Assembly (NCBI RefSeq): GCF_014652655.1
Contig: NZ_BMZF01000001.1
Coordinates: 558,001 to 622,000 of the forward strand
Source of the DNA: Paramylibacter ulvae
GTDB lineage: Bacteria > Pseudomonadota > Alphaproteobacteria > Rhodobacterales > Rhodobacteraceae
Direction: 5' to 3'
DNA length: 64,000 bases
A model generated the notes under the pieces. It saw only the letters and a list, made by a program, of their open reading frames with translations, was not told where the DNA came from and did not search any database. The position numbers and the translations under genes are program-made. Below are positions 1 to 64,000 of this stretch, one piece after another (positions within the stretch are counted from its first letter, which is position 1; each line of letters begins with the position of its first letter).

Positions 1-91
1 AACCTATCAATAACGTCCATCGTAGCCATGATCGTTTGATGAAGGGTGGCTTTTTCCAAGGCTCTCCAATTGGAACAGTAAATTCGCTCAT
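1..91 (-). CDS. phnE: PhnE, phosphonate ABC transporter permease (5' end only)
   Basis: Partial gene cut by the window edge. The start codon ATG (positions 91-89) overlaps the phnC stop as ATGA, so translation is probably coupled. The 30 visible residues begin [17 protein letters not shown] and continue with a basic stretch (KRSWLRW) and the start of a hydrophobic segment. That is what the cytosolic N-terminus of an inner-membrane permease looks like. The assignment rests mainly on the conserved order phnD-phnC-phnE, because only the N-terminus is visible. Role inferred: membrane channel of the importer formed with PhnC and PhnD. Confidence 0.7.
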
Positions 92-879
92 TCGGCGGCC
101 TCTACTTCTTCTTCGTCTGCCTCTTCAATCGTCGCTTCCCAATCTTCTTCTCCATAGATCGTCGTTAGCACATCAGGGCTAAGCCCTTCGGGTGAACCAT
201 CGAATTCAATCGCGCCAAATCGCAGGCCAATCACGCGTTGCACGAACATCTGCGCCAACGCCACGTCGTGGATATTTATGATTGCCGCAAGGCCGCGTTC
301 TTTGCACAATTCGCAAATCAATCGCATAATCTGACGAGAGGTTTTTGGATCAAGCGACGCGGTTGGTTCATCAACCAGCAACAATGCGGGGTTTTGAATA
401 AGTGCGCGACAAATACCAACGCGTTGACGTTGCCCACCCGAAAGCTCGTCCGCGCGTTTATCCGCCATATGCGCTAGCCCGACACGATCCAAAAGGCGGA
501 ACGCCTCGTCGACATCTGTTTGTGGAAATCGCCGCAAGAAACTTCGCCAAAAACCAACATAGCCCAAGCGACCAGACAGAACGTTTTCCATAACAGTCAG
601 TCGTTCGACCAACGCATATTCTTGGAAAATCATCCCCATGCGCCGCCGTTCCCGCCGCAAAGCAGCAGCAGACAGACCCGTCAATTCAACATCGTCAAGA
701 TAAACCTTGCCCGACGTTGGCTCCACTAATCTGTTAATACAGCGAATGAGGGTGGATTTCCCCGCGCCTGATGGACCGATGAGCGCCACAACTTGGCCCT
801 CTGGCACTTCTAACTTCAAGCTTTTTAAAGCCTGATCACCAGTTTTGTAGGTCTTTACAAGATTTTCAAGCCGCAGCAT
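88..879 (-). CDS. phnC: PhnC, phosphonate ABC transporter ATP-binding protein
   Basis: ATPase of a phosphonate/phosphite/phosphate-ester importer. Start chosen at ATG 879 ([11 protein letters not shown]), which follows a G-rich ribosome site; the in-frame extension further upstream runs into the phnD-phnC hairpin. The 263-residue product has Walker [10 protein letters not shown], signature LSGGQRQRV and Walker [14 protein letters not shown], the usual length and motifs of PhnC. The C-terminus is very acidic ([12 protein letters not shown]). It lies between phnD (63-bp gap with a hairpin) and phnE (4-bp overlap). Substrate cannot be told from the ATPase. Confidence 0.9.
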
Positions 880-911
880 GAAGCCCCCCCGCTCAATAAT
901 TATTTTGGAAA

Positions 912-933
912 GGGCGGGCACCAAAGCCCGCCC
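912..933 (-). terminator. phnD-phnC intercistronic hairpin
   Basis: Perfect 8-bp GC stem (GGGCGGGC at 912-919 with GCCCGCCC at 926-933) and 6-nt loop, ten bases after the phnD stop. There is no strong T tract, so it is more likely a partial terminator or mRNA 3'-end protector that lets phnD exceed phnC. Similar hairpins follow five other binding-protein genes in this window. Confidence 0.6.
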
Positions 934-942
934 AATTAGGGC

Positions 943-1917
943 TTATTCGCAGGCGTAACTCACACCGTTTGCGGTATCAATTTTCCGGATCACTTCCCAG
1001 AATTCCTGATACGTCATCTCAAGGAATTGACCTTCGTTTGATTTTTCAAACTCGGCCTGAAGAGACGTCCCATCCCATTCAAAATTCAAGAACGCATTGC
1101 GGATCTTATCTTTTAAATCTTGGGTCAAGTTATGCGCCGTTCCAAATCCGGTGGTCGGAAATGTCTGTGATTTGTAAATTGTCACAACTTGTTCTGGTTT
1201 GATCACATCACGGCTGATCATCCGTGCTTTGACCGAATTCGCGATAGAGGCAGCCATGTAATCTTTGTTTGCAACGCCAAGAATGGAATTGTCATGTTTG
1301 CCAGAATACACTGGTTCAAAATCGCGATCAGGAAGCAAATCGAAATCGCCCTTCAAGATGGCGCTTGGCGCTTTGAAGCCCGAATTTGACGTCGGAGAGG
1401 TGAATGCCAACTGCTTCCCCTTAAGGTCTTCGACTTTTTCAATGCCAGAACCTGGATAAGTAATGATTTCCATTTCGTACCCAAAATTACCGTCTTTTGA
1501 TGCCATGATGGTAAACGGATTGAAACCCGCACAATTAACAGCAAGCGGATTTGAACCCGTGTTGAAACCCGCAATATGTAGGCGGCCAGATCGCATTGCT
1601 TCGATCTGAGCAGCGTTACTTTGCACTGGGAAAAACACCACCGGTTTTCCCGTTTCATTTTCCAAATGCGTTAAGAAATCAGACCATGCAGCTTTGTAAA
1701 CGGCGGGGTCTTCTACTGGGGTGTAGGCAAAGATGAGCGTGTCTGGATCAACCTGATCCGCAGGATCAGTTGGCGTATCCGCAACAAGATCGCCATCCAA
1801 ATCACAGTATCGTTTATCCAAATCTCCGCGCGGACAATCTTGTGCTGTCGCAGCACCTGCCAACGAGAACGACAGCGCCACAGCAGCGCTCGTCAAAAGT
1901 GAGTTAAGTATTTTCAT
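943..1917 (-). CDS. phnD: PhnD, phosphonate-type ABC substrate-binding protein
   Basis: Periplasmic binding protein for phosphonate, phosphite or a phosphate ester. 324 residues, with a Sec signal peptide (about residues 1-25, cleavage after ATA). The mature N-terminus carries C28 and C38 around an aspartate-rich loop (DLDGDLVADTP, about 39-49) resembling a calcium-binding loop, before the usual PhnD core (PVQSNAAQIEAM, FTSPTSNSGFKAP, GKHDNSILGV). Other cysteines lie in the core and two residues from the C-terminus, so disulfides are likely. Start has a strong GGGAGGATATCAT ribosome site. It leads the phnD-C-E operon. Confidence 0.88.
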   Translation of the reverse strand: MKILNSLLTSAAVALSFSLAGAATAQDCPRGDLDKRYCDLDGDLVADTPTDPADQVDPDTLIFAYTPVEDPAVYKAAWSDFLTHLENETGKPVVFFPVQSNAAQIEAMRSGRLHIAGFNTGSNPLAVNCAGFNPFTIMASKDGNFGYEMEIITYPGSGIEKVEDLKGKQLAFTSPTSNSGFKAPSAILKGDFDLLPDRDFEPVYSGKHDNSILGVANKDYMAASIANSVKARMISRDVIKPEQVVTIYKSQTFPTTGFGTAHNLTQDLKDKIRNAFLNFEWDGTSLQAEFEKSNEGQFLEMTYQEFWEVIRKIDTANGVSYACE

Positions 1918-1940
1918 TATGATATCCTCCCAAGAGGTTC

Positions 1941-1968
1941 ATGTTAACTCTATCACTTAAATTTGCAA
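1941..1968 (-). promoter_or_regulatory. possible sigma70 promoter of phnDCE
   Basis: On the minus strand TTGCAA (1968-1963) is followed 16 bp later by TAACAT (1946-1941), about 24 bp upstream of the phnD start codon. I saw no convincing Pho box (tandem CTGTCAT-like repeats) in the 270-bp gap 1918-2187, so regulation by phosphate is not supported by the sequence. Confidence 0.3.
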
Positions 1969-2187
1969 GGAAGCGATTACCCCCGCATCGGGTTAAGCTT
2001 TGCGAATATTCTCGAATAACGAACAACCACATATCAGCACGGGAAATATCCCCCTGATATTGCTTGTTAACGCGGATGGTGAAACCGGCGCTTCATGATG
2101 AAAAGACCAATTTCCAACCCGAAGTAGCAGAATATTGGGTCGCAGAGCATTGATCGTTCCACAAGAATGGCCGCGCAGCCTTGAAAA

Positions 2188-3057
2188 TCACGGCCAATCT
2201 GAAAACGAAATTTCTTCGGACCTTGAACGCCAAATAGGCGTAAAGGTTTGCCGGAACTGTTTCGGGGCAAGTTTCTCGTGTCGCCGAAAAAAGCGTGTGA
2301 AATATGCGGCATCCGTAAAGCCGAGCTTATACCCAATTTCCGCAACTTGAAGATTCGTCGTCACTAACAACGCTTTGGCTTCTTCCATCAAACGTCGCTG
2401 AATGTGTTGATGCGGAGGAATTCCGATAGCACGCTGCACCGCGTCATTTAGACGATCGCGCGACACACCAATACGAGAGGAATATTCCTTTACAGTCCAA
2501 TGATTTAACAAGTGAAGTTCCACCAAATTCAAAAAATTATCCGAGATATGATGGGGTTGAGGTTCGCTTGTATGTAACGGTGGTGCCGCGATACGCCAAA
2601 TTTCAATCAACAGTAAAGACAGACAATGCAACAGAACAGTGTCGACACCCGCTGCCATTTCATGTGTTTCGGATTCAATTTTGTCGAACAAATTTTCAAA
2701 CGAATGGATCGTTGGTTTGGGAATATCCGATAAAAAGATGCGACGATTAACAACTTGCCGCACATGGGCGGAAATCAAATCTGTCGGTAATGCGCGCCCA
2801 AGAACATGTTCTGGTGTTCGGATCAAGAAACCCCGCGTCCCTGCCGCCAAAGAAATGCGCGTCGACCAACCAGTAGGTGCCCAAATCAAACAAGGGCCAA
2901 TCACATCTCTTGCAATCTCTTGAGAGATAAATTCCCCACGCCCAGAGACGAGCAATACAAACACAGCGCGCTGACCAGTGGTGGAGAATTCAGTATTGGT
3001 CAACGCGCTTTTAATACGCTCGGCTTGAATGGTTTGACGTTCCAAAACGGATAACAC
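2188..3057 (-). CDS. AraC-family transcriptional regulator
   Basis: 289 residues from a GTG start. The C-terminal third has the double helix-turn-helix of AraC/XylS regulators: first HTH around WTVKEYSSRIGVSRDRLNDAV, second around LQVAEIGYKLGFTDAAYFTRFFRRHEKLAPKQFRQ, the conserved signature segment. The N-terminal part resembles a cupin-type effector domain. It is divergent from the Liv-type importer gene at 3230 across 172 bp, the usual arrangement for a local activator. I therefore infer that it controls the plus-strand genes 3230-9997, probably in response to an aromatic compound. It could instead act on the phn genes, but those have their own gap. Confidence 0.85.
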   Translation of the reverse strand: MLSVLERQTIQAERIKSALTNTEFSTTGQRAVFVLLVSGRGEFISQEIARDVIGPCLIWAPTGWSTRISLAAGTRGFLIRTPEHVLGRALPTDLISAHVRQVVNRRIFLSDIPKPTIHSFENLFDKIESETHEMAAGVDTVLLHCLSLLLIEIWRIAAPPLHTSEPQPHHISDNFLNLVELHLLNHWTVKEYSSRIGVSRDRLNDAVQRAIGIPPHQHIQRRLMEEAKALLVTTNLQVAEIGYKLGFTDAAYFTRFFRRHEKLAPKQFRQTFTPIWRSRSEEISFSDWP

Positions 3058-3229
3058 CTCTGATTGGCGGCAAATATTCCGTCAAATGTACCATTATTCC
3101 CTCAATAAGTCTATTATCGAGACAAACTAAAACGCATAGGCTTTATCCCATATCGTGCTGGGAGAGACACGATTTCGAGAACAGCGGTCACTTTAACCGT
3201 TATCCGAATGACCATTTGGGAGGAATATT

Positions 3230-4468
3230 ATGAAGAACGCATTTTCATGCGCTGCATCCGTAGCGCGTCATTTCACGACCTATGCGGTTACATCGCTTGC
3301 CATCGCGGCCAGCGTGACAAGCGTCAGCGCACAAGATCGCGACAAGATATCGATTGGTTATGCCATATCTAAATCGGGCCCCAATGCGGGTGGCGCGGAT
3401 ATGACAGTTACGCCCAATTACGAATTGTGGATCAAAGAGGTAAATCAGGCAGGTGGACTTAAACTACCCGATGGTAGCCGACTTCCGATCGAAGCTATTG
3501 CGTATGATGACCGATCCTCAGCAGAAGAAGTCGTACGCGCGGTCGAACGTCTTGCAACACAAGACAAAGTTGATTTTATCCTCCCACCATGGGGAACTGG
3601 GTTTAATCTGGCCGTGGCACCATTAATGGCAAAATTTGGCTATCCACATCTTGCGGGGGCTGCGGTAACCGACAAGGCACCTGATTTTGTAAAGCGTTGG
3701 GATACTAGCTTCTGGTTCATGGGTGGCAGCGCCGATTACGTTTCAGCATTTACCAAAATCCTTGTCGCAGAACGTGATGCTGGTCGTATTAATAACAAGA
3801 TTGCGATGGTTTCGGTTGCGGACGGCTTTGGTATCGACCTTGTAAAAGCAGCGCGGCCGAGTTTTAAAGCCGCCGGTTTTGAAATCGCTTATGATAAAAC
3901 ATTCCCACCACAAACATCTGATTTCGCCACCATTGTAAGCGAAGCATCAAACTCACAAGCAGATACATTTGTGGCCTTTACCTATCCTCCACATACTTTC
4001 GCGTTAACAAAACAATCAAAGATCGCGAGCTTTAATCCGCCCGTTCAATACCTTGGTGTGGGTGCAGGATTCCCCGTTTATCCAGGAATTGCAGGCAGTT
4101 CGGTTGACGGTGTGATGAGCCTTGGAGGAATTGATCCAAACAACGAGTTGAACACCGCATATCGTGAAAAACACACGGAAATCGTTGGACGCGCACCAGA
4201 TTATTGGGGCTCTGTCTTGATCTATGCTTCATTGCAAATGCTTGGCCAAGCGATTGAACGTGTGGGTCTGGATAAAGCAGCGGTGGCCAAGGAGCTATCC
4301 ACAGGCACATTTGCAACGGTCTTGGGCGATGAAACCCGTTTAGAAGACAATCAGTTGCGCGCGATCAATTGGGTCGGCCAATGGCAAAACGGTCAGTTCG
4401 TCGCTGTTTCACCTGCTGGTGGTTCTGGCACTGCTGCGGTGAAACTGCCCAAGCCCGACTGGGAATAA
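3230..4468 (+). CDS. Liv-type (aromatic?) ABC substrate-binding protein
   Basis: 412 residues; signal peptide with a long n-region ending near SVSA/QD (about residue 34), then a type I periplasmic binding fold (ISIGYAISKSGPNAGGADM, ILPPWGTGFNLAVAPLM, FVAFTYPPHTFALTKQ). This is the family of branched-chain amino acid and aromatic-acid binding proteins. Strong ribosome site GGGAGGAATATT. It heads a livHMGF-type operon that continues into an aldehyde dehydrogenase and an SDR, and faces a feruloyl-CoA synthase operon. I infer an aromatic acid or aldehyde ligand rather than an amino acid; the ligand is not proven by sequence. Confidence 0.85.
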   Translation: MKNAFSCAASVARHFTTYAVTSLAIAASVTSVSAQDRDKISIGYAISKSGPNAGGADMTVTPNYELWIKEVNQAGGLKLPDGSRLPIEAIAYDDRSSAEEVVRAVERLATQDKVDFILPPWGTGFNLAVAPLMAKFGYPHLAGAAVTDKAPDFVKRWDTSFWFMGGSADYVSAFTKILVAERDAGRINNKIAMVSVADGFGIDLVKAARPSFKAAGFEIAYDKTFPPQTSDFATIVSEASNSQADTFVAFTYPPHTFALTKQSKIASFNPPVQYLGVGAGFPVYPGIAGSSVDGVMSLGGIDPNNELNTAYREKHTEIVGRAPDYWGSVLIYASLQMLGQAIERVGLDKAAVAKELSTGTFATVLGDETRLEDNQLRAINWVGQWQNGQFVAVSPAGGSGTAAVKLPKPDWE

Positions 4469-4493
4469 ATTCCGGTCTTCGTTAAACCTTGCA

Positions 4494-4521
4494 GAAGGTG
4501 GCGGATCAACTCGCCACCTTC
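4494..4521 (+). terminator. hairpin between binding-protein gene and livH
   Basis: Perfect 10-bp stem GAAGGTGGCG (4494-4503) with CGCCACCTTC (4512-4521), 8-nt loop, followed by CCTTTCG. It lies in the 77-bp gap after the binding-protein gene. Likely a leaky terminator or 3' stabiliser giving more binding protein than permease. Confidence 0.65.
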
Positions 4522-4545
4522 CCTTTCGTAACAATTGGATAATCT

Positions 4546-5409
4546 ATGCTTGAACACGTCATTAATGGGCTTGTGCTCGGTGGCACTTACGCGCTTGTCG
4601 CAATGGGGTTAACGATGCAGTACGGGATCGCGCGGATCATGAACCTAAGTTTTGGGGACATGATTATCGCTGCCTGTTTTGCCACACATGTTTTATTTAC
4701 CGCACTCGGGATCAGCCCAATTGCAGCACTTTTGATCATCGTCCCAGCGAGCTACGCAATCAACCTTGGTATTTATCAAGTAATGATGAAACCACTGGTT
4801 TCACGTGCCGCCGACGAAGGTGCATTAGAAGTTGACAGCATTCTTTTAACCTTTGGCGTTTTGTTCGTCATCCAAGGGATTTTGTTGATTATGTTTGGCG
4901 GCGGCTATAACAGCTATAGCTTTCTAAACACTCCGGTTAAAATGCTTGGCACAGTCGTCGCTGGCAATCGTTTGCTTGCATTGGTGTTAAGCCTCGCAAT
5001 TGGCGCAGTCTTGGTGTTCATTTTATATCGCACACGCTGGGGCATGATTTTGCGGGCTGTTTCACTGTCCCCCCAATCTGCACCATTATTTGGCATCGAC
5101 ACTGATCGCACCGCGCGAACAGCCTTTGCCATTGGCGGAGCAATGGCGGCAACGGGTGGTGTTGTTGTTTCAATGTTTCAAACATTCACCGCAACGGCCG
5201 GTGTTGTATTCACCATGAAAGCACTGATCGTGGTCATCCTTGGCGGCAAAGGAAGCATCCCAGGGGCGATTGCTGCGGGATTGCTCTTGGGGTTGGTTGA
5301 AACATTTGTTGCCGCCTATGTGGATCCAGGCTTGACGCTAGCAGCGGTCTATAGCGTGTTTTTGTTGCTCCTCTTGGTGCGCCCTAACGGATTGTTTGGA
5401 AAGGTTTAA
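4546..5409 (+). CDS. livH: LivH-type ABC permease
   Basis: 287-residue inner-membrane permease with about eight hydrophobic segments. It shows the LivH-type opening (INGLVLGGTYALVAMGLTMQYGIARIMNLSFGD) and the conserved late loop GGKGSIPGAIAAGLLLGLVE. It pairs with LivM and the two ATPases downstream. Stop is 2 bp before livM. Ribosome site is weak, so translation may partly depend on the upstream gene. Confidence 0.9.
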   Translation: MLEHVINGLVLGGTYALVAMGLTMQYGIARIMNLSFGDMIIAACFATHVLFTALGISPIAALLIIVPASYAINLGIYQVMMKPLVSRAADEGALEVDSILLTFGVLFVIQGILLIMFGGGYNSYSFLNTPVKMLGTVVAGNRLLALVLSLAIGAVLVFILYRTRWGMILRAVSLSPQSAPLFGIDTDRTARTAFAIGGAMAATGGVVVSMFQTFTATAGVVFTMKALIVVILGGKGSIPGAIAAGLLLGLVETFVAAYVDPGLTLAAVYSVFLLLLLVRPNGLFGKV

Positions 5410-5411
5410 AA

Positions 5412-6326
5412 ATGAAAACCTCTTATGCATTTATTTTGGCGGGTGGCGTCTTGGCATTGCTGGCAACAGCACCAGTATTCATATCTGATTACTGGACGGG
5501 CGTTTTGCTTGGGATGACAGGTTACGTCACGCTTGCTACGGCTTGGGCGCTATTTTCTGGCCCAACGCGCTACGTGTCACTCGCAACCGTGGCATTTTTC
5601 GGCGTGGGCGCGTACACGGTTGCGGTTCTCAATGACATTATGCCCTACCCTTTGGTGCTTTTGTGCGCGGCTGGGATTGGCATTACGATGGCTTTGGTTG
5701 TTGGACTTTCGACGCTTCGTCTTGCGGGGGTCTACTTTGTTATATTCACCTTTGGCTTAGCGGAATTGGTTCGCCAAACCGTAAGCTGGTGGGAGGTCAA
5801 CGTAACATACACCATGGGGCGATATGTGTTTTTGCCTTTCGAAGGACGTCACATTTACTGGCAACTACTCGCCTTGGCAGCTGTTACGTTTTTAATTTCC
5901 TGGTCAATTGGGCGTTCACGTATCGGGCTCGCGCTCAAAGCGTTGGGCGATGATGAAACCGTCGCGGCACATTCAGGTGTCGATGTCACACGTATCAAGC
6001 TTTTGCTCTTTGTCATTTCGTCTACGATCATCACGTTGGTCGGGGCGATACAGGCACCGCGCTGGACATATATTGAACCATCAATCGTGTTTAATCCGAC
6101 GGTTAGCTTTATGACGCTCATCATGGCTCTTTTGGGTGGTGCAATGCGGTTGTGGGGCCCTCTTGTTGGTGCGATACCCTTATTTCTGCTTTTTGAGTGG
6201 CTGTCAGGCACCTTTCCCGACCATTTCTCGATCATCCTTGGATTGATGTTCATTCTTATCGTTTTTGTAATGCCAAACGGCGTATTGGCAAAATTCGACA
6301 GCCTTCGAAAAGGATCAAAACTATGA
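5412..6326 (+). CDS. livM: LivM-type ABC permease
   Basis: 304 residues, strongly hydrophobic throughout; second permease subunit of the branched-chain/aromatic ABC importer. Conserved features include the FFGVGAYT-like early segment (VAFFGVGAYTVAV), the EAA-like cytoplasmic loop (SRIGLALKALGDDETVAAHSGVDVTRIKLL) and the C-terminal MALLGGAMRLWGPLVGA segment. Its stop TGA overlaps the livG start as ATGA. Confidence 0.9.
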   Translation: MKTSYAFILAGGVLALLATAPVFISDYWTGVLLGMTGYVTLATAWALFSGPTRYVSLATVAFFGVGAYTVAVLNDIMPYPLVLLCAAGIGITMALVVGLSTLRLAGVYFVIFTFGLAELVRQTVSWWEVNVTYTMGRYVFLPFEGRHIYWQLLALAAVTFLISWSIGRSRIGLALKALGDDETVAAHSGVDVTRIKLLLFVISSTIITLVGAIQAPRWTYIEPSIVFNPTVSFMTLIMALLGGAMRLWGPLVGAIPLFLLFEWLSGTFPDHFSIILGLMFILIVFVMPNGVLAKFDSLRKGSKL

Positions 6327-7051
6327 GCGCCAAACTTGAAATAGCAAACCTTAACAAGCGATTTGGTGGGCTTGTTGCTGTCAATGATGTATCTTTCAAC
6401 CTTGAACCAGGCGAAGTTGTGGGGCTACTCGGCCCAAACGGGTCTGGGAAGACCACAGTGATGAACATGATCTCTGGTGCGCTCGCCTGTGATGGTGGAA
6501 TTGTCCGTATCAACGGCACAGACATCACCAAAATGAAACCACACAAAGTGGCCCGACATGGCGTTGCGCGCACTTTCCAACTTGTCCGTCCATTGCCAAC
6601 GTTGAACGTTTCAGAAAACGTAATGCTCGCACTCGCTTTTGGCAAACAGCGTCATTGGGGCCGCACAGCACGTGAAATGGCAGAGGACAAACTTGCCTTT
6701 GTTGGATTGGCGGGGCGTGGTCAGGAAAAAGTGGGTGACCTGACCTATATTGATCAAAAGCGGTTGGAAATGGCACGCGCCTTGGCGTCCGATCCAGATT
6801 TATTATTGTTGGATGAATGGCTTGCGGGGTTAAACCCATCAGAATTACAAATTGGTATCGACCTTGTGCGACATTTACAAGATCAGGGTATGACCATCCT
6901 GCTGGTTGAACATATTATGGAAGCGGTGCGCGCATTATGTTCGCGATGTATCGTTATGAGCGCGGGCGAAATAATCGCTCAGGGCGCGTGTTCCAAAGTG
7001 TTACAAGAAGCCAGCGTGATCAAAGCATATTTGGGGGACGATCATGCTTGA
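6323..7051 (+). CDS. livG: LivG-type ABC ATPase with atypical signature
   Basis: 242 residues from ATG 6323, overlapping livM by 4 bp. Walker A GPNGSGKTT is normal. The ABC signature, usually LSYGxQR in LivG, reads LTYIDQKR, losing the glycine. The Walker B neighbourhood is LLLLDEWLAGLNPSE, with Trp in place of the usual Pro after DE. The partner LivF is fully canonical. The composite ATP site using this signature may therefore be weak or non-hydrolytic, as in asymmetric ABC proteins. Overlaps livF by 8 bp. Confidence 0.88.
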   Translation: MSAKLEIANLNKRFGGLVAVNDVSFNLEPGEVVGLLGPNGSGKTTVMNMISGALACDGGIVRINGTDITKMKPHKVARHGVARTFQLVRPLPTLNVSENVMLALAFGKQRHWGRTAREMAEDKLAFVGLAGRGQEKVGDLTYIDQKRLEMARALASDPDLLLLDEWLAGLNPSELQIGIDLVRHLQDQGMTILLVEHIMEAVRALCSRCIVMSAGEIIAQGACSKVLQEASVIKAYLGDDHA

Positions 7052-7754
7052 ATTGAATGACATCACGGTATTTTATGGAAAACATTTGGCGGTTGATACG
7101 GTGAATATCACCCTTGCCAAAGGAGAGATTGTCGTTGTTTTAGGCGCAAATGGCGCGGGCAAATCCACCATGCTGAAAGCGGTTGCCGGCATGGTTCCCA
7201 TCGCGACTGGAACTGTTGCGATTGATGGCCAGATTTTTAATGGCATACCTGCGCATCAAATCCCAGACAAAGGCATCGCCTTTGTGCCCGAAGGGCGCGG
7301 CGTTGTTGGGCAAATGACCGTCGAGGAAAATTTACGTCTTGGCGCAACCCCTGCACGAGCACGCGCATTTGAAGATGAGACTCTCGAACAGGTTTTTGAC
7401 ATTTTCCCCCGACTGAAAGAACGGCAAAACCAATTCGTACAAACCATGTCGGGCGGTGAACAACGCATGGTCGAGGTCGGACGCGCAATGATGGCCAAGC
7501 CTGAATTCCTATTGCTAGACGAACCGAGCCTAGGGCTCGCCCCAATTATCGTGGGCGACATGTTCAAAGCCTTGGATCGTGTGCGTGAAACGGGCGTGGG
7601 GCTTTTGATTGTAGAGCAAAACGTAAAAATTAGCCTGCGCCACGCGGATCGTGGCTATCTATTGGAAGCGGGGCGTATCACTGGCTCGGGTAGTTCCCAA
7701 GAATTAATAAACGATGCCGCTGTAAGACAAGCATTTTTGGGTGGAGACAAATAA
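7044..7754 (+). CDS. livF: LivF-type ABC ATPase
   Basis: 236 residues; canonical Walker A GANGAGKST, signature MSGGEQRMVEVGRAM, Walker B FLLLDEPSLGLAP and switch His in LLIVEQN context. Second ATPase of the Liv-type importer. The stop is immediately followed by the ATG of the aldehyde dehydrogenase gene, so transport and first catabolic step are co-transcribed. Confidence 0.9.
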   Translation: MLELNDITVFYGKHLAVDTVNITLAKGEIVVVLGANGAGKSTMLKAVAGMVPIATGTVAIDGQIFNGIPAHQIPDKGIAFVPEGRGVVGQMTVEENLRLGATPARARAFEDETLEQVFDIFPRLKERQNQFVQTMSGGEQRMVEVGRAMMAKPEFLLLDEPSLGLAPIIVGDMFKALDRVRETGVGLLIVEQNVKISLRHADRGYLLEAGRITGSGSSQELINDAAVRQAFLGGDK

Positions 7755-9218
7755 ATGGAGAAGAACATGAATGTGTTAGATCTTTTGATTGACGGCGAAA
7801 AAGTGGCGGCCATCGATGGGAAAACATTTACCCGCAACAACCCCTTGACGGGTGATGTTGCCACCGAGGCTGCGGCGGCATCCGTCGAAGACGCCAAACG
7901 TGCCGCCGACGCCGCCGCTCGTGCATTTCAAGAATGGTCACATATTGCTCCCACTGAACGGCGGCGCTTATTGCTCGCCGCTGCCGATAACTTAGAAGCG
8001 CGCGGTGATGACATTGCAAAAGCGATGGCCGATGAATTGGGCGCTACGGCGGCTTGGGCCGGTTTTAACGTGATGCTCTCTGCTGGAATGTTACGCGAAG
8101 CCGCGTCTATGACAACCATGATCAAGGGTGAAATCATCCCATCAAACCGCCCGGGTTCCATGGCCATGGCGATCCGCCAACCCGCCGGTGTTGTGCTTTC
8201 TATCGCGCCGTGGAATGCGCCCGTAATTTTAGGGGTCCGATCAATCGCAATGCCGTTGGCCTGTGGGAATACAGTTGTGTTAAAATCCTCTGAATTGTCA
8301 CCACGCACCCATGCTTTGATCGTTGAAGCCATACAAGCAGCAGGTTTACCCAATGGTGTGCTCAATGTTCTGTCTAACGCACCCGAAGACGCTAATAAAA
8401 TCGTTGAAACCCTCATTGAACATTCCGCCGTGCGCCGGATCAATTTCACGGGGTCAACGCGTGTTGGGCGCATCATTGCAAAACTTGCCGCAGAAAATCT
8501 GAAACCTGCCTTGCTTGAACTGGGTGGCAAGGCACCGATGATCGTCCTCGCAGACGCTGATCTTGATGCCGCAGTCGCTGCCGCAGCGTTTGGTGCCTAT
8601 ATGAACCAGGGCCAAATTTGCATGTCGACAGAGCGCCTTATCGTTCACCAAGATATCGCCGATGTCTTTGTTGAAAAACTAGCGGCCAAGGTCCGTGGCC
8701 TTAAGGTTGGTGACCCGCGCCAAGGCAACACGGAACTTGGTTGCGTTGTTGATGCGAGTGCAGTCACGCGGATCATGTCCTTGGTACGTGATGCACAAGA
8801 CAAAGGTGCAAGCATTGTCGCGGGTGGGCACGCCGACGGGGTCTTGATGGAGGCAACTTTACTCGATCATGTCACCCCTTCTATGCGCGTTTATGCCGAA
8901 GAAAGCTTTGGCCCCACAGCATCTGTCGTGCGCGTTGGTAGCATTGACGAAGCGGTACGCGTTGCGAATGATACTGAATACGGCTTATCCGCGAGTGTGT
9001 TTGGACGTGATACAGTACAGGCGATGAATGTCGCAAAACGGATCGAAAGCGGAATTTGCCATATTAATGGACCTACGGTTCATGACGAGGCACAAATGCC
9101 ATTTGGCGGCGTAAAGGATTCTGGTTACGGCCGCTTTGGCGGCATGGCAGCAATCGAAGAGTTCACGACGCTGCGTTGGATCACGATCCAAGATGGCCAA
9201 CCACATTATCCGATTTGA
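7755..9218 (+). CDS. salicylaldehyde/vanillin-type aldehyde dehydrogenase
   Basis: NAD(P)-dependent oxidation of an aromatic aldehyde to the acid. 487 residues; catalytic Cys289 (NQGQICMSTER) and general base Glu255 (LELGGKAP), with FTGSTRVG at the cofactor fold. The segments REAASMTTMIKGEIIPS, APWNAPVILGVRSIAMPLACGNTVV and the C-terminal HYPI are typical of the salicylaldehyde/vanillin dehydrogenase branch. The operon contains an importer, and a feruloyl-CoA synthase lies nearby, so vanillin or 4-hydroxybenzaldehyde is a plausible substrate; this is inference. An alternative start at ATG 7767 has GGAGAAG just upstream. Confidence 0.85.
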   Translation: MEKNMNVLDLLIDGEKVAAIDGKTFTRNNPLTGDVATEAAAASVEDAKRAADAAARAFQEWSHIAPTERRRLLLAAADNLEARGDDIAKAMADELGATAAWAGFNVMLSAGMLREAASMTTMIKGEIIPSNRPGSMAMAIRQPAGVVLSIAPWNAPVILGVRSIAMPLACGNTVVLKSSELSPRTHALIVEAIQAAGLPNGVLNVLSNAPEDANKIVETLIEHSAVRRINFTGSTRVGRIIAKLAAENLKPALLELGGKAPMIVLADADLDAAVAAAAFGAYMNQGQICMSTERLIVHQDIADVFVEKLAAKVRGLKVGDPRQGNTELGCVVDASAVTRIMSLVRDAQDKGASIVAGGHADGVLMEATLLDHVTPSMRVYAEESFGPTASVVRVGSIDEAVRVANDTEYGLSASVFGRDTVQAMNVAKRIESGICHINGPTVHDEAQMPFGGVKDSGYGRFGGMAAIEEFTTLRWITIQDGQPHYPI

Positions 9219-9997
9219 TGGTAAACGCTATGTTCAATCTAGATGGAAAAGTTTGCGTCGTGACTGGTGGCGCTGGTTCACTGGGGATGAGTGCGGCGCG
9301 CTTGTTGCACAAACACGGTGCCCGATTGGCATTGATTGACCTTGACCTCGACACGCTGCGGACGTTGGCACATGAAACGTTTGGTGAAAATTGTTCCGAT
9401 ATATTGTGCCTAAGCGCCGACGTATCAAACGAGGAACAAGTCAAACAGGTCATCGCACAAACCGTAGCGCATTTTGGAAAAATTGATGTGGTGTTGTCCA
9501 ACGCTGGTAATTTTGGCACCGTGGCCGCGATCGAAGATTATCCCACCGAAACATTTGACGAGGTGATGGCCGTGCATGTTCGTGGTGCTTTTCTGATATC
9601 AAAATATTCAGTTCCCCATATAAAAAACGGGGGTAGTATTGTCATCACTTCCAGTGTGGCGGCCACGCGCGGTGATCCTGGGGTTTATGGTTATATCACA
9701 GCGAAACATGCGCTGACTGGTTTGATGCGAGTGCTTGCCAAGGATCTTGCTCCACGTGGCATTCGCGTTAATGCAATCGCACCTGGCCCAATCACAAATG
9801 ACTTTCAACAAAGGGTCGAAGATGGGCTTGGCGCGGAAATTGGGCGCGACGGCACTGCGTTTTTTAATGAAATGATACCGCTTGGCCGACATGGCACGGC
9901 AGAAGAGATTGCAGCGTCGATGCTCTATCTTGCGTCTGCACAATCGGGGTTCACCACGGGGCATCTGTTGATGGTTGATGGTGGCATGTCGGTTTAG
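9218..9997 (+). CDS. short-chain dehydrogenase/reductase (SDR)
   Basis: 259 residues from ATG 9218, sharing its A with the preceding TGA (TGATG). Glycine-rich cofactor motif TGGAGSLGMSAA, NAG motif (SNAGNF), catalytic YGYITAKHA (YxxxK) and the C-terminal GHLLMVDGGMSV are classical SDR. Substrate unknown. Its place at the end of the importer and aldehyde dehydrogenase operon suggests oxidation of an aromatic side-chain alcohol, or reduction of an oxo group, in the same pathway. Another start at 9230 (MFNLDGK) is possible. Confidence 0.82.
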   Translation: MVNAMFNLDGKVCVVTGGAGSLGMSAARLLHKHGARLALIDLDLDTLRTLAHETFGENCSDILCLSADVSNEEQVKQVIAQTVAHFGKIDVVLSNAGNFGTVAAIEDYPTETFDEVMAVHVRGAFLISKYSVPHIKNGGSIVITSSVAATRGDPGVYGYITAKHALTGLMRVLAKDLAPRGIRVNAIAPGPITNDFQQRVEDGLGAEIGRDGTAFFNEMIPLGRHGTAEEIAASMLYLASAQSGFTTGHLLMVDGGMSV

Positions 9998-10068
9998 TTT
10001 TCATCAAACTTGGAAACGGTAGTTGCCTTGTGGCAATTATCGAACGTCGCGGCGCAATTCCAACGCAA

Positions 10069-11631
10069 TCAGTTATCCAAATCCAAAGATAGAGGTAACG
10101 GTTGGCTCAAAACGAATTTTAACAGGGCATCAAATTGAACTTCGTCTTTTTTGCGCGCAATTTTCACCCACACTGCACGGTAAAATAATTCACCGCTAAG
10201 CTGAGCAAATTCATGTGCAAATTCAGATGGGTTTGCCGCGTTTTCAACCCGCACACGTTGTTTACACCAGAGTTCACGAAGTGCCAGAACCGCTGGGTGG
10301 TCTGTTATTTCACCAATGAACCCATAAAACGCATCAGCACCAACGCCGTCATGATGAAGAACACCACGCGTGACCGTCGAAAGTTCATGAATACCATTCG
10401 CACCTTCGTAGATCGCAGTAATACGTGCATCTCGCCATGTCTGGTTGATCCGGTATTCATTAAGATATCCATAACCACCCAAAATTTGTATCCCCAAGTC
10501 TGCGGCGCGAATACCGGCTTGTGTACAAAAAACTTTGCAAATGGGTGTTAGAAAATCAACAAGTACCGCGTTGTTTTCATTTTGCGATTTGACCAACGCA
10601 GCATGAGCCATCGCGCGTGCCCCCATCATCAATGCGCGTTGTTCATTCAACATGCGTTTCACATCGGCATGATCCGCCAATCTGGCATCACCACCATCAG
10701 GATTGCGCCCCTGCTTGCGTTCCATCGCATAGCTATGCGCGATTTTGAAAGCGCGACTTGCATGAGCCACACCCTGAAGAGCGACATCAAGACGGGCATG
10801 ATTCATCATGGTGAACATCGCCCGAAGCCCCTGCCCCTGTTCGCCAATCAATTCCGCAGATGTTCCATCAAACGACATTTGGCATGTGGGCGACGCGTGC
10901 AATCCCATTTTCTCTTCGATGCGCGTGATCTGAATGTTGGATTTTGATGCCTTTTTGCTTGCTATAAACAATGACAAGCCGTTGATCGTGCCTGGATCAT
11001 TTTGCGTGCGCGCGAGGATCAAGTGCAATATGTCATCGGACATATCTTGGTCGCCACCTGATATGAAAATCTTTTCTCCGTGAATGCGCCAACCATCATT
11101 ATCCATAACCGCCTTGGTGCGGATCTGCGATAAATCTGATCCTGCACCCGCCTCGGTGAGGCACATGGTTGATAGTGCTTCACCAGATGCGAGCTTGGGA
11201 ATCCATTCGCGTTGTTGTTCTCGACTTCCGTATCGCAATAATGTTGTGATGGCGCCTGGCACCAGATTGCACAACATTTGCATGGCATGGTTCGCGCCAG
11301 AAAAGATTTCCGAAACAGCCGCGTCAATCAATGTATTTTGCGCCATTCCACCAAATTGTTGGGGTGCCGTTAACCCTTGCCACCCCATTTCAGCCATTTG
11401 TGAATACGCTTGTGTAAATCCACCTGGCATGCGCACGCACCCATCTTCAAGCCGACACCCATCGCGATCACCAATCTCATCAAGCGGTGCGATGACGTCT
11501 TGCGCAAAACTCGCAAATGCTTGAATTATATCGCTTGCAAGATCATCATCCCAATCGGTGATGCTGTTCGCATCCGCAACTTCGCGCAGTGAAAACAGAA
11601 TATCCTCGGATGGTGCCGTAAACGGGATCAC
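10069..11631 (-). CDS. acyl-CoA dehydrogenase family protein
   Basis: FAD-dependent alpha,beta-dehydrogenation of an acyl-CoA, judged by family. Start set at GTG 11631, which overlaps the stop of the upstream amidohydrolase as GTGA; the longer in-frame version would run 97 bp into that gene. 520 residues with MCLTEAGAGSDL (FAD/substrate loop), GVAHASRAFKIAHSYAMERKQGR and ILGGYGYLNEY followed by ITAIYEGANGIHEL, as in the large acyl-CoA dehydrogenases. Last gene of the ferulate operon. A likely job is oxidation of dihydro-hydroxycinnamoyl-CoA (3-arylpropionyl-CoA) into the pathway; this is inference. Confidence 0.82.
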   Translation of the reverse strand: MIPFTAPSEDILFSLREVADANSITDWDDDLASDIIQAFASFAQDVIAPLDEIGDRDGCRLEDGCVRMPGGFTQAYSQMAEMGWQGLTAPQQFGGMAQNTLIDAAVSEIFSGANHAMQMLCNLVPGAITTLLRYGSREQQREWIPKLASGEALSTMCLTEAGAGSDLSQIRTKAVMDNDGWRIHGEKIFISGGDQDMSDDILHLILARTQNDPGTINGLSLFIASKKASKSNIQITRIEEKMGLHASPTCQMSFDGTSAELIGEQGQGLRAMFTMMNHARLDVALQGVAHASRAFKIAHSYAMERKQGRNPDGGDARLADHADVKRMLNEQRALMMGARAMAHAALVKSQNENNAVLVDFLTPICKVFCTQAGIRAADLGIQILGGYGYLNEYRINQTWRDARITAIYEGANGIHELSTVTRGVLHHDGVGADAFYGFIGEITDHPAVLALRELWCKQRVRVENAANPSEFAHEFAQLSGELFYRAVWVKIARKKDEVQFDALLKFVLSQPLPLSLDLDN

Positions 11632-12503
11632 CCCGTCACCCCCAACAAACGCATTGCATTTTCCTTTAGGATCAATGGGCGTACTTCGTCTTTGAACTCC
11701 GCACGATCGAATGCATCCAACCACTTTTCAGGTGCAATCATCGGCCAATCAGACCCGAACAGCATTTTTTTCTTAAGCAAACTGTTAGCGTAACGGATCA
11801 AAATTGGCGGAAAATATTTCGGCGACCAGCCTGACAGATCAATGTAAACATTCGGCTTATGTGTGGCCACGGACAGTGCTTCTTCTTGCCAAGGGAATGA
11901 AGGATGCGCAAGGATGATGGGCATATCAGGAAAATCGACAGCGATGTCATCCATAAACATCGGGTTGGAATATTTCAGCCGCATCCCGTTACCACCAGGC
12001 ATGCCAGAACCAACCCCTGTTTGACCCGTGTGAAACAATGCCGGTTTGCCAGATTCTGCAATTGCCTCGTATAGCACATAGGCGGATCGATCGTTGGGAT
12101 AGAAACCTTGCATTGTTGGGTGGAACTTAAAACCTTGGACCCCATGGTTTTCAACCAAATCACGCGCTTCGCGTGCGCCCATTTTTCCTTTGGCAGGATC
12201 AATAGACGCAAACGGGATCAGGATATCTGAATTTTTCGCACAAGCATCCGCCACTTCGTAATTGTTGTAACGCCGATAACCCGTCTCGCGTTCCGCATCG
12301 ACAGGAAAGATTACGGCAGCAATGTTTTTCTCGCGATAATGCGCCGCCGTTTCGTCAATCGTCGGGGGATGTTCCCACGGAGCGCCAAAATAATTTGCCA
12401 TCGTGCGTTGCAAATCATCATAGCCATCATCGTCGTGACAACCACATGCCTCTTCTGCATGGGTGTGAAAATCGATGGCGCGAACTTTTGAAAAATCAAC
12501 CAT
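11628..12503 (-). CDS. amidohydrolase family; candidate aryl beta-ketoacyl-CoA hydrolase
   Basis: 291-residue TIM-barrel metal hydrolase of the amidohydrolase-2 type: DFHTH near the N-terminus, KFHPTMQGF, FHTGQTG, LAHPSFPW and the late metal-binding aspartate in LFGSDWPM. A protein of this family, beside feruloyl-CoA synthase, is assigned the 4-hydroxyphenyl-beta-ketoacyl-CoA cleavage step in the Agrobacterium hydroxycinnamate pathway. The genomic setting here (fcs 11 bp upstream, crotonase and 3-hydroxyacyl-CoA-type SDR in the same operon) fits that role. The acidic, Cys/His-rich insert EEACGCHDDDGYDD after the first metal motif is notable. Other decarboxylase or hydrolase roles remain possible. 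Confidence 0.78.
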   Translation of the reverse strand: MVDFSKVRAIDFHTHAEEACGCHDDDGYDDLQRTMANYFGAPWEHPPTIDETAAHYREKNIAAVIFPVDAERETGYRRYNNYEVADACAKNSDILIPFASIDPAKGKMGAREARDLVENHGVQGFKFHPTMQGFYPNDRSAYVLYEAIAESGKPALFHTGQTGVGSGMPGGNGMRLKYSNPMFMDDIAVDFPDMPIILAHPSFPWQEEALSVATHKPNVYIDLSGWSPKYFPPILIRYANSLLKKKMLFGSDWPMIAPEKWLDAFDRAEFKDEVRPLILKENAMRLLGVTG

Positions 12504-12514
12504 TTGAATGCTCC

Positions 12515-14329
12515 TTAAACGCGAATGACCGCTGGGTCGTTATGATCATAAAGCCGATCAACAAATGCAGCGCGACGGGTCAGAATTTTACGTGTATTCA
12601 GTGATCCTTTGTCCGTAATTTCGCTATCTTTCAAAGACGGCGGTTCGGCCAAAATAATGGCGCGACTGATCCGTTTGGCGGACCCCGTAGCGGTTTTGGC
12701 CATTTCGGCCAACACATTTTCGCAAGCTCTATAAATGCTTGGGTCCACGACGGCGCCCTGTTTGACGTTTTGGTCACTCAAACTCTTGGAACGCGGAAAA
12801 ATAAACAAGCCAACATCGCTACGATCCTGCCCACATACAACCACGTCCGCAGCCAGTTCGCGCAAGGCATCCAAGGCCTCTAACCGCAATTTACCCGCCT
12901 GAACCCATGTTCCGGTCAACAGCTTGAAATCTTCGGAAACACGGCCATCAAATACCAATCCGCGATCAGGATCATTTTCATTCAAAAAACGCATCGCGTC
13001 ACCCGTGATCAAATATCCATCTTGATCAAATGCTTCTTTGGTCTTTTGCAGATCATTGTAATATCCAGGCATTATATTGTGCCCCTTCACACGGACTTCA
13101 CAACGCATATCATCATCAGGGATCAGTTTTATTTCTGTGCCCGGTAATGGCACGCCAACAACTCCTGATCGTCCGATGGGCTCATGTACCATCAATGTGG
13201 AAGGCGCCGTTTCGGTCATGCCCCAACTGGAATTCATCAACGGTAATCGCCCGCGTACATCCATTGCCATAACTTCCAGCTGGGTCCAAATTTCCTGTGG
13301 CAGAGATGCGCCCGCATAAAAAATCATATCAAGGTCACCAAAATACGCGTTGCGCAAATCGGCATTGGTTTTCATTTCTTCGACCAACATCGAAAACCCG
13401 ATCGGTACGTTGAATGACAATGTCCCCGGACGTTCAATTACATTTCGGATGGTTTGTGAAAAAAGTGCTGGTGTTGGTTTTCCGTTATCAATGACCAATG
13501 TTCCGCCATTGGCCAGCATCATATTCACATTATGCGACCCGCCAAAAACATGGTTCCACGGCAACCAATCACAAATGCGTGGCGGCGTATCTTTCAGAAA
13601 TGGAAGCACTGATGCCATTTGTGCCTGATTAGCACACATCATCCGTTGTGTTGTCAAAACGCCCTTGGGATCAGAAGACGATCCCGACGTAAATAATATT
13701 TTAGCAACCGTATCAGGACCAACACCAGACAGAACAGTGTCTGCATTCACTCCACTGTCCCCTTGTAACAAGGCGGAAAATTCAGTGACCTTGCGTGGCG
13801 CACCTTTGGTGTTAGATGCGACTATTTCGATTTTATCAAACTGGGGCAATGACAATGCGGCCCCATATCGCGCGGCATCATCAACAAATGCCATTGCTGG
13901 TTTTACCTTGTCCAACACATAGATCAAACGCCCATGTGCATCAGGGATCAATGAATATTGTTCAGCCAATGGGACACTGGGGATACCAGCATATTGTGCC
14001 CCAAACGAAAGCAACGCATGATCGATGGAATTGCCCGACATAATCGCAATTGGCGTATCTTGGTTCAAGCCACGCCCAACAAGTGCAGTCGCAATTTCAC
14101 GGATTTGTTCCAATGCTTCGCGATAGGTTACTTCGCGCCAACCTGCCCCCGAACGTTCTGCTAGAAAAACACGCGTGGGCGTTTTTAGCGCCCAGTGGTG
14201 CAACCAATCAGCACTGCGCAATACAATCGGGTCAAGTGGGATATTAGACCGGAGAAATATCGCATCGTTGCCACGGTTACAATCAACCGAATGCGAAACC
14301 AAATTAAGATCAGTCGTCAAATTCGTCAT
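12515..14329 (-). CDS. fcs: feruloyl-CoA synthase (hydroxycinnamate-CoA ligase)
   Basis: Activates ferulate/p-coumarate/caffeate with ATP and CoA. 604 residues; ANL-superfamily motifs: ILFTSGSSSDPKGV (A3), SSWGMTETAPS (A5), LITGDAM (A7), DGRVSEDFKLLTGTWV (A8) and catalytic Lys in GSLNTRKILTRRA (A10). The block RICDWLPWNHVFGGSHN is typical of the feruloyl-CoA synthase subgroup. The start overlaps the stop of the MarR regulator as ATGA. Entry enzyme of the pathway in this operon. Confidence 0.88.
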   Translation of the reverse strand: MTNLTTDLNLVSHSVDCNRGNDAIFLRSNIPLDPIVLRSADWLHHWALKTPTRVFLAERSGAGWREVTYREALEQIREIATALVGRGLNQDTPIAIMSGNSIDHALLSFGAQYAGIPSVPLAEQYSLIPDAHGRLIYVLDKVKPAMAFVDDAARYGAALSLPQFDKIEIVASNTKGAPRKVTEFSALLQGDSGVNADTVLSGVGPDTVAKILFTSGSSSDPKGVLTTQRMMCANQAQMASVLPFLKDTPPRICDWLPWNHVFGGSHNVNMMLANGGTLVIDNGKPTPALFSQTIRNVIERPGTLSFNVPIGFSMLVEEMKTNADLRNAYFGDLDMIFYAGASLPQEIWTQLEVMAMDVRGRLPLMNSSWGMTETAPSTLMVHEPIGRSGVVGVPLPGTEIKLIPDDDMRCEVRVKGHNIMPGYYNDLQKTKEAFDQDGYLITGDAMRFLNENDPDRGLVFDGRVSEDFKLLTGTWVQAGKLRLEALDALRELAADVVVCGQDRSDVGLFIFPRSKSLSDQNVKQGAVVDPSIYRACENVLAEMAKTATGSAKRISRAIILAEPPSLKDSEITDKGSLNTRKILTRRAAFVDRLYDHNDPAVIRV

Positions 14330-14826
14330 TTTTTGTCGCTTTCGCCCCTGCCAGACACACTTTTTATCGCGCGACCAAGCAACATTTGAAGCTGCTCAAT
14401 ATCGTCTGTATCCAGTTCAGAAAACATTGCCGTTTCATGGCCTTGGACGGCGCGTTCTGCTCTTTCCCAAAGCGTTATCCCCGCCGAAGTAACATGTAAT
14501 GCATACACACGCCGATCATTCGCTACAGGTCGTCGTTCCAACGCCCCAACGTTTTCCAATTCGTCGACGACGACCACAACACCCGAGCGTTTGATGTTCA
14601 AAATACGCGATAGCTGTGTTTGCGAAATACCTGGGCTATCCATCAGCACTGCGAGCGCAGAAAACGTGCCGATACGCAAACCAAATGGTTCCAGAACCCG
14701 CGTCATATCTTCTTGTATCAACATATAAATGCGTTTCATCCGATAGCCGACAAATTGGCGCAAAAGCGCATCAGACTCGTTCATTGATTTTATCTTCACC
14801 ACAGAATTTGAATGTTGTTTTGTCAT
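14326..14826 (-). CDS. MarR-family regulator of hydroxycinnamate genes
   Basis: 166 residues; winged helix-turn-helix with the MarR pattern (FSALAVLMDSPGISQTQLSRILNIKRSGVVVVVDELENVGALERRPVANDRRVYALHVTSAG, about residues 55-116). Repressors of this type released by hydroxycinnamoyl-CoA thioesters are found beside fcs genes in many bacteria (FerR/CouR class). It sits inside the operon, between the TRAP permease and fcs, so it is probably autoregulated. The likely operator is the long palindrome upstream of the first gene (19394-19426). Confidence 0.85.
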   Translation of the reverse strand: MTKQHSNSVVKIKSMNESDALLRQFVGYRMKRIYMLIQEDMTRVLEPFGLRIGTFSALAVLMDSPGISQTQLSRILNIKRSGVVVVVDELENVGALERRPVANDRRVYALHVTSAGITLWERAERAVQGHETAMFSELDTDDIEQLQMLLGRAIKSVSGRGESDKK

Positions 14827-14837
14827 TTTAAATCTTT

Positions 14838-16160
14838 CTAATTTGCGATGAGGTCAACCAACCAAAAGCTCAGCACTGGAAAAGACACGAGAATTACGAT
14901 GCGTGTAAATTCTGCTGCGATAAATGGTATGGTGCCACGAAAAATTTCGGTCATGCGTATTTCAGGTGCCATCGCGGATATCACGAATAAATTCATCCCA
15001 ACCGGTGGCGTTATTAACCCAAGCTCAACCACCACCAAAGAAATGATACCAAACCACATGGCCTGTTGTTCCGGCTGCAACCCAAAATCAAGCGCCATAA
15101 TCGTTGGGAAAAACACAGGCACGGTTAACAAGATCATTGACAGGCTGTCCATCAAACACCCCATCACCAGATAAAACACGATGATGGCGATCATAACCGC
15201 CATTGGGGAAATACCAGAGCCGCTAATAAATGCGGCCGTCTCCATCGGCATTCGGCTCAGCGCAAGCGCTACGTTGAATATGTCCGCACCAAACACAATC
15301 GCAAATATCATCGCGGTGGAACCCGCAGTATCAATAAGGCTACTCATTACTGTGTTGACTGTTAAGCCACCTTTAATAACACCCATAATCAAGGTTAAAA
15401 CCACCCCAACAGCGGCACCTTGGGATGGGGTGAAAAAGCCACCATAAATGCCGCCTAAAACAACGACAAAAATAACAACAACATGCCAAATATCGCCCAG
15501 TGATCGTATCCGTTCTGCGAAACTGGCTTTTTGGCTGGTTGGACCTTCTTCGGGATATAATCGCACATAAATTGATATTGCGATCATAAAACCGATAACG
15601 GCCAAAATACCGGGGATCGTCGCCGCAAGGAACAATTTTACAATGTTTTGTTCCGTCAATAGGGCGTAAATAATTAAAACAACCGATGGTGGAATGAGAA
15701 TTCCAAGCGTGCCACCAGCAGCCAACGAACCCGATGACAATGCCCCCGAAAATCCATGTTTTTTCATTTCGGGCAACGCCACGCGCGCCATGGTTGATGC
15801 GGTTGCCAACGACGATCCAGATATTGAACCAAACAATGCACACCCAGCAACAGAGGCCATTGCCAAACCGCCGCGAAGATGCCCGATCCATGCCCGTGCG
15901 GCACCAAAGATAGACGCGGAAATTCCTGAATGTGTTGCCAGATGACCCATCAAAATAAACAGTGGGACAACAGCGAGATCGTACGACATGAATTTATCAA
16001 CCCAAGCCGTTGATAAATATGCCTTAAGACTGGAAAATGAACTAAGCTGTACATAACCAAATGCGCCCACCAAACCCATCGCCAGCGCAATCGGAACACG
16101 CATAAAAATTAAGATGAACAAAGCGATCACCAACAAGACCGCAAGTGTGAAGGGATCCAT
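14838..16160 (-). CDS. dctM: TRAP transporter large permease (DctM)
   Basis: 440-residue, roughly 12-segment membrane protein of the TRAP family. Start at ATG 16160 (MDPFTLAVLL), sharing one base with the dctQ stop. Conserved DctM features: FGSISGSSLATASTMARVALPEM, AAGGTLGILIPPSV and the C-terminal LITPPVGMNLFV. Sits in the ferulate operon, so a hydroxycinnamate or related aromatic acid is the expected substrate (inference). Confidence 0.88.
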   Translation of the reverse strand: MDPFTLAVLLVIALFILIFMRVPIALAMGLVGAFGYVQLSSFSSLKAYLSTAWVDKFMSYDLAVVPLFILMGHLATHSGISASIFGAARAWIGHLRGGLAMASVAGCALFGSISGSSLATASTMARVALPEMKKHGFSGALSSGSLAAGGTLGILIPPSVVLIIYALLTEQNIVKLFLAATIPGILAVIGFMIAISIYVRLYPEEGPTSQKASFAERIRSLGDIWHVVVIFVVVLGGIYGGFFTPSQGAAVGVVLTLIMGVIKGGLTVNTVMSSLIDTAGSTAMIFAIVFGADIFNVALALSRMPMETAAFISGSGISPMAVMIAIIVFYLVMGCLMDSLSMILLTVPVFFPTIMALDFGLQPEQQAMWFGIISLVVVELGLITPPVGMNLFVISAMAPEIRMTEIFRGTIPFIAAEFTRIVILVSFPVLSFWLVDLIAN

Positions 16161-16699
16161 TAATTTAACTCCGCACGGAAAACTTTGGGAAGGACAATGA
16201 ACATCCCCATACAAGCGGCGACAACTGCAGATAGCCCCGTTCCAATCACTGCCGGAATGTAAACCCACCAGACGGGTGCCTGAAGCAACATTGTCTTGTC
16301 GCCATAGGTATGGATTTCATCCAGTCCAATACATAAACGCCAAAACAAAAATGCCCAACCAATTGCGAAAATGAGCATCCACAATCCATCTATTCGTTCA
16401 GACGTCGCTGGGGGTATCCAACCCGTGAAAACATCAACCATTACATGGCCGCGATTCAATTGACACAATGGCAGGAACAGCGATGCACACGTCGCACAAG
16501 CAAGTTCCACCAATTCGAATTCACCACGAATGCCGCCGAATCCAAGATTGCTCATAACAACCGATAGGGTCACGAAAAACGCAGCCGCGAAAATGATGAT
16601 TCCACCCAACCCCGCCATTCCAAGACAAACACGGTGTAGTAAGCGATACATTGGGGATTTTTCCCAATGTATCTGCTTATTGTTTGTGCTGCTGCGCAT
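16160..16699 (-). CDS. dctQ: TRAP transporter small permease (DctQ)
   Basis: 179 residues with four hydrophobic segments, the size and topology of DctQ. It includes the conserved early motif region (ELVELACATCASLFLPLCQLNRGHVMVDVF). An alternative start at 16651 (MYRLLHRV) would remove a polar 16-residue leader; neither start has a strong ribosome site. It starts 4 bp after the dctP stop, without the hairpin seen after other binding-protein genes. Confidence 0.85.
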   Translation of the reverse strand: MRSSTNNKQIHWEKSPMYRLLHRVCLGMAGLGGIIIFAAAFFVTLSVVMSNLGFGGIRGEFELVELACATCASLFLPLCQLNRGHVMVDVFTGWIPPATSERIDGLWMLIFAIGWAFLFWRLCIGLDEIHTYGDKTMLLQAPVWWVYIPAVIGTGLSAVVAACMGMFIVLPKVFRAELN

Positions 16700-16702
16700 C
16701 GA

Positions 16703-17743
16703 TTAACCCGCGTCAAGCAGTTCGTTGGCGCGCGCCATGATCGCGGCCCCATCATGGCCTGCGTCATTCAGTTTTTCAATCCACGCAGCGTGGATCGGGT
16801 CGGCTGCTTCGCGCCATCTGGCAATTTCCTCTGCGGGGATCTCCACGATTTCATTGCCTTGTTTTTCGACCATTGATTTACCAAACGCTTCGAACGCATC
16901 GAATTGTTTACCAATGCGTTGTGACAATGCAGCACCCGACGCGGCATCAATCACTCCGCGCAGATCATCCGACATTTCGTTGTATTTCGCTTCGTTCATC
17001 AACAATGAGAATGTATTGCCATATAGGCCGCGCGCAGCGGGCGCAGGTGCGGCGCTGAAGGATGTTAATTCTTGCAATTTGAACGCTGGCACCACTTCGT
17101 AGGGTAAACAACACCCATCAATCACACCGTTCGAAAGGCCAACCACCATATCGGTCACGGGGAAAAATACAACCTCGGCACCCAGAGCTGTTAACATGTC
17201 CCCTGTGGCTTGATTTGGTGCGCGAAGCTTGAGCCCCTGTAAATCTGACTGGCTTAGCACGGGCGCATCGCGCGTGTGCAACTTACCACCATCATGAGTA
17301 TGAAAAGCGAGTGGCTTCACACCTGGGTAATCATTTTGGCCAAATTCATCCATTAGCTGATGTAACGCCACAGACGATTTTTCTGCGTTTGTTGTCATGA
17401 ATGGGTTTGACATAGTTTCAGCAACCAAAAAACGACCCGGTGTGTAAACAGGCAACGTCCAAGCGATATCACAAATACCCTGGCGCACTTGGTCGGCTAG
17501 TTGCGGTGGCTTGCCACCAAGCTGCATCGCTGGAAAAATCTGAACATCGATCGCACCATTTGATGCCTCTGCAATTTCCCCAGCCCAAACTTCAAAAAAC
17601 TTCGAATGCATTGGTGCCACTGGTGGCAAAAAATGATGCAATCGAAGCGTTACTTCTGCTGCGTTTGCGCGTGAAACAAATGCAGGTGCAGCCAACGCGG
17701 CCCCAAGTGCGGTCATTGCTGTACGTCGTGTCAATTTGGTCAT
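16703..17743 (-). CDS. dctP: TRAP transporter substrate-binding protein (DctP)
   Basis: 346 residues; twin-arginine-like leader (TRRTAMTALGAALAAPAFVSRANA) then the DctP fold: RLHHFLPPVAPMHSKFFEVWA, LKLRAPNQATGDMLTALGAEVVFFP (substrate-binding Arg region) and VIDGCCLPYEVV. Binding protein for a carboxylate, likely an aromatic acid from its operon. Good GGGAGGAAACGA ribosome site. Confidence 0.87.
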   Translation of the reverse strand: MTKLTRRTAMTALGAALAAPAFVSRANAAEVTLRLHHFLPPVAPMHSKFFEVWAGEIAEASNGAIDVQIFPAMQLGGKPPQLADQVRQGICDIAWTLPVYTPGRFLVAETMSNPFMTTNAEKSSVALHQLMDEFGQNDYPGVKPLAFHTHDGGKLHTRDAPVLSQSDLQGLKLRAPNQATGDMLTALGAEVVFFPVTDMVVGLSNGVIDGCCLPYEVVPAFKLQELTSFSAAPAPAARGLYGNTFSLLMNEAKYNEMSDDLRGVIDAASGAALSQRIGKQFDAFEAFGKSMVEKQGNEIVEIPAEEIARWREAADPIHAAWIEKLNDAGHDGAAIMARANELLDAG

Positions 17744-17790
17744 TTCGTTTCCTCCCTGAAATTTAACTGACGGTTTCTTAATTCTATGTG

Positions 17791-18591
17791 TTAACGAAAA
17801 ACGGGTGTTCGTTTTTCAAGAAACGCTTTCAATCCTTCTTCGGCATCTGCGCTGGTTTGCGATACCGCTGCGGCAAGGCTTTCGGTAAACAAACCATCGG
17901 CTTGCGACATGTCTGAAATACGACTGATTGCCTGAATCATCATGTAATTTGAAAGACTCGCATTTTTAGCAATTTTCTGCGCCAGCTTGCGCGCCATTGG
18001 CAATGCTTCTCCCGCTTCCACATCATAATGCGTCAATCCTAATGCGAAGCCTTCTTTCGAATTGAACTTGCGCCCAGTCAACATCATTTCACACATACGA
18101 TCTGCACCCAATATGCGCCCGATGCGCACCGTCGCGCCACCACCCACAAAGATTCCGCGCCGCCCTTCGGGCAGTTGAAAAATCGTTGATGGCTCGGCGA
18201 TACGTACATGCGTAGAAGCTGCCAATTCCAATCCCCCACCAATGACCGCACCATACATCGCAGAAATCACAGGTAATCCAGAACGTTGAATTTGATCCAT
18301 CACACGGTGCCAATTTCGTGAGTGTCGCATCGTGCCTTCTGCATCGCGTTGGACATGTTCGGACAGATCCAATCCTGAACAAAAATGCCCCTCAGTTCCC
18401 GTAAGGATAACAGCGCGCACCCCTTCTGGCGGATACGAAAAAAATTTGTCGATCTGTTCCAGCAATGCATCACACATCGCGTTTCGCTTTGCAGGACGGT
18501 TCATTGTGAGCGTCGCAACTGGGCCATCGATTTCAACCAACAGAACGTTATCGACTTGATCCGTGTTTGAATTTGGTTTTTTTTCAGACAT
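17791..18591 (-). CDS. crotonase-family hydroxycinnamoyl-CoA hydratase
   Basis: 266 residues; crotonase motifs TLTMNRPAKRNAM, oxyanion-hole segments HFCSGLDLSEH and AVIGGGLELAASTHVRIAEPS, and PEGRRGIFVGGGATVRIGRILG. The fcs/MarR context indicates hydration of feruloyl-CoA (or coumaroyl-CoA). Whether it then releases vanillin (hydratase/lyase) or leaves the 3-hydroxyacyl-CoA for the SDR next to it cannot be told by eye. The neighbouring SDR and amidohydrolase favour the second. 14 bp separate its start codon from the SDR upstream's coding region end. Confidence 0.83.
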   Translation of the reverse strand: MSEKKPNSNTDQVDNVLLVEIDGPVATLTMNRPAKRNAMCDALLEQIDKFFSYPPEGVRAVILTGTEGHFCSGLDLSEHVQRDAEGTMRHSRNWHRVMDQIQRSGLPVISAMYGAVIGGGLELAASTHVRIAEPSTIFQLPEGRRGIFVGGGATVRIGRILGADRMCEMMLTGRKFNSKEGFALGLTHYDVEAGEALPMARKLAQKIAKNASLSNYMMIQAISRISDMSQADGLFTESLAAAVSQTSADAEEGLKAFLEKRTPVFR

Positions 18592-18600
18592 CGTTATTCC

Positions 18601-19365
18601 TTATTTTATCGGCATGCGCGCTGCGCCATCCAATCGAATTACCGAGCCATTCAACATTGCATTTTCAACAATGCTTTGAACCATTTGCGCATATTCTTCG
18701 GCATTGCCCATGCGCGATGGGAACGGAACAGCTTTTAATATTTCAGCGCGAATATCGTCGGGAAGCCCCGCGCTCATCGCGGTTTCAAAAAGACCCGGTG
18801 CGATTGTCATAACACGAATGCCAAATCGGGCTAGCTCTCGCGCAGCTGGCAATGTCATAGATGCAACACCGCCCTTTGACGCAGAATACGCCGCCTGTCC
18901 AATTTGCCCGTCTTCGTAAGCAACGGATGACGTATTGATAATAATCCCACGTGATCCATCGGCGTCAATCGGCTCTGCGGATGCCATCGCACGCGCGGCA
19001 ATATTCATCACCGTGTAGGTGCCAAGCAAATTGACCTTGATCGCCTGTGCGAATGAATCAATGCTTAAACTGCCATCACGCGGTAAAATACGCGCAGCCG
19101 TTCCAATCCCAGCACAGGACACCACAACGCGCGCAATGCCGAATGTCTTTTCGACTTGGGCAAATGCAGCTTCTACGGCCACAGCATCGGAAACATCGGC
19201 CGCTAAACCAATGCCGTCAATTTCCTTGGCCGTTGCTTGTGCAGCGTCAAGTGACAGATCAATACAGCCAACCTTTGCCCCGGCCGCCGCTAATCTTTGC
19301 GCGGTTGCTGCACCCAAGCCGCTTCCTGCACCTGTAACAACAACTGTTTGCCCATCTAGAATCAT
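18601..19365 (-). CDS. SDR, 3-hydroxyacyl-CoA dehydrogenase type
   Basis: 254 residues from ATG 19365, the start placed 6 bp after GGAGGAGG; the longer frame would begin inside the operator. SDR motifs TGAGSGLGAATA, CAGIG and YSASKGG. The family resemblance is to type II 3-hydroxyacyl-CoA dehydrogenases (LDG...VVVTG, PRDGSLSIDSFAQAIKVNLLGTYTVMNIAARAM, VIRLDGAARMPIK). Proposed step: oxidation of 3-hydroxy-3-aryl-propionyl-CoA to the beta-keto thioester. First gene of the ferulate operon. Confidence 0.83.
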   Translation of the reverse strand: MILDGQTVVVTGAGSGLGAATAQRLAAAGAKVGCIDLSLDAAQATAKEIDGIGLAADVSDAVAVEAAFAQVEKTFGIARVVVSCAGIGTAARILPRDGSLSIDSFAQAIKVNLLGTYTVMNIAARAMASAEPIDADGSRGIIINTSSVAYEDGQIGQAAYSASKGGVASMTLPAARELARFGIRVMTIAPGLFETAMSAGLPDDIRAEILKAVPFPSRMGNAEEYAQMVQSIVENAMLNGSVIRLDGAARMPIK

Positions 19366-19393
19366 AACCATCCTCCTCCATATAGTGTTCGTA

Positions 19394-19426
19394 AAAATAA
19401 TTGTTATGTCAATGAACAATTATTTT
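19394..19426 (-). promoter_or_regulatory. 12-bp inverted repeat, probable MarR operator
   Basis: AAAATAATTGTT (19394-19405) and its exact reverse complement AACAATTATTTT (19415-19426) are separated by 9 bp. The dyad nearly extends by GTA/TAC at the ends. It lies 29-61 bp upstream of the start codon of the first ferulate-operon gene, where a repressor would block the promoter. The only gene on the other side (LysR) ends here, so the site serves this operon. Confidence 0.7.
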
Positions 19427-19557
19427 ACAGGCCATCCTTGATCATCGCACAGAGCCAAGATTAGCGGATTAGTGTTTCATTTTTTCTGGATAAATGCCAA
19501 CGCATGACGACGGCGCAACCGCATGATGTTGACCAAAGTACCGACTATTGCACAAAG

Positions 19558-20460
19558 TTAATTGCGTTCTTTCTCGGCACTGCGCAGCATTTCGACAAAC
19601 ACAGTAACTTTGGCGGGGCGAAACTTTGACACTGGAAGCACCGCAAAGATACCGCCCTCGGCTAGCGACCAATCTGGCAAAACATGTAGCAACTCGCCGC
19701 GCTGCAATTGCTCGTGAACCAAATAGTCCGGAAGGATGGCGAGCCCCGCCCCGTCTTTTACGGCCTGTAAAATCGCACCGGCACTGTCGATGCAAAGGCC
19801 ACCATTCAATTTGACAGAAACAGATTGCGCATCGTCGTTTTCAAAGTTCCAATTCATTGGGTCAGATAGTGCTTTGTTTGCAATAAAATCTACATTTCTT
19901 AATTCAGTGGGATGATTGATACGTCCAAGCTGTTCAACTCGGTCTGCCGCCCCTACGAGAATTTGTCGAAAACGCCTGATTTTGCGTACGCGCAGGGTTG
20001 AATCGCGCAACCAACCGACACGGATAGCCAAATCAAGATCACCCGCCATCAGATCGCTATGCCCGTCATTCAGGTATAGCTCGACCTTACAATCAGGGTA
20101 TCGGCTACGAAATGCGGCGACAACTGGCGTTATAATGGCAATTCCGTAATCGTTAGGAGCCGTTATTCGCAAGGTGCCCGCGGGCATCTGTGTTCGTTCC
20201 GAGATTTGGTTAAAGGCATCATCGGCCTCATGCAGAATAGATGCACAAGCGATGTAAAACGCCTGCCCTGCTTCGGTCGCGCTGACTTTGCGCGTGTTAC
20301 GCACCAACAGCGTTGTCTGCAATTCCTGTTCCAACTGTGTCACCTGCGAGCTGACCACGGCCTTGGTCACCCCCAAACGCACGCCTGCATTTGTAAAAGA
20401 GCCAGTTTCCACCACAGCAGCAAAATAGGCCAGTCGATTCAGATTACGCGATTTTGGCAT
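19558..20460 (-). CDS. LysR-family transcriptional regulator
   Basis: 300 residues; N-terminal winged HTH (NLNRLAYFAAVVETGSFTNAGVRLGVTKAVVSSQVTQLEQELQTTLLVRNTRKVSATEAG) and the periplasmic-binding-like effector domain. It is divergent from the DsbA-like gene at 20555 across 94 bp, so the usual reading is that it controls that gene and itself. It is not obviously tied to the ferulate operon, whose promoter lies beyond its 3' end. Confidence 0.85.
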   Translation of the reverse strand: MPKSRNLNRLAYFAAVVETGSFTNAGVRLGVTKAVVSSQVTQLEQELQTTLLVRNTRKVSATEAGQAFYIACASILHEADDAFNQISERTQMPAGTLRITAPNDYGIAIITPVVAAFRSRYPDCKVELYLNDGHSDLMAGDLDLAIRVGWLRDSTLRVRKIRRFRQILVGAADRVEQLGRINHPTELRNVDFIANKALSDPMNWNFENDDAQSVSVKLNGGLCIDSAGAILQAVKDGAGLAILPDYLVHEQLQRGELLHVLPDWSLAEGGIFAVLPVSKFRPAKVTVFVEMLRSAEKERN

Positions 20461-20554
20461 ATACGGTTGTTAGCCTTTGGCAAACACAGTGTCAAAAAGG
20501 TTTGTCTTATCATGTGAAATAAAAACGCGCATATACCAAACAAGGAGACAGAAC

Positions 20555-21196
20555 ATGACACAAACCATCACACTACGTTACTTATTCGATCCGCTGTGCG
20601 GCTGGTGTTACGGCGCCTCGCGCTCGGTAACTCAACTTGCAAAACACCCTGCCATTGACCTGCGACCGATGCCAACGGGGCTGTTTGCTGGCTCTGAGGC
20701 ACGCCCGATGGCAGGCTTTGCCGCCCAAGCTTGGGCCAACGATCAGCGTATCGCCAAGTTAAGCGGTCGGGTATTTAGCGAAGAGTATCACCGCAATGTG
20801 CTTGGCGACACGGATGCATCCTTGGATTCAACTGTTGCAACCCGCGCCGTCATTTCCACCGCAGAGATCGCGCCATCGCGTGTGATCGAAGTGCTCGCCA
20901 CCATTCAATCCGCTCGCTACGTAGACGGCAAGGATGTGACCTCGGCCGCTGTGGTTTCCGATCTTCTGACAAAAATGGATTTGGAAGATGCAGGTGCGCG
21001 GGTCATTGCCGCAGATGATGACCTTTTGCACGCAGTTGATGTCAGAACTGACGCCGCACGCCAACTTATGTCTCGCTTCGGACAGCAAGGCGTCCCCGCC
21101 TTAATCGCAACAATTAACGGCACACAAAGCGTTTTGGACTCAGGTGTCCTCTACGCAGGAATTGACAGGGTTTTGACTACTCTGAACTTAACATAA
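20555..21196 (+). CDS. DsbA-family (FrnE-like) thiol oxidoreductase
   Basis: 213 residues from ATG 20555, preceded by AAGGAGACAGAAC; the longer frame has no support. Active-site CGWC (Cys15, Cys18) right at the N-terminus (YLFDPLCGWCYG) and the cis-Pro region GQQGVPALI match the cytoplasmic DsbA-like/FrnE group. There is no signal peptide. Followed 25 bp later by an MBL-fold gene, probably one operon controlled by the divergent LysR. A redox-stress role is a family-based guess. Confidence 0.82.
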   Translation: MTQTITLRYLFDPLCGWCYGASRSVTQLAKHPAIDLRPMPTGLFAGSEARPMAGFAAQAWANDQRIAKLSGRVFSEEYHRNVLGDTDASLDSTVATRAVISTAEIAPSRVIEVLATIQSARYVDGKDVTSAAVVSDLLTKMDLEDAGARVIAADDDLLHAVDVRTDAARQLMSRFGQQGVPALIATINGTQSVLDSGVLYAGIDRVLTTLNLT

Positions 21197-21221
21197 CCAA
21201 CTGAACAAAAGGATTAAAAAC

Positions 21222-22115
21222 ATGAACCGCAGAACTGCACTAAAAGTAACCGCCGCTGGCGCGTTGACCTCTGCTCTACCTCTTCGCATGGCATTCGCAG
21301 ACGATCAGGGCTTGAACTGGGCCCACTTCCCCGCTGGCGAAAACGGTTTTTACCGCGCGCCGACTCTGATCTCTGGCCCAACAGAAGCTGTGCTAATTGA
21401 TGGAGGCTTTACTCTTGCCGATGGTCAGGCGTTGTCCAACACTATCAAAGCCACTGGTAAAAAATTGACCACGATCTACATCAGTCAGAGCGATCCTGAT
21501 TTCTATTTCAGCTTGCGCCCCATTGTTGATGCCTTTCCACAGGTGCGGATCATTGCAGCCAGCGAAACCGTTGCTGCGATTCAAGCGAATGTTGCCAAAA
21601 AGGTCGAAACATGGAGCCCGCAGCTTGGCGAAAATGGCCCACAAACAGTTGACGATGTTGTTTTTGCACAGGCAGACGATAGCAACAGCTTGAACGTCGA
21701 TGGGTATGCAATCGACATCGTGCCAGCCGATGGTTTGGCCAACCGGCGCTATCTATGGAGCGACGACCTGCAAGCCGTTTTTGGTGGCGTCATGGTCTTT
21801 TCAAACACACATGTCTGGGTCGCGGACACCCAAACCAAAGAAGAACGCGCCGCGTGGATCGCCAATCTGGACGCCATCATTGCGCGAAAACCTAAGGTTG
21901 TTGTCCCTGGCCATATGACAACGGATGCGCCCATGGGGTTGGAAGCAGTCACCTTTACCAAAGCTTATCTTCTCGCGATTGAGGAAGAACTGGAAAAGGC
22001 CAATACGTCTGAAGAGCTGATCGCAGCGATGCAAGCACGCTATCCCGATCTGGGCATGGACATTGCGATTTCTATCGGCGCCAAGGTTCTGACAGGCGAG
22101 ATGAAATGGGGCTAA
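21222..22115 (+). CDS. MBL-fold protein lacking the metal motif, Tat-type leader
   Basis: 297 residues. Leader NRRTALKVTAAGALTSALPLRMAFA resembles a Tat or Sec signal (cleavage about 26). The fold is metallo-beta-lactamase-like (GPTEAVLIDGGFTLADGQAL, then IYISQSDPDFYF), but the canonical HxHxDH reads Q89-S-D91-P-D93-F94: three of four ligands are gone and only Asp93 stays. A later VVPGHM remains. It may be a non-catalytic binding protein or use altered chemistry. Operon with the DsbA-like gene (25-bp gap). Confidence 0.75.
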   Translation: MNRRTALKVTAAGALTSALPLRMAFADDQGLNWAHFPAGENGFYRAPTLISGPTEAVLIDGGFTLADGQALSNTIKATGKKLTTIYISQSDPDFYFSLRPIVDAFPQVRIIAASETVAAIQANVAKKVETWSPQLGENGPQTVDDVVFAQADDSNSLNVDGYAIDIVPADGLANRRYLWSDDLQAVFGGVMVFSNTHVWVADTQTKEERAAWIANLDAIIARKPKVVVPGHMTTDAPMGLEAVTFTKAYLLAIEEELEKANTSEELIAAMQARYPDLGMDIAISIGAKVLTGEMKWG

Positions 22116-22160
22116 CCTAACCCATCTACGCCATAGGGGGCGGTAGCAAACAGCATATTG

Positions 22161-22191
22161 GAGAGAGCGGCGGCCCTGTTGTCGCTCTCTC
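22161..22191 (+). terminator. stem-loop downstream of the MBL gene
   Basis: GAGAGAGCG (22161-22169) pairs perfectly with CGCTCTCTC (22183-22191), 13-nt loop, followed by GCGTTTTC. Located 45 bp after the stop codon; a probable terminator with a short T run. Confidence 0.6.
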
Positions 22192-22574
22192 GCGTTTTCA
22201 AACACTGTTAAATTAGTTGCACACATTACGAATGTTGACGCGAATTGTTCAAATAGATGCGCATCGAAGCTTTGTGCGACGAACCCAAATCTATTGTTTC
22301 CTATCAATGCTGTATAATCGTCAGCACTAGTCAAACATGCCCCACGGCACATCAACCACTGCCGGCGTCGCTGTTCACTTAAAATTCCATTACAGTTACT
22401 CTCGTTCCTACATGTCAATTGCCAAGCTAAAAAAGTGGGTCTTTGCATGATAAGCCCGTTAAGAAAGCGTAGTATTTGGCCCAAGCGGCGCTCATAGGCT
22501 GTGGGTTTGTTGTAACTGGTTGGCGGTGTTTTTTGCCGAAAACTTTGTGATACATTTAGTTGCAATCAACCATG
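22192..22574. other. gene-poor stretch before the GntR gene
   Basis: About 380 bp without a supportable gene. It is AT-richer than its neighbours and contains no repeat or tRNA I could see. A long antisense frame crossing it has no ribosome site and mostly overlaps the MBL gene, so I do not call it. The 3' end of the stretch should hold the promoter of the GntR gene. Confidence 0.5.
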
Positions 22575-22584
22575 TAACATGTTA
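22572..22584 (+). promoter_or_regulatory. GntR operator copy 1 (TAACATGTTA core)
   Basis: ATGTAACATGTTA at 22572-22584 contains the perfect 10-bp palindrome TAACATGTTA, 50 bp before the GntR start codon. The same core, extended to 12 bp (GTAACATGTTAC), occurs at 33098-33109 upstream of the facing operon. Autoregulation by this GntR protein is the simple reading. Confidence 0.6.
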
Positions 22585-22633
22585 GTTGGAATTGGCGATA
22601 AACCAACTCATTCGCGCCGCAAGGAGACACTAT

Positions 22634-23311
22634 ATGCAACCAATTGAACAGCCAAAGTCGTTGATGGAAGTGACGACGGGTAAAATCCGCGATGCAATTG
22701 TTTCTGGTGAATTGTCGTTGGGATCCAAATTATCCGAGCAACGCCTTGCAGATATGCTCGGCATCAGTCGCTCACCGGTAAGAGACGCGCTCGCTGCATT
22801 GCAAATCGAGGGGCTTGTAAATGTTTCACCCAAACGCGGATCGTTTGTGTTTACACCCGACATGCGTGATGTTGATGAGCTGTGCGAACATCGCACAATC
22901 CTCGAAATTGCCGCAATTCGCATGGGGATGGATCGCAATTATGATAAACTTATCAAAAGTTTAGAAGAGTCTTGTGATGCGATGCAACGCGCGTTGGATA
23001 AACCAAACCCAAAGAATTATTCGATTGCGGATGACCAATTCCACAAGTTCATCCTTGATGCGTCGGGCAACCGTTCGATCATAAAATCTTACAACCATAC
23101 AATCAGTCGCGCCAAAGCATTACGCACGCATCTGTTCACGATATTTGATGAAAATACTGACCGCTCGATGGGTGAACATATTCAAATTCTCGAGGCATGT
23201 CGCAACAAGGATTCCGATCTGGCGACAACGCTTATTGCAAAACATATCGAACATCTCGCAACAGCATTCCGTATCGGTCACTCCAATCAACCAACGGATA
23301 CATCGACGTAA
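22634..23311 (+). CDS. GntR-family (FCD domain) regulator
   Basis: 225 residues from ATG 22634, preceded by AAGGAGACACTAT. N-terminal winged HTH (GKIRDAIVSGELSLGSKLSEQRLADMLGISRSPVRDALAALQIEGLVNVSPKRGSFVF) and an FCD-type all-helical effector domain with candidate metal ligands (DDQFHKFILDASGN; later GEHIQILEACRNKD and IAKHIEHL). Members usually repress catabolic operons and are released by a carboxylate ligand. Lies 78 bp upstream of the ThDP enzyme gene in the same direction. Confidence 0.86.
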   Translation: MQPIEQPKSLMEVTTGKIRDAIVSGELSLGSKLSEQRLADMLGISRSPVRDALAALQIEGLVNVSPKRGSFVFTPDMRDVDELCEHRTILEIAAIRMGMDRNYDKLIKSLEESCDAMQRALDKPNPKNYSIADDQFHKFILDASGNRSIIKSYNHTISRAKALRTHLFTIFDENTDRSMGEHIQILEACRNKDSDLATTLIAKHIEHLATAFRIGHSNQPTDTST

Positions 23312-23389
23312 CCACGTTGCGCTGTAAAAAATTTAAGACACTCAAATATACGTCGTGTTCGACGTTCCAATTATTCCAAGGAAACGACA

Positions 23390-25018
23390 ATGTCAGATAA
23401 GAAAGAATATATGCACCAATCAATCGCACAGGCGGTGCGCGATCATGGTGTTGATATCATGTTTGGGTTGGTGGGTGATGCAAATCTTTTCATGGCAAAC
23501 CACTTTGTGAACGGATGCGGGGGAAAACTTGTTCCAGCAGCCCACGAAGGCGGGTCAGTTTTGATGGCGCTCGCCTACACGCAGAGCGCTGGTAAAATCG
23601 GCGTTGCAACAGTGACACAAGGCCCTGGCCTGACCAATTGTTTTACAGCACTTCGCGAAGGTGTGGTTGCACGTCGTCCCATGATCCTCTTGTGTGGTGA
23701 TACCCCTGTCACGGCTGCGTTTCACCCACAAAACATTGATCAGCGCGAAGTTGTCAAAGCTACGGGTGCTGGTTTCGAACAGGTGCAATCACCCCAAACA
23801 GCCGCGCGCGATGTCGCGAATGCGTTTTTTCGGGCACATAAAGAACGCCGCCCAATTGTTGTGAACATCCCGTCAGATTTCATGTGGGCCGAAGTTGAAC
23901 ATCAATCGGTCGTATTCCCCCGACCAAGTGTTGCTGGTGTGATTACCGAGGGCACGGTTCACGAAGAGGCAATTGGCATGATTGCCTCTGCTAAACGTCC
24001 CCTAATTCTTGCGGGGTCAGGCGCTGTTGCAGCCAAGGAAAATTTGATCGCTCTGTCTGAACGGATGGAGGCACCACTCGCCACCACATTGAAAGGCACC
24101 GGATTATTCGCGGGCCACCCCAATAACATTGGGTATTTTGGCACGCTGAGTACAGCAGAGGCATATGATGTCATTGGTGCCGCCGATTGCGTTATCGTAT
24201 TTGGCGCATGGATGCATTTTTTGACGACAGATCGTGGCGAATTGCTGAAAGGCAAGCGCGTCATTCAAGTGAACAACAATCCATCAGACATCGGAACATT
24301 CTATCAACCCGATGCTGTCCTGATTGCTGACGCGGCAAAAACAGCAGACAATATAATTTATTGGCTGGACGAAGCCGAAATTCAACCAACAGGATTTTCC
24401 ACCGAGCTCCCCGCGCATAATATCGCCACACACCCCAAAGGCGACCCAAACAAGGCCAAACCTGGGTTCATTAATTTTGAATATGCGCTGGATCGTTTGA
24501 ATGAAACATTGCCAAAAGATCGCATTATGTTGACCGATGGCGGACGTTTTATTACCGAAGTCTGGTGTCGCGTGGATGTGCCAGACCCCAAAAGTTTTCA
24601 CATGAGCGATAATTTCGCGGCCATTGGGCAAGGCATGCAACAAGCGATTGGCGCAGCCCACGGCGCCCCTACCCGTCCTGTTGTTCTGTTTACAGGTGAC
24701 GGCGGTTTCATGATGGGTGGTATGAACGAATTTAACACGGCGGTGCGAACCAACTGCGATTTGATTGTGATTGTCTGCAACGATTCCGCGTATGGTGCGG
24801 AGCACATTCAAATGATTGATCGACAAATGGACCCTGCATTGACAGAATTCCAATGGCCCTCTTTTGCCAAAGTCGCCCAATCTCTTGGCGGGCAAGCTGT
24901 CGAAGTGACATCGCCTTATGAACTGGAGACAGCGATCGAAGCCATCAAAAACCGCAAAGGCCCAATTATGGTCGAACTGAAACTGGATGCAAACAACGTT
25001 CCACGCATGCGGATGTAA
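23390..25018 (+). CDS. ThDP-dependent enzyme of the acetolactate synthase-like family
   Basis: 542 residues in the three-domain ThDP layout: N-terminal Pyr domain with cofactor-activating Glu53 (PAAHEGGSVLMALAY), a central domain, and the PP domain with GDGGF at 436-440 followed by NEFNTAVRTNCDLIVIVCND. Such enzymes decarboxylate or carboligate 2-oxo acids. It is not a recognised Ilv, Gcl or Xsc protein to my eye. In context, a 2-oxo acid made by the FAD-linked dehydrogenase at 31540-32997 is the natural candidate substrate. Ribosome site AAGGAAACGACA. Confidence 0.8.
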   Translation: MSDKKEYMHQSIAQAVRDHGVDIMFGLVGDANLFMANHFVNGCGGKLVPAAHEGGSVLMALAYTQSAGKIGVATVTQGPGLTNCFTALREGVVARRPMILLCGDTPVTAAFHPQNIDQREVVKATGAGFEQVQSPQTAARDVANAFFRAHKERRPIVVNIPSDFMWAEVEHQSVVFPRPSVAGVITEGTVHEEAIGMIASAKRPLILAGSGAVAAKENLIALSERMEAPLATTLKGTGLFAGHPNNIGYFGTLSTAEAYDVIGAADCVIVFGAWMHFLTTDRGELLKGKRVIQVNNNPSDIGTFYQPDAVLIADAAKTADNIIYWLDEAEIQPTGFSTELPAHNIATHPKGDPNKAKPGFINFEYALDRLNETLPKDRIMLTDGGRFITEVWCRVDVPDPKSFHMSDNFAAIGQGMQQAIGAAHGAPTRPVVLFTGDGGFMMGGMNEFNTAVRTNCDLIVIVCNDSAYGAEHIQMIDRQMDPALTEFQWPSFAKVAQSLGGQAVEVTSPYELETAIEAIKNRKGPIMVELKLDANNVPRMRM

Positions 25019-25024
25019 TGGTCT

Positions 25025-25054
25025 CAGCAAGTCGTGCATAACCGCGACTTGCTG
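25025..25054. terminator. terminator between convergent ThDP and sulfatase genes
   Basis: CAGCAAGTCG (25025-25034) pairs perfectly with CGACTTGCTG (25045-25054), 10-nt loop, followed on the plus strand by TTTAAAATG. It sits 7 bp after the ThDP stop and 25 bp beyond the sulfatase stop, so it probably serves both strands. Confidence 0.7.
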
Positions 25055-25079
25055 TTTAAAATGTTACCGTGCTCGCCGT

Positions 25080-26642
25080 TTACGCAAGTCGTTCTGCGAG
25101 TGGGCTTTCATCCATATGCGCTGTTAATTGTGCGATCAAACGCAATGAAAGAATGGATTTTTGTTCGGCGTAGCGGGGATCATCCCACAGGTTGCAGGTT
25201 TCGTTTGGATCGTTTTTCAAATCATACAACTCACCCCAGTCTTCAACACCATAGGTCGTGAAGCGCCAGTCGTGATTGCACAGCGAACGCACGCGCGCAG
25301 GCGGATTAAAGCCAAGTCGTGAACCGCTGTCATTATATTCAATGTAGATATCATCACGGTGTTCAGCATCAGAAGATAAGCATTGTCGAAAGCTACGCCC
25401 TTGCATACCGTTAAACGCAAGCAGGCCTGCCCGATCAAGGATTGTGGCGGGAATGTCGATGGTCGATGCCAAAGCCGAGGAACGATGCCCGCCCTGCGCA
25501 TTTGGTTCTGACCAGATCATCGGAACACGGGTTACAGAACGCATTGGCAATGCCCCCTTTAGCAGCATACCAAAATCGCCAAGGTAATCACCATGATCAG
25601 AGGTGAATACAATCACCGTGTTATCTGCCTGTCCAGTTTCATCCAGCGCCGCAACAATACGGCCAACCTGATCGTCAATCATGGTAATCATACCAGCGCT
25701 AAGCGCCATTGCCTCGCGAATGTGTTGCGGTTCGGTGCGAAACGCGACCTGTTTGTTGGGGGCTTGTTGCCCCTTTTCCCAAAGATCATTTAAATATTTC
25801 ATCGGCGGCGATGGGTTTTGATGCGCCTCATAGGGCAGATCAACTTGGAACTGTTCAGGCGCGTACATATCCCAATATTTTCCAGGTGGATTAAATGGGT
25901 GATGCGGATCGGGAAACGATACAAAGGCAAAGAACGGGTCGGCCTTTTTTGCTGTATTCCCCAAATATTCAATCGCCTTATCCGCGATCCATGTCGTCGG
26001 GTAAAATTCTTCTGGAATGGGCGTGCGATATGCCTGCGGGCAGGTATAATCATGTGCGATCTCATTTACCGGATCACAAAGTTCCTGCCAATTCGGGCAA
26101 TGTTCACGAAACCATTGCTGATAATGTCCGCCACAACGATCACCATGCCCCGTCACCATATCGACCTGTTGAAAACCGTAATATGGCAATTTCAATTCAT
26201 AAGAATTGGCCGCACTATAATTGACTGGCTGTTCTTCGATGTAAGCAGAATGGTCGGGCTTCCATGCCTCTGGTATCGGGCGGCCATCCGTTTCCCCTGC
26301 TCGATCTGATGGCATATCAAGAAACGGTTGAAGATGACTCTTGCCGATCGAGGCCGTTTGATATCCTGCCGTCGCCAGCACATCCACAAAGGTATTCGCC
26401 CGTTCGCTCAGCGCCAGACCATTATGGCGTAATCCGTGTACGCTTGGCATACGCCCCGTCATCAATGACGCCCTGTTTGGCATACAAATTGGCGCTGCGA
26501 CGTGAAAATTTTCAAACACAGCACCCTTGGCCGCGATCGCATCGATATTCGGTGTTTTTACAACCGGATGCCCCATACAACCGAGCCAATCGGCGCGATG
26601 CTGATCGGTGATAACGAACAAAAAATTGGGACGTTTCGTCAT
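25080..26642 (-). CDS. type I sulfatase (formylglycine-dependent), cytoplasmic
   Basis: 520 residues. Opens with PNFLFVITDQHRADWLGCMGHP (metal-binding Asp region); the formylglycine signature is C53-M-P-N-R in PICMPNRASLMTGR. SDHGDYLGDFGML later supplies further metal ligands. There is no signal peptide, so it should act in the cytosol after uptake of a sulfate ester (or phosphonate/phosphate ester, as the superfamily also holds those). Last gene of the operon led by the FAD-linked dehydrogenase and containing tctCBA, which suggests that the TTT system imports the ester. Substrate not identifiable by eye. Confidence 0.82.
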   Translation of the reverse strand: MTKRPNFLFVITDQHRADWLGCMGHPVVKTPNIDAIAAKGAVFENFHVAAPICMPNRASLMTGRMPSVHGLRHNGLALSERANTFVDVLATAGYQTASIGKSHLQPFLDMPSDRAGETDGRPIPEAWKPDHSAYIEEQPVNYSAANSYELKLPYYGFQQVDMVTGHGDRCGGHYQQWFREHCPNWQELCDPVNEIAHDYTCPQAYRTPIPEEFYPTTWIADKAIEYLGNTAKKADPFFAFVSFPDPHHPFNPPGKYWDMYAPEQFQVDLPYEAHQNPSPPMKYLNDLWEKGQQAPNKQVAFRTEPQHIREAMALSAGMITMIDDQVGRIVAALDETGQADNTVIVFTSDHGDYLGDFGMLLKGALPMRSVTRVPMIWSEPNAQGGHRSSALASTIDIPATILDRAGLLAFNGMQGRSFRQCLSSDAEHRDDIYIEYNDSGSRLGFNPPARVRSLCNHDWRFTTYGVEDWGELYDLKNDPNETCNLWDDPRYAEQKSILSLRLIAQLTAHMDESPLAERLA

Positions 26643-26672
26643 TGAGAATTTCCCTTACCGTTTAGTGCTGTT

Positions 26673-27491
26673 TCAATGGGAAAGCAAAACGGGGACATCC
26701 GTTTTGTTGATCACATCCGTGGTAACGCCGCCAAACACATCTTGGCTAAACTTGCTATGCTCGAACGCGCCCATCACCACAAGTTTCGCACAAATTTCCT
26801 CGGCGACGGACAATATTGTTTTGGCAATTGTGCCCCCCTTCGACATGAGGATAAAATTAGCCTCAATTCCATGGCGTTCCAAATTTCGAAGAAGAGCATC
26901 CGTACCGGCAATCCGCTTTGTTCCAACGGTCAGAACCGTTACTTTCGCCTTTTCCTCTAATGTTGACATGGCATCACCAATCGCACGCGCAGACGAGCGT
27001 TTACCGTCCCAAGCGACAAGCGCATGTTCCGCCAAACGATCCGCGTGATATCCATCGGGTACGACCAAAACTGGACGACCACTTTGCAGCGCGATCAAAT
27101 CTGGGTTCGCAGACATGTGTTCTTCGTCAACGGTATAGGAATGCGTGCCAGTCACAATCAGATCGAAAGAGCGTGCAAATTCCGATAACGATATGCCGTT
27201 CTCTTCGCTGAGGTCGACGAATTCAGATCGCTGTTCCAGACCTGCCTCTTTGGTAATTTCATGAAATCTTTGAGAGACATCCTGAATTTTACCTTTCTCC
27301 GCCTCAAAAAAAGTTTCCAAATACCGTTTGGGAACACGTCCTCTTAATGTGCGTTCAAGATCACTCTGGCTATGCGCAAGAACACCCGTAATCCAAGCAT
27401 TTCGTTGTTGGGCTAAATGGAGCGCATAGCGCAAACCACTGCCCCGTGAAGCATCGCCACTATAGGCGCTTAATATGCATTTTACCGACAT
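26673..27491 (-). CDS. universal stress protein, tandem UspA domains
   Basis: 272 residues with two Usp domains (about 1-145 and 155-272). The second has the ATP-binding-type pattern near its end (KLVVMGAFEHSKFSQDVFGGVTTDVINKTDVPVLLSH). Usp genes often accompany TTT or TRAP importers. It is placed between tctA and the sulfatase with 30- and 40-bp gaps, consistent with one operon. Function in the pathway is unknown. Confidence 0.83.
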   Translation of the reverse strand: MSVKCILSAYSGDASRGSGLRYALHLAQQRNAWITGVLAHSQSDLERTLRGRVPKRYLETFFEAEKGKIQDVSQRFHEITKEAGLEQRSEFVDLSEENGISLSEFARSFDLIVTGTHSYTVDEEHMSANPDLIALQSGRPVLVVPDGYHADRLAEHALVAWDGKRSSARAIGDAMSTLEEKAKVTVLTVGTKRIAGTDALLRNLERHGIEANFILMSKGGTIAKTILSVAEEICAKLVVMGAFEHSKFSQDVFGGVTTDVINKTDVPVLLSH

Positions 27492-27531
27492 TGGACGATC
27501 CTTTGAAATGTGTTTCCCGTTTATGATGACC

Positions 27532-29034
27532 CTAATCAGAGGCTTCTTGCGCGCCTTTGCGCAAAAACCAGACCACCGAAATCACCGAAAGAACCAAAAG
27601 CAGGACAGCAACAGGGCTTCTAAGAATTTGAGTAAGATCGCCATTGGTTAGCGCCAAGGACTGAGCGATGGATTTTTCAAACCGTGGGCCGAGGAAAAAT
27701 GCAATGATGAAAATCACCAGTGAATATCCAAAGCTGGCCATCAAGTAACCGATCACCGCAAAAATCAGCATGATTGAAACACCGAACAGGCCGCTGGTCG
27801 CCATAGCAACCCCCACGAAACAGAGCAAAAGTGCCGACGAAAATATGATCGATTCAGGTGCAGAAACGACCTTGACCCACAGACGCAAGCCAAGTTGCCC
27901 AACCCAAAGGTTTACGAAATTTGCCATGATCATTGCACCAAACAAACCATAGACCAACCGCCCCTGATTTTCGAACAAAAGTGGGCCCGGCTGCATTCCG
28001 TGGATCATAAAGGCACTGATAATCAATGCCGCACCAACACTGCCGGGAATGCCCAATGTCAGTAGCGGAATAAGATTGGACCCAACAACAGCAGAGTTGG
28101 CAGATTCCGATGCGGCGATCCCATGAATATTTCCTTTGCCAAAACTGCTTGGATCTTTGGAGGATGCTTTCGTCATCGCATAAGACATAAAGGCAGCGGC
28201 GGTTGAACCGATACCAGGAAGCGCGCCCAAAATAGTGCCGATTATCGCACCGCGCAGCATCGTATAACGGCACGACCAATATTCAGCCCATGTGACTCGC
28301 TGATCATCAGGGTTTCCTGTTTCTTTGGCGATGATGGCCGGCCGCATGTTGCCGTGCGCCTCGGACATGCGATGTAGAATTTCAGAAATGGCCAACATGC
28401 CAATCGCAACGGAAGGTAAAGCGAGCCCATTAAACAGATCCCAATAACCAAAGATTAAGCGCGGCGTGAAATTCTCGGGATCTTGTCCGATTGATGCAGC
28501 CAGCAAACCCAGCATCGCCGCAATGATCCCCTTGGTCAAAGAGTTGCCAATCAAACCTGCAAGAACAGAAAAGGCAAAGATCATTAGAGCAACGATTTCG
28601 ATGGGCCCCATTTTTAAGGCTAGTACCGCCAATGGCGCAGAGACAGTGATCAAAACAATGTCGCTGAACGTGTCACCAGTCACCGACGAAAACAGCGCCA
28701 TTTTGGTGGCTTTCAATGGTTTACCCTGCTTTGCCAACGGATAACCATCCATCGCGGTGGCCGCTGCATCAGGTGTGCCTGGGGTGTTCATCAAAACTGC
28801 GGGGACCGCCCCCCCGACCAGTCCGCCTTTGTTCACGCCAACAAGAAAGGCAATCGCAGGCAACGGATCAAGACCAAAGGTAAATGGTATCGCAATTGCC
28901 ATTGCCATGATCGGGCCAATGCCCGGAACGGCACCAACAAATTGTCCCAAAACCACACCAAATAAGACGAAAGCCAAGTTATACAGCGAAAAAGCGTCTC
29001 CGAAACCTGCGAGAATTGTTTGAAAATCTACCAT
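27532..29034 (-). CDS. tctA: TctA, tripartite tricarboxylate transporter large subunit
   Basis: 500 residues, about 11-12 membrane segments. Conserved N-terminal GQFVGAVPGIGPIMAMAIAIPFTF and the repeat-related ALPGIGSTAAAFMSYAM and IPLLTLGIPGSVGAA mark TctA. With TctB and TctC it forms a secondary importer of a carboxylate. Ribosome site AAAGGACC; tctB ends 12 bp upstream. Confidence 0.92.
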   Translation of the reverse strand: MVDFQTILAGFGDAFSLYNLAFVLFGVVLGQFVGAVPGIGPIMAMAIAIPFTFGLDPLPAIAFLVGVNKGGLVGGAVPAVLMNTPGTPDAAATAMDGYPLAKQGKPLKATKMALFSSVTGDTFSDIVLITVSAPLAVLALKMGPIEIVALMIFAFSVLAGLIGNSLTKGIIAAMLGLLAASIGQDPENFTPRLIFGYWDLFNGLALPSVAIGMLAISEILHRMSEAHGNMRPAIIAKETGNPDDQRVTWAEYWSCRYTMLRGAIIGTILGALPGIGSTAAAFMSYAMTKASSKDPSSFGKGNIHGIAASESANSAVVGSNLIPLLTLGIPGSVGAALIISAFMIHGMQPGPLLFENQGRLVYGLFGAMIMANFVNLWVGQLGLRLWVKVVSAPESIIFSSALLLCFVGVAMATSGLFGVSIMLIFAVIGYLMASFGYSLVIFIIAFFLGPRFEKSIAQSLALTNGDLTQILRSPVAVLLLVLSVISVVWFLRKGAQEASD

Positions 29035-29046
29035 GATCTTGGTCCT

Positions 29047-29472
29047 TTATGGTAATGCGCGGCCGAGCACATGGGTGACAAGAAACCAAATGATCAACGG
29101 CATTCCGACAACACCTAAAACCAACCAATGGGGACGACGTTCGCCAATCAACCACATAATGGCAAAGGCCAGAACGGGCGCGACATATTCAAACCCAAAC
29201 AGCGACATCGCATATATGCCAGCAGCCAACAAAGCAACGTAGAGGAATGTTTTTGCAATAAGACTTGGATTTCGCACTTCAAAATCCGTGGGCTTTAACA
29301 TCAATATTGCACCACAAAGCGCGAGGACCATTGAAATGAGATTAGGCATTGTCGCTGGCGCAATATTACCCTCGTCAACAGATTCAACAAAGTTGGGAAT
29401 AACAAAAAAATACATCGTTAGCCCGAAAAACAGGAAAAACGCGCCCGAAACGCGATCAGCACTTAAATCCAT
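29047..29472 (-). CDS. tctB: TctB, tripartite tricarboxylate transporter small subunit
   Basis: 141 residues with four hydrophobic segments, the size of TctB. Start placed at ATG 29472 (MDLSADRVSG), 5 bp after TTGGAGG; a TTG four codons upstream falls within the ribosome site and is unlikely. Forms the membrane part with TctA. Confidence 0.86.
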   Translation of the reverse strand: MDLSADRVSGAFFLFFGLTMYFFVIPNFVESVDEGNIAPATMPNLISMVLALCGAILMLKPTDFEVRNPSLIAKTFLYVALLAAGIYAMSLFGFEYVAPVLAFAIMWLIGERRPHWLVLGVVGMPLIIWFLVTHVLGRALP

Positions 29473-29495
29473 ATCGTCCTCCAACCATTTGCGAA

Positions 29496-29527
29496 AACTG
29501 CCCCGTCAACACGCTTGCGGGGCAGTT
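29496..29527 (-). terminator. tctC-tctB intercistronic hairpin
   Basis: Perfect 10-bp stem AACTGCCCCG (29496-29505) with CGGGGCAGTT (29518-29527), 12-nt loop, directly after the tctC stop. Third example of the binding-protein/permease hairpin in the window. Confidence 0.65.
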
Positions 29528-29532
29528 GTTAT

Positions 29533-30480
29533 TTATTCCGCGAACAGGATCTGTGCCGCCGCCAGACCATCCGTCATCATTTTATGTGCGCCCTCAGGGC
29601 CCATATTGATCGGAGCACCTTTTACCGCATTTTGAACGATTTCGGCAATTTCGTCGGATTTGACGGCTTCATCAATTGCAGCAGCGATTGCGGCAACTGC
29701 GGCGGGGTCCGTGCCTTTGGTCATCGCAAGGAAAAACACTGGATCAACAAATACGCCAAGACCGTTATCCACAAATGTTTTCACATCAGGTGCATAAGTC
29801 AAGCGTTCCTGATTAGCACCAGCAATAACCTTCATATCGCCTGACTCAAGATAGGGGAAATGCTCACCAGATCCAAAACCGGCAAGAACCTGTCCGCCGA
29901 GGATCAGCTTCATCACCTCTGCGCCGCCATCTGCTGTCACCAAATTAAAATCAGCACCTGTCTGTTTGGAAGTTGATTTCATCATCAAAACCTGTGGCGG
30001 TGCCATTGTCGCAACTGGCAATTGCCCTTGTTCCTTGGCATAGGCGATCATCCCCTCCAAATCGTCAAACGGGGCATCTTTGCCAGCGACCAACGCTAGC
30101 TCTGCCTTTGCGATTGTGCCAAGATAATCAAAACTATCTTGGTCAAACGGCAATTGATCACCACGCTGCACAAGCTGAACCAGCACAGGAATACTTACTC
30201 CCATACCAACAGTTGTTCCATTCGCAGGCATTTGCGACAGCGACGTGAACATCGCAACGCCACCCCCACCCGGCTTGTTTTCAACAACAACATTCCAACC
30301 CGTGTTATCCTTAATCACTTTACCAAGAACGCGGCCCATCGTATCTGTAGAGCCACCAGCACCAAAGCCGATTTGGATCTTCAGCGGCCCATCAGGTGCC
30401 CAGTCTTGGGCAAATGCCGGCGCTGTAATTGCCATTGCAGCGGTGGCCGCGAGCGCAAGTAGTTTAGATTTAAGTTTCAT
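29533..30480 (-). CDS. tctC: TctC, TTT-family substrate-binding protein (Bug type)
   Basis: 315 residues; signal peptide to about residue 24 (ITAPAFA/QD). Bug-family hallmarks IQIGFGAGGSTDTMGRVLGKVIKDNTGWNVVVENKPGGGGVAMFTSL and the central substrate loop (VTADGGAEVMKLILGGQ). Binds an organic acid for the TctAB channel. Strong ribosome site GGGAGGAAACC. Confidence 0.9.
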   Translation of the reverse strand: MKLKSKLLALAATAAMAITAPAFAQDWAPDGPLKIQIGFGAGGSTDTMGRVLGKVIKDNTGWNVVVENKPGGGGVAMFTSLSQMPANGTTVGMGVSIPVLVQLVQRGDQLPFDQDSFDYLGTIAKAELALVAGKDAPFDDLEGMIAYAKEQGQLPVATMAPPQVLMMKSTSKQTGADFNLVTADGGAEVMKLILGGQVLAGFGSGEHFPYLESGDMKVIAGANQERLTYAPDVKTFVDNGLGVFVDPVFFLAMTKGTDPAAVAAIAAAIDEAVKSDEIAEIVQNAVKGAPINMGPEGAHKMMTDGLAAAQILFAE

Positions 30481-30513
30481 TTTGGTTTCCTCCCTATGAA
30501 ATTTTGCTTTCGT

Positions 30514-31485
30514 TTACTTTAATTTTTCAAGTGCCAGACGCTTAACCGCCCCATCGCGAAGCCCAGCGACTTGGTTAAGAATTGCGGTTGAATCGACAAA
30601 AATATTCGGCTCGCCATCTTGGCGCGCGGCGAGTTTTAAGCGGTTTTCGTCCAAACCCGCTGAAAATCCATGCGTGGTTAAGTGTACCTCTACAGGATTA
30701 TCGTGCGCTTCGATCATCTGACGCACACGATCGACGCTTTCTATATATGCCTCAACCTGACTGGCGCCTTCGATTGCATTGAGACCAAGACCGCCAATGG
30801 TAATGGCACGATAAGTTTGATCATTATCATGAACATCGTAAGTATAAGAGGCTGTTCCCCATGTATGACCCGGGGTCTCGATCACAGAAAATGTGTTATT
30901 ACCAACTGTAATCTCGTCGCCATCGGATACAATCATTTCAGGTGCAATCATATCCCAAGCGCGCGGACTGCCTTGCGATTTGGCCGAAGAAGCCGCTGCT
31001 TCATCCCAGCCTTTTTGTGTCATCACAAATGTCGCGTTGGGCAACAACGGTTTCAATGAAATCGCGCCGCCAACATGATCAAAATGCCCGTGGGTCATCA
31101 AAACATATTTTATATCGGCCAGATCAGTGCCTGTTTGCTTGATCTTTTCAACGATCATTTTTCGAAACGGCCCATAAAGCGTATCAATTAACACCACACC
31201 ATCATCGGTATGCACCAACCACGCCGAAACCCAACAAGCGCCAACATAGTCAACATTGTCGAACGGTTTCCACGGTTCAACATTTTGATCAGCAGGTGTG
31301 TTGAGCCATTTCCCCAAATCTGCGGGCATTTTACCAGTTTTACCAAATTCAGCAAAGCGCTGCAGGATCGGACCCGAAGGACAACCGTCAAATAACGATT
31401 TGGCAGACGCAGTTCCTGTCATGCTCATGGCGATCAACGCGGATGCATGGGCGACATTCCTTATCACCTTCAAAGTAATTTCCAT
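30514..31485 (-). CDS. secreted MBL-fold metallohydrolase
   Basis: 323 residues from ATG 31485, preceded by GAGAGGAGAGGAT. Signal peptide to about residue 28 (TGTASA/KS), so periplasmic. Intact metal motif H132-G-H134-F-D136-H137 (MTHGHFDHVGG), then TPGHTWGT and TTHGFSAG: subclass B3-like MBL organisation. Operon position between the FAD-linked dehydrogenase and tctC suggests that it cleaves an ester, lactone or sulfate ester in the periplasm before uptake. A beta-lactamase role is not indicated. Confidence 0.82.
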   Translation of the reverse strand: MEITLKVIRNVAHASALIAMSMTGTASAKSLFDGCPSGPILQRFAEFGKTGKMPADLGKWLNTPADQNVEPWKPFDNVDYVGACWVSAWLVHTDDGVVLIDTLYGPFRKMIVEKIKQTGTDLADIKYVLMTHGHFDHVGGAISLKPLLPNATFVMTQKGWDEAAASSAKSQGSPRAWDMIAPEMIVSDGDEITVGNNTFSVIETPGHTWGTASYTYDVHDNDQTYRAITIGGLGLNAIEGASQVEAYIESVDRVRQMIEAHDNPVEVHLTTHGFSAGLDENRLKLAARQDGEPNIFVDSTAILNQVAGLRDGAVKRLALEKLK

Positions 31486-31539
31486 ATCCTCTCCTCTCAA
31501 AATACCCTCGTATCGCGTCCTCAATCGGTATGTTTTCTG

Positions 31540-32997
31540 TCACTCCGTGGGTATTAACTTACCTGGGTTCATAATGTTTTTTGGATCCAACACTGTTTTA
31601 ATTTGCCGCATCACGGCGATCTGAGTCGCCTCTTTTAACTTGCGCATCACATCTAACTTGCTCTGACCAATTCCGTGTTCAGCACTGAACGATCCGTTGA
31701 GTTCCGTCAAAAGTGTGAAAACCATTTCTTTGGCGGTATCTAGCGGCAACTCTTCCCAATCGCGGCCTTCAGCAGCGGATAGCGCATAGTGTAAATTACC
31801 ATCCCCAAGATGCCCGACAGTCAAAGGTTGAAAACCGAGTTTTGCCATCTTCGCATCCATTTCGCCGACAAAGCAAGCAATCTGGGAAAGCGGGAGAGAA
31901 ATATCCAAATGATATGCAGGGCCTGCCTCTGTGATGGCCTCAAGAATTGACTCGCGCATTTTCCAAAGATCCGCGCGCTGTTGCTCTGATTGCGCAAGCA
32001 TGGCATCCAGCACAACCCCCTCTTCCATCAATACACTCAATAACTCCATAACCTCCAGCTCCAGACAGATGCTGCCATCTTCCATCACTTTGGCATCATG
32101 GGGCCGTGAAGAAGCGACTTCGACAAGAATTCCGTTCTCTGCTGGCGTATCTAAAGGGGTGCGAATATCAGGGAAAACTTTGCAAATAACGTCCACGGCT
32201 GGTTTTGGCATGAATTCGAATGCTTCAACACAACCACCCGTGTGGTCTTGCAGACGATTCAACACCGTGATTGCGTCATCCAATTCACCAACGGACAAAA
32301 ATGCAGTCGATCGCGCGGTCGGCATAGGGAAAAGTTTGAACACCGCCGCAGTGATAATCCCCAATGTTCCTTCGGCCCCGATCAAAAGATCTTTTAAATC
32401 GTAACCCGTGTTGTCTTTGCGAAGTCCCGTCATGGTATTTATCACGGTTCCATCTGGCATAACCGCCTCAACCCCAAGGCATAATTCGCGCGCATTGCCG
32501 TACCGCAAAACATTTGATCCACCTGCATTTGTCGCTAGGTTCCCGCCAATGGTACAGCTTCCTTTTGCACCAAACACCAAGGGAAAGATAAGATCGTTAT
32601 TTTCTGCTTCGGCATGTAATGCTTCGAGCACGGTACCTGCTTCGGCAACCACCGTTCGGCCTGCGACGTCAAAGGAACGAACCGCATTCATTCGCGTCAA
32701 CGAAACAACAACAGAGGGTTGCCCATTTATGGGAACACCGCCGCCACACAAACCCGTCCGCCCCCCTTGGGGAACAATTGCGATATTTTCGGCACTGCAC
32801 AGTCCAACAATCTTTGAAACTTCGCTTGTCGTTTTGGGACGTACAACAGCAAGAGCAGATGAATGATAGGCTGATGTCCAATCTTGGACATACGCAGCAA
32901 CATCATCAAGTTGAGTCAAAACATTTGCTTCGCCAACGACCGCCGCAAGCGCATCGACGAACGGTGAAACGTCAACGTTCAGAATGACTTCGTTCAA
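31540..32997 (-). CDS. FAD-linked D-2-hydroxyacid dehydrogenase (GlcD/DLD family)
   Basis: 485 residues starting at TTG 32997; GGTGGAGGG lies 6 bp upstream and the only nearby ATG is out of frame and hits a stop at once. FAD PCMH-type domain: PQGGRTGLCGGGVPIN, GSCTIGGNLATNAGGSNVLRYGN, GAEGTLGIITAAVFKLFP. The C-terminal FAD-oxidase half has GHLGDGNLHY, FSAEHGIGQSKL and ends DPKNIMNPGKLIP. Oxidises a D-2-hydroxy acid (lactate, hydroxyglutarate or similar) to the 2-oxo acid. First gene of the operon running to the sulfatase. Confidence 0.86.
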   Translation of the reverse strand: MNEVILNVDVSPFVDALAAVVGEANVLTQLDDVAAYVQDWTSAYHSSALAVVRPKTTSEVSKIVGLCSAENIAIVPQGGRTGLCGGGVPINGQPSVVVSLTRMNAVRSFDVAGRTVVAEAGTVLEALHAEAENNDLIFPLVFGAKGSCTIGGNLATNAGGSNVLRYGNARELCLGVEAVMPDGTVINTMTGLRKDNTGYDLKDLLIGAEGTLGIITAAVFKLFPMPTARSTAFLSVGELDDAITVLNRLQDHTGGCVEAFEFMPKPAVDVICKVFPDIRTPLDTPAENGILVEVASSRPHDAKVMEDGSICLELEVMELLSVLMEEGVVLDAMLAQSEQQRADLWKMRESILEAITEAGPAYHLDISLPLSQIACFVGEMDAKMAKLGFQPLTVGHLGDGNLHYALSAAEGRDWEELPLDTAKEMVFTLLTELNGSFSAEHGIGQSKLDVMRKLKEATQIAVMRQIKTVLDPKNIMNPGKLIPTE

Positions 32998-33063
32998 TTC
33001 ATGCCCTCCACCGAGTTAAGTTTTGTTGCCGTCACGATTGATTTTTGGAATCTCAAATCTACC

Positions 33064-33109
33064 ATGCAACATGGCAGATAAAGAAGTCAAGAAGTATGTA
33101 ACATGTTAC
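33064..33109 (-). promoter_or_regulatory. GntR operator copy 2 (GTAACATGTTAC) and degenerate neighbour
   Basis: GTAACATGTTAC at 33098-33109 is a perfect 12-bp palindrome about 100 bp upstream of the first gene of the FAD-dehydrogenase operon. A weaker copy, ATGCAACATG, is at 33064-33073. ATGTAACATG also occurs at 22572-22581 before the GntR gene. This ties the two transcription units into one probable regulon. Confidence 0.65.
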
Positions 33110-33383
33110 TTTGGGGTGAAGCTTTGATAAACAAAACACGATTATTACGGATTGTGGTGATAGATAGCGTTACATCAAGGCGCTCTGTTGTATTCGTTCG
33201 GTGCGCGTATCAATCGATTGAGGTCATCGCCAATCGCGTATCACGGGCAAATTTATCGCATAGATCGGAGATCTGTTTGAACTTGGCACCTTTGAAAAAC
33301 ATTCGTTCACGGATCTGGGGCACGAGAAAACCGCCCGCCATGGGATACACTTTAAATGAGCCACTTTTGGGCAGGTGTTTATA
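33110..33383. other. gene-less stretch between the two operons
   Basis: Together with the operator region, 386 bp (32998-33383) lie without a confident gene. A 43-codon minus-strand frame at 33341-33210 (MAGGFLVPQIRERMFFKG...) has acceptable composition but no ribosome site or recognisable family. I do not call it. No hairpin with a T tract was seen after frcK. Confidence 0.4.
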
Positions 33384-34040
33384 CTATCGTGACACAAAAA
33401 TACTGTCACCGTCTGGCTGAATTGTCAGGTCGGATTTGTTCGACATTTCCAAAATTTGTCTGGCGTTTATTAGATCGTTAGCTTCCGCGCGAACTTTAGC
33501 TTCGCTTAATGTGTAGCCGTGGGCAATCCACCGCTCGATCAATCGCTGATTTAGAATATCAGTTGGTATTTCGACGAAAATGCTAAAATCCAAAAAATCC
33601 ATCAGCTCGCGCCAAACTGGCGCATCAAGTAGAAGATAATTACCCTCCAACACAGCAATATCGCAATGTGGTTCTATCGTCCCACCTTGCACGATAGTTT
33701 TGTCTTGGCCGCGATCAAAAATTGGATAAGTAACCCGTTTTTCAATTGAGAGTTCCTTGACCAGGTTGAGAAACCGCGTCGCATCGAAGGTCTCGGGCGC
33801 GCCCTTACGATCGAGTAAATTTAGCTGTTTCAATGCGGTGTTATCAAGGTGAAAACCATCCATCGGGACAACCTGAGCCTTGTGCCCGCCATCATTCAAT
33901 GATCGGGAAAGAGCGGCTGCAATTGTCGATTTGCCAGATGCTGGTGGTCCGGCTATCGCAATCAGTTTTCTTAATGATTTACGGGGCGCAGCAAGAATAG
34001 GATCCAGCAACGCCTCTGCAATTTTATCGGGTGAGATCAA
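33384..34040 (-). CDS. frcK: FrcK-like kinase of the uridine kinase/P-loop family
   Basis: 218 residues; Walker A GPPASGKST, then DGFHLDN and EGNYLLLD as in the uridine kinase-like P-loop kinases. It starts at TTG 34040, whose last two bases belong to the frcA stop (TTGA), so it is translationally coupled. In Sinorhizobium meliloti the fourth gene of frcBCAK encodes such a kinase. Likely phosphorylates the imported sugar; the actual substrate is not known from sequence. Confidence 0.82.
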   Translation of the reverse strand: MISPDKIAEALLDPILAAPRKSLRKLIAIAGPPASGKSTIAAALSRSLNDGGHKAQVVPMDGFHLDNTALKQLNLLDRKGAPETFDATRFLNLVKELSIEKRVTYPIFDRGQDKTIVQGGTIEPHCDIAVLEGNYLLLDAPVWRELMDFLDFSIFVEIPTDILNQRLIERWIAHGYTLSEAKVRAEANDLINARQILEMSNKSDLTIQPDGDSIFVSR

Positions 34041-34813
34041 GCGGTAATCTCTGCGGGCGGCTCTTTCGCGCCAGTCATGAATGCGACGGCATCCGACATC
34101 GTATAATCCTTTGGATCAATCGTACATAAACGCTTGCCCAGACGATGAACATGAATGCGATCTGCAACCTCAAACACATGCGGCATGTTATGACTGATCA
34201 GAATGATCGGTATACCCCGAGCCTTCACATCTTTCATCAACTCCAGCACTTTGCGGCTTTCTTTCACCCCAAGGGCGGCTGTTGGCTCGTCCATGATGAT
34301 GAATTTCGTCGCGAATGCGGCGGCACGGGCAACTGCGACACCTTGGCGTTGACCACCAGAAAGTGTTTCAACGGGTTGCTTGATTGACTGAACCGTCATC
34401 AAACCTAGCTCGGTCAATTTTTCACGCGCAAAGGTCTCCATCGCGGGTTTGTCCAACATGCGCAGGAATTTCCCTAAGAAGCCCTCTTTGCGAATTTCGC
34501 GACCAGTAAACATATTGTCGGCAATAGACAACGCTGGCGAAAGCGCAAGGTTCTGATACACGATCTCGATCCCCATATCGCGGGCATCAATCGGAGAGGT
34601 AAAGTTAACCTTTTTTCCCTCGATCAGAATTTCACCCTCATCCGGAATTGTCGCCCCACAGATCGCTTTTACAATCGAGGATTTGCCCGCTCCGTTGTCG
34701 CCGATAACTGCTAAAATCTCGCCGGGATATAGTTCGAAATCGGAATGATCGATTGCGGTGACGTGGCCATAGCGCTTCACGATGCCGCTTGCTTTTACAA
34801 CTGGATTAGTCAT
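34037..34813 (-). CDS. frcA: FrcA, sugar ABC transporter ATPase
   Basis: 258 residues from ATG 34813 (MTNPVVKASGIVKRYG), sharing one base with the frcC stop. Single-domain ATPase: Walker A GDNGAGKSS, signature LSGGQRQGVAVARA, Walker B FIIMDEPTAALG. Being a single rather than tandem domain distinguishes it from RbsA/XylG and fits FrcA of the fructose-type importer. Confidence 0.88.
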   Translation of the reverse strand: MTNPVVKASGIVKRYGHVTAIDHSDFELYPGEILAVIGDNGAGKSSIVKAICGATIPDEGEILIEGKKVNFTSPIDARDMGIEIVYQNLALSPALSIADNMFTGREIRKEGFLGKFLRMLDKPAMETFAREKLTELGLMTVQSIKQPVETLSGGQRQGVAVARAAAFATKFIIMDEPTAALGVKESRKVLELMKDVKARGIPIILISHNMPHVFEVADRIHVHRLGKRLCTIDPKDYTMSDAVAFMTGAKEPPAEITA

Positions 34814-35895
34814 TACGCAGATACCCTTCTGATCCATTGGTCGATAGCGACCGCGATGATAATGAGCCAACCGATAGCAAAGACTTGCCACAATACATCG
34901 ACACCTGACAGGCGAAGACCCGAGCGGAACACACCAACAATCAGAGCGCCAAATAACGCCCCCATGATCGAGCCACGCCCACCAAAGAGCGAGATGCCCC
35001 CGATAACCACGGCAGTAATACTGTCCAAGTTCCCCTCGTAAAATGATTGCGGAGAGATCGAACCAACCCGTCCGATTGACGCCCAGCCCGCAAATGCGCA
35101 AACCAAACCAGCCAAACCATAGACCGACAACAATGTACGATCGGTACGAATGCCAGACATTTCGGCCGCTTCTTTGTCATCGCCAATCGCGTAAACGTGG
35201 CGGCCCCAAGCCGTTTTGTTCAACATGTACCACAGTACAACAAAGACCAGCACCATCAGGATGGCACTGAATGTTATGCGGGCCCCACCGATGTTGAACG
35301 ACTGCCCGAAAAACTTCAAGAAAGACGCATTCGCATCGATGTCCTGACCACGGATAGATTGTGCGCCAGACAACCAAAGCAACAGTGCATAAAAAATCGA
35401 CCACGTGCCCAATGTCGTAATGAACGGTGGCAGCTTGATTTTGGTGATAAACCAACCGTTCATCAGACCTGCACCAACACCACCGGCCATACCCGTTAGG
35501 ATTGCGAGACCAGAAGGTACGCCCATGAACACGGCTAGATTTCCCATGACAACGGACATCAACACCATGATCGCCGCAACCGACAGATCGATACCAGCAG
35601 TGATAATAATCAATGATTGAGCCGCCGCAAGAATGCCGATGATCGACACTTGCTGAAGGATAAGGCTTAGATTAAACGCGGAAAAAAACTTGCTTCCTGC
35701 AATGAAACCGAATGCGATCAAACTGATGACCAGCACGATAACGGGTACCAATGTTGGATTGTTGTGAAGTAGATGCTGAATACGGTTCAGCAAGCTTGTG
35801 TTTTTAACTTTGAACTGCGCCACTTCTTTGGCGCTTTGGTCCAAATTCTGTTCAAAGCTTTGACCTTCACTGGCCTTATCTGTTGCATCTGACAT
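34813..35895 (-). CDS. frcC: FrcC, sugar ABC transporter permease
   Basis: 360 residues from ATG 35895 (MSDATDK), with GAGGAGAG upstream. A long polar cytosolic N-terminus (about 1-60) is followed by around ten membrane segments of the RbsC/FrcC type. SLILQQVSIIGILAAAQSLIIITAGIDLSVAA and the late GGISLFGGRGSIMGALFGALIVG are conserved. Membrane part of the frc importer. Confidence 0.88.
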   Translation of the reverse strand: MSDATDKASEGQSFEQNLDQSAKEVAQFKVKNTSLLNRIQHLLHNNPTLVPVIVLVISLIAFGFIAGSKFFSAFNLSLILQQVSIIGILAAAQSLIIITAGIDLSVAAIMVLMSVVMGNLAVFMGVPSGLAILTGMAGGVGAGLMNGWFITKIKLPPFITTLGTWSIFYALLLWLSGAQSIRGQDIDANASFLKFFGQSFNIGGARITFSAILMVLVFVVLWYMLNKTAWGRHVYAIGDDKEAAEMSGIRTDRTLLSVYGLAGLVCAFAGWASIGRVGSISPQSFYEGNLDSITAVVIGGISLFGGRGSIMGALFGALIVGVFRSGLRLSGVDVLWQVFAIGWLIIIAVAIDQWIRRVSA

Positions 35896-35964
35896 TTTGA
35901 TCTCTCCTCTTAGCAAGGTAATTCGAACTATGCTAAACTGTCAAAGGATTGGCCCAAGATTGTT

Positions 35965-35988
35965 CGGCCGAGCACGCGTGCCCGACCG
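35965..35988 (-). terminator. frcB-frcC intercistronic hairpin
   Basis: On the minus strand CGGTCGGGCACG faces CGTGCTCGGCCG; all twelve positions can pair (two G-U), with the inner GCACGCGTGC closing as a tight loop. It lies between the frcB stop and frcC and is another binding-protein/permease hairpin. Confidence 0.6.
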
Positions 35989-36012
35989 ACGACAACCGTT
36001 AGGAGATGGAGG

Positions 36013-37023
36013 TTACCCCCAACACTTATTCAGACCTTCTTCAGAGGTCAAAGAAGGAACGCCATCGACAGGCGCGTCTGTGATTAATTCAACCCCTGTG
36101 TTGAAGAAATCCAAACCTTCAGAGTTCTGAGGCTTCGTACCATCGGCTGCGAATGCGCTAATCGCCTCGATGCCTTTGGATGCCATCAGCAATGGGAATT
36201 GCATGGAAGTGGCACCGATCACGCCGCCTGCAATGTCTTTCACACCAGGGCAACCACCATCAACAGAAACGATCAAAACGCCGTCCTCTTTGCCCGCTGC
36301 TTTCAATGCTTCGTATGCACCAGCTGCCGCAGGTTCGTTGATCGTGTAAACAAGATTGATTTCAGGATCAATTTGCAACAGGTTTTCCATCGCCTGGCGA
36401 CCACCGTCTGGCGACCCATTCGTTACGTCGTTTCCGACGATGCGTGGATCATCCTCGTCACCGATGTCTGTAGGGTCTTTGATGTCGATACCAAAGCCTT
36501 GCAAGAAACCGTTGTCACGTTGGTAATCAACAGAGATTTCAGATGCGTTCAGGTCCAACAACGCGATTTTTGCGTTTGCAGCATCTGCGCCCATTTTTGC
36601 CTTGGCCCATTGACCAATCAAAACACCCGCTTTGAAGTTATCTGTGGCGAATGTGGCATCTGCTGTATCTGCGGGTTCGAATGCTGTATCCAATGCGATC
36701 ACCAAAAGCCCTGCTTCGCGTGCTTGTGTTACGACAGGCGCCAATGCGCGGCTGTCGGTTGGTGTAATCAAAATACCCTTAGCGCCGGATGCAATGCATG
36801 TTTCCACCGCGGCGACTTGTGTTTCAACATCACCGTCATATTTGCCCGCAAAAGTAGACAAATTAATGCCGTTTGCTGCCGCACCTTCTAATGCGCCCTC
36901 TTTCATTTTAACAAAGAAAGGGTTGGTGTCTGTTTTTGTGATTAGGCACGCACCTGTTTCGGCGAATGCAGTTGTGCCCATTGTGGCCAATGCGATTGCA
37001 GTTGTTGCAAATAGTTTTTTCAT
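36013..37023 (-). CDS. frcB: FrcB, sugar-binding protein of the fructose-type ABC importer
   Basis: 336 residues; signal peptide to about residue 21 (TTAFA/ET). The mature sequence begins [24 protein letters not shown] and includes [49 protein letters not shown] and ends GLNKCWG. This is a very close match in pattern to rhizobial FrcB, which binds fructose (also ribose and mannose). Strong GGGAGGACACC ribosome site. Heads frcB-C-A-K. Confidence 0.88.
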
Positions 37024-37137
37024 GGTGTCCTCCCTATGAACTACGTTTTATCGAACGGGCCTCCCGGAACCCGAGCCTGCAAACAATTCTTGCAAGTTGG
37101 ATATTAAAAAACTCTATTCCGCGCGCCCTGTCAATAT

Positions 37138-37183
37138 ATAAATAAAGTTTATTTATTAATTATGATTGCCTTATTTATAAGGC
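37138..37183. promoter_or_regulatory. two palindromes between frcB and the ROK gene
   Basis: ATAAATAAA-G-TTTATTTAT (37138-37156) is a perfect 9-bp inverted repeat, and GCCTTAT-TT-ATAAGGC (37168-37183) is a perfect 7-bp one. AT-rich dyads of this kind are typical operators of ROK regulators. They lie in the divergent promoter region of frcB and the ROK gene. Confidence 0.6.
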
Positions 37184-37205
37184 GCATGTAAGAGTTTATT
37201 TTGAT

Positions 37206-38405
37206 ATGATGGATGGTACAAAAGGTTTGGAAATAACAGGTGGCGTGAATCAAAGTGGGGTTCGCGACCATAATGAACGCTTGATTCTGTCCATGCTTAA
37301 ACACCGTGGCCCGATGCCTGGCGCCGACATCGCGCGCCGCTCTGGGTTATCACCACAGACAGCTTCAATCATCCTGCGCAAGTTAGAAAAAGATGGCATC
37401 CTTCGGCGTGGCGACCCCCTGCGCGGCAAGGTTGGAAAGCCCTCAATCCCGATGGAATTAAACCCAGAAGGTGTGTTTGCAATTGGCTTGAAAATCGGTC
37501 GCCGCTCTGCCGATTTGACCCTGATCGATTTTTCGGGACAGGTCCGACAGCAAATTCACACGACATACGACTATGCCCTACCCGATGCGATCTTTGGGTT
37601 TCTTAAATCTGGTCTCGCCAAAATACTGGATAATTGCACCGCCAAACAGCGCGGTCGAATTTGTGGCATTGGTATTGGCACCCCATTTGAACTATGGAAA
37701 TGGCACGATCTGGTCGGGGATGCCGCCAACCGTTTTAAATCATGGAGAGACGTCGATTTCGCCGCAGAGGTATCGGCGTTCACCGATTTACCTGTTTTTG
37801 TTTTGAACGATGCAACTGCGGCCTGTCACGCAGAACACCTATATGGTCGCGGCATTAAATATCGCGATTACGCGTATTTTTATATCGGGTCCTTTGTTGG
37901 TGGTGGCGTCGTATTGAACGGCACCGTATTTGAGGGCAATCAAGGCAATGCTGGTGCTTTGGGTTCGATGAGAACCACCGGGCCGTTGGGGGAAAGCCAG
38001 CAATTAATAGACACAGCCTCTCTACATCTACTCGAAGCGCGATTGGTTGAAGCGGGTGTCGATCCAACAGTGCTGTGGCATAAGCCGCAGGATTGGTCGA
38101 CACTTACCAATTATGTAGAACCTTGGATTGGTGAAACCGCGCAGGAACTGTCCAAAGCCACGCTATCGATCTGTTCTGTTCTCGATTTCGAAGCCATCAT
38201 CATAGATGGCGCTTTCCCGTCTGATGTCCGCGATGAACTCGTAGCGCGCGTCAAACGTTATATTGTTAATCAAGACGTGCGTGGTTTGATTGCCCCAAAT
38301 GTTGAACCTGGAAGCGTTGGCGAAAACGCGCGGGCGATTGGCGCTGCAACGGGTCCAATTTTTAGACAGTTTTTGCTCAATACGAATGCCGGTCTATCGG
38401 CGTAG
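37206..38405 (+). CDS. ROK-family transcriptional regulator of frc
   Basis: 399 residues: N-terminal winged HTH (LILSMLKHRGPMPGADIARRSGLSPQTASIILRKLEKDGILRRG, about 27-70) fused to a ROK sugar-kinase-like domain (IGIGTPFELW, FVLNDATAACHAEHLYGRG, YIGSFVGGGVVLNG, GNAGALGSM). The zinc-binding Cys cluster usual in ROK kinases is not evident, so this is likely a sugar sensor and repressor only. Divergent from frcB, it matches regulators beside frc operons. Confidence 0.86.
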   Translation: MMDGTKGLEITGGVNQSGVRDHNERLILSMLKHRGPMPGADIARRSGLSPQTASIILRKLEKDGILRRGDPLRGKVGKPSIPMELNPEGVFAIGLKIGRRSADLTLIDFSGQVRQQIHTTYDYALPDAIFGFLKSGLAKILDNCTAKQRGRICGIGIGTPFELWKWHDLVGDAANRFKSWRDVDFAAEVSAFTDLPVFVLNDATAACHAEHLYGRGIKYRDYAYFYIGSFVGGGVVLNGTVFEGNQGNAGALGSMRTTGPLGESQQLIDTASLHLLEARLVEAGVDPTVLWHKPQDWSTLTNYVEPWIGETAQELSKATLSICSVLDFEAIIIDGAFPSDVRDELVARVKRYIVNQDVRGLIAPNVEPGSVGENARAIGAATGPIFRQFLLNTNAGLSA

Positions 38406-38867
38406 CGGGTTCGCATTCACCCCATAAAACAGTGCATCAAATATCCACTCGAAGCTGAATTCGATGACGTAAAACATCACCCCTCTGCGCGTTTCAATCG
38501 AAACTATATGAATATCTATTTTCCGCCCTAAGCGAACATAAAATATTTATGGGGTCTGTATGCTTAACAATACATTGCACTGCGCCAAACAACTATTCAC
38601 GACTTGCCTGTTTTCTTATTTCGTTCAACACAACAGGTGGAATTATCATCGTTGATTGATGTCGGGCACCATGGCCAAGGCGTGAAATTCGATGGTGGCG
38701 CGTATGTTTTGCATTTATCAGATTTTTCGTCCCTCTTACTAAACTCATAGTTCAGATATTGCACAGTTCAACTACGCCATTCCGTCGTTCAAACCGTAAA
38801 CTCGCTTGGGGTATGGGCAACATTTTATTGCCATTATGTGTGTAACAACTCTGGCTTTGTTAATTCC
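38406..38867. other. gene-less interval after the ROK gene
   Basis: About 460 bp without a confident gene. A plus-strand frame open from about 38565 to 38750 (translation includes VELSSLIDVGHHGQGVKFDGG) has no start or ribosome site and may be a decayed remnant; I recognise no family. The DNA is AT-rich and no mobile-element ends were seen. Confidence 0.4.
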
Positions 38868-38918
38868 ACTTGGCAACGATGCTGTATCTGCGGTTCGCAC
38901 CGTTGCATCGCGCCAAGT
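38868..38918 (-). terminator. long structured hairpin after the semialdehyde dehydrogenase gene
   Basis: ACTTGGC-aa-CGATGC (38868-38882) pairs with GCATCG-c-GCCAAGT (38905-38918), and an inner CGGT-tcgc-ACCG closes the loop. Located 16 bp past the stop of the minus-strand gene. Probable 3' end structure or terminator, without a clear T tract. Confidence 0.5.
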
Positions 38919-38934
38919 TTATCAAACAGACTAA

Positions 38935-40443
38935 TTATGCCAAATCGTCTGGCAACACGTTTGTGGGAATATTTTGATAGCTGACTGGGCGCAAAAAGCG
39001 GCGAATTGACATTGTGCCAACCGATGTCGCCCCAAAATTGGTGGACGCGGGATATGGTCCTCCGTGAACCATTGCATCGCAAACCTCGACGCCCGTTGGG
39101 AAACCGTTCACCAAGATACGCCCCGCCTTGCGTTCCAAAATCGGCAAAAGTGCGCGCGCTTGATCGGCGTCGTCATCATTCATGTGAATAGTACAGGTCA
39201 ACTGGCCTTGTAATGATTTTGCAATCGCGGCCATTTCCGTTGCATTCTTAACCGTCACAATCAATCCAAGTGGCCCGAACACCTCTTCGCTTAGATTATG
39301 ATCGGCAAGCCAATCTGCCCCCGTGACTTGGAACAAATAGGGGCTGGCATTGCGTTGGTCACATGTGGATGTCAGCAAGGCTTGCACACCTGTGCCGGCT
39401 GCCACACGTTCGCTACCGTCGCGATATGCCTTGGCGATGCCATCGGTTAACATCACTTGTGGTGCGGATTCTGTTAATGCAGCGGTTGCCGCCTTGGCAA
39501 ATTTTTCGCCATCCGATCCTTCGATAACCACGGCGATACCAGGATTTGTGCAGAACTGCCCTGCCCCCATGGTCAGGGATGCCGCCCAACCGTTACCCAA
39601 GTCTTGGGCACTGGATTTCATTTTTTCAGGCAACATAAACATCGGGTTGACCGATCCCAACTCGCCAAAGAATGGAATGGGTTCATCGCGTTGCGCACAC
39701 AGATCAAACAGTGCGCGACCACCGCCCAGCGACCCTGTGAAACCAACCGCTTTTATCAATGGATGTTTCACCAATGATGCCCCGACCTCGCGTGTGCCCC
39801 CTTGGATCAGGCTAAACACACCGGGATGAACACCGGTTTTCTTGATAGCGGCATCAATGGCCTGTGCCACGATTTCACCCGTCCCTGGATGGGCTGAATG
39901 GCCCTTGACCACAACGGGACAACCTGCGGCCAATGCCGCCGCGGTATCGCCGCCAGCCGTTGAAAATGCCAATGGGAAATTTGATGCGCCAAACACCGCA
40001 ACAGGCCCGATGGGGCGTTGCATCAAACGGATATCAGGGCGCGGAAGCGGTGCGCGATCTGGCAATGCACCATCAAAGCGGCGATCAAGATAATCGCCCG
40101 ACAGGATATGCGTTGCAAACAAGCGTAGCTGACCCGTGGTCCGCCCACGTTCACCTTGCAATCGTGCCTCTGGCAGGCCGGTTTCTTGGCTACCAATTGT
40201 TGTGAGTTCGTCGCCGCGCGCCTCAATCTCATCGGCAATTGCGTTTAAAAAACCGGCGCGGGTTTGGCGTGTGGAATAACCATAGGTCCAAAATGCTTCT
40301 TCGCCAGCCTGCGCTGCTCGGTCAACCAATTCAGGCGTGCCAACGCTGAAATCATGGATGTCACCATGTGCTGGTTCTGACTGAAATTTTTCGTCTGTAG
40401 CGATCCATTTTCCCGCTACCAGATGCTTGCCATTTAAGCTCAT
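38935..40443 (-). CDS. alpha-ketoglutaric semialdehyde dehydrogenase type ALDH
   Basis: 502 residues; catalytic Cys298 (GAGQFCTNPG), Glu261 (FFGELGSVNP) and FTGSLGGGRAL. The short ALDH variant with RLMQRPIGPVAVFGASNFPLAFSTAGGDTAAALAAGCPVVVKGHSAHPGTGE is typical of 2,5-dioxovalerate (ketoglutarate semialdehyde) dehydrogenases that end oxidative pentose/hexarate routes by making 2-oxoglutarate. Co-directional with the SDR 104 bp upstream. No dehydratase that would make its substrate is in the window. Confidence 0.83.
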   Translation of the reverse strand: MSLNGKHLVAGKWIATDEKFQSEPAHGDIHDFSVGTPELVDRAAQAGEEAFWTYGYSTRQTRAGFLNAIADEIEARGDELTTIGSQETGLPEARLQGERGRTTGQLRLFATHILSGDYLDRRFDGALPDRAPLPRPDIRLMQRPIGPVAVFGASNFPLAFSTAGGDTAAALAAGCPVVVKGHSAHPGTGEIVAQAIDAAIKKTGVHPGVFSLIQGGTREVGASLVKHPLIKAVGFTGSLGGGRALFDLCAQRDEPIPFFGELGSVNPMFMLPEKMKSSAQDLGNGWAASLTMGAGQFCTNPGIAVVIEGSDGEKFAKAATAALTESAPQVMLTDGIAKAYRDGSERVAAGTGVQALLTSTCDQRNASPYLFQVTGADWLADHNLSEEVFGPLGLIVTVKNATEMAAIAKSLQGQLTCTIHMNDDDADQARALLPILERKAGRILVNGFPTGVEVCDAMVHGGPYPASTNFGATSVGTMSIRRFLRPVSYQNIPTNVLPDDLA

Positions 40444-40547
40444 GATGTTTTCCTGTGATAAAAGTCGTAGTGTTTTGAATTTTCCCCTCGCGGATGCAAA
40501 ATACCCGCGAAGGATCTAAATCGTCATAGATTTCAAGCAATGCTTGT

Positions 40548-41294
40548 TTATGAAAACAACATGCCGCCGTTGATATCGATATTTGCACCCGTGATGAATG
40601 ATGCATCATCAGAGGCAAGATAAACCAATGCTTTGGCCACCTCTTGTGATGTGCCTTCACGTTTCAATGGCGTGATGTTTGCAACATGTGTGCGCACTTC
40701 TGGTTTTGTGAAAATGTTGTGGAAATCTGTATCAATCATACCCGCACACAATGCATTCACGCGTGTTTTTGGCCCCAGTTCTTTGGCCAAACCACGTGTC
40801 AGGGTCATCATCGCGCCCTTTGCCGCGCCATATGCCAATGCACCTGGTCCACCGCCATCGCGCCCGGCTTGTGATGCCATGGAAACGATTGACGAACCAT
40901 CTGTCATATGTGGCAATGCCTCGCGTACCGCCAAAACAAATGATGTTAAATTCACATCCATTACCGCATTCCAATGATCCACGGTCATTTCATTCATTGT
41001 CACGCGTTTCAACAAACCACCGCTGACGTGAATCAATGTATCAACTTGGCCATATTCAGCGACGGTTTTTGCAACCAATGCTTTTACGTCCGCTTCCTTG
41101 GTCATGTCACCTTGCATTGCAAACGCGTTGCCGCCTGCTGCCTTGATTTCTGCAACAGCGGAGTCAGCGCCATCTGCGCTTGCGAAATAGTTGATTGCAA
41201 CATTTGCGCCCTGCGCTGCCAGTTCCATCACTGCGGCACGACCAATATCGCGGCCACCACCAGTAACAATCGCTGTTTTACCTTTGAAATTCAT
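40548..41294 (-). CDS. SDR, candidate DEH/oxo-uronate reductase
   Basis: 248 residues from ATG 41294, just after AGGAAGAG (an ATG one codon earlier is possible). TGGGRDIGRAAV, HVSGG in place of the usual NNAGG, YGAAKGA (YxxxK), and C-terminal ITGANIDINGGMLFS. In the uronate cluster it could reduce 4-deoxy-5-hexoseulose uronate to KDG, a job done by SDRs in alginate users, or a related oxo-sugar acid. This is inference. It leads the two-gene unit with the semialdehyde dehydrogenase; tandem TTACAAAT-like boxes lie about 300 bp upstream. Confidence 0.78.
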   Translation of the reverse strand: MNFKGKTAIVTGGGRDIGRAAVMELAAQGANVAINYFASADGADSAVAEIKAAGGNAFAMQGDMTKEADVKALVAKTVAEYGQVDTLIHVSGGLLKRVTMNEMTVDHWNAVMDVNLTSFVLAVREALPHMTDGSSIVSMASQAGRDGGGPGALAYGAAKGAMMTLTRGLAKELGPKTRVNALCAGMIDTDFHNIFTKPEVRTHVANITPLKREGTSQEVAKALVYLASDDASFITGANIDINGGMLFS

Positions 41295-41318
41295 CATCTC
41301 TTCCTTTGATTTTGGCAA

Positions 41319-41735
41319 CGTCTAGGTTGCCTTGAATGAGTATCGAATGCCTCATCTGCGCTGGATGATCGACATGTTTTTGACCTCGAAAACCGGTGTT
41401 CAGAAGCACAGACAGAGGAAACGTTGTTTTACACCATTTCTGTGCATCAGCTATTGCATTCATGATTGGTTACGCGGGGCAAAATCTTGAAAAATTCTAC
41501 GAATTTTTGTTGGCTTTCCCACTCCTCCAAATCAAACATTGCATCCTCCATGCGGGTCGATATCGCAATTATTATACCAAAATTTACAACGTGACAATAC
41601 AAATATTTACAAATATTAAATCCAAGTAAAAGCCAAATTAAATTGATCTAAATCAAATAATTAGCACAGCGTTTATGATTGGGCCGTGCATAACTATATG
41701 CGTTATTGGGTTCAGGTTGTAACAGCAGGCAATAA
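41319..41735. promoter_or_regulatory. intergenic region with tandem TACAAATA boxes
   Basis: No gene seen in about 420 bp. TACAAATA occurs at 41598-41605 and again at 41608-41615, exactly 10 bp apart, with a further TTACAAC at 41584-41590. The region separates kdgK (ending 41736) from the SDR/semialdehyde dehydrogenase unit, which it presumably controls. The same tandem motif occurs at the other uronate promoters. Confidence 0.55.
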
Positions 41736-42662
41736 TTAGTCTGGGGATACGAATTCCTGTTGCACGGTTGCAAATGGCGCAAGCGCACCCTTGGTGCACA
41801 CAACACGCCCTGCACAAATTTGCCCTGCCTGCACGGCATCAATTGGTTTTGCACCGGCCATATGGCGTGCCAAAAATGCGCCATTAAATGAATCCCCTGC
41901 GGCCGTGGTATCAACCACCCCAGTGTAGCGCGGAACATCGCGCGTTTCGCGATCTTGTCCTTTTGCGATCAAGGTTGGCAATTCACCGTTTTTAACAATC
42001 ACCAGCTTTGCCCCCGACCGTAAATATCGATCAGCACAGTCGTCTGGTGTTTCATCACCAAAACAGGCTGCTTCGTCATCAAAGCTGGGCAATACGATAT
42101 CCGCAATGCCGCCAGCGCGTGAAATAACGCGTTTCATGCGATCTTCATCTTGCCACAGACGCGGACGAATGTTGGGATCGAATGCAATTTGTGCGTCTGG
42201 CTTCATATGACTACGCAGATTATCCAATAACATTTCCGCATCCGTGCCCTGTAATATCGCAAGCGTAATGCCAGAAAGGTAAACCAGATCGGCATTCGCA
42301 ACCTGTTGCCAGAGCAAGTTAGGGGTGCGCATCATTTGGCGTGCGCCAGATGTATCACGCCAATAGCTAAAACTGCGTTCAGCGCCATCAAGATGGATCA
42401 TATAAAGCCCCGTTGGGCATTCATCGATTGTCGGTGCATTCTGACAATCGATTCCAGCATCAGCAATGAATTGGCGCATCTTTGCACCCATCACATCACC
42501 GCCAAACCCCGAATAGAATGATACATCCCAATCGGTTGGCGTCAAAGCGCGCGCATACCAAAGCGTATTGAAAACATCGCCAGCAAACCCGTGAGTTAAG
42601 GTTCCCTGCCCCGCTGGAGACAATTCAACCATTGCTTCACCGATACCCAAAATTGACGTCAT
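41736..42662 (-). CDS. kdgK: KdgK, 2-keto-3-deoxygluconate kinase (PfkB family)
   Basis: 308 residues from ATG 42662 (MTSILGIGEAMVELSP). PfkB-type kinase: SPAGQGTLTHGFAGDVFNTLWYARAL (KDG-kinase-like opening) and the C-terminal GVVDTTAAGDSFNGAFLARHM anion-hole motif with catalytic Asp. Makes KDPG from KDG, the common product of the Uxu and Kdu branches encoded downstream. Divergent from kdgF across a region full of TTACAAAT boxes. Confidence 0.88.
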   Translation of the reverse strand: MTSILGIGEAMVELSPAGQGTLTHGFAGDVFNTLWYARALTPTDWDVSFYSGFGGDVMGAKMRQFIADAGIDCQNAPTIDECPTGLYMIHLDGAERSFSYWRDTSGARQMMRTPNLLWQQVANADLVYLSGITLAILQGTDAEMLLDNLRSHMKPDAQIAFDPNIRPRLWQDEDRMKRVISRAGGIADIVLPSFDDEAACFGDETPDDCADRYLRSGAKLVIVKNGELPTLIAKGQDRETRDVPRYTGVVDTTAAGDSFNGAFLARHMAGAKPIDAVQAGQICAGRVVCTKGALAPFATVQQEFVSPD

Positions 42663-42750
42663 GACCATTCCAGTTTCTTTTGCCTGTTGGCGATTTGCGG
42701 ATACATTGCACAATTCAAAGATTGACGTACAGCAATTCTATCTTTACTGG

Positions 42751-42790
42751 TAATTACAAATTATTACAAATATAAAAATTTGTAATTACA
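42751..42790. promoter_or_regulatory. kdgK/kdgF divergent operator
   Basis: TAATTACAAAT (42751-42761) and its exact reverse complement ATTTGTAATTA (42778-42788) form an 11-bp inverted repeat spaced 16 bp. A third copy, TTACAAAT at 42764-42771, lies 10 bp after the first in the same direction. It is centred 32 bp before the kdgF start and about 108 bp before kdgK. Strongly suggests the binding site of the local GntR regulator. Confidence 0.68.
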
Positions 42791-42801
42791 GGGAGAGCCT
42801 T

Positions 42802-43149
42802 ATGATTGTAAATTCCGATACACCAGATGCCTGGATGACATCAGGACCAGGTGCGCAACGCCGCATTCTTTGCCATGACAAAGACCTGATGATGGTTGAA
42901 TTCCGCTTTAAAAAAGACGGCGAAGGATTGCCGCATAATCACCCCCATACGCAAACGACCTATATCTCGTCGGGTAAATTCGAATTTACCGTCGCAGGTG
43001 TTACCAAAATATTGGGGCCCGGTGATGGCATGCTGATCCCATCAAATGCGGTTCATTCATGCGTTTGTCTAGAGGCAGGCGTTTTGCTGGATTCATTCAC
43101 ACCACGCCGCGATGATTTTTTGGAAGCACATAACATCCCGCTGGATTGA
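42802..43149 (+). CDS. kdgF: KdgF, cupin for unsaturated uronate ring opening
   Basis: 115-residue single-domain cupin. Metal-binding motif LPHNHPHTQTTYISSGKFEF (His45/His47/His49, Gln51) and His85 (NAVHSC), as in KdgF. KdgF speeds the conversion of 4,5-unsaturated uronates (from pectate or alginate lyases) to the linear ketonised form used by KduI. Ribosome site GGGAGAGCCTT. Neighbouring kdgK, kduI and kduD support the role. Confidence 0.86.
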   Translation: MIVNSDTPDAWMTSGPGAQRRILCHDKDLMMVEFRFKKDGEGLPHNHPHTQTTYISSGKFEFTVAGVTKILGPGDGMLIPSNAVHSCVCLEAGVLLDSFTPRRDDFLEAHNIPLD

Positions 43150-43165
43150 TGTTGGTATAAATTAA

Positions 43166-43888
43166 CTATCCTTCAAAAACACGTTTGCGGGCGTTTTCAA
43201 CATGTGCCCGCATCGCATCGCGCGCGCCGTCTTGGTCGCGCTTTTCAATCGCATGATAGATTTTGTAATGCTCTTGTTGCACCAATTCCAAACGCTCTTG
43301 GGGTTTGGTCAACGACAGATTACGTGTCAAATTCATACCCGTTAAAATATTGGTTTTAATGGAATTACGCGCGGCCAAAAAATATTGGTTGTCGGATGCC
43401 GCGCAAACGGCGGAATGAAATGCCTCGTCTGCGTTCACGCCAAGCTCGCCCTCTTTGACACAGCGATCCAATTCGACCAGCGCGTTGTACAACCGTTTTA
43501 CATCGTTTTCCGTGCGTCGCTGTGCGGCCAAATACGCGGCTTCGCCCTCGATCCCTGCGCGAAATTCAAATGTACGTTGAATATCCGCGATGGAACCAAT
43601 TGGTGCGAAATCCAGCACTGCGACCTCTGGTCGTTGTTGTACAAATGATCCTGATCCTTGGCGCGATACGATCACCCCGTCGTCGCGTAATTGTGTCAAT
43701 GCTTGGCGCAATACGGGGCGCGACACTTCAAGTTGGCTACACAATGCATGTTCTGTTGGCAGCTTGTCGCCAACGGGGAACTCCCCGCTGACGATCATTG
43801 CCAAAATACGCTCGTACACGCTATCGGACAGTGTGCGGTCACGAACTGGTTTTTCTGCTGCAACTGTACGTGGCATTGGTGTTTTCAT
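43166..43888 (-). CDS. GntR-family (FadR type) regulator of uronate genes
   Basis: 240 residues from ATG 43888, which overlaps the stop of the RraA-like gene as ATGA; a GTG 21 bp upstream is less likely. Winged HTH (LSDSVYERILAMIVSGEFPVGDKLPTEHALCSQLEVSRPVLRQALTQLRDDGVIVSRQGSGSFV) and FCD domain (DEAFHSAVCAASDN; EHYKIYHAIEKRD; AMRAHVENARKRVF). Last gene of the TRAP operon. Best candidate to bind the TTACAAAT tandem boxes at the kdg and TRAP promoters. Confidence 0.86.
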   Translation of the reverse strand: MKTPMPRTVAAEKPVRDRTLSDSVYERILAMIVSGEFPVGDKLPTEHALCSQLEVSRPVLRQALTQLRDDGVIVSRQGSGSFVQQRPEVAVLDFAPIGSIADIQRTFEFRAGIEGEAAYLAAQRRTENDVKRLYNALVELDRCVKEGELGVNADEAFHSAVCAASDNQYFLAARNSIKTNILTGMNLTRNLSLTKPQERLELVQQEHYKIYHAIEKRDQDGARDAMRAHVENARKRVFEG

Positions 43889-44601
43889 CGGCCTTGTTGA
43901 TTTCTCCACGTGCTAAACTTGTCCTTCGTAGCTGGGTCAGTTGGTGGATACAAACCGAACGTTGATGCGCCTTTTTGTACCATTTCCATGACAAAATCTT
44001 CGAACACTGTCATCTCTATGGCTTCGTCCGCGATGGCGTCTACCATATGTGCAGGAATACAGACAACACCTTCGTTATCACCAACCATGATATCGCCTGG
44101 GAAAACAGACACACCACCACACGCGATTGGATCATTTACCGCAACGGCATGGTGTTTGGTCAAATTGGTCGGCGCACTTGGGCGTGTATGATACGCAGGC
44201 ATGTCCAACTCGGTAATTTCAGGTGTATCGCGAAACCCGCCATCAGTTACGATGCCAACACAGCCAAGCGTCATTAGACGTGTCGCAAGGATGCAACCAG
44301 CAGATGCCGCTGTGGCGTCTTCACGTGAATCAATTACAAAAACAGCGCCTGCGGGGCATTCTTCAACGCCCTTGCGCTGTGGATTTTCACGATCCGCAAA
44401 GGATTCCAAACCATCCAGATCTTCGCGTGATGGGATATAACGTAGTGTATATGCAAAACCGACCATGTTTTTCCCAGCACGCAAACGCTGTGGTCCTTGG
44501 ACAAAGATGTTATGGAATCCGTGTTTAAACATCGCTGTAGTTAATGTTGCCGTACTGACATTCATTAGTTTTTCATGGGTTTCTGGTTTTAATTTGGTCA
44601 T
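43885..44601 (-). CDS. RraA-like / HMG-aldolase family protein
   Basis: 238 residues with the RraA fold: VFVIDSREDATAASAGCILATRLMTLGCVGIVTDGGFRDTPEI carries the Arg-Asp pair that binds metal and pyruvate in the class II 4-hydroxy-4-methyl-2-oxoglutarate aldolases, and VFPGDIMVGDNEGVVCIP follows. It is longer than E. coli RraA (about 160), with N- and C-terminal extensions. In a uronate operon a 2-oxo-acid aldolase or decarboxylase role is more likely than RNase regulation; substrate unknown. Confidence 0.8.
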   Translation of the reverse strand: MTKLKPETHEKLMNVSTATLTTAMFKHGFHNIFVQGPQRLRAGKNMVGFAYTLRYIPSREDLDGLESFADRENPQRKGVEECPAGAVFVIDSREDATAASAGCILATRLMTLGCVGIVTDGGFRDTPEITELDMPAYHTRPSAPTNLTKHHAVAVNDPIACGGVSVFPGDIMVGDNEGVVCIPAHMVDAIADEAIEMTVFEDFVMEMVQKGASTFGLYPPTDPATKDKFSTWRNQQGR

Positions 44602-44792
44602 TTTGATATGCCTCGCACATTGGGTTATTTGATCGCCGAATTTGGCTTTCTTTATCGATACTAAGTTGCGTCAAAGCTGTAAGTGATGAACAAATCAACT
44701 TGACGACTTTTCTAATTCTTCTTGTTTTTTCGCCTGCCCCACACCGCATCAAACAAAATGATACTGGTACAAAGCTGTTATTTATCAATGGA

Positions 44793-44821
44793 ATGGGCGC
44801 AACTATTCACATCGCGCCCAT
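44793..44821 (-). terminator. hairpin after dctM
   Basis: ATGGGCGC (44793-44800) pairs perfectly with GCGCCCAT (44814-44821), 13-nt loop, 8 bp after the dctM stop. The 227-bp gap to the RraA-like gene otherwise holds nothing recognisable. It may reduce expression of the distal two genes. Confidence 0.5.
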
Positions 44822-44828
44822 CGCGCTA

Positions 44829-46109
44829 TCAGTCGAACAAGGATGGCAGGAACAGCGATACCGCTGGAACGTATGTTACCAAGATCAACGCCACCAAAAT
44901 CGCCAAATAGAATGGCCAGATTGATTTCAACGTTTCCTCGATCTTGATCCGTCCAACCGCACAACCAACGAACAAACAAGTGCCCACTGGTGGGGTACAT
45001 AACCCCAGACCAAGATTGACCAACATCATGATGCCAAACTGGATTGGATCCATGCCAAGATCCTTGACGATTGGCAAAAAGATCGGTGTGCAAATCAGGA
45101 TCAGCGCGGCCATATCCATGATCATCCCTAACACCAACAGCATTAAGTTGATCATCAACAACACGGCGACCTTTTCCGATGAAATGCCGAGCATAAACGA
45201 GCTGAGCTTATCGGGCACTTGGTAAAGTGCGAGCAGATATGCAAACGAGCTGGCAAAGCCGATTAATACCATCACCATCGCGGTAGTACGCACTGCGGAA
45301 ACCACCGCTGTTTTAAATCCGTTCCAGTCCAAACTGCGATATACGAAATACGTCAGGCAAAGCGCATAGATCGCGCCAAACGCACCCGATTCCGTCACAG
45401 TAAACACACCAGATAAAACGCCACCCACGATAATCACAGCCGTGATCAGGCCCGGGATCGCCTCGATTGATGCCTTGCCAACTGCACGCCAACCGGGAAA
45501 CGGTTCCGCAGGATAGTTGTGTTTGAGAGCGATAAAATACGCCGCAGCCGCCAAACAGATACACATCAGCATACCAGGGATCACACCGGCCAAGAACAGT
45601 TTCGATATCGAAATACCGCCACCAGCCGCCACCGCGAAAATAATCATGTTGTGGCTAGGTGGGATAACGATACCCGCAATGGATGATGTAACGGTGACGT
45701 TCACCGCATAATCAGCGCGATATCCGCGTTCCTTCATCACGGGGATCAAGATTGAACCAAGTGCCGAAATATCCGCAACCGCAGATCCCGAAATACCACC
45801 AAACAACATGCTGGAAAAGATATTCACAGAGGCCAAGCCCCCACGAACGTGCCCAACAAGGGCAGATGCGAACCGCACCAATCGCATGGCAATCCCGCCA
45901 TGCAACATCAATTCACCCGCGAACACAAAGAATGGAATGGCAAGAAGTGAAAACACCGAAATTCCAGACAAGGAGCGTTGAAATGTGATCAACAGCGGGA
46001 AACCTTCGTACCAAAAGGCGGTCAGTGCGGCGATCCCCATTGCAAATGCAACAGGCATGCCCAGAACCACACAGGCAAAGAAAATGCCCAATAATATCGT
46101 CAGGCCCAT
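44829..46109 (-). CDS. dctM: TRAP transporter large permease (DctM), uronate system
   Basis: 426 residues, about 12 membrane segments. DctM signatures: FGGISGSAVADISALGSILIPVMKERGY, GIVIPPSHNMIIFAVAAGG, GLGLCTPPVGTCLFVGCAVG. Shares one base with the dctQ stop. With DctP46707 and DctQ46109 it should import a uronate across the inner membrane. Confidence 0.9.
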   Translation of the reverse strand: MGLTILLGIFFACVVLGMPVAFAMGIAALTAFWYEGFPLLITFQRSLSGISVFSLLAIPFFVFAGELMLHGGIAMRLVRFASALVGHVRGGLASVNIFSSMLFGGISGSAVADISALGSILIPVMKERGYRADYAVNVTVTSSIAGIVIPPSHNMIIFAVAAGGGISISKLFLAGVIPGMLMCICLAAAAYFIALKHNYPAEPFPGWRAVGKASIEAIPGLITAVIIVGGVLSGVFTVTESGAFGAIYALCLTYFVYRSLDWNGFKTAVVSAVRTTAMVMVLIGFASSFAYLLALYQVPDKLSSFMLGISSEKVAVLLMINLMLLVLGMIMDMAALILICTPIFLPIVKDLGMDPIQFGIMMLVNLGLGLCTPPVGTCLFVGCAVGRIKIEETLKSIWPFYLAILVALILVTYVPAVSLFLPSLFD

Positions 46110-46639
46110 TAAAACGCCTCCCTTTCATTGTAATCGATGCCGCTGAACAGGCACATCACCCGAAACACAGTACGAAGCCCTGCAAAAACAAACACCAACC
46201 CACCACACAGCGCAGCAGACAGGGTGCGGAAACTTTCTGGAATATCAAGCATGGGCAACATCGTGTCCCAGCCAAAATTAAACAGCTCGATGCTGGCAAC
46301 CAACATGATCAAACCAAAGCCAGCCAAAACAAAATCGGTAAATATTTTGACATATGTCTGAAGACGGCGCCCCAATGCATCGCGAAACAGCGTAACTCCC
46401 AAATGGGTTTGCTGATGAATACCGGCGGCCGCACCAAGATATGTGATGTAACACACCAACAATAGCGCCAATTGTTCAACCCACGTCGGCGTTGCATTCA
46501 ACACGTAGCGGCCAAAAACAAGCCAACCAAAGGTGGCAATCAAGATAACCAAGGCAATTGAGGCGAGCAAAATGCACAAAGTGCAAAGATGATCCATCAA
46601 TCGTTCAGTGCTTTTTATGAAACGAGAATTCTGATCCAC
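46109..46639 (-). CDS. dctQ: TRAP transporter small permease (DctQ), uronate system
   Basis: 176 residues with four hydrophobic segments. GTG start at 46639 with AAAGGAA upstream; an internal Met at residue 15 is an alternative. WLVFGRYVLNATPTWVEQLALLLVCYITYLGAAAGIHQQTHLGV is the typical DctQ block. Confidence 0.86.
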   Translation of the reverse strand: MDQNSRFIKSTERLMDHLCTLCILLASIALVILIATFGWLVFGRYVLNATPTWVEQLALLLVCYITYLGAAAGIHQQTHLGVTLFRDALGRRLQTYVKIFTDFVLAGFGLIMLVASIELFNFGWDTMLPMLDIPESFRTLSAALCGGLVFVFAGLRTVFRVMCLFSGIDYNEREAF

Positions 46640-46661
46640 CTGAAAATTCCTTTGAATAAGG

Positions 46662-46693
46662 TGTTCGCGCCCACGAGAGCACAGGCGCGAACA
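46662..46693 (-). terminator. dctP-dctQ intercistronic hairpin, uronate system
   Basis: TGTTCGCGCC (46662-46671) pairs perfectly with GGCGCGAACA (46684-46693), 12-nt loop, 14 bp after the dctP stop. Same position and design as the hairpins after phnD, the Liv-type binding protein, tctC, frcB and the second uronate-region dctP. Confidence 0.65.
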
Positions 46694-46706
46694 GGATTTG
46701 AGAGGA

Positions 46707-47696
46707 TTATTCCGCGTTGCGGAACAAGTTAACCAAATCAGTCATTTCTGGATTTGCAGCCAGATAGGCGTCATAAACAGGAACCATTGCCGCTTGGAAT
46801 GCGGATTTGTCTTCGATGCTGTTTACGGTTGTGCCGCCTGCTTTCACAGTTTCCATAGAAGCCGCTTCGCGTTCTTGCCAAAGTTTGCGTTGCAAATCGG
46901 TGGACGCTTTGCCCGCTGCTCTGACAATATCTTGTTGCTCTGGTGTTAGCGCATCAAATGTCTTTTTGCTCATGCATAGACATTCTGGGATGATCAAATG
47001 CTCTGACATTGAATAGTATTTCGCAACTTCAAAATGGCTTGTTGATTCATATGATGGTGGGTTATTTTCCGCGCCATCAACAACGCCCGTTTTGATTGAT
47101 TGATATACTTCGGCAAATGCCATTGGTGTAGCGTTGCCGCCCATTGCTTCGATCATGCCAACGAACAAATCGTTGTTCATCACGCGCACTTTCATGCCTG
47201 CAACATCATCAGGTGTGTTGATCGGCTTGATAGAGTTATAGAACGAACGCGCACCTGCATCGTAATAACCAAGTGCTACAATGCCTTTTTCCTCTAGTGC
47301 TGCGTTCAACGCGGCGCCTGGCTCACCGTCCATCAGTTCATACATCTGTGGAACGCTTTTAAAGATAAACGGCAGTGAAACAACGTTCGTTGCTGGTACA
47401 GCCTGACCCATCGGCCCAAGACTAAATACGCCAAAATCAATGATGCCCAAGCGGACTTGTTCGATCGCATCTGGCTGTGAGCCCAAAACGCCCGCGTGGA
47501 ATACCTTGCCGCCAATACCGGCTTTTTCGGTTACTTCCGCCATGAACGCTTCCATGCCGTGAGACACTGGATAATCCTCAACGTGGATATTCCAACCACG
47601 CCAATCCTTTGCCTGTGCCCCCGTTGCGGCCAATGCCATGCTCGCAACAAATGTCGCCTTCAGCGCCAATGATGCAAAGTTTTTGCTAAGTTTCAT
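46707..47696 (-). CDS. dctP: TRAP substrate-binding protein (DctP), uronate type
   Basis: 329 residues; signal peptide to about residue 29 (TGAQA/KD). The DctP core has MKVRVMNNDLFVGMIEAMGGNATPM (substrate Arg) and VVDGAENNPPSYESTSHFEVAKYYSMSEHLIIPE, the pattern seen in uronate-binding TRAP proteins. Strong TTGGAGGAGT ribosome site. Tandem TTACAAAT-like boxes lie 50-65 bp upstream. Confidence 0.87.
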   Translation of the reverse strand: MKLSKNFASLALKATFVASMALAATGAQAKDWRGWNIHVEDYPVSHGMEAFMAEVTEKAGIGGKVFHAGVLGSQPDAIEQVRLGIIDFGVFSLGPMGQAVPATNVVSLPFIFKSVPQMYELMDGEPGAALNAALEEKGIVALGYYDAGARSFYNSIKPINTPDDVAGMKVRVMNNDLFVGMIEAMGGNATPMAFAEVYQSIKTGVVDGAENNPPSYESTSHFEVAKYYSMSEHLIIPECLCMSKKTFDALTPEQQDIVRAAGKASTDLQRKLWQEREAASMETVKAGGTTVNSIEDKSAFQAAMVPVYDAYLAANPEMTDLVNLFRNAE

Positions 47697-47712
47697 ATTT
47701 TACTCCTCCAAG

Positions 47713-47761
47713 TGTAATATTTACAAAAGGTAACTTACAGAACTAACAAATATTTACAAGT
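47713..47761 (-). promoter_or_regulatory. operator boxes upstream of the uronate TRAP operon
   Basis: TGTAA-TAT-TTACA (47713-47725) is a perfect inverted repeat, and TAACAAAT (47744-47751) with TTACAAGT (47754-47761) repeat the 10-bp tandem arrangement seen at kdgF/kdgK. Together they cover the expected promoter of dctP. Confidence 0.6.
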
Positions 47762-47981
47762 TTTTATTTCACCTTACCTATGCTCACTGAAACGCACTGC
47801 CAAATCTTTGTTTCCATTGCAAAATCTTCTAGCCGCTTGATACACAACCTCACTATCGTCGCACATAAACAGCAGTTCCCTGCTGGAATCGCAAAACTGT
47901 TCACGGAAAACATCACTTGCGTTGCGAACATTAGACCATCCAACCCTATCCACGATGCATTGCAATTCACGAAAAGATAGA

Positions 47982-48000
47982 TTACAAATATTTACAAATA
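47982..48000 (+). promoter_or_regulatory. tandem TTACAAATA boxes before the redoxin gene
   Basis: TTACAAATA at 47982-47990 and again at 47992-48000, period exactly 10 bp, ending 21 bp before the redoxin start codon. The rest of the 325-bp gap (47697-48021) has no gene I would support. Confidence 0.6.
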
Positions 48001-48021
48001 AACCAACACTGGATGAATCAC

Positions 48022-48543
48022 ATGACACAAACGTACAAACTCGCTGGCGGCGCGCCCTTTCCTACATTTGAAATCGACAAGGTCGGTGGCGGAAAGATTC
48101 AAATCGGTGGCGCGCGCGATCGCTGGTCACTGGTGATTGTGTATCGGGGCAAACATTGCGGGCGTTGTAAAAACTATCTTAACAAGCTTGAACAAACCTA
48201 TGCCAACTGGCAGGCCGCTGGATTTGATGTTGTATGTATTTCCGCCGACCCGATTGAAAAGGTCAACGACGATATCGAAAAATTCGGTTGGACCTTTGAC
48301 ATCGGATACGATCTGCAAGAAGCAGAGATGCGCAAAATGGGTGTCTATGTCAGCGACCCATTATCAAGCCAAGAAACGGATCGTCGTTTTTCGGAACCAG
48401 GTGTGTTTTGTATTCGCCCAGATGGAACCACACAAATTATCGCGATTTCCAATGGCCCTGCGGCACGCCCCGATCTGGATGAACTTTTGGATGGAATGAT
48501 CTTTACCATCGACAATGATCGCCCTGTACGTGGCGATGTCTAG
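48022..48543 (+). CDS. thioredoxin-fold redoxin/peroxiredoxin-like protein
   Basis: 173 residues from ATG 48022 (MTQTYKLAGGAPFP); an ATG nine bases earlier is also possible. AhpC/TSA-like fold with C46-G-R-C49 (VYRGKHCGRCKNYLNKLEQTY), an unusual CxxC where peroxiredoxins have TxxC. FDVVCISAD and EPGVFCIRPDG are thioredoxin-like strands. No signal peptide. It shares the TTACAAATA operator type with uronate genes, so it is probably co-induced. Role unknown. Confidence 0.78.
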   Translation: MTQTYKLAGGAPFPTFEIDKVGGGKIQIGGARDRWSLVIVYRGKHCGRCKNYLNKLEQTYANWQAAGFDVVCISADPIEKVNDDIEKFGWTFDIGYDLQEAEMRKMGVYVSDPLSSQETDRRFSEPGVFCIRPDGTTQIIAISNGPAARPDLDELLDGMIFTIDNDRPVRGDV

Positions 48544-48700
48544 GGTTTGATTTGAACAAGGCACGGCCCTGATTACATCACCGCGCCGATCTGCCATGGA
48601 ACAAATTCGTTGTCACCAAACCCAAGGGATACTGACTTGGTGCGTTGACCCGATATCGTGGTCTTAAAATGGCAAAAAAACTTGCCCATTTTGATCAAAA

Positions 48701-48735
48701 TTGACAGCGGGCGATACGATATCGCCCGCTGTCAA
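48701..48735 (-). terminator. strong terminator downstream of uxuB
   Basis: TTGACAGCGGGCGATA (48701-48716) pairs perfectly over 16 bp with TATCGCCCGCTGTCAA (48720-48735), 3-nt loop, about 87 bp past the uxuB stop. On the minus strand it is followed by TTTTGATC. It is the most stable hairpin in the window and very likely ends the uxaC-kduI-kduD-uxuB operon. Confidence 0.8.
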
Positions 48736-48745
48736 ATCCATGTCG

Positions 48746-48829
48746 TCAGGCATTTTTCGAAACAAACGATCCGTGCGTTGTCAGAACCTCGACAACATCG
48801 TTTGGATGCAAAACAATCGGATCAGTCAT
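48746..48829 (-). pseudogene. micro-ORF overlapping the uxuB stop (possible gene remnant)
   Basis: ATG 48829 overlaps the end of uxuB and opens a 27-residue frame, MTDPIVLHPNDVVEVLTTHG..., ending at 48746. The LHPNDVVEVL segment recalls the SAF-domain start of altronate dehydratase (UxaA), a gene otherwise missing here. A frame shift near its end would continue it into the terminator. Either a decayed uxaA start or chance; weak evidence. Confidence 0.25.
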
Positions 48830-50264
48830 TCAAAATCTCTTGAATGGCGCGCCGCGTGCCCACATCCCATATGCGATTTGCCATAACACCAATTGGTTCA
48901 CGTATCTGAGCGGCCAGATCGGTTGGAAAAATATCGGTCACACCTAACAGTGCTGCCGCTTTTTCCGCGGGCTCTGACTGTGCATTGCAAAGATCGGACA
49001 GCATCACCGCCAAGGGATCACGCACGTCGATCACCCCGCCCTGTTCATCTGTTCCCGACACGTATCGCACCCATGCAGCAACCGCGAGATATAACCCGGT
49101 ATTATCACGTCCTGCATCCAAATTTTCACGCATCGTTCCCAAAATACGTTGGGGGAGCTTTTGGCTTCCGTCCATGGCGATTTGCCATGTTTTGTGGCGG
49201 ATTGCAGGATTTGCATATCGGGAGAACAAAGCATCGGAATAATCGTATAAGTTAACACCATCAGGTGCAATCACGCTTGGGATGATTTCAGACCACAACC
49301 GGCGCGCAAATTTGGCGAATACTGGATCGCCAACAGTATCCGAAATCGTTTCATGCCCAGCCAAATACCCAGTATATGCAAGTGCCGAATGTGTACCGTT
49401 CAACATGCGTAGTTTCATATGTTCATGCGCGGTAACATCAGCCACCATTTCCGCCCCTGCGGCGGCAAAATCGGGGCGCTGATTGGCCACAAAATCATCC
49501 TCAATCGCCCATTGCGAAAAGGGTTCGTGCATTACGGGTGCACCATCATATGTGCCTGTGATTTTGGCCACGCGTTCAATGTCATCTTTGGTGGTGGCCG
49601 GCGTAATGCGATCAACCATTGTGGATGGGAATCGGCAATTAGAACCAATCCAAGATGCCAATTTAGGATCGATCAATTCCGCAAATTCCAAGACCAAACC
49701 GCGCACCAATTTTCCATTTTCTGGTAGGTTATCACAGGTCATTACCGTAAACGGCGCAGAACCCGCCGCGCGGCGAATTTGCAATGCGCGCACCAAATAA
49801 CCAATGGCCGATTTTGGCGTTTCATGTGCCAAATCATGTTGAATATCGCCATTGTCCAAATTCAACGCCCCCGTTGCTGGGTTGTGGCAATATCCTTTCT
49901 CGGTAACGGTCAAAGATACGATTTTAACATTTGGATCTGACATATGCGCCAGAACCGCCGCTGGATTTTCAGGTGCAACCAGGACATCATTCAACACCTC
50001 TATCACGCGGGGTTGTTCGCCATCTGCGCCAAGGCTCACGGATGTATATGCCCATCCTTGTGGGCGTAGTACATCGGCGGTGTCCGCACTGCGCAATGAA
50101 ACGCCAACCACCCCCCAATCACCGCCAGAGGCAGCCATGGCATCGGCGATGTATACACAGCCAAATGCGCGAAAAAACGCGCCTAAGCCCAAATGCACAA
50201 TTCCTGTGTTTGGGCGCGGTGCGCCCGATGGTTTCAAACTATCAACGGGCAAGCCAGCCTCCAT
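48822..50264 (-). CDS. uxuB: UxuB-type fructuronate reductase (mannitol dehydrogenase family)
   Basis: 480 residues. N-terminal Rossmann part GIVHLGLGAFFRAFGCVYIADAM; LTVTEKGYCHNPATGALN; catalytic region CRFPSTMVDRITPATT, MLNGTHSALAYTGYLAG. Reduces fructuronate to mannonate between UxaC and UxuA. The ATG at 50264 overlaps kduD by 23 bp. A TTG at 50252 with GGAGG just upstream may be the real start, which would shorten the protein by four residues. Confidence 0.84.
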   Translation of the reverse strand: MEAGLPVDSLKPSGAPRPNTGIVHLGLGAFFRAFGCVYIADAMAASGGDWGVVGVSLRSADTADVLRPQGWAYTSVSLGADGEQPRVIEVLNDVLVAPENPAAVLAHMSDPNVKIVSLTVTEKGYCHNPATGALNLDNGDIQHDLAHETPKSAIGYLVRALQIRRAAGSAPFTVMTCDNLPENGKLVRGLVLEFAELIDPKLASWIGSNCRFPSTMVDRITPATTKDDIERVAKITGTYDGAPVMHEPFSQWAIEDDFVANQRPDFAAAGAEMVADVTAHEHMKLRMLNGTHSALAYTGYLAGHETISDTVGDPVFAKFARRLWSEIIPSVIAPDGVNLYDYSDALFSRYANPAIRHKTWQIAMDGSQKLPQRILGTMRENLDAGRDNTGLYLAVAAWVRYVSGTDEQGGVIDVRDPLAVMLSDLCNAQSEPAEKAAALLGVTDIFPTDLAAQIREPIGVMANRIWDVGTRRAIQEILND

Positions 50265-50985
50265 CTACGTTTAAAATTGCACCGTGGACATAACGCGCCG
50301 CTGGGGTGCATAAATACGTTGCAGCCCCCGCAATATCGGATGCGTGCCCCCAACGCCCAGCCGGAATGCGATCCAATATGGCAGCGTTGCGCACAGGATC
50401 ATTTTGCAAATCTTTGGTGTTGTTGGTTTCGATATAACCCGGCGCGACGGCATTGATATTTATCCCCTTACTCGCCCATTCATTGGCCAATAATTTCGTA
50501 AGCCCCGCAACCCCATGTTTTGATGCGGTATAGGATGGCACACGAATGCCACCTTGGAATGACAAAAGCGATGCGATGTTTACCACCGCGCCCTGCCCAT
50601 CACGCGCAAATACAGCCTTGGCAAATGATTGGGTTGTAAAGAATAGCGCCTTTAGGTTCACATCCATCACATCATCCCAATCGGATTCAGTAAATTCAAT
50701 CGCGTCATTGCGCCGAATGATGCCAGCGTTATTGACCAAGATATCAACATTTTCGTCGTTGAATAAATCTTGTCCCGCCATCGGATCGGCAAAATCGGCC
50801 AACACAGATGTTGCGCGGCCACCCGCACGGTTAATCTGATCAACCGTATCGCTGCACTCACGTCGCCCAACACAGATCACGGATGCACCTACCTGCGCCA
50901 ATCCAATTGCGATGGCTTGGCCGATGCCCGTATTAGCACCCGTTACCAATGCAGTTTTCCCGTCCAAAGAAAAGGGATTGCTCAC
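50242..50985 (-). CDS. kduD: KduD, 2-dehydro-3-deoxy-D-gluconate 5-dehydrogenase
   Basis: 247-residue SDR from GTG 50985, overlapping the kduI stop as GTGA, with GGAGGAA upstream. TGANTGIGQAIA, NNAGIIRR, SLLSFQGGIRVPSYTASKHGVAGLTKLLANEWASKGININAVAPGYIETNNT and IPAGRWG are hallmark KduD segments. Reduces 3-deoxy-2,5-hexodiulosonate to KDG after KduI. Coupled to kduI upstream and uxuB downstream. Confidence 0.9.
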   Translation of the reverse strand: MSNPFSLDGKTALVTGANTGIGQAIAIGLAQVGASVICVGRRECSDTVDQINRAGGRATSVLADFADPMAGQDLFNDENVDILVNNAGIIRRNDAIEFTESDWDDVMDVNLKALFFTTQSFAKAVFARDGQGAVVNIASLLSFQGGIRVPSYTASKHGVAGLTKLLANEWASKGININAVAPGYIETNNTKDLQNDPVRNAAILDRIPAGRWGHASDIAGAATYLCTPAARYVHGAILNVDGGWLAR

Positions 50986-51806
50986 TTCAATTCCTCCATC
51001 GCGACCATATCCATATCTGTGAAATCGGCATTGTCGCCCGCCATCGCCCAGCAAAATGTGTATGCCGCTGTCCCTGCCCCTGAATGGATTGACCATGGGG
51101 GTGAAATCACCGCCTCTTCGTTCGCCATAACGATATGTCTGGTTTGGGATGGTTCGCCCATGAAATGAAACACGCGTTGATCATCAGGAAGTTCGAAATA
51201 CAAATACGCCTCCATCCGTCGATCATGCAAATGCGCGGGCATCGTGTTCCAAACAGACCCTTGCACAAATTGCGTGTACCCCATCGAAAGTTGACATGTT
51301 TGGCACACATCAGGGTGCAAAAACTGAATGATCACACGTTCATTTGCCGTTTCACGTGCACCCATTTCAACACGCCGCGCATCGGCGGGTTTAATCATCC
51401 GTGTGGGATAGGTTTGATGCGCAGGCGCGGACAGGATATAAAACCGACCGTCGCCGCTAAATTCAATCGCCCCAGCACCCATACCGATATACAAAACTTC
51501 GCCATTATTGATGGTGTAATCGGTATCCGCCACACGAACGTTTCCCGTGGCGCCGATATTCAATATACCCATTTCACGACGATCAAGAATGGATGGCGTT
51601 CCCGTGGGCGCACAGGCATCAAGCGTGAGCGTTTTGCCATTGGGCACAGCAGAGCCAAGGATCAGGCGATCATAATGGCTATACACCAAATTAATCTCGT
51701 TATCCTGAAACAATCCCCCCACATGGAAATGTTTGCGCAATTGATCGGTATCCAATGATTTTGCGGATACGGGATCAATGGCATGTCGAACTTGAGTTTT
51801 TAGCAT
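50982..51806 (-). CDS. kduI: KduI, 5-keto-4-deoxyuronate isomerase
   Basis: 274 residues, close to the E. coli length. Zinc ligands appear as His192, His194, Glu199 (MPAHLHDRRMEAYLYFEL) and His241 (PWSIHSGAG), with the same spacing as known KduI. Isomerises the ketonised unsaturated uronate product to 3-deoxy-2,5-hexodiulosonate. Operon: uxaC-kduI-kduD-uxuB. Confidence 0.92.
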   Translation of the reverse strand: MLKTQVRHAIDPVSAKSLDTDQLRKHFHVGGLFQDNEINLVYSHYDRLILGSAVPNGKTLTLDACAPTGTPSILDRREMGILNIGATGNVRVADTDYTINNGEVLYIGMGAGAIEFSGDGRFYILSAPAHQTYPTRMIKPADARRVEMGARETANERVIIQFLHPDVCQTCQLSMGYTQFVQGSVWNTMPAHLHDRRMEAYLYFELPDDQRVFHFMGEPSQTRHIVMANEEAVISPPWSIHSGAGTAAYTFCWAMAGDNADFTDMDMVAMEELK

Positions 51807-51840
51807 AATACGTCTCTCTGTTATTGAGTGAATTTATAGA

Positions 51841-53244
51841 TCAAAGGCGATAGGCCTGTTTCGCCAGTCGATAGGCTAAATCATATGAAACTTCGTGCGC
51901 TTCGTTCTCATTCAACCGACCAGTGGCGATCAGGGTGGCCAGAAATGAACTATCAACACGGCGCGCCACATCGTGGCGTGCAGGAATGGAACAAAATGCG
52001 CGCGTGTCGTCGTTAAACCCGACCGTGTTATAAAAACCCGCTGTTTCCGTGGCCATTTCACGAAATCGCATCATGCCTTCGTAACTGTCATGAAACCACC
52101 ACGGCGGGCCAAGTTTTAGCGCGGGATAAACACCCGCAAGGGGTGCCAATTCACGCGCATATGTGGATTCATCAAGCGTGAATAAAATAATAGTCAGGTT
52201 CGGTTCACCACCAACGGCATTTAACAGGGGTTTCAACGCCGTCACATAATCGGTGCGCGATGGAATATCGTACCCTTTGTCGCGACCAAACAATCTAAAA
52301 ATGTCCTTAGAATGATTGCGTGATGATCCAGGATGGATTTGCAACACCAACCCGTCATCCAAGCTCATCCGCGCCATTTCAGTTAACATGTGCCCTCGAA
52401 ATGCGTCGGCCTCTGCTGCGGTGCAATCGCCGCGCAGCGCTTTGTCAAACAGGTTGGCAGCAACGTCTGGCGCAAAATCTTCGGTGCGTGCGGTTGGATG
52501 GCCGTGATCCGATGACGTGGCGCCGTATGATTTGAAGAATGCGCGGCGATTACGATGTGCGGCCAGATATCCCTGCCAAGTGGTGGCATCCTCATCCGCC
52601 ATTTCACCCATTTTTTGCACGTTTTCTGCAAACCCATCAAATTCTGGATCGATCACAGCATCAGGGCGATATGCGGTGACAACCTTGCCACCCCACCCGC
52701 TCTCGCGGATCATGTGGTGCCACTTAAGATCATCAATGGCGCTTTCGGTGGTCGAGATTGCCTCGATGTTGAACTGTTCAAATAATGCACGCGGACGAAA
52801 TCCATCTTTGGATAAACAATCATCGATATGATCGTAAATCGCGGTGGCCGTATACGCTGACAGCGGCTGATCAACACCGAATACCTCTTGTAGAACGTGA
52901 TCAACCCAAATGCGTGATGGCGTGGCGCGAAACAGGTGATAGTTATCTGCGAAAACTTGCCATATTTTACGTGGATCTTGTTCCACGGCGCGCCCATCTG
53001 CGCGGGGCACACCCAGTGCATCCAATGGAATGCCTTGGGAATGTAACATGCGAAAAATGTAATGATCGGGTGTCACCAGCAATTGTGCAGGATCATCAAA
53101 CGGTTGATTTTCTGCAAACCAACGTGGGTCGGTATGGCCATGTGGGCTGATGATCGGCAAATCGCGCACCCCTTCGTACAGGGTGCGTGCCAAATCGCGC
53201 ACCTTGGGGTCTGTTGGAAACAACCGATTTTCGTCTAATAACAT
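51841..53244 (-). CDS. uxaC: UxaC, glucuronate isomerase (copy 1)
   Basis: 467 residues of the amidohydrolase-fold uronate isomerase: metal pair HGH (His35, His37) in LPIISPHGHTDPRWF, LGPPWWFHDSYEGMMRFREMA, and C-terminal GFNDDTRAFCSIPARHDVARRVD. Converts glucuronate to fructuronate and galacturonate to tagaturonate. First gene of the operon that supplies UxuB. A second copy with near-identical architecture lies at 56295. Confidence 0.92.
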   Translation of the reverse strand: MLLDENRLFPTDPKVRDLARTLYEGVRDLPIISPHGHTDPRWFAENQPFDDPAQLLVTPDHYIFRMLHSQGIPLDALGVPRADGRAVEQDPRKIWQVFADNYHLFRATPSRIWVDHVLQEVFGVDQPLSAYTATAIYDHIDDCLSKDGFRPRALFEQFNIEAISTTESAIDDLKWHHMIRESGWGGKVVTAYRPDAVIDPEFDGFAENVQKMGEMADEDATTWQGYLAAHRNRRAFFKSYGATSSDHGHPTARTEDFAPDVAANLFDKALRGDCTAAEADAFRGHMLTEMARMSLDDGLVLQIHPGSSRNHSKDIFRLFGRDKGYDIPSRTDYVTALKPLLNAVGGEPNLTIILFTLDESTYARELAPLAGVYPALKLGPPWWFHDSYEGMMRFREMATETAGFYNTVGFNDDTRAFCSIPARHDVARRVDSSFLATLIATGRLNENEAHEVSYDLAYRLAKQAYRL

Positions 53245-53317
53245 TGATCCCCCATTGGCACTCAGCCAAAAGTAATTTCAGCGCCTCAAACTGATAACCT
53301 AGTTTTAGCATGGTATC

Positions 53318-54127
53318 ATGTCAACTAATATCCCAGTTGCGAAATTTGACGTGGGCTGTATGATTGGAATGGTAAACGTGGCGATCAGAGGGCGCAAAAA
53401 TATGGGTGGACGCACCAAACAATCAGACAAGGTATTGCCCCTGTCACCGATTCAACAATCCCCCATACCCACGGTGGCGGATCAGGTTTTTGACGAATTG
53501 CAAAAACGGATTTTAACTTTGGAACTTCCGCCAAATACAAAAATTTCTGAAACCGAAGTCGCGACCAAAATGGGCGTGTCGCGCCAACCCGTGCGAGAGG
53601 CATTCAAACGGTTGTCAAAGCTGGGTTTTTTGGACATCCGCCCGCAAAGCGGCACAAAGGTGAGCCTTATTTCTGAAAGTGCGGTGTTACGCGCGCGTTT
53701 CATCCGTATCGCGCTTGAAATTCAAACATGTCAAACCGCTTGTAACACGGTGACGAGCGAAAATATCAAATCGCTGAGATCATTGATAAACGCGCAAAGA
53801 GAGGCGGTAGAATCCAATAATCGTGTTTTGTTTCATGCGCTGGACGACAAATTCCATCAAGAGATTTGCATCGTCGCAGGGGTTGGATATGTGTGGGATA
53901 TTATTCGCGATAACAAGGCACATATGGATCGCATCCGAATGTTGTCTCTTGATCAAACATCTCAGCGGCTTGCGCTGGATGAACATATCCAAATGATCGA
54001 CGCGATTGAAGCGCAGAACGAAGATGCTGCATCACAAGCGATTTCCAAACATCTCAATCGGATTTTCATCTTGATTAAGGAAATAAAATCAGGAAACCAC
54101 AACTGGTTTACGGATAACGCAATATAA
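53318..54127 (+). CDS. GntR-family (FCD) regulator
   Basis: Up to 269 residues; starts at 53318, 53360, 53369 or 53402 are all possible, since none has a clear ribosome site. The HTH begins about residue 51 (TVADQVFDELQKRILTLELPPNTKISETEVATKMGVSRQPVREAFKRLSKLGFLDIRPQSGTKV). FCD ligands include DDKFHQEICIVAGV and DEHIQMIDAIEAQNED with SKHLNR. Divergent from uxaC copy 1 across 73 bp, which it likely regulates. A partner paralogue is at 55585. Confidence 0.83.
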   Translation: MSTNIPVAKFDVGCMIGMVNVAIRGRKNMGGRTKQSDKVLPLSPIQQSPIPTVADQVFDELQKRILTLELPPNTKISETEVATKMGVSRQPVREAFKRLSKLGFLDIRPQSGTKVSLISESAVLRARFIRIALEIQTCQTACNTVTSENIKSLRSLINAQREAVESNNRVLFHALDDKFHQEICIVAGVGYVWDIIRDNKAHMDRIRMLSLDQTSQRLALDEHIQMIDAIEAQNEDAASQAISKHLNRIFILIKEIKSGNHNWFTDNAI

Positions 54128-54254
54128 CCGCAAATACCGCCGTTGGTTTTCGATCCAACGCTGCGAGGCGCCCGCGCCCATAAATTGTATGATGCCTAGC
54201 GCATCAATAAATTTGCCAGGTGATTGGTATATTTTGCCAATCGTCGATCTGCTA

Positions 54255-55469
54255 TCACCGACCTTGCACATCTGGATGGGACAGCGCCGTCACAATACCG
54301 CGCAATTCCGCGAGCCCCTTTAATCGTCCAATTGATGGATACCCCGGTTGCGCATTTCGCCCGATATCATCCAATATATTTTGTCCGTGATCGGGGCGAA
54401 ACGGGATGGATATATCATCTCTGCCAGCGGCACGTCGTCGTTGCTCTTGCTTCAATACGGCTGCGATCAATGCAACCATATCTGTGTCCCCTTCCAAATG
54501 TGCTGCTTCGTAAAAGCTTCCTTGAATATCATTGCTTTCGCGTTTCACATTTCGCAAATGCAAGAAATGCACGCGATCACCCAAACGATCCATCATCGCA
54601 GGCAAATCATTATCGGGCCGCGCCCCAAGAGAACCCGAACACAGGGTCACACCATTGGCCATTAAATCGACCGCACCCAAAACATGTGCATAATCTTGTT
54701 CGGTTGACATAATACGCGGCAAGCCAAGCAACGGCACGGGTGGATCATCGGGATGGCAACATAAACGCATCCCCAATTTTTGTGCGATCGGTGCAACCTC
54801 TGACAGGAAATCAATCAGATTTGCGCGCAAACGATCCTCGCCCAATTCAGCGTAAGCGGCAAGATGGACGCGTAAATCGGCAAGCGAGAAGTTTTCCGCC
54901 GCCCCTGGCAGCCCAAAAACAACATTACGCGTCAGCGCTGCTTTGTCAGCATCATTCATTGATGCGAAAATGGATTTGGCAGCAGCGACAATTTCGGATG
55001 GATAATCATCTGTCGCGTCATCGCGTTCCAGAATATGAATATCGAATGCCGCAAACACTGGTAATTCATAACGCATACATGTCGCACCGTTTGGCAACAT
55101 AAACCCAAGGTCTGTTCGGGTCCAATCCAGAACGGGCATAAAATTGTAACAAACAACTTTGATCCCACAAGCATGCAAATTGTGAAGCGATTGTTTCCAC
55201 GCCGCGAGGTGATTTCGCCAATCACCCGATTGGCGTTTTATGTCCTCTGACACGGGTAAACTTTCAACCACATCCCACGCCAAATTGGACGGCGCACCAT
55301 TTGGTCTGATCGCAACTTCGCGTTGGCGCTTGGAAATTTCATCCACAGACCAAACATGCCCCGACGGGATATGATGCAAGGCCGAAACGACCCCTTCAAC
55401 ACCCGCCTGCAACATATCATCAACCGATGTCCGATCTACGGGGCCAAACCAGCGCCATGTTTGCTTCAT
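54255..55469 (-). CDS. uxuA: UxuA, mannonate dehydratase
   Basis: 404 residues from ATG 55469 (MKQTWRWFGPVDRTSVDDML), with GGTGGAGAAC upstream. Conserved segments: EGVVSALHHIPSGHVW, GIKVVCYNFMPVLDWTRTD, CCHPDDPPVPLLGLPRIMST, CSGSLGARPDNDL and FLHLRNVKRE, including the His/Cys metal ligands of UxuA. Dehydrates mannonate to KDG. Single-gene unit between two GntR genes, divergent from the one at 55585. A half site TTACAAAT lies at 55501-55508 upstream. Confidence 0.92.
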   Translation of the reverse strand: MKQTWRWFGPVDRTSVDDMLQAGVEGVVSALHHIPSGHVWSVDEISKRQREVAIRPNGAPSNLAWDVVESLPVSEDIKRQSGDWRNHLAAWKQSLHNLHACGIKVVCYNFMPVLDWTRTDLGFMLPNGATCMRYELPVFAAFDIHILERDDATDDYPSEIVAAAKSIFASMNDADKAALTRNVVFGLPGAAENFSLADLRVHLAAYAELGEDRLRANLIDFLSEVAPIAQKLGMRLCCHPDDPPVPLLGLPRIMSTEQDYAHVLGAVDLMANGVTLCSGSLGARPDNDLPAMMDRLGDRVHFLHLRNVKRESNDIQGSFYEAAHLEGDTDMVALIAAVLKQEQRRRAAGRDDISIPFRPDHGQNILDDIGRNAQPGYPSIGRLKGLAELRGIVTALSHPDVQGR

Positions 55470-55554
55470 ATGTTCTCCACCCAATCACCTAAGGTTATCA
55501 TTACAAATCTTGGATTACGATAGCACGGATTTTTATTGTTGACTAGTATGGTAG

Positions 55555-55570
55555 TTATCTTGCAAGATAA
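55555..55570 (+). promoter_or_regulatory. 16-bp palindrome before the second GntR gene
   Basis: TTATCTTGCAAGATAA (55555-55570) is a perfect 16-bp palindrome ending 14 bp before the start codon, over the ribosome-site and probable promoter region. Likely the operator of the GntR protein encoded next, or of its paralogue at 53318. It also lies in the divergent region of uxuA. Confidence 0.6.
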
Positions 55571-55584
55571 TTCCGGGAGGAAAC

Positions 55585-56298
55585 ATGCCACAGACCCTAG
55601 ACAACAAAACCAAATCGGGCGAGCCGCTTGATGAAACCCGACCTGTCGGGCCACAGTTGTTTTTACGTCTGCGCGACCGGATCATTCGCGGCGAATTGGA
55701 ACCTGGCACACGTCTGTCAGAGGTGGACATTGCCAGCGCATATGGCACCAGCCGCCAACCCGTGCGCGAGGCATTCATTAAACTGTCCGAAGCCGCATTG
55801 ATCGACGTTCGCCCGCAACGCGGAAGCTTTGTCAGCCCAATCGACATCGCATCTGTCTTGGCCGCGCAATTCGTGCGCGAAGCCGTCGAAGCCGATATCG
55901 TAAACGCAGTTGTAGAGCGCGCAAATAACACCATGCTGCAAGAGCTTGACGCCATCCTCACCCTTCAAAGCAATGCAATTAACATCACAGATCCCCACCC
56001 GTTTATGGTCCAAGACGAAGCATTTCACCGCAAACTGGCGGAATGCGCTGGCCAAGATGCAAGTTGGGATTTTTTACAACCACTTAAGACCCAGATGGAT
56101 CGCGTAAGACATCTCAGCGCGCGTCAATTTCCGCGCGAAATCCTGTTGGCACAGCATCGTCAAATTGTGGATGCGATAAAATCTGGGGATGCAAGTGTCG
56201 CCGAACAAAACATGCGCATTCATTTGCGTCGAATATTAGAAGACTTGCACACAGTTGCGGCATCAAAACCCTCGCATTTCGTTTCCGGGAGAGCATGA
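55585..56298 (+). CDS. GntR-family (FCD) regulator
   Basis: 237 residues; ribosome site GGGAGGAAAC. HTH (LFLRLRDRIIRGELEPGTRLSEVDIASAYGTSRQPVREAFIKLSEAALIDVRPQRGSFV) and FCD domain (QDEAFHRKLAECAGQD, AQHRQIVDAIKSGD, MRIHLRRIL). It resembles the regulator at 53318 in pattern, and each is next to a uxaC gene, suggesting duplication of a gntR-uxaC pair. Its stop overlaps the uxaC copy 2 start as ATGA. Confidence 0.86.
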   Translation: MPQTLDNKTKSGEPLDETRPVGPQLFLRLRDRIIRGELEPGTRLSEVDIASAYGTSRQPVREAFIKLSEAALIDVRPQRGSFVSPIDIASVLAAQFVREAVEADIVNAVVERANNTMLQELDAILTLQSNAINITDPHPFMVQDEAFHRKLAECAGQDASWDFLQPLKTQMDRVRHLSARQFPREILLAQHRQIVDAIKSGDASVAEQNMRIHLRRILEDLHTVAASKPSHFVSGRA

Positions 56299-57698
56299 TG
56301 GAAAACGGGTTGTTGCATCCAGATCGATTGTTTCCCGCCGATCACGCCACCCGCGCATTGGCACGGGATTTATTTTACGCGGTGCAAGACCTGCCAATCA
56401 TTTCGCCCCACGGTCACACCGATCCGCGTTGGTGGGGTGAAAACCCTGCATTTTCTGACCCTGCCGCACTGTTCGTGACCCCAGATCATTACGTCACACG
56501 CATGTTGATTAGCCAAGGTGTTAGCTTTGAATCACTGGGGATTGGCACAGATTGCGAAACTGATCCGCGCAAAATCTGGCAAACATTTGCAGAGCATTAT
56601 CATTTGTTTGCAGGCACGCCGTCGCGGATATGGCTTGATGATGCGTTTTCCCGATTGTTCAATGTGAATGAACGCCTCGCACCCAAAACCGCCAATGACA
56701 TTTATGATGCGATTGCAGAACGTCTCCCCCACCCGGACACGCGCCCACGTGCCCTGTTTGATCGTTTCGGGATCGAAGCAATTGCAACCACCGACAGTGC
56801 ATTGGATGATCTGTCATGGCATATCGCCGCGCGTGAAAGCGATTGGAATGGGCGTGTTGTGCCAACGTATCGCCCCGATGCAATTATCGACCCCGACGCA
56901 CAGGATTTTAACGCCAATCTTGATCGGCTAGGTGAAATAACCGGATGTGACACAACCACTTGGGATGGTTATCTGGATGCGCATCGTTCGCGCCGTTTGG
57001 CGTTTCGCGCATTGGGCGCAACCGCGACCGATCACGGGCACCCTACTCCAATGACCGCCGATTTATCCATTGCTGATGCGCGCGCATTATTTAATCGTGT
57101 TCGCGGCGGTAAAATGACCAATGGCGATGCGGAATTGTTCCGTGCGCAAATGCTCACCGAAATGGCGCGTATGTCGCTTGAAGATGGGTTGGTGATGCAG
57201 CTTCATTCAGGCGCATTTCGCGGGCATTCATCGCAGGTTTATCGTGATTATGGCCCTGATCGTGGTTTTGACATCCCTATTCCCGTCAGCTTTCCCGTCG
57301 CATTGCGCCCATTGCTTGATGCGGTGGGAATGGACCCGCGATTAACGCTGATTTTGTTTACCTTGGATGAAACAACATATGCGCGTGAACTTGCACCACT
57401 TGCGGGTGTTTGGCCGTGTCTGCGGCTTGGCCCGCCATGGTGGTTTCATGACAGTTTTGAAGGCATGCGCCGTTTTCGCGAAATGGCGATGGAAACCGCA
57501 GGTGTTTTTAACACAGTTGGTTTTAACGATGACACGCGCGCGCTGTGTTCGATCCCTGCCCGTCACGATGTTGCACGCCGCGTTGATAGCGGTTGGTTGG
57601 CAGAGATGATCGTAACACATCGATTAGACGAAACAGAAGCCTATGACATTGCCGCGTTGCTCGCGCATGGACTGGCAAAGAAGGCGTATAAATTATGA
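56295..57698 (+). CDS. uxaC: UxaC, glucuronate isomerase (copy 2)
   Basis: 467 residues, same length as copy 1 and the same motifs: LPIISPHGHTDPRWW (His39, His41), ATATDHGHPTP, LGPPWWFHDSFEGMRRFREMAMETAG, GFNDDTRALCSIPARHDVARRVD. Begins ATGATGG overlapping gntR by 4 bp. The operon goes on to a TRAP importer and two Gfo/Idh/MocA oxidoreductases rather than to uxuB. It may therefore serve a different uronate (for example galacturonate or a modified uronate). Confidence 0.9.
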   Translation: MMENGLLHPDRLFPADHATRALARDLFYAVQDLPIISPHGHTDPRWWGENPAFSDPAALFVTPDHYVTRMLISQGVSFESLGIGTDCETDPRKIWQTFAEHYHLFAGTPSRIWLDDAFSRLFNVNERLAPKTANDIYDAIAERLPHPDTRPRALFDRFGIEAIATTDSALDDLSWHIAARESDWNGRVVPTYRPDAIIDPDAQDFNANLDRLGEITGCDTTTWDGYLDAHRSRRLAFRALGATATDHGHPTPMTADLSIADARALFNRVRGGKMTNGDAELFRAQMLTEMARMSLEDGLVMQLHSGAFRGHSSQVYRDYGPDRGFDIPIPVSFPVALRPLLDAVGMDPRLTLILFTLDETTYARELAPLAGVWPCLRLGPPWWFHDSFEGMRRFREMAMETAGVFNTVGFNDDTRALCSIPARHDVARRVDSGWLAEMIVTHRLDETEAYDIAALLAHGLAKKAYKL

Positions 57699-57784
57699 CA
57701 TTTCAATGATCGGGTTCTGCCCTGATCAAAACAATCCCTGCACGGCATAATGCCAATTTTCAGGGAAAACCATGGGAGAGAGAC

Positions 57785-58807
57785 ATGACTTTGAATAACA
57801 ATTTTAAACGGCGGAGCGTTTTACAACTTGGGGCCGCGGCATTGGCCACACCTGCCCTGATGCGCACAGCTTGGGCACAAGAAAAATTCGTTTGTAAAAT
57901 AGCCCACTCCGAAGCAATCGGATCACCATTTACCAATGCGTTCGATAAATGGACCGCAATGCTGAATGAACGCAGCGATGGGCGCATCGATGCACAGCAT
58001 TTCCCCGCAAGCCAGCTTGGCGGATTAGCCCAACTTCTTGAAATGAGCCGCATTGGCACAATCCAAGTCACCGCCGCGGGCCCCGATAGCGAAGAGGCAA
58101 TCGCACCCGAAATCGCGGCAACCGCTGGTGCACCTGGTTTTATATACAAAAACGAGGCCCATGTTGACGCTGTTTTACAAGGCGACATTGGTGAAGAAAT
58201 CAGTCAAATCGCGCGTGAAAAAACCGGCGTTGAATTTATCGCTTATGGCGAAGTTGGTTTTCGCCATTTGTTGACGAAAACGCCAGTTACGGACCTGGCA
58301 AGTTTGCAGGGTGTTAAACTGCGCGTTCCAGAAGTGCGCATATGGGTTGATTTTTGGAAAAAACTTGGCGCGAACCCAACTCCGCTGCCCTATTCAGAGC
58401 AATACTCTGCCTTGTCCACAGGTGTTATTGATGGGCTTGATTCAGATTATTTCTCTGTGCTTGGCTTTAAATGGCATGAACAAGCGAAATATGTTTTGCC
58501 AACATACCACTGGTTCTTGCCCAAAGCGATCCGCATGAATGCGGCGTGGTTGGATAGCCTGCCTGATGATCTGCAAGAGCTGTGTCGCACATCTGCAAAA
58601 GAAGCATTTGGTGAACAGCGCGCAATCAATCGCGCCGGTGCAGATCAAGCGCTCGAAGACCTTAAGGCCGCGGGTTGTACCGTAAGCCCGTTCCCCGCGG
58701 AAGAGAAAGCCAAATGGGAAGAAAAATCCGCAAGTCTTTTTGATGAATTCGGGGCAACCAGCCCAGAAACCGCAGAGATGATCGCAAAGATCCGCGCGCT
58801 TGGCTAG
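57785..58807 (+). CDS. dctP: TRAP substrate-binding protein (DctP), second uronate-region system
   Basis: 340 residues; leader with RR (KRRSVLQLGAAALATPALMRTAWA, cleavage about residue 30). DctP fold: HSEAIGSPFTNAFDKWTAMLNE, LQGVKLRVPEVRIWVDFWKKLGANPTPLPYSE (substrate Arg), STGVIDGLDSDYFSVL. It differs from the uronate-type protein at 46707, suggesting another ligand. Preceded by a bulged hairpin (57710-57727) after uxaC. Ribosome site GGGAGAGAGAC. Confidence 0.86.
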   Translation: MTLNNNFKRRSVLQLGAAALATPALMRTAWAQEKFVCKIAHSEAIGSPFTNAFDKWTAMLNERSDGRIDAQHFPASQLGGLAQLLEMSRIGTIQVTAAGPDSEEAIAPEIAATAGAPGFIYKNEAHVDAVLQGDIGEEISQIAREKTGVEFIAYGEVGFRHLLTKTPVTDLASLQGVKLRVPEVRIWVDFWKKLGANPTPLPYSEQYSALSTGVIDGLDSDYFSVLGFKWHEQAKYVLPTYHWFLPKAIRMNAAWLDSLPDDLQELCRTSAKEAFGEQRAINRAGADQALEDLKAAGCTVSPFPAEEKAKWEEKSASLFDEFGATSPETAEMIAKIRALG

Positions 58808-58820
58808 TAGGTTTTGTTTC

Positions 58821-58852
58821 GCCTGCCTTGCACAATAATGCGCAAGGCAGGC
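58821..58852 (+). terminator. dctP-dctQM intercistronic hairpin
   Basis: GCCTGCCTTGC (58821-58831) pairs perfectly over 11 bp with GCAAGGCAGGC (58842-58852), 10-nt loop, starting 13 bp after the dctP stop and ending before the ribosome site of the permease gene. The sixth and strongest of the binding-protein/permease hairpins. Confidence 0.7.
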
Positions 58853-58870
58853 GACAACGAGGAGAAGGTT

Positions 58871-60721
58871 TTGGAAAATATATCAAATACGGTGAACGCA
58901 CCGGCGTTGCCGTATCGCGGTCTGGAAAAAGCATTGGAAACCATTGCGGTTGTGCTAATGCTTTGCGCCACCAGTGTTGTCGTCTTACAGGTGTTTTGTC
59001 GCTATGTTTTAAACGCATCACTCCCTTGGCCAGAAGAGGCCGCACAATTCTGTTTTGTCTGGGCTGTCTTTTTGGGGATGGCGTTACTGACATTTCGCGA
59101 CAGACATATCGCCATATCGTTATTTGTTCCTAAACTTTCACCAAAACACCAATCAATACATACGGTTTTCACAAAGGTGATCACCGTCATTGCCTGTATA
59201 ATTCTCGTTATTCACGGCATTGATTTTATGAACCGCACGTTACAGGTGTTACCTGCCCTGCGCGTTCCACTGAAATATCTGTTTATGGCCGTCCCCGTTG
59301 GCAGCGCCATCGCCTTGGTGTTTTTGAGCGCACCCATCCGTGGTTTCGGCTGGTGGAGCGGGCTTGCCACCTTGGTTCTGGGGCTGATCGGTTATTATGC
59401 CTTGCGCGAAGCAGGCGGCGTTATATTTGCTGGTGCAAGTAGTACAACAATCTTGATGATCGTCACCATGTTACTAATCTTTGCCGAAGTCCCCATCGTT
59501 TACGCGCTTGTCGTTGGTTCGTTTGCGGGTCTGACCCCATTGCCACCATTGATGTTGGTGACGATCACGCAAAATATGTCGGGTGCGTTGAATTCATTCA
59601 CATTGCTTGCCATTCCATTCTTTATCCTCGCGGCCGCGGTAATGAATGCGGGTGGTATCACGGTGCGCATTGTAAATTTGGCCTATCATCTGGTTGGCCA
59701 TTTCAGAGGCGGGCTCGCACAGGCAAATATCGTCACCAATGTGATGCTTGCGGGTGTTTCGGGATCATCCACGGCGGATGCATCCGCCACGGCCAAGTTA
59801 TTGGTTCCAGAAATGGAAAAACACGGCTATGGGCGCGCGTTCAGCTGTGCGTTAACGGCTGCGTCATCGACCCTTGCCAATATGATTCCACCCGGATTGG
59901 GATTGATCATTTATGCCGCCCTTGCATCTGTGTCCGTTGGCGCATTGTTTGTCGGCACGATTTTACCTGGCTTGCTTGTCGCTACTGCCTTGTCCATCGT
60001 CGCCTGGATCATTTCAGTCAAAAGCGGATATGGCGGGACCAAAGATCGATCAACCGCGCCCGAACGCTGGCGTTCATTGTTGCTGGCAACACCTGCACTT
60101 TGTTTGCCTGTGATGATTGTTGGTGGTGTCCGTTTCGGCATATTCACCGCAACCGAAGCAGGTGCTATGGCCTTTGTTTTTGCCTTGTTCTGTGGTGCGT
60201 TGATCTATCGTGGATTGACCGCGCAAAACCTGTCCGAAGCCTTTCGTGAAGCGGTCGAAGACACCGTCGCCGTCGCCGTCATCATCGCCGCTGCATCTCC
60301 ATTTGCGTGGATATTAACGTTTGAACAAACACCCCAAAAAATTGCGCAATGGCTTGCGGCACTAACAGGTCACAAGATTTACTTGCTGTTATTGATCAAT
60401 CTGTTTTTGATCTTTGTCGGGCTGTTCATTGAAATGATCGCGGCGATGGTGATCCTTGTTCCTATCCTTGTTCCCGTTGTGATTGCCGCGGGTGTTGATC
60501 CGTTACAGTTTGGCATAATCATGGTGATGAACCTTGTTATTGGTGCGCTAACACCCCCGCTCGGTGTGCTGGTTTTCACCACTGCGCGCGTTGGTGGCGC
60601 CCCATCAAGCGCGGTATTTCGTGCAATCCTACCGTTCATCGCCGCGCAAATCATCGTCTTGCTGGTGGTGACGATGATCCCTCAAATAACGCTGTTGCCA
60701 ATACAATGGTTTGGCCCGTAA
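58871..60721 (+). CDS. dctM: fused TRAP permease DctQM
   Basis: 616 residues from TTG 58871, 6 bp after GAGGAG; ATGs further upstream (58838) lie inside the hairpin. The first 150 or so residues are a DctQ module (VLQVFCRYVLNASLPWPEEAAQFCFVWAVFLGMALLTFRDRHIAI). A linker of membrane segments follows, then a DctM module (LAGVSGSSTADASATAKLLVPEMEKHGYG, ANMIPPGLGLIIYAAL, NLVIGALTPPLGVLVF). Fusions of this kind are a known TRAP variant. Ends 10 bp before the oxidoreductase gene. Confidence 0.87.
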   Translation: MENISNTVNAPALPYRGLEKALETIAVVLMLCATSVVVLQVFCRYVLNASLPWPEEAAQFCFVWAVFLGMALLTFRDRHIAISLFVPKLSPKHQSIHTVFTKVITVIACIILVIHGIDFMNRTLQVLPALRVPLKYLFMAVPVGSAIALVFLSAPIRGFGWWSGLATLVLGLIGYYALREAGGVIFAGASSTTILMIVTMLLIFAEVPIVYALVVGSFAGLTPLPPLMLVTITQNMSGALNSFTLLAIPFFILAAAVMNAGGITVRIVNLAYHLVGHFRGGLAQANIVTNVMLAGVSGSSTADASATAKLLVPEMEKHGYGRAFSCALTAASSTLANMIPPGLGLIIYAALASVSVGALFVGTILPGLLVATALSIVAWIISVKSGYGGTKDRSTAPERWRSLLLATPALCLPVMIVGGVRFGIFTATEAGAMAFVFALFCGALIYRGLTAQNLSEAFREAVEDTVAVAVIIAAASPFAWILTFEQTPQKIAQWLAALTGHKIYLLLLINLFLIFVGLFIEMIAAMVILVPILVPVVIAAGVDPLQFGIIMVMNLVIGALTPPLGVLVFTTARVGGAPSSAVFRAILPFIAAQIIVLLVVTMIPQITLLPIQWFGP

Positions 60722-60731
60722 GGAGTTACCG

Positions 60732-61769
60732 ATGAAAGACACCCCCATTGCAAACCTTGCCGTCATTGGTCTTGGCATGGCAACAAAACCCCATCTAGAG
60801 GCATTGGCAGAACTCAAAGGTCGCGTGAATGTTTCAGGCGTTTTCAACCGCACCCATGCCAAAGCTGTCGAAGTTGGCAAAACATTTGGATTTCCAGTGT
60901 TTGAAAGCCTTGATAACATCGCAAATGATCCAAATACCGATGGCGTCATCATTGCAACGCCACCTAACCAGCGCATAGAAATTGTCACAAAAATGGCCAA
61001 GGCTGGCAAACATGTCTTGATGGAAAAACCGATCGAACGCACGCTTGATCGGGCACAGGATATCGTATCGGCCTGTGAAAATCACGACATCACGCTTGGC
61101 ATTGTTTTTCAGCATCGTTTCCGTGACGGTGCGCGGCGGTTACGCACCCTGATCGATCAGGGCGCATTGGGCGATATTGCATTGGTACGCGCAGAAATCC
61201 CGTGGTGGCGCGATCAAAGTTACTATGACGTCCCTGGGCGCGGTACGCTTGCCCGCGATGGCGGCGGGGTTTTAATATCACAAGCGATTCATGTGCTCGA
61301 CCTCATGCTTAGCCTGACAGGCCCCGCAGAAACAGTGCAGGCATTCACCGCGACAAGCCAGCTCCATAATATGGAAACCGAAGATTTCGCCACCGCAGGC
61401 ATCCGTTTTGCAAATAACGCCATCGGGTCTGTTGTGGCCACAACCGCCACCTACCCCGGCGAAGAAGAGCGGCTGGTAATTGATGGCACCAAAGCAACCG
61501 CATCATTAAAAGGCGGACAGTTAACCGTCACTTGGCGCGATGGAAAAACCGAGAACATCGGCGATGTGTCGGGCACAGGGGGTGGCGCCGATCCGATGGC
61601 ATTTCCCTGCGATTGGCATCGCGATTTGATCGCTGATTTTGCCAGCGCTATTCGTGACAAACACGCGCCTTGTATTTCGGGCCGCGAAGCATTGCGCGTT
61701 CACGCATTGATCGATGCGATGATACGATCCAGCGCAGATGGTACAACAACCAAGGTGGCACAGGTTTGA
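60732..61769 (+). CDS. Gfo/Idh/MocA oxidoreductase 1
   Basis: 345 residues from ATG 60732 with AAGGAG upstream. Rossmann N-terminus NLAVIGLGMATKPHLEAL, sugar-dehydrogenase EKP motif (LMEKPIERTLDRAQDI), and FQHRFRDGARRLRTLIDQGALGDI with the GGGVLISQAIHVLDLM catalytic His region. NAD(P)-dependent oxidation or reduction of a sugar or sugar acid. Co-transcribed with a uronate isomerase and TRAP importer, so a uronate or its isomer is a fair guess; not provable here. Confidence 0.84.
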   Translation: MKDTPIANLAVIGLGMATKPHLEALAELKGRVNVSGVFNRTHAKAVEVGKTFGFPVFESLDNIANDPNTDGVIIATPPNQRIEIVTKMAKAGKHVLMEKPIERTLDRAQDIVSACENHDITLGIVFQHRFRDGARRLRTLIDQGALGDIALVRAEIPWWRDQSYYDVPGRGTLARDGGGVLISQAIHVLDLMLSLTGPAETVQAFTATSQLHNMETEDFATAGIRFANNAIGSVVATTATYPGEEERLVIDGTKATASLKGGQLTVTWRDGKTENIGDVSGTGGGADPMAFPCDWHRDLIADFASAIRDKHAPCISGREALRVHALIDAMIRSSADGTTTKVAQV

Positions 61770-62779
61770 TGGATATAATACGTTTCGCAGCACTTGGGAT
61801 GGATCATCGCCATATCTATGGCATGTCACAGGGTATCATTGATGCGGGTGGTGAACTGGCGGGTTGGTGGACTGATGGTCAGCCACAACCCACCACAGGG
61901 TATGAAAAACGTTTTCCCAACGCGCCGCGCATTGATAACCTTGATACGATTTTACAGGATCCAAGCATTCAGTTGGTTTTAATCGCATGTCGCCCTGATC
62001 TGCGCGCAGATCTTGCAATAAAGGCGATGACCGCTGGCAAAGATGTGATGGTCGACAAACCTGGTTGTATCAACCAAGCAGAGGTTGAACGCTTGCGCAA
62101 AACCGTTGCTGAAACAGGCCAGATTTGGTCGGTGAATTTTTCGGAACGCTTCGAGGTTCCCGCCGTGACCAGTGCCACAGAACTGGTATCAAATGGTGCT
62201 ATTGGACGTGTTGTTCACACAACGGGTCTGGGACCGCATCGATTAAACGCGCCAAGCCGACCAGATTGGTTTTTCGATTCCGCCACCTATGGTGGGATTT
62301 TAACCGATATTGCGTCCCATCAAATCGAACAGTTTTTGCATTTTACCAACAGCGAAGACGCAGAAATCACCATGGCAAATGTCGGAAATTTTGCCAATCC
62401 AGATCATCCGAAGTTTCAAGATTTTGGCGAGCTTTCTTTGCGATCTGAAACCGCGCAGGGTTATATTCGTGTCGATTGGTACACTGCCGATGCATTGCCC
62501 AACTGGGGCGATGGGCGGCTATTTTTGACCGGAACTGAAGGTTCAATTGAATTGCGAAAATATGTCGATGTCGATGGGCGCACTGGCGATAACCACCTGT
62601 TTTTGGTCAACAAAGATACCTGCAAGCATATCGATTGTCGCGATGCCCCGCTTCCGTATTTCGATAATCTGCTCGCCGATATTCGAAACCGCACAGAAAC
62701 CGCTTGCCCACAATCACGCACGTTTCGAGTGTGTGAACTTGCGATAGAGGCGCAATCTGTCGCTGATTGCAAACGTTGA
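61769..62779 (+). CDS. Gfo/Idh/MocA oxidoreductase 2
   Basis: 336 residues from ATG 61769, sharing its A with the preceding TGA (TGATG). Divergent family member: start FAALGMDHRHIYGMSQGIIDAGGELAGWW, DKP replacing EKP (VMVDKPGCINQAEVERL), and GGILTDIASHQIEQFLHF with the catalytic His. Last gene of the operon. Pairs of these proteins can catalyse redox-neutral steps on sugar acids; whether that happens here is unknown. Confidence 0.82.
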   Translation: MDIIRFAALGMDHRHIYGMSQGIIDAGGELAGWWTDGQPQPTTGYEKRFPNAPRIDNLDTILQDPSIQLVLIACRPDLRADLAIKAMTAGKDVMVDKPGCINQAEVERLRKTVAETGQIWSVNFSERFEVPAVTSATELVSNGAIGRVVHTTGLGPHRLNAPSRPDWFFDSATYGGILTDIASHQIEQFLHFTNSEDAEITMANVGNFANPDHPKFQDFGELSLRSETAQGYIRVDWYTADALPNWGDGRLFLTGTEGSIELRKYVDVDGRTGDNHLFLVNKDTCKHIDCRDAPLPYFDNLLADIRNRTETACPQSRTFRVCELAIEAQSVADCKR

Positions 62780-62814
62780 ACCAACGACAGACTATGGCCA
62801 ATAATTGTCGATTA

Positions 62815-62886
62815 TTATGCCAGAAAGATAAACAGTAGGATTATCCAAACTGGAACACCCAGTAACCATAAAAATAAAACTCTCAT
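62815..62886 (-). CDS. 23-residue membrane micro-protein
   Basis: MRVLFLWLLGVPVWIILLFIFLA, a single hydrophobic helix. ATG at 62886 is preceded by AGGAAAGGAAAAATC, a good ribosome site, and lies 14 bp after the stop of the 211-residue membrane protein. Too short for usual gene finders. It probably belongs to the same operon; I do not recognise its family. Confidence 0.55.
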   Translation of the reverse strand: MRVLFLWLLGVPVWIILLFIFLA

Positions 62887-62899
62887 GATTTTTCCTTTC

Positions 62900-63535
62900 C
62901 TATATCCAACGGCCAAAACGCGCGAATGTTGTACCCTCGTCGCGGTGGCGCCCACCGACGCCAGCGGCCCAATATGCCGACGCTGCTGAAATCAGCAAAG
63001 CAGACGCAACCACAAAGGCGGAGATCACGGAATATATCCGCACATTTTCCAAGGCTTGTTTGGAAATGTCGCCGTTCTCGGCAACTGTTCCTGTTTGATC
63101 ACCTGGGATGATGACTGCGTTTGCAATGCTTGGTGCTGCGTCAATTGCAGGGCCGGCCGTTGATGAAATTGCAACCGCGCCCAACAAAACCGCAACCGCC
63201 CAGACGGTTAGCCCATGAATGCCATCACGAATATCCACTTCGTCCGAATTGATCGGATCAATGCGTCGACGCATACGTCCCGCGATATAACCACCTGTGG
63301 CAAAGCTCGAAATCGTAGACCAGAGCATCCATGAGCCGGTCGCCACAATGGCGGCAACCACGGAACCTGACCCTGTGTAGGGTGAAACAAGTGATAATCC
63401 CAAGGCCGCGCCAAAGGTTGAAAATACGTAAAAAATCGCCGCAGCAACGACCGCGCCAGATAGGATTGATGACCAATCCACATAACTGGTATCGCCGCCG
63501 TTGGCGTGAATGATATTTGGTGGTGTATTTGTCAT
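62900..63535 (-). CDS. hypothetical integral membrane protein
   Basis: 211 residues with four or five hydrophobic segments: about 23-50, 62-84 (small residues, then GGYIAGRMRRR), 108-130 and 165-192. GGDTSYVDWSSILSGAVVAAAIFYVFSTFGAALGLSLVSP is a Gly/Ala-rich pattern seen in uncharacterised alphaproteobacterial membrane proteins. The loop 130-165 is polar and the C-terminus RHRDEGTTFARFGRWI is charged. No enzyme motif. Flanked on both sides by micro-ORFs with ribosome sites. Confidence 0.75.
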   Translation of the reverse strand: MTNTPPNIIHANGGDTSYVDWSSILSGAVVAAAIFYVFSTFGAALGLSLVSPYTGSGSVVAAIVATGSWMLWSTISSFATGGYIAGRMRRRIDPINSDEVDIRDGIHGLTVWAVAVLLGAVAISSTAGPAIDAAPSIANAVIIPGDQTGTVAENGDISKQALENVRIYSVISAFVVASALLISAASAYWAAGVGGRHRDEGTTFARFGRWI

Positions 63536-63573
63536 AATCTATTCCTTTCAGAAAATTGAAAAAGATGCGTCAA

Positions 63574-63648
63574 TTATCCAATGCCAAGGAATGACAGGAT
63601 CGCCATAACAACAACAACAAGACCGACAAGATAAATAATACCGTGCAT
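63574..63648 (-). CDS. 24-residue membrane micro-protein
   Basis: Encoded peptide starts MHGIIYLVGLVVVVMAILSF and is one transmembrane helix. ATG 63648 follows AAAGGAGAAATATA, a strong ribosome site, and the gene ends 38 bp before the 211-residue membrane protein. Similar tiny single-helix proteins occur in related bacteria, to my recollection unnamed. Confidence 0.6.
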   Translation of the reverse strand: MHGIIYLVGLVVVVMAILSFLGIG

Positions 63649-63856
63649 TATATTTCTCCTTTTGATTGGCGCCGCCCGAACCGTTCGACATGAACAATGC
63701 GCGGTAGCCATATGTAATTAAATGCTTAAACTTGCATTTGGTTCCAAAAAATATCTATAAAATTGGAACGCTGGATTAGGTTCACTTCGCCCACCAGCCA
63801 ACACGCATCAGCGCGTTTTGGCTGCTGACAGAGCCGTTAATAAAACGGGTGTTCGC
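63649..63856. other. non-coding stretch near the window end
   Basis: About 200 bp between the micro-ORF operon and an edge frame. It should contain the promoter of the minus-strand micro-ORF operon. I see no repeat, tRNA or clear terminator. Confidence 0.4.
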
Positions 63857-64000
63857 CTATTTTTGATCCGATTTCATGCCCGTGTTCATGCCAAAAACAA
63901 ACGCCTCTATCAGCTTTGATAGGTTGCTGTTTTCAGACGACGACGCGGATTGTGTGAAATTCATTTGATCGTGATGCGATGATTGTTCGACCGTGTGATG
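63857..64000 (-). CDS. possible 3' end of an unidentified gene (cut by window)
   Basis: Minus-strand frame open from the window edge to a TAG at 63859-63857, 47 codons: a His/Ser/Gln-rich start (HHTVEQSSHHDQMNF), then SKLIEAFVFGMNTGMKSDQK. It could be the C-terminus of a larger protein or a small gene starting at the internal ATG at residue 13. No family recognised. Confidence 0.3.
   Translation of the reverse strand, partial: HHTVEQSSHHDQMNFTQSASSSENSNLSKLIEAFVFGMNTGMKSDQK

Follow-up and report, generated by a model that had tools for sequence, protein, structure and literature searches.

The hpa routes described so far start from hydroxyphenylacetate or tyramine, and to our knowledge none of them includes a sulfatase, a 2-hydroxyacid dehydrogenase or an exported metallo-beta-lactamase (MBL)-fold protein. 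The mandelate pathway consists of a dehydrogenase and benzoylformate decarboxylase. Tripartite tricarboxylate-type (TTT) importers and GlcD-type enzymes commonly handle aliphatic acids. Here, a gene cluster in the window, a stretch of 64,000 nucleotides of Paramylibacter ulvae DNA, was compared with these systems. Relatives of its sulfatase, its FAD-linked dehydrogenase and its MBL-FAD gene pair lie within or next to hpa clusters in three other genomes (G139, G187 and G218). We tentatively propose, with somewhat less than even confidence, that the cluster includes an operon serving the catabolism of aromatic 2-hydroxy acids, of which (R)-aryl-lactates (for example 4-hydroxy- or 3,4-dihydroxyphenyllactate) are the likeliest, O-sulfated forms included. 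The kinds of enzyme are known; their combination was not found described in the accessible portions of the papers searched, and these portions contained nothing on point for sulfatase with homoprotocatechuate, hydroxymandelate with sulfatase, or rosmarinate or phenyllactate degradation.

Eight open, full-length reading frames occupy positions 23390-32997 of the window, and Pfam placed them in the families that a sequence-only reading had called. On the plus strand, a ThDP-dependent 2-oxo-acid enzyme with three TPP_enzyme domains (23390-25018) is encoded convergently with seven minus-strand genes. These encode an FAD-linked D-2-hydroxyacid dehydrogenase (31540-32997; FAD_binding_4 and FAD-oxidase_C), an exported MBL-fold hydrolase related to subclass B3/CAR (30514-31524; Lactamase_B), the periplasmic solute-binding protein TctC (29533-30480; PF03401), the small membrane subunit TctB (29047-29484; PF07331), the large membrane subunit TctA (27532-29034; PF01970, 431.6 bits), a universal stress protein (USP) family protein (26673-27491; PF00582) and a cytosolic FGly-type sulfatase (25080-26642; PF00884, 155.1 bits against a gathering score of 25). 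The TTT importer is complete, with TctA, TctB and TctC each above the gathering score. Since the intergenic gaps across the seven genes are only 12-48 bp, a single transcript is likely, and FAD-MBL-TctC-TctB-TctA-USP-sulfatase probably form one operon, of which the sulfatase gene is the last, after a gap of 30 bp. A promoter scan gave 10 sites against 14.6 expected. The gene of a GntR/FCD-family transcriptional regulator (22586-23311, plus strand; Pfam GntR and FCD above gathering score) probably belongs with the cluster as its regulator, as orthologues beside FAD-MBL genes suggest (66% in L064, 65% in L067 and 51% in L066). The sequence-only reading did not include this gene.

The order FAD-MBL-TctC-TctB-TctA-USP-ThDP was kept in two other genera with 68-93% protein identity (L064 and L065, the FAD gene of the latter being truncated by the contig end), and the association of these genes is thus beyond chance. 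ThDP orthologues in the syntenic clusters showed 82 and 81% identity, USP was syntenic in both, and TctA orthologues were 87-93% identical in L036, L063, L064 and L065. The sulfatase was missing from both syntenic clusters (G044 and G052), with no match elsewhere in either genome at E <= 1e-100. Judged from this distribution, the sulfatase is a separable module outside the conserved core, so that the cluster as a whole need not serve a single sulfated 2-hydroxy acid. The sequence-only reading had proposed a catabolic system for one such acid whose genes would be conserved together; an importer, cytosolic desulfation, 2-hydroxyacid oxidation and a ThDP enzyme remain a fair description and the core is indeed conserved, but the dedication of the whole cluster to one sulfated acid is unsupported, and the joint conservation does not extend to the sulfatase. 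The absence of the sulfatase from G044 and G052 favours a rather unlikely but serious alternative, namely that two modules lie side by side, FAD-MBL-TctCBA-USP-ThDP for a non-sulfated 2-hydroxy acid and the sulfatase for other phenolic acids entering via the same transporter. The G073 stretches compared (L063 and L123), which carry TctCBA-sulfatase without FAD, MBL or ThDP, agree with such a division, whereas the position of the window sulfatase at the end of the operon, a sulfatase adjoining an FAD dehydrogenase in G139, and a Paracoccus marcusii plasmid on which MBL and sulfatase are in a single run with four genes between them argue against it.

The FAD-linked dehydrogenase shares its family, its Zn ligands and the Arg and His holding the 2-hydroxyacid with human D-2-hydroxyglutarate dehydrogenase (D-2-HGDH; 6lpn) and 3pm9. 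In the alignment, all five residues of the Zn/2-hydroxyacid site of the human enzyme (R386, H434, H441, E475 and H476) were retained, whereas none of the four residues by which it holds the distal carboxylate (T390, K401, Y432 and N443) was kept; Leu, His, Val and Ala were found instead, also in the three close orthologues aligned (G052, G071 and G218). This pattern supports aryl-lactates as substrates, and a dicarboxylate-type D-2-HGDH was rejected on the loss of all four residues. Since the FAD enzyme is without residues for a second carboxylate, a plain tricarboxylate would also be less likely as the ligand of TctC. Glycolate oxidase GlcD was rejected as well (276 bits against the TIGR00387 cut-off of 567.9). 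That the cluster serves an aliphatic substrate with no relation to aromatics (a D-2-hydroxy acid or an ester of one), imported like ordinary TTT substrates, seems distinctly improbable; the frequent service of TTT importers and GlcD-type enzymes to aliphatic acids speaks for it, as does a 51% FAD relative among sugar-acid genes in Paracoccus aestuarii. The distal-carboxylate residues are replaced in D-LDH and GlcD too, according to the accessible part of PMC7801405, and this also suits an aliphatic substrate. It is opposed by the linkage and co-occurrence with ring-cleavage genes presented below and by the lost distal-carboxylate residues, the latter being an argument against dicarboxylates only.

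Ties to aromatic ring-cleavage pathways (hpa, homogentisate and protocatechuate) were not visible from the window sequence. Since cluster orthologues are linked to or co-occur with hpa and homogentisate genes in other genomes, aromatic-acid substrates are indicated. In G139, hpaR, hpaF-E-D-G-H, MarR, TAXI, TRAP, the sulfatase (58%) and an FAD dehydrogenase (40%) are in a row; hpaG-hpaH-hpaI, MarR, TAXI, TRAP and the sulfatase are together in G187; and in G218 the hpa cluster lies side by side with MBL-FAD, GntR, a distinct ThDP enzyme (26%), an aldehyde dehydrogenase and a monooxygenase resembling 3-hydroxybenzoate hydroxylase. Co-occurrence was counted in 248 genomes from 247 genera with HpaF, the PF02962 CHMI protein, as the marker (background, 62 of 248 genomes). 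HpaF was found alongside the sulfatase (at least 50% identity) in 14 of 17 genomes (p = 4e-7), alongside ThDP (at least 56% identity) in 19 of 28 (p = 4e-7) and alongside MBL in 4 of 5 (p = 0.015), the Fisher p values being uncorrected for phylogeny and for the number of tests. The identity cuts (ca. 50% for the sulfatase and 56% for ThDP) were chosen after the identities were known, and the ThDP count omits G142 and G229 (44-46%) out of 30 genomes. For the control gene xsc (background, 155/248), the values were 15/17 with the sulfatase (p = 0.017), 23/28 with ThDP (p = 0.016) and 4/5 with MBL (p = 0.38).

The hpa linkage and the HpaF co-occurrence of sulfatase, ThDP and MBL support aryl-lactate catabolism, and so do the hpa cluster of the window's own genome, its HpaB match and the lack of a match to the PcaH query there. 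Against it, the Fisher tests ignore phylogeny, and the hpa cluster of this genome is on contig C12 while the gene cluster is on C1, i.e. the two are not physically linked. With iron-type HpaD as the marker, the sulfatase association was not significant (4/17, p = 0.15), and among the 12 genomes with sulfatases at 40-48%, which were counted apart from the 17, HpaF was present in 2, iron-type HpaD in 4 (p = 0.048) and either in 5. G071 carries FAD-MBL with no match to HpaF or iron-type HpaD. Furthermore, sulfatase and MBL occur together only in the window's own genome among the 248, and sulfatase and ThDP together in 2/17 genomes, not beyond chance (p = 0.6). A class-wide MBL search of 289 genomes at E <= 1e-50 matched only the window's own protein.

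Two neighbourhoods indicate C7 benzoates and thus also count against aryl-lactates. In L036, a homologue of 3-hydroxybenzoate hydroxylase (2dkh, E 7.7e-237) comes immediately after TctCBA-sulfatase, and on the P. marcusii plasmid the run MBL, MBL, TAXI, TRAP, SulP, sulfatase adjoins pcaGH. Both favour the main aromatic rival, the hydroxymandelate/hydroxybenzoate route, in which the FAD enzyme would convert (hydroxy)mandelate-type acids to aryl-glyoxylate and the ThDP enzyme would yield benzaldehyde, leading through hydroxybenzoate to protocatechuate, sulfated hydroxybenzoates being possible substrates of the sulfatase. This route, which we consider unlikely, also agrees with G052, where matches to PcaH and PcaG and a PobA-like gene (named PobA by eye, FAD_binding_3 by Pfam) lie close to a 68% homologue of the L036 hydroxylase, and with G218, where a 51% homologue of this hydroxylase and ThDP2-ALDH are beside MBL-FAD. 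However, at E <= 1e-30 neither G000, the window's genome, nor G044 had a match to the PcaH query (this search being confined to PcaH among the protocatechuate and gentisate dioxygenases), HpaF was tracked by the ThDP and sulfatase orthologues, and ThDP orthologues were found in homogentisate clusters. Oxidation of a 2-hydroxy acid followed by ThDP-dependent decarboxylation is a logic common to the mandelate pathway and the aryl-lactate route proposed here, but the best-scoring models for the window ThDP enzyme are PRK08266 and those of the AruI, ALS and Xsc types, and in most cases the ring pathway found in linkage is that for hpa or homogentisate.

For the ThDP enzyme, none of the best 25 of 57 models reached its cut-off. 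Both 5-guanidino-2-oxopentanoate decarboxylase (AruI; 224.3 bits against the PRK07524 cut-off of 500) and sulfoacetaldehyde acetyltransferase (Xsc) of taurine-type sulfonate metabolism (189.1 bits against the TIGR03457 cut-off of 676.4) were rejected; two genes above the latter cut-off are found elsewhere in the window's genome. The hmgA-fahA homogentisate clusters of L161, L162 and L163 contain ThDP orthologues, in support of aryl-lactate catabolism, and since homogentisate, like homoprotocatechuate, is a C8 dihydroxyphenylacetate, this fits a C9-to-C8 decarboxylation. The ThDP enzyme is proposed to be an aryl-pyruvate decarboxylase. Against aryl-lactates, no indolepyruvate/phenylpyruvate decarboxylase model was among the best 25 of 57, and 6 of the 8 ThDP neighbourhoods compared had no ring-cleavage gene among the queries. 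Plasmid ThDP relatives in Terrarubrum, Novosphingobium and Rhodococcus (45-48%) and Roseivivax (61.5%) had no consistent ring-cleavage neighbour.

The solved relatives of TctC include a terephthalate-binding protein. On plasmids of Phaeobacter, relatives of TctC (best 55%) are in an unrelated setting.

The sulfatase had been read as cytoplasmic and formylglycine-type, in agreement with CMPNR at residues 53-57, an instance of the CxPxR cysteine motif that we take to be the signature of FGly-dependent sulfatases, and with the absence of any leader ahead of the first beta strand, which spans residues 6-12 in the predicted model. An FGE homologue is encoded 6 kb past the window (G000:C1:628110-628919; PF03781, 244.9 bits). 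The predicted structure (mean pLDDT 80.4) had PMH, SpAS2 and EfAS as its nearest folds; the arylsulfatases SpAS1/SpAS2 and EfAS and the phosphonate monoester hydrolases (PMHs) are the nearest solved sequences and folds, but their identity to the window sulfatase is only ca. 23-25% in fold alignments. Scores with the PehA, choline-sulfatase, Mn-arylsulfatase and PRK13759 models all stayed below cut-off. Choline sulfatase (198.5 bits against 433.45 for TIGR03417) and PehA phosphoric/sulfuric ester hydrolase (200.3 bits against 900 for NF045661) were thus rejected, the fold being nonetheless close to PMHs. A TTT or TAXI-TRAP importer was within ca. 3 kb of the sulfatase orthologue in 13 of 17 genomes. 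From its linkage, the protein is proposed to be an aryl-sulfatase for phenolic-acid sulfates.

The MBL-fold protein carries the intact HxHxDH motif at residues 145-150, with H220 and H285 as further Zn ligands, and a Sec-type leader, judged by eye, ahead of the MBL domain, in line with its earlier description as periplasmic. All six B3-type Zn ligands are present when aligned with BJP-1 chains and are conserved in the five orthologues aligned. These ligands are common to CAR-type subclass B3 metallo-beta-lactamases, but the protein is below the cut-offs of CAR_gen_B3 (419 bits against 500) and of the subclass B3 model NF033105 (139.8 bits against 240), and in G218 and P. marcusii its relatives have genes of aromatic catabolism as their direct neighbours. 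MBL neighbours in G000 and G071 tie to aromatic catabolism less directly. The protein is proposed to be a periplasmic esterase or lactonase whose substrate is a guess, and this guess weighs against the aryl-lactate reading. Should it prove to be a phenolic esterase, it would bear on the roles of metallo-beta-lactamase relatives beyond antibiotic resistance.

From these families and their linkage, we infer the substrates and step order of aryl-lactate catabolism as follows. The exported MBL hydrolase would cleave an ester or lactone in the periplasm to release the acid, and TctC/TctB/TctA, a TTT importer by family, would import the carboxylate. In the cytosol, the FGly sulfatase would strip the aryl sulfate where present, and the FAD/Zn dehydrogenase, by its aligned active-site residues, would oxidise the 2-hydroxy acid to the 2-oxo acid. 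The ThDP enzyme may then decarboxylate aryl-pyruvate to aryl-acetaldehyde, and aldehyde oxidation, with ring hydroxylation where needed, would give homoprotocatechuate, which may be opened by the hpa pathway, whose genes lie elsewhere in the genome. The linkage suggests substrates to assay for three orphan groups of enzymes together. One is a sulfatase clade that accompanies hpa genes and TAXI/TRAP or TTT importers; another is a family of ALS-like ThDP enzymes that accompanies hpa genes and, in some of the genomes, those for homogentisate; the third is a branch of exported B3-type MBL proteins.

Eelgrass is documented to contain rosmarinic acid and sulfated phenolics, according to the accessible part of PMC7916139, and no bacterial route for them was found in the accessible portions of the papers searched. 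It is a long shot that the region is a seagrass-polyphenol island, in which the MBL esterase would split rosmarinate-type esters outside the cytoplasm, TctABC would import the (R)-3,4-dihydroxyphenyllactate half, the FAD and ThDP enzymes would convert it to homoprotocatechuate, the sulfatase would take O-sulfated phenolic acids, and a neighbouring CoA-ligase set would take the hydroxycinnamate half; a branch of B3 metallo-beta-lactamase relatives would then have a home metabolism. This set (CoA-ligase, enoyl-CoA hydratase, SDR, acyl-CoA dehydrogenase, amidohydrolase, TRAP and MarR; 10072-19419, minus strand) is possibly the hydroxycinnamate arm, its linkage to the cluster being only suggestive: in G071 (L170), eight of its genes (62-92% identity) are ca. 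12 kb from FAD-MBL.

All of the cluster genes named in the sequence-only reading were present and fell into the families as stated, as judged from profile matches in the window (G000:C1:558001-622000, in a genome of 3.17 Mb). The seven minus-strand genes, which run from the FAD-linked 2-hydroxyacid dehydrogenase through the metallo-beta-lactamase-fold hydrolase (MBL), TctC, TctB, TctA and the universal stress protein (USP) to the sulfatase, are separated by 15, 33, 48, 12, 40 and 30 bp. The ThDP enzyme gene is convergent to the sulfatase gene at a distance of 61 bp, and a GntR/FCD regulator gene lies 78 bp upstream of it. On the other side, 386 bp separate the FAD dehydrogenase gene from the next gene outward, where a set of ABC transporter genes with a small P-loop kinase gene starts (33384-37023, minus strand; named by eye). 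ABC and solute-binding genes with 55-66% identity to this set occur ca. 7 kb from the sulfatase gene in another genome, G059 (L071). Just upstream of the cluster (20477-22115, plus strand), a DsbA-like protein and an MBL-fold protein, the latter with a leader (by eye) and without the HxHxDH motif, are encoded divergently from a LysR-type gene; both Pfam matches were below the gathering score.

Conservation of the cluster as a set held for a core, but not for the sulfatase. The order FAD-MBL-TctC-TctB-TctA-USP-ThDP was kept in G052 (L064) and G044 (L065, a stretch that stops within the FAD gene) with 68-93% identity, and in L064 a GntR gene (66%) is divergent from the FAD gene. GntR, FAD and MBL genes were found together without the transporter in G071 and G218. 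The MBL was present in 5 of the 248 family genomes at E <= 1e-40, including the window's own, and was adjoined by the FAD gene in all five; when 289 genomes of the class were searched at E <= 1e-50, only the window's own genome matched. The sulfatase was missing from both syntenic clusters, with no match in either genome at E <= 1e-100. The sulfatase is thus a module separable from the core, either gained by or lost from it.

Sulfatase matches at E <= 1e-100 occurred in 29 of the 248 genomes. In 13 of the 17 genomes with at least ca. 50% identity, a tripartite tricarboxylate-type or TAXI-TRAP importer was encoded within ca. 3 kb: TctCBA in G000 and G073, TAXI and TRAP in ten genomes, and a TAXI-like match of 31% in the short stretch of G233. 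No importer was found within ca. 3 kb in G064, G072 and G014, and a TctA of 30% in G059, 4.7 kb away, was counted outside the 13. An SdsA-type alkylsulfatase gene (L063 14679-16736; Alkyl_sulf_dimr and Alkyl_sulf_C domains) adjoins the TctCBA-sulfatase set of G073.

Parts of the cluster were physically linked to aromatic ring-cleavage genes. In G139, hpaR is followed by hpaF-E-D-G-H, MarR, TAXI, TRAP, sulfatase and FAD dehydrogenase (40%) genes, the TRAP and FAD genes each being split over two frames, and the order in G187 is PLP decarboxylase, hpaG, hpaH, hpaI, MarR, TAXI, TRAP and sulfatase. On a Paracoccus marcusii plasmid, MBL (64%) and sulfatase (51.7%) genes stand on either side of a second MBL, TAXI, TRAP and a SulP transporter, with pcaGH beside this run and a transposase in between. 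In L036 (a MAG labelled Granulosicoccaceae), TctC-TctB-TctA-sulfatase precedes a homologue of the 3-hydroxybenzoate hydroxylase 2dkh. ThDP orthologues (57-60%) lie beside a TRAP importer in the hmgA/fahA/maiA clusters of L161 (a Loktanella salsilacus plasmid), the near-identical L162 (G006) and L163 (G239), which amount to two independent cases; none of the ring-cleavage queries used matched in L126 or in six other ThDP neighbourhoods. Martelella carries, within 8 kb, GntR-sulfatase (59.5%), TctABC and a different ThDP enzyme (25% to that of G218). Another sulfatase-ThDP pairing was seen in an Octadecabacter MAG (L056 5564-11545), where a ThDP enzyme gene (25%) lies between two sulfatase genes.

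The link was also statistical. HpaF, a PF02962 5-carboxymethyl-2-hydroxymuconate isomerase in the three copies checked, occurred in 62 of 248 family genomes (E <= 1e-20), and in 14/17 genomes with the sulfatase (ca. 50% or more), 19/28 with the ThDP enzyme (56% or more) and 4/5 with the MBL. Since the control gene xsc (155/248 genomes) was also mildly enriched (15/17, p 0.017; 23/28, p 0.016; 4/5, p 0.38, respectively), lineage contributes to the co-occurrence; the HpaF links nevertheless persisted inside xsc-positive genomes (14/15, 18/23 and 4/4; background 59/155). Iron-type HpaD (31/248 genomes) was associated with the ThDP enzyme (11/28, p 1e-4) and the MBL (3/5, p 0.015). The aromatic link is weakened by the sulfatase, which was not significantly associated with iron-type HpaD (4/17, p 0.15), and by its distant relatives (HpaF in 2/12; iron-type HpaD in 4/12, p 0.048). 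Some hpa clusters, that of the window's genome included, use the other HpaD type. The link is further weakened in that sulfatase and ThDP enzyme occurred together no more often than by chance (2/17, p 0.6).

In G000, contig C12 encodes HpaE, HpaD and HpaH above the NCBIfam cut-offs, HpaI slightly below (353.4 vs 368.8 bits), an HpaG-type protein below (157.6 vs 276.4 bits), the isomerase HpaF and a MarR regulator named HpaR from its position. Adjoining them is a PRK08294-type monooxygenase gene, whose product has 3-hydroxybenzoate hydroxylase as its closest PDB relative. HpaB-domain matches occurred in 3 of 21 genomes searched, including G000. A PcaH query (E <= 1e-30) matched in four of seven genomes and not in G000, G044 or G120. 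An aromatic 2-hydroxy acid is somewhat favoured as the cluster substrate when the aryl-lactate route to homoprotocatechuate and its first rival, a mandelate/hydroxybenzoate route, are taken jointly; an aryl-lactate in particular is the inferred candidate.

In an alignment with human D-2-HGDH, the FAD enzyme kept the Zn and lactate-moiety residues, and all four distal-carboxylate residues were replaced (numbering fitted from motif spacing; roles from a portion of PMC7801405). The replacements were identical in G052, G071 and G218, and a 51% relative in Paracoccus aestuarii also differs at these positions. Since D-LDH and GlcD likewise have them replaced (same portion of PMC7801405), this loss speaks against a dicarboxylate, not by itself for an aromatic substrate. 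The ThDP enzyme reached no cut-off among the best 25 of 57 NCBIfam models.

The MBL starts with a leader of Sec type, as judged by eye. It shares the six B3-type Zn ligands with all five orthologues and scored under both the B3 and CAR cut-offs. In all five family genomes its partner is a 2-hydroxyacid dehydrogenase, and in P. marcusii its partners are an importer and a sulfatase. For its role, the simplest guess is an exported esterase or lactonase that would work before import; the proposed order of steps is likewise an inference.

For the sulfatase model (mean pLDDT 80.4), the closest folds were those of phosphonate monoester hydrolases and of two arylsulfatases, SpAS2 and EfAS (23-25% identity); PMC5870055 describes how these groups are related. 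A formylglycine-generating-enzyme homologue is encoded 6 kb past the window end (G000:C1:628110-628919; L147). Among six genomes searched, such matches were strong in G000, G073 and G139 and weaker in G187 and G044; G052, which lacks an orthologous sulfatase, had none.

The window also holds a minus-strand set (10072-19419) of CoA ligase (PRK12582, 632 bits vs a cut-off of 777), enoyl-CoA hydratase, SDR, acyl-CoA dehydrogenase, amidohydrolase, TRAP importer and MarR genes. In G071, eight of its genes (62-92%) are found ca. 12 kb away from FAD-MBL; in G052 two of them neighbour the pca genes, and in G213 three are close to the hydroxylase homologue. By analogy with similar clusters, the set may be a hydroxycinnamate arm. 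In rosmarinic acid, caffeate is esterified with (R)-3,4-dihydroxyphenyllactate. Sulfated flavones are documented in the seagrass Zostera marina together with rosmarinic and zosteric acids (PMC7916139).

Uronate isomerases of the UxaC family (PF02614) are encoded by two oppositely oriented genes (51844-53244, minus strand; 56295-57695, plus strand), which are ca. 3 kb apart and have GntR-like regulator genes between them. No description of the cluster's gene combination was found in the literature searched, which lacked most subscription journals.
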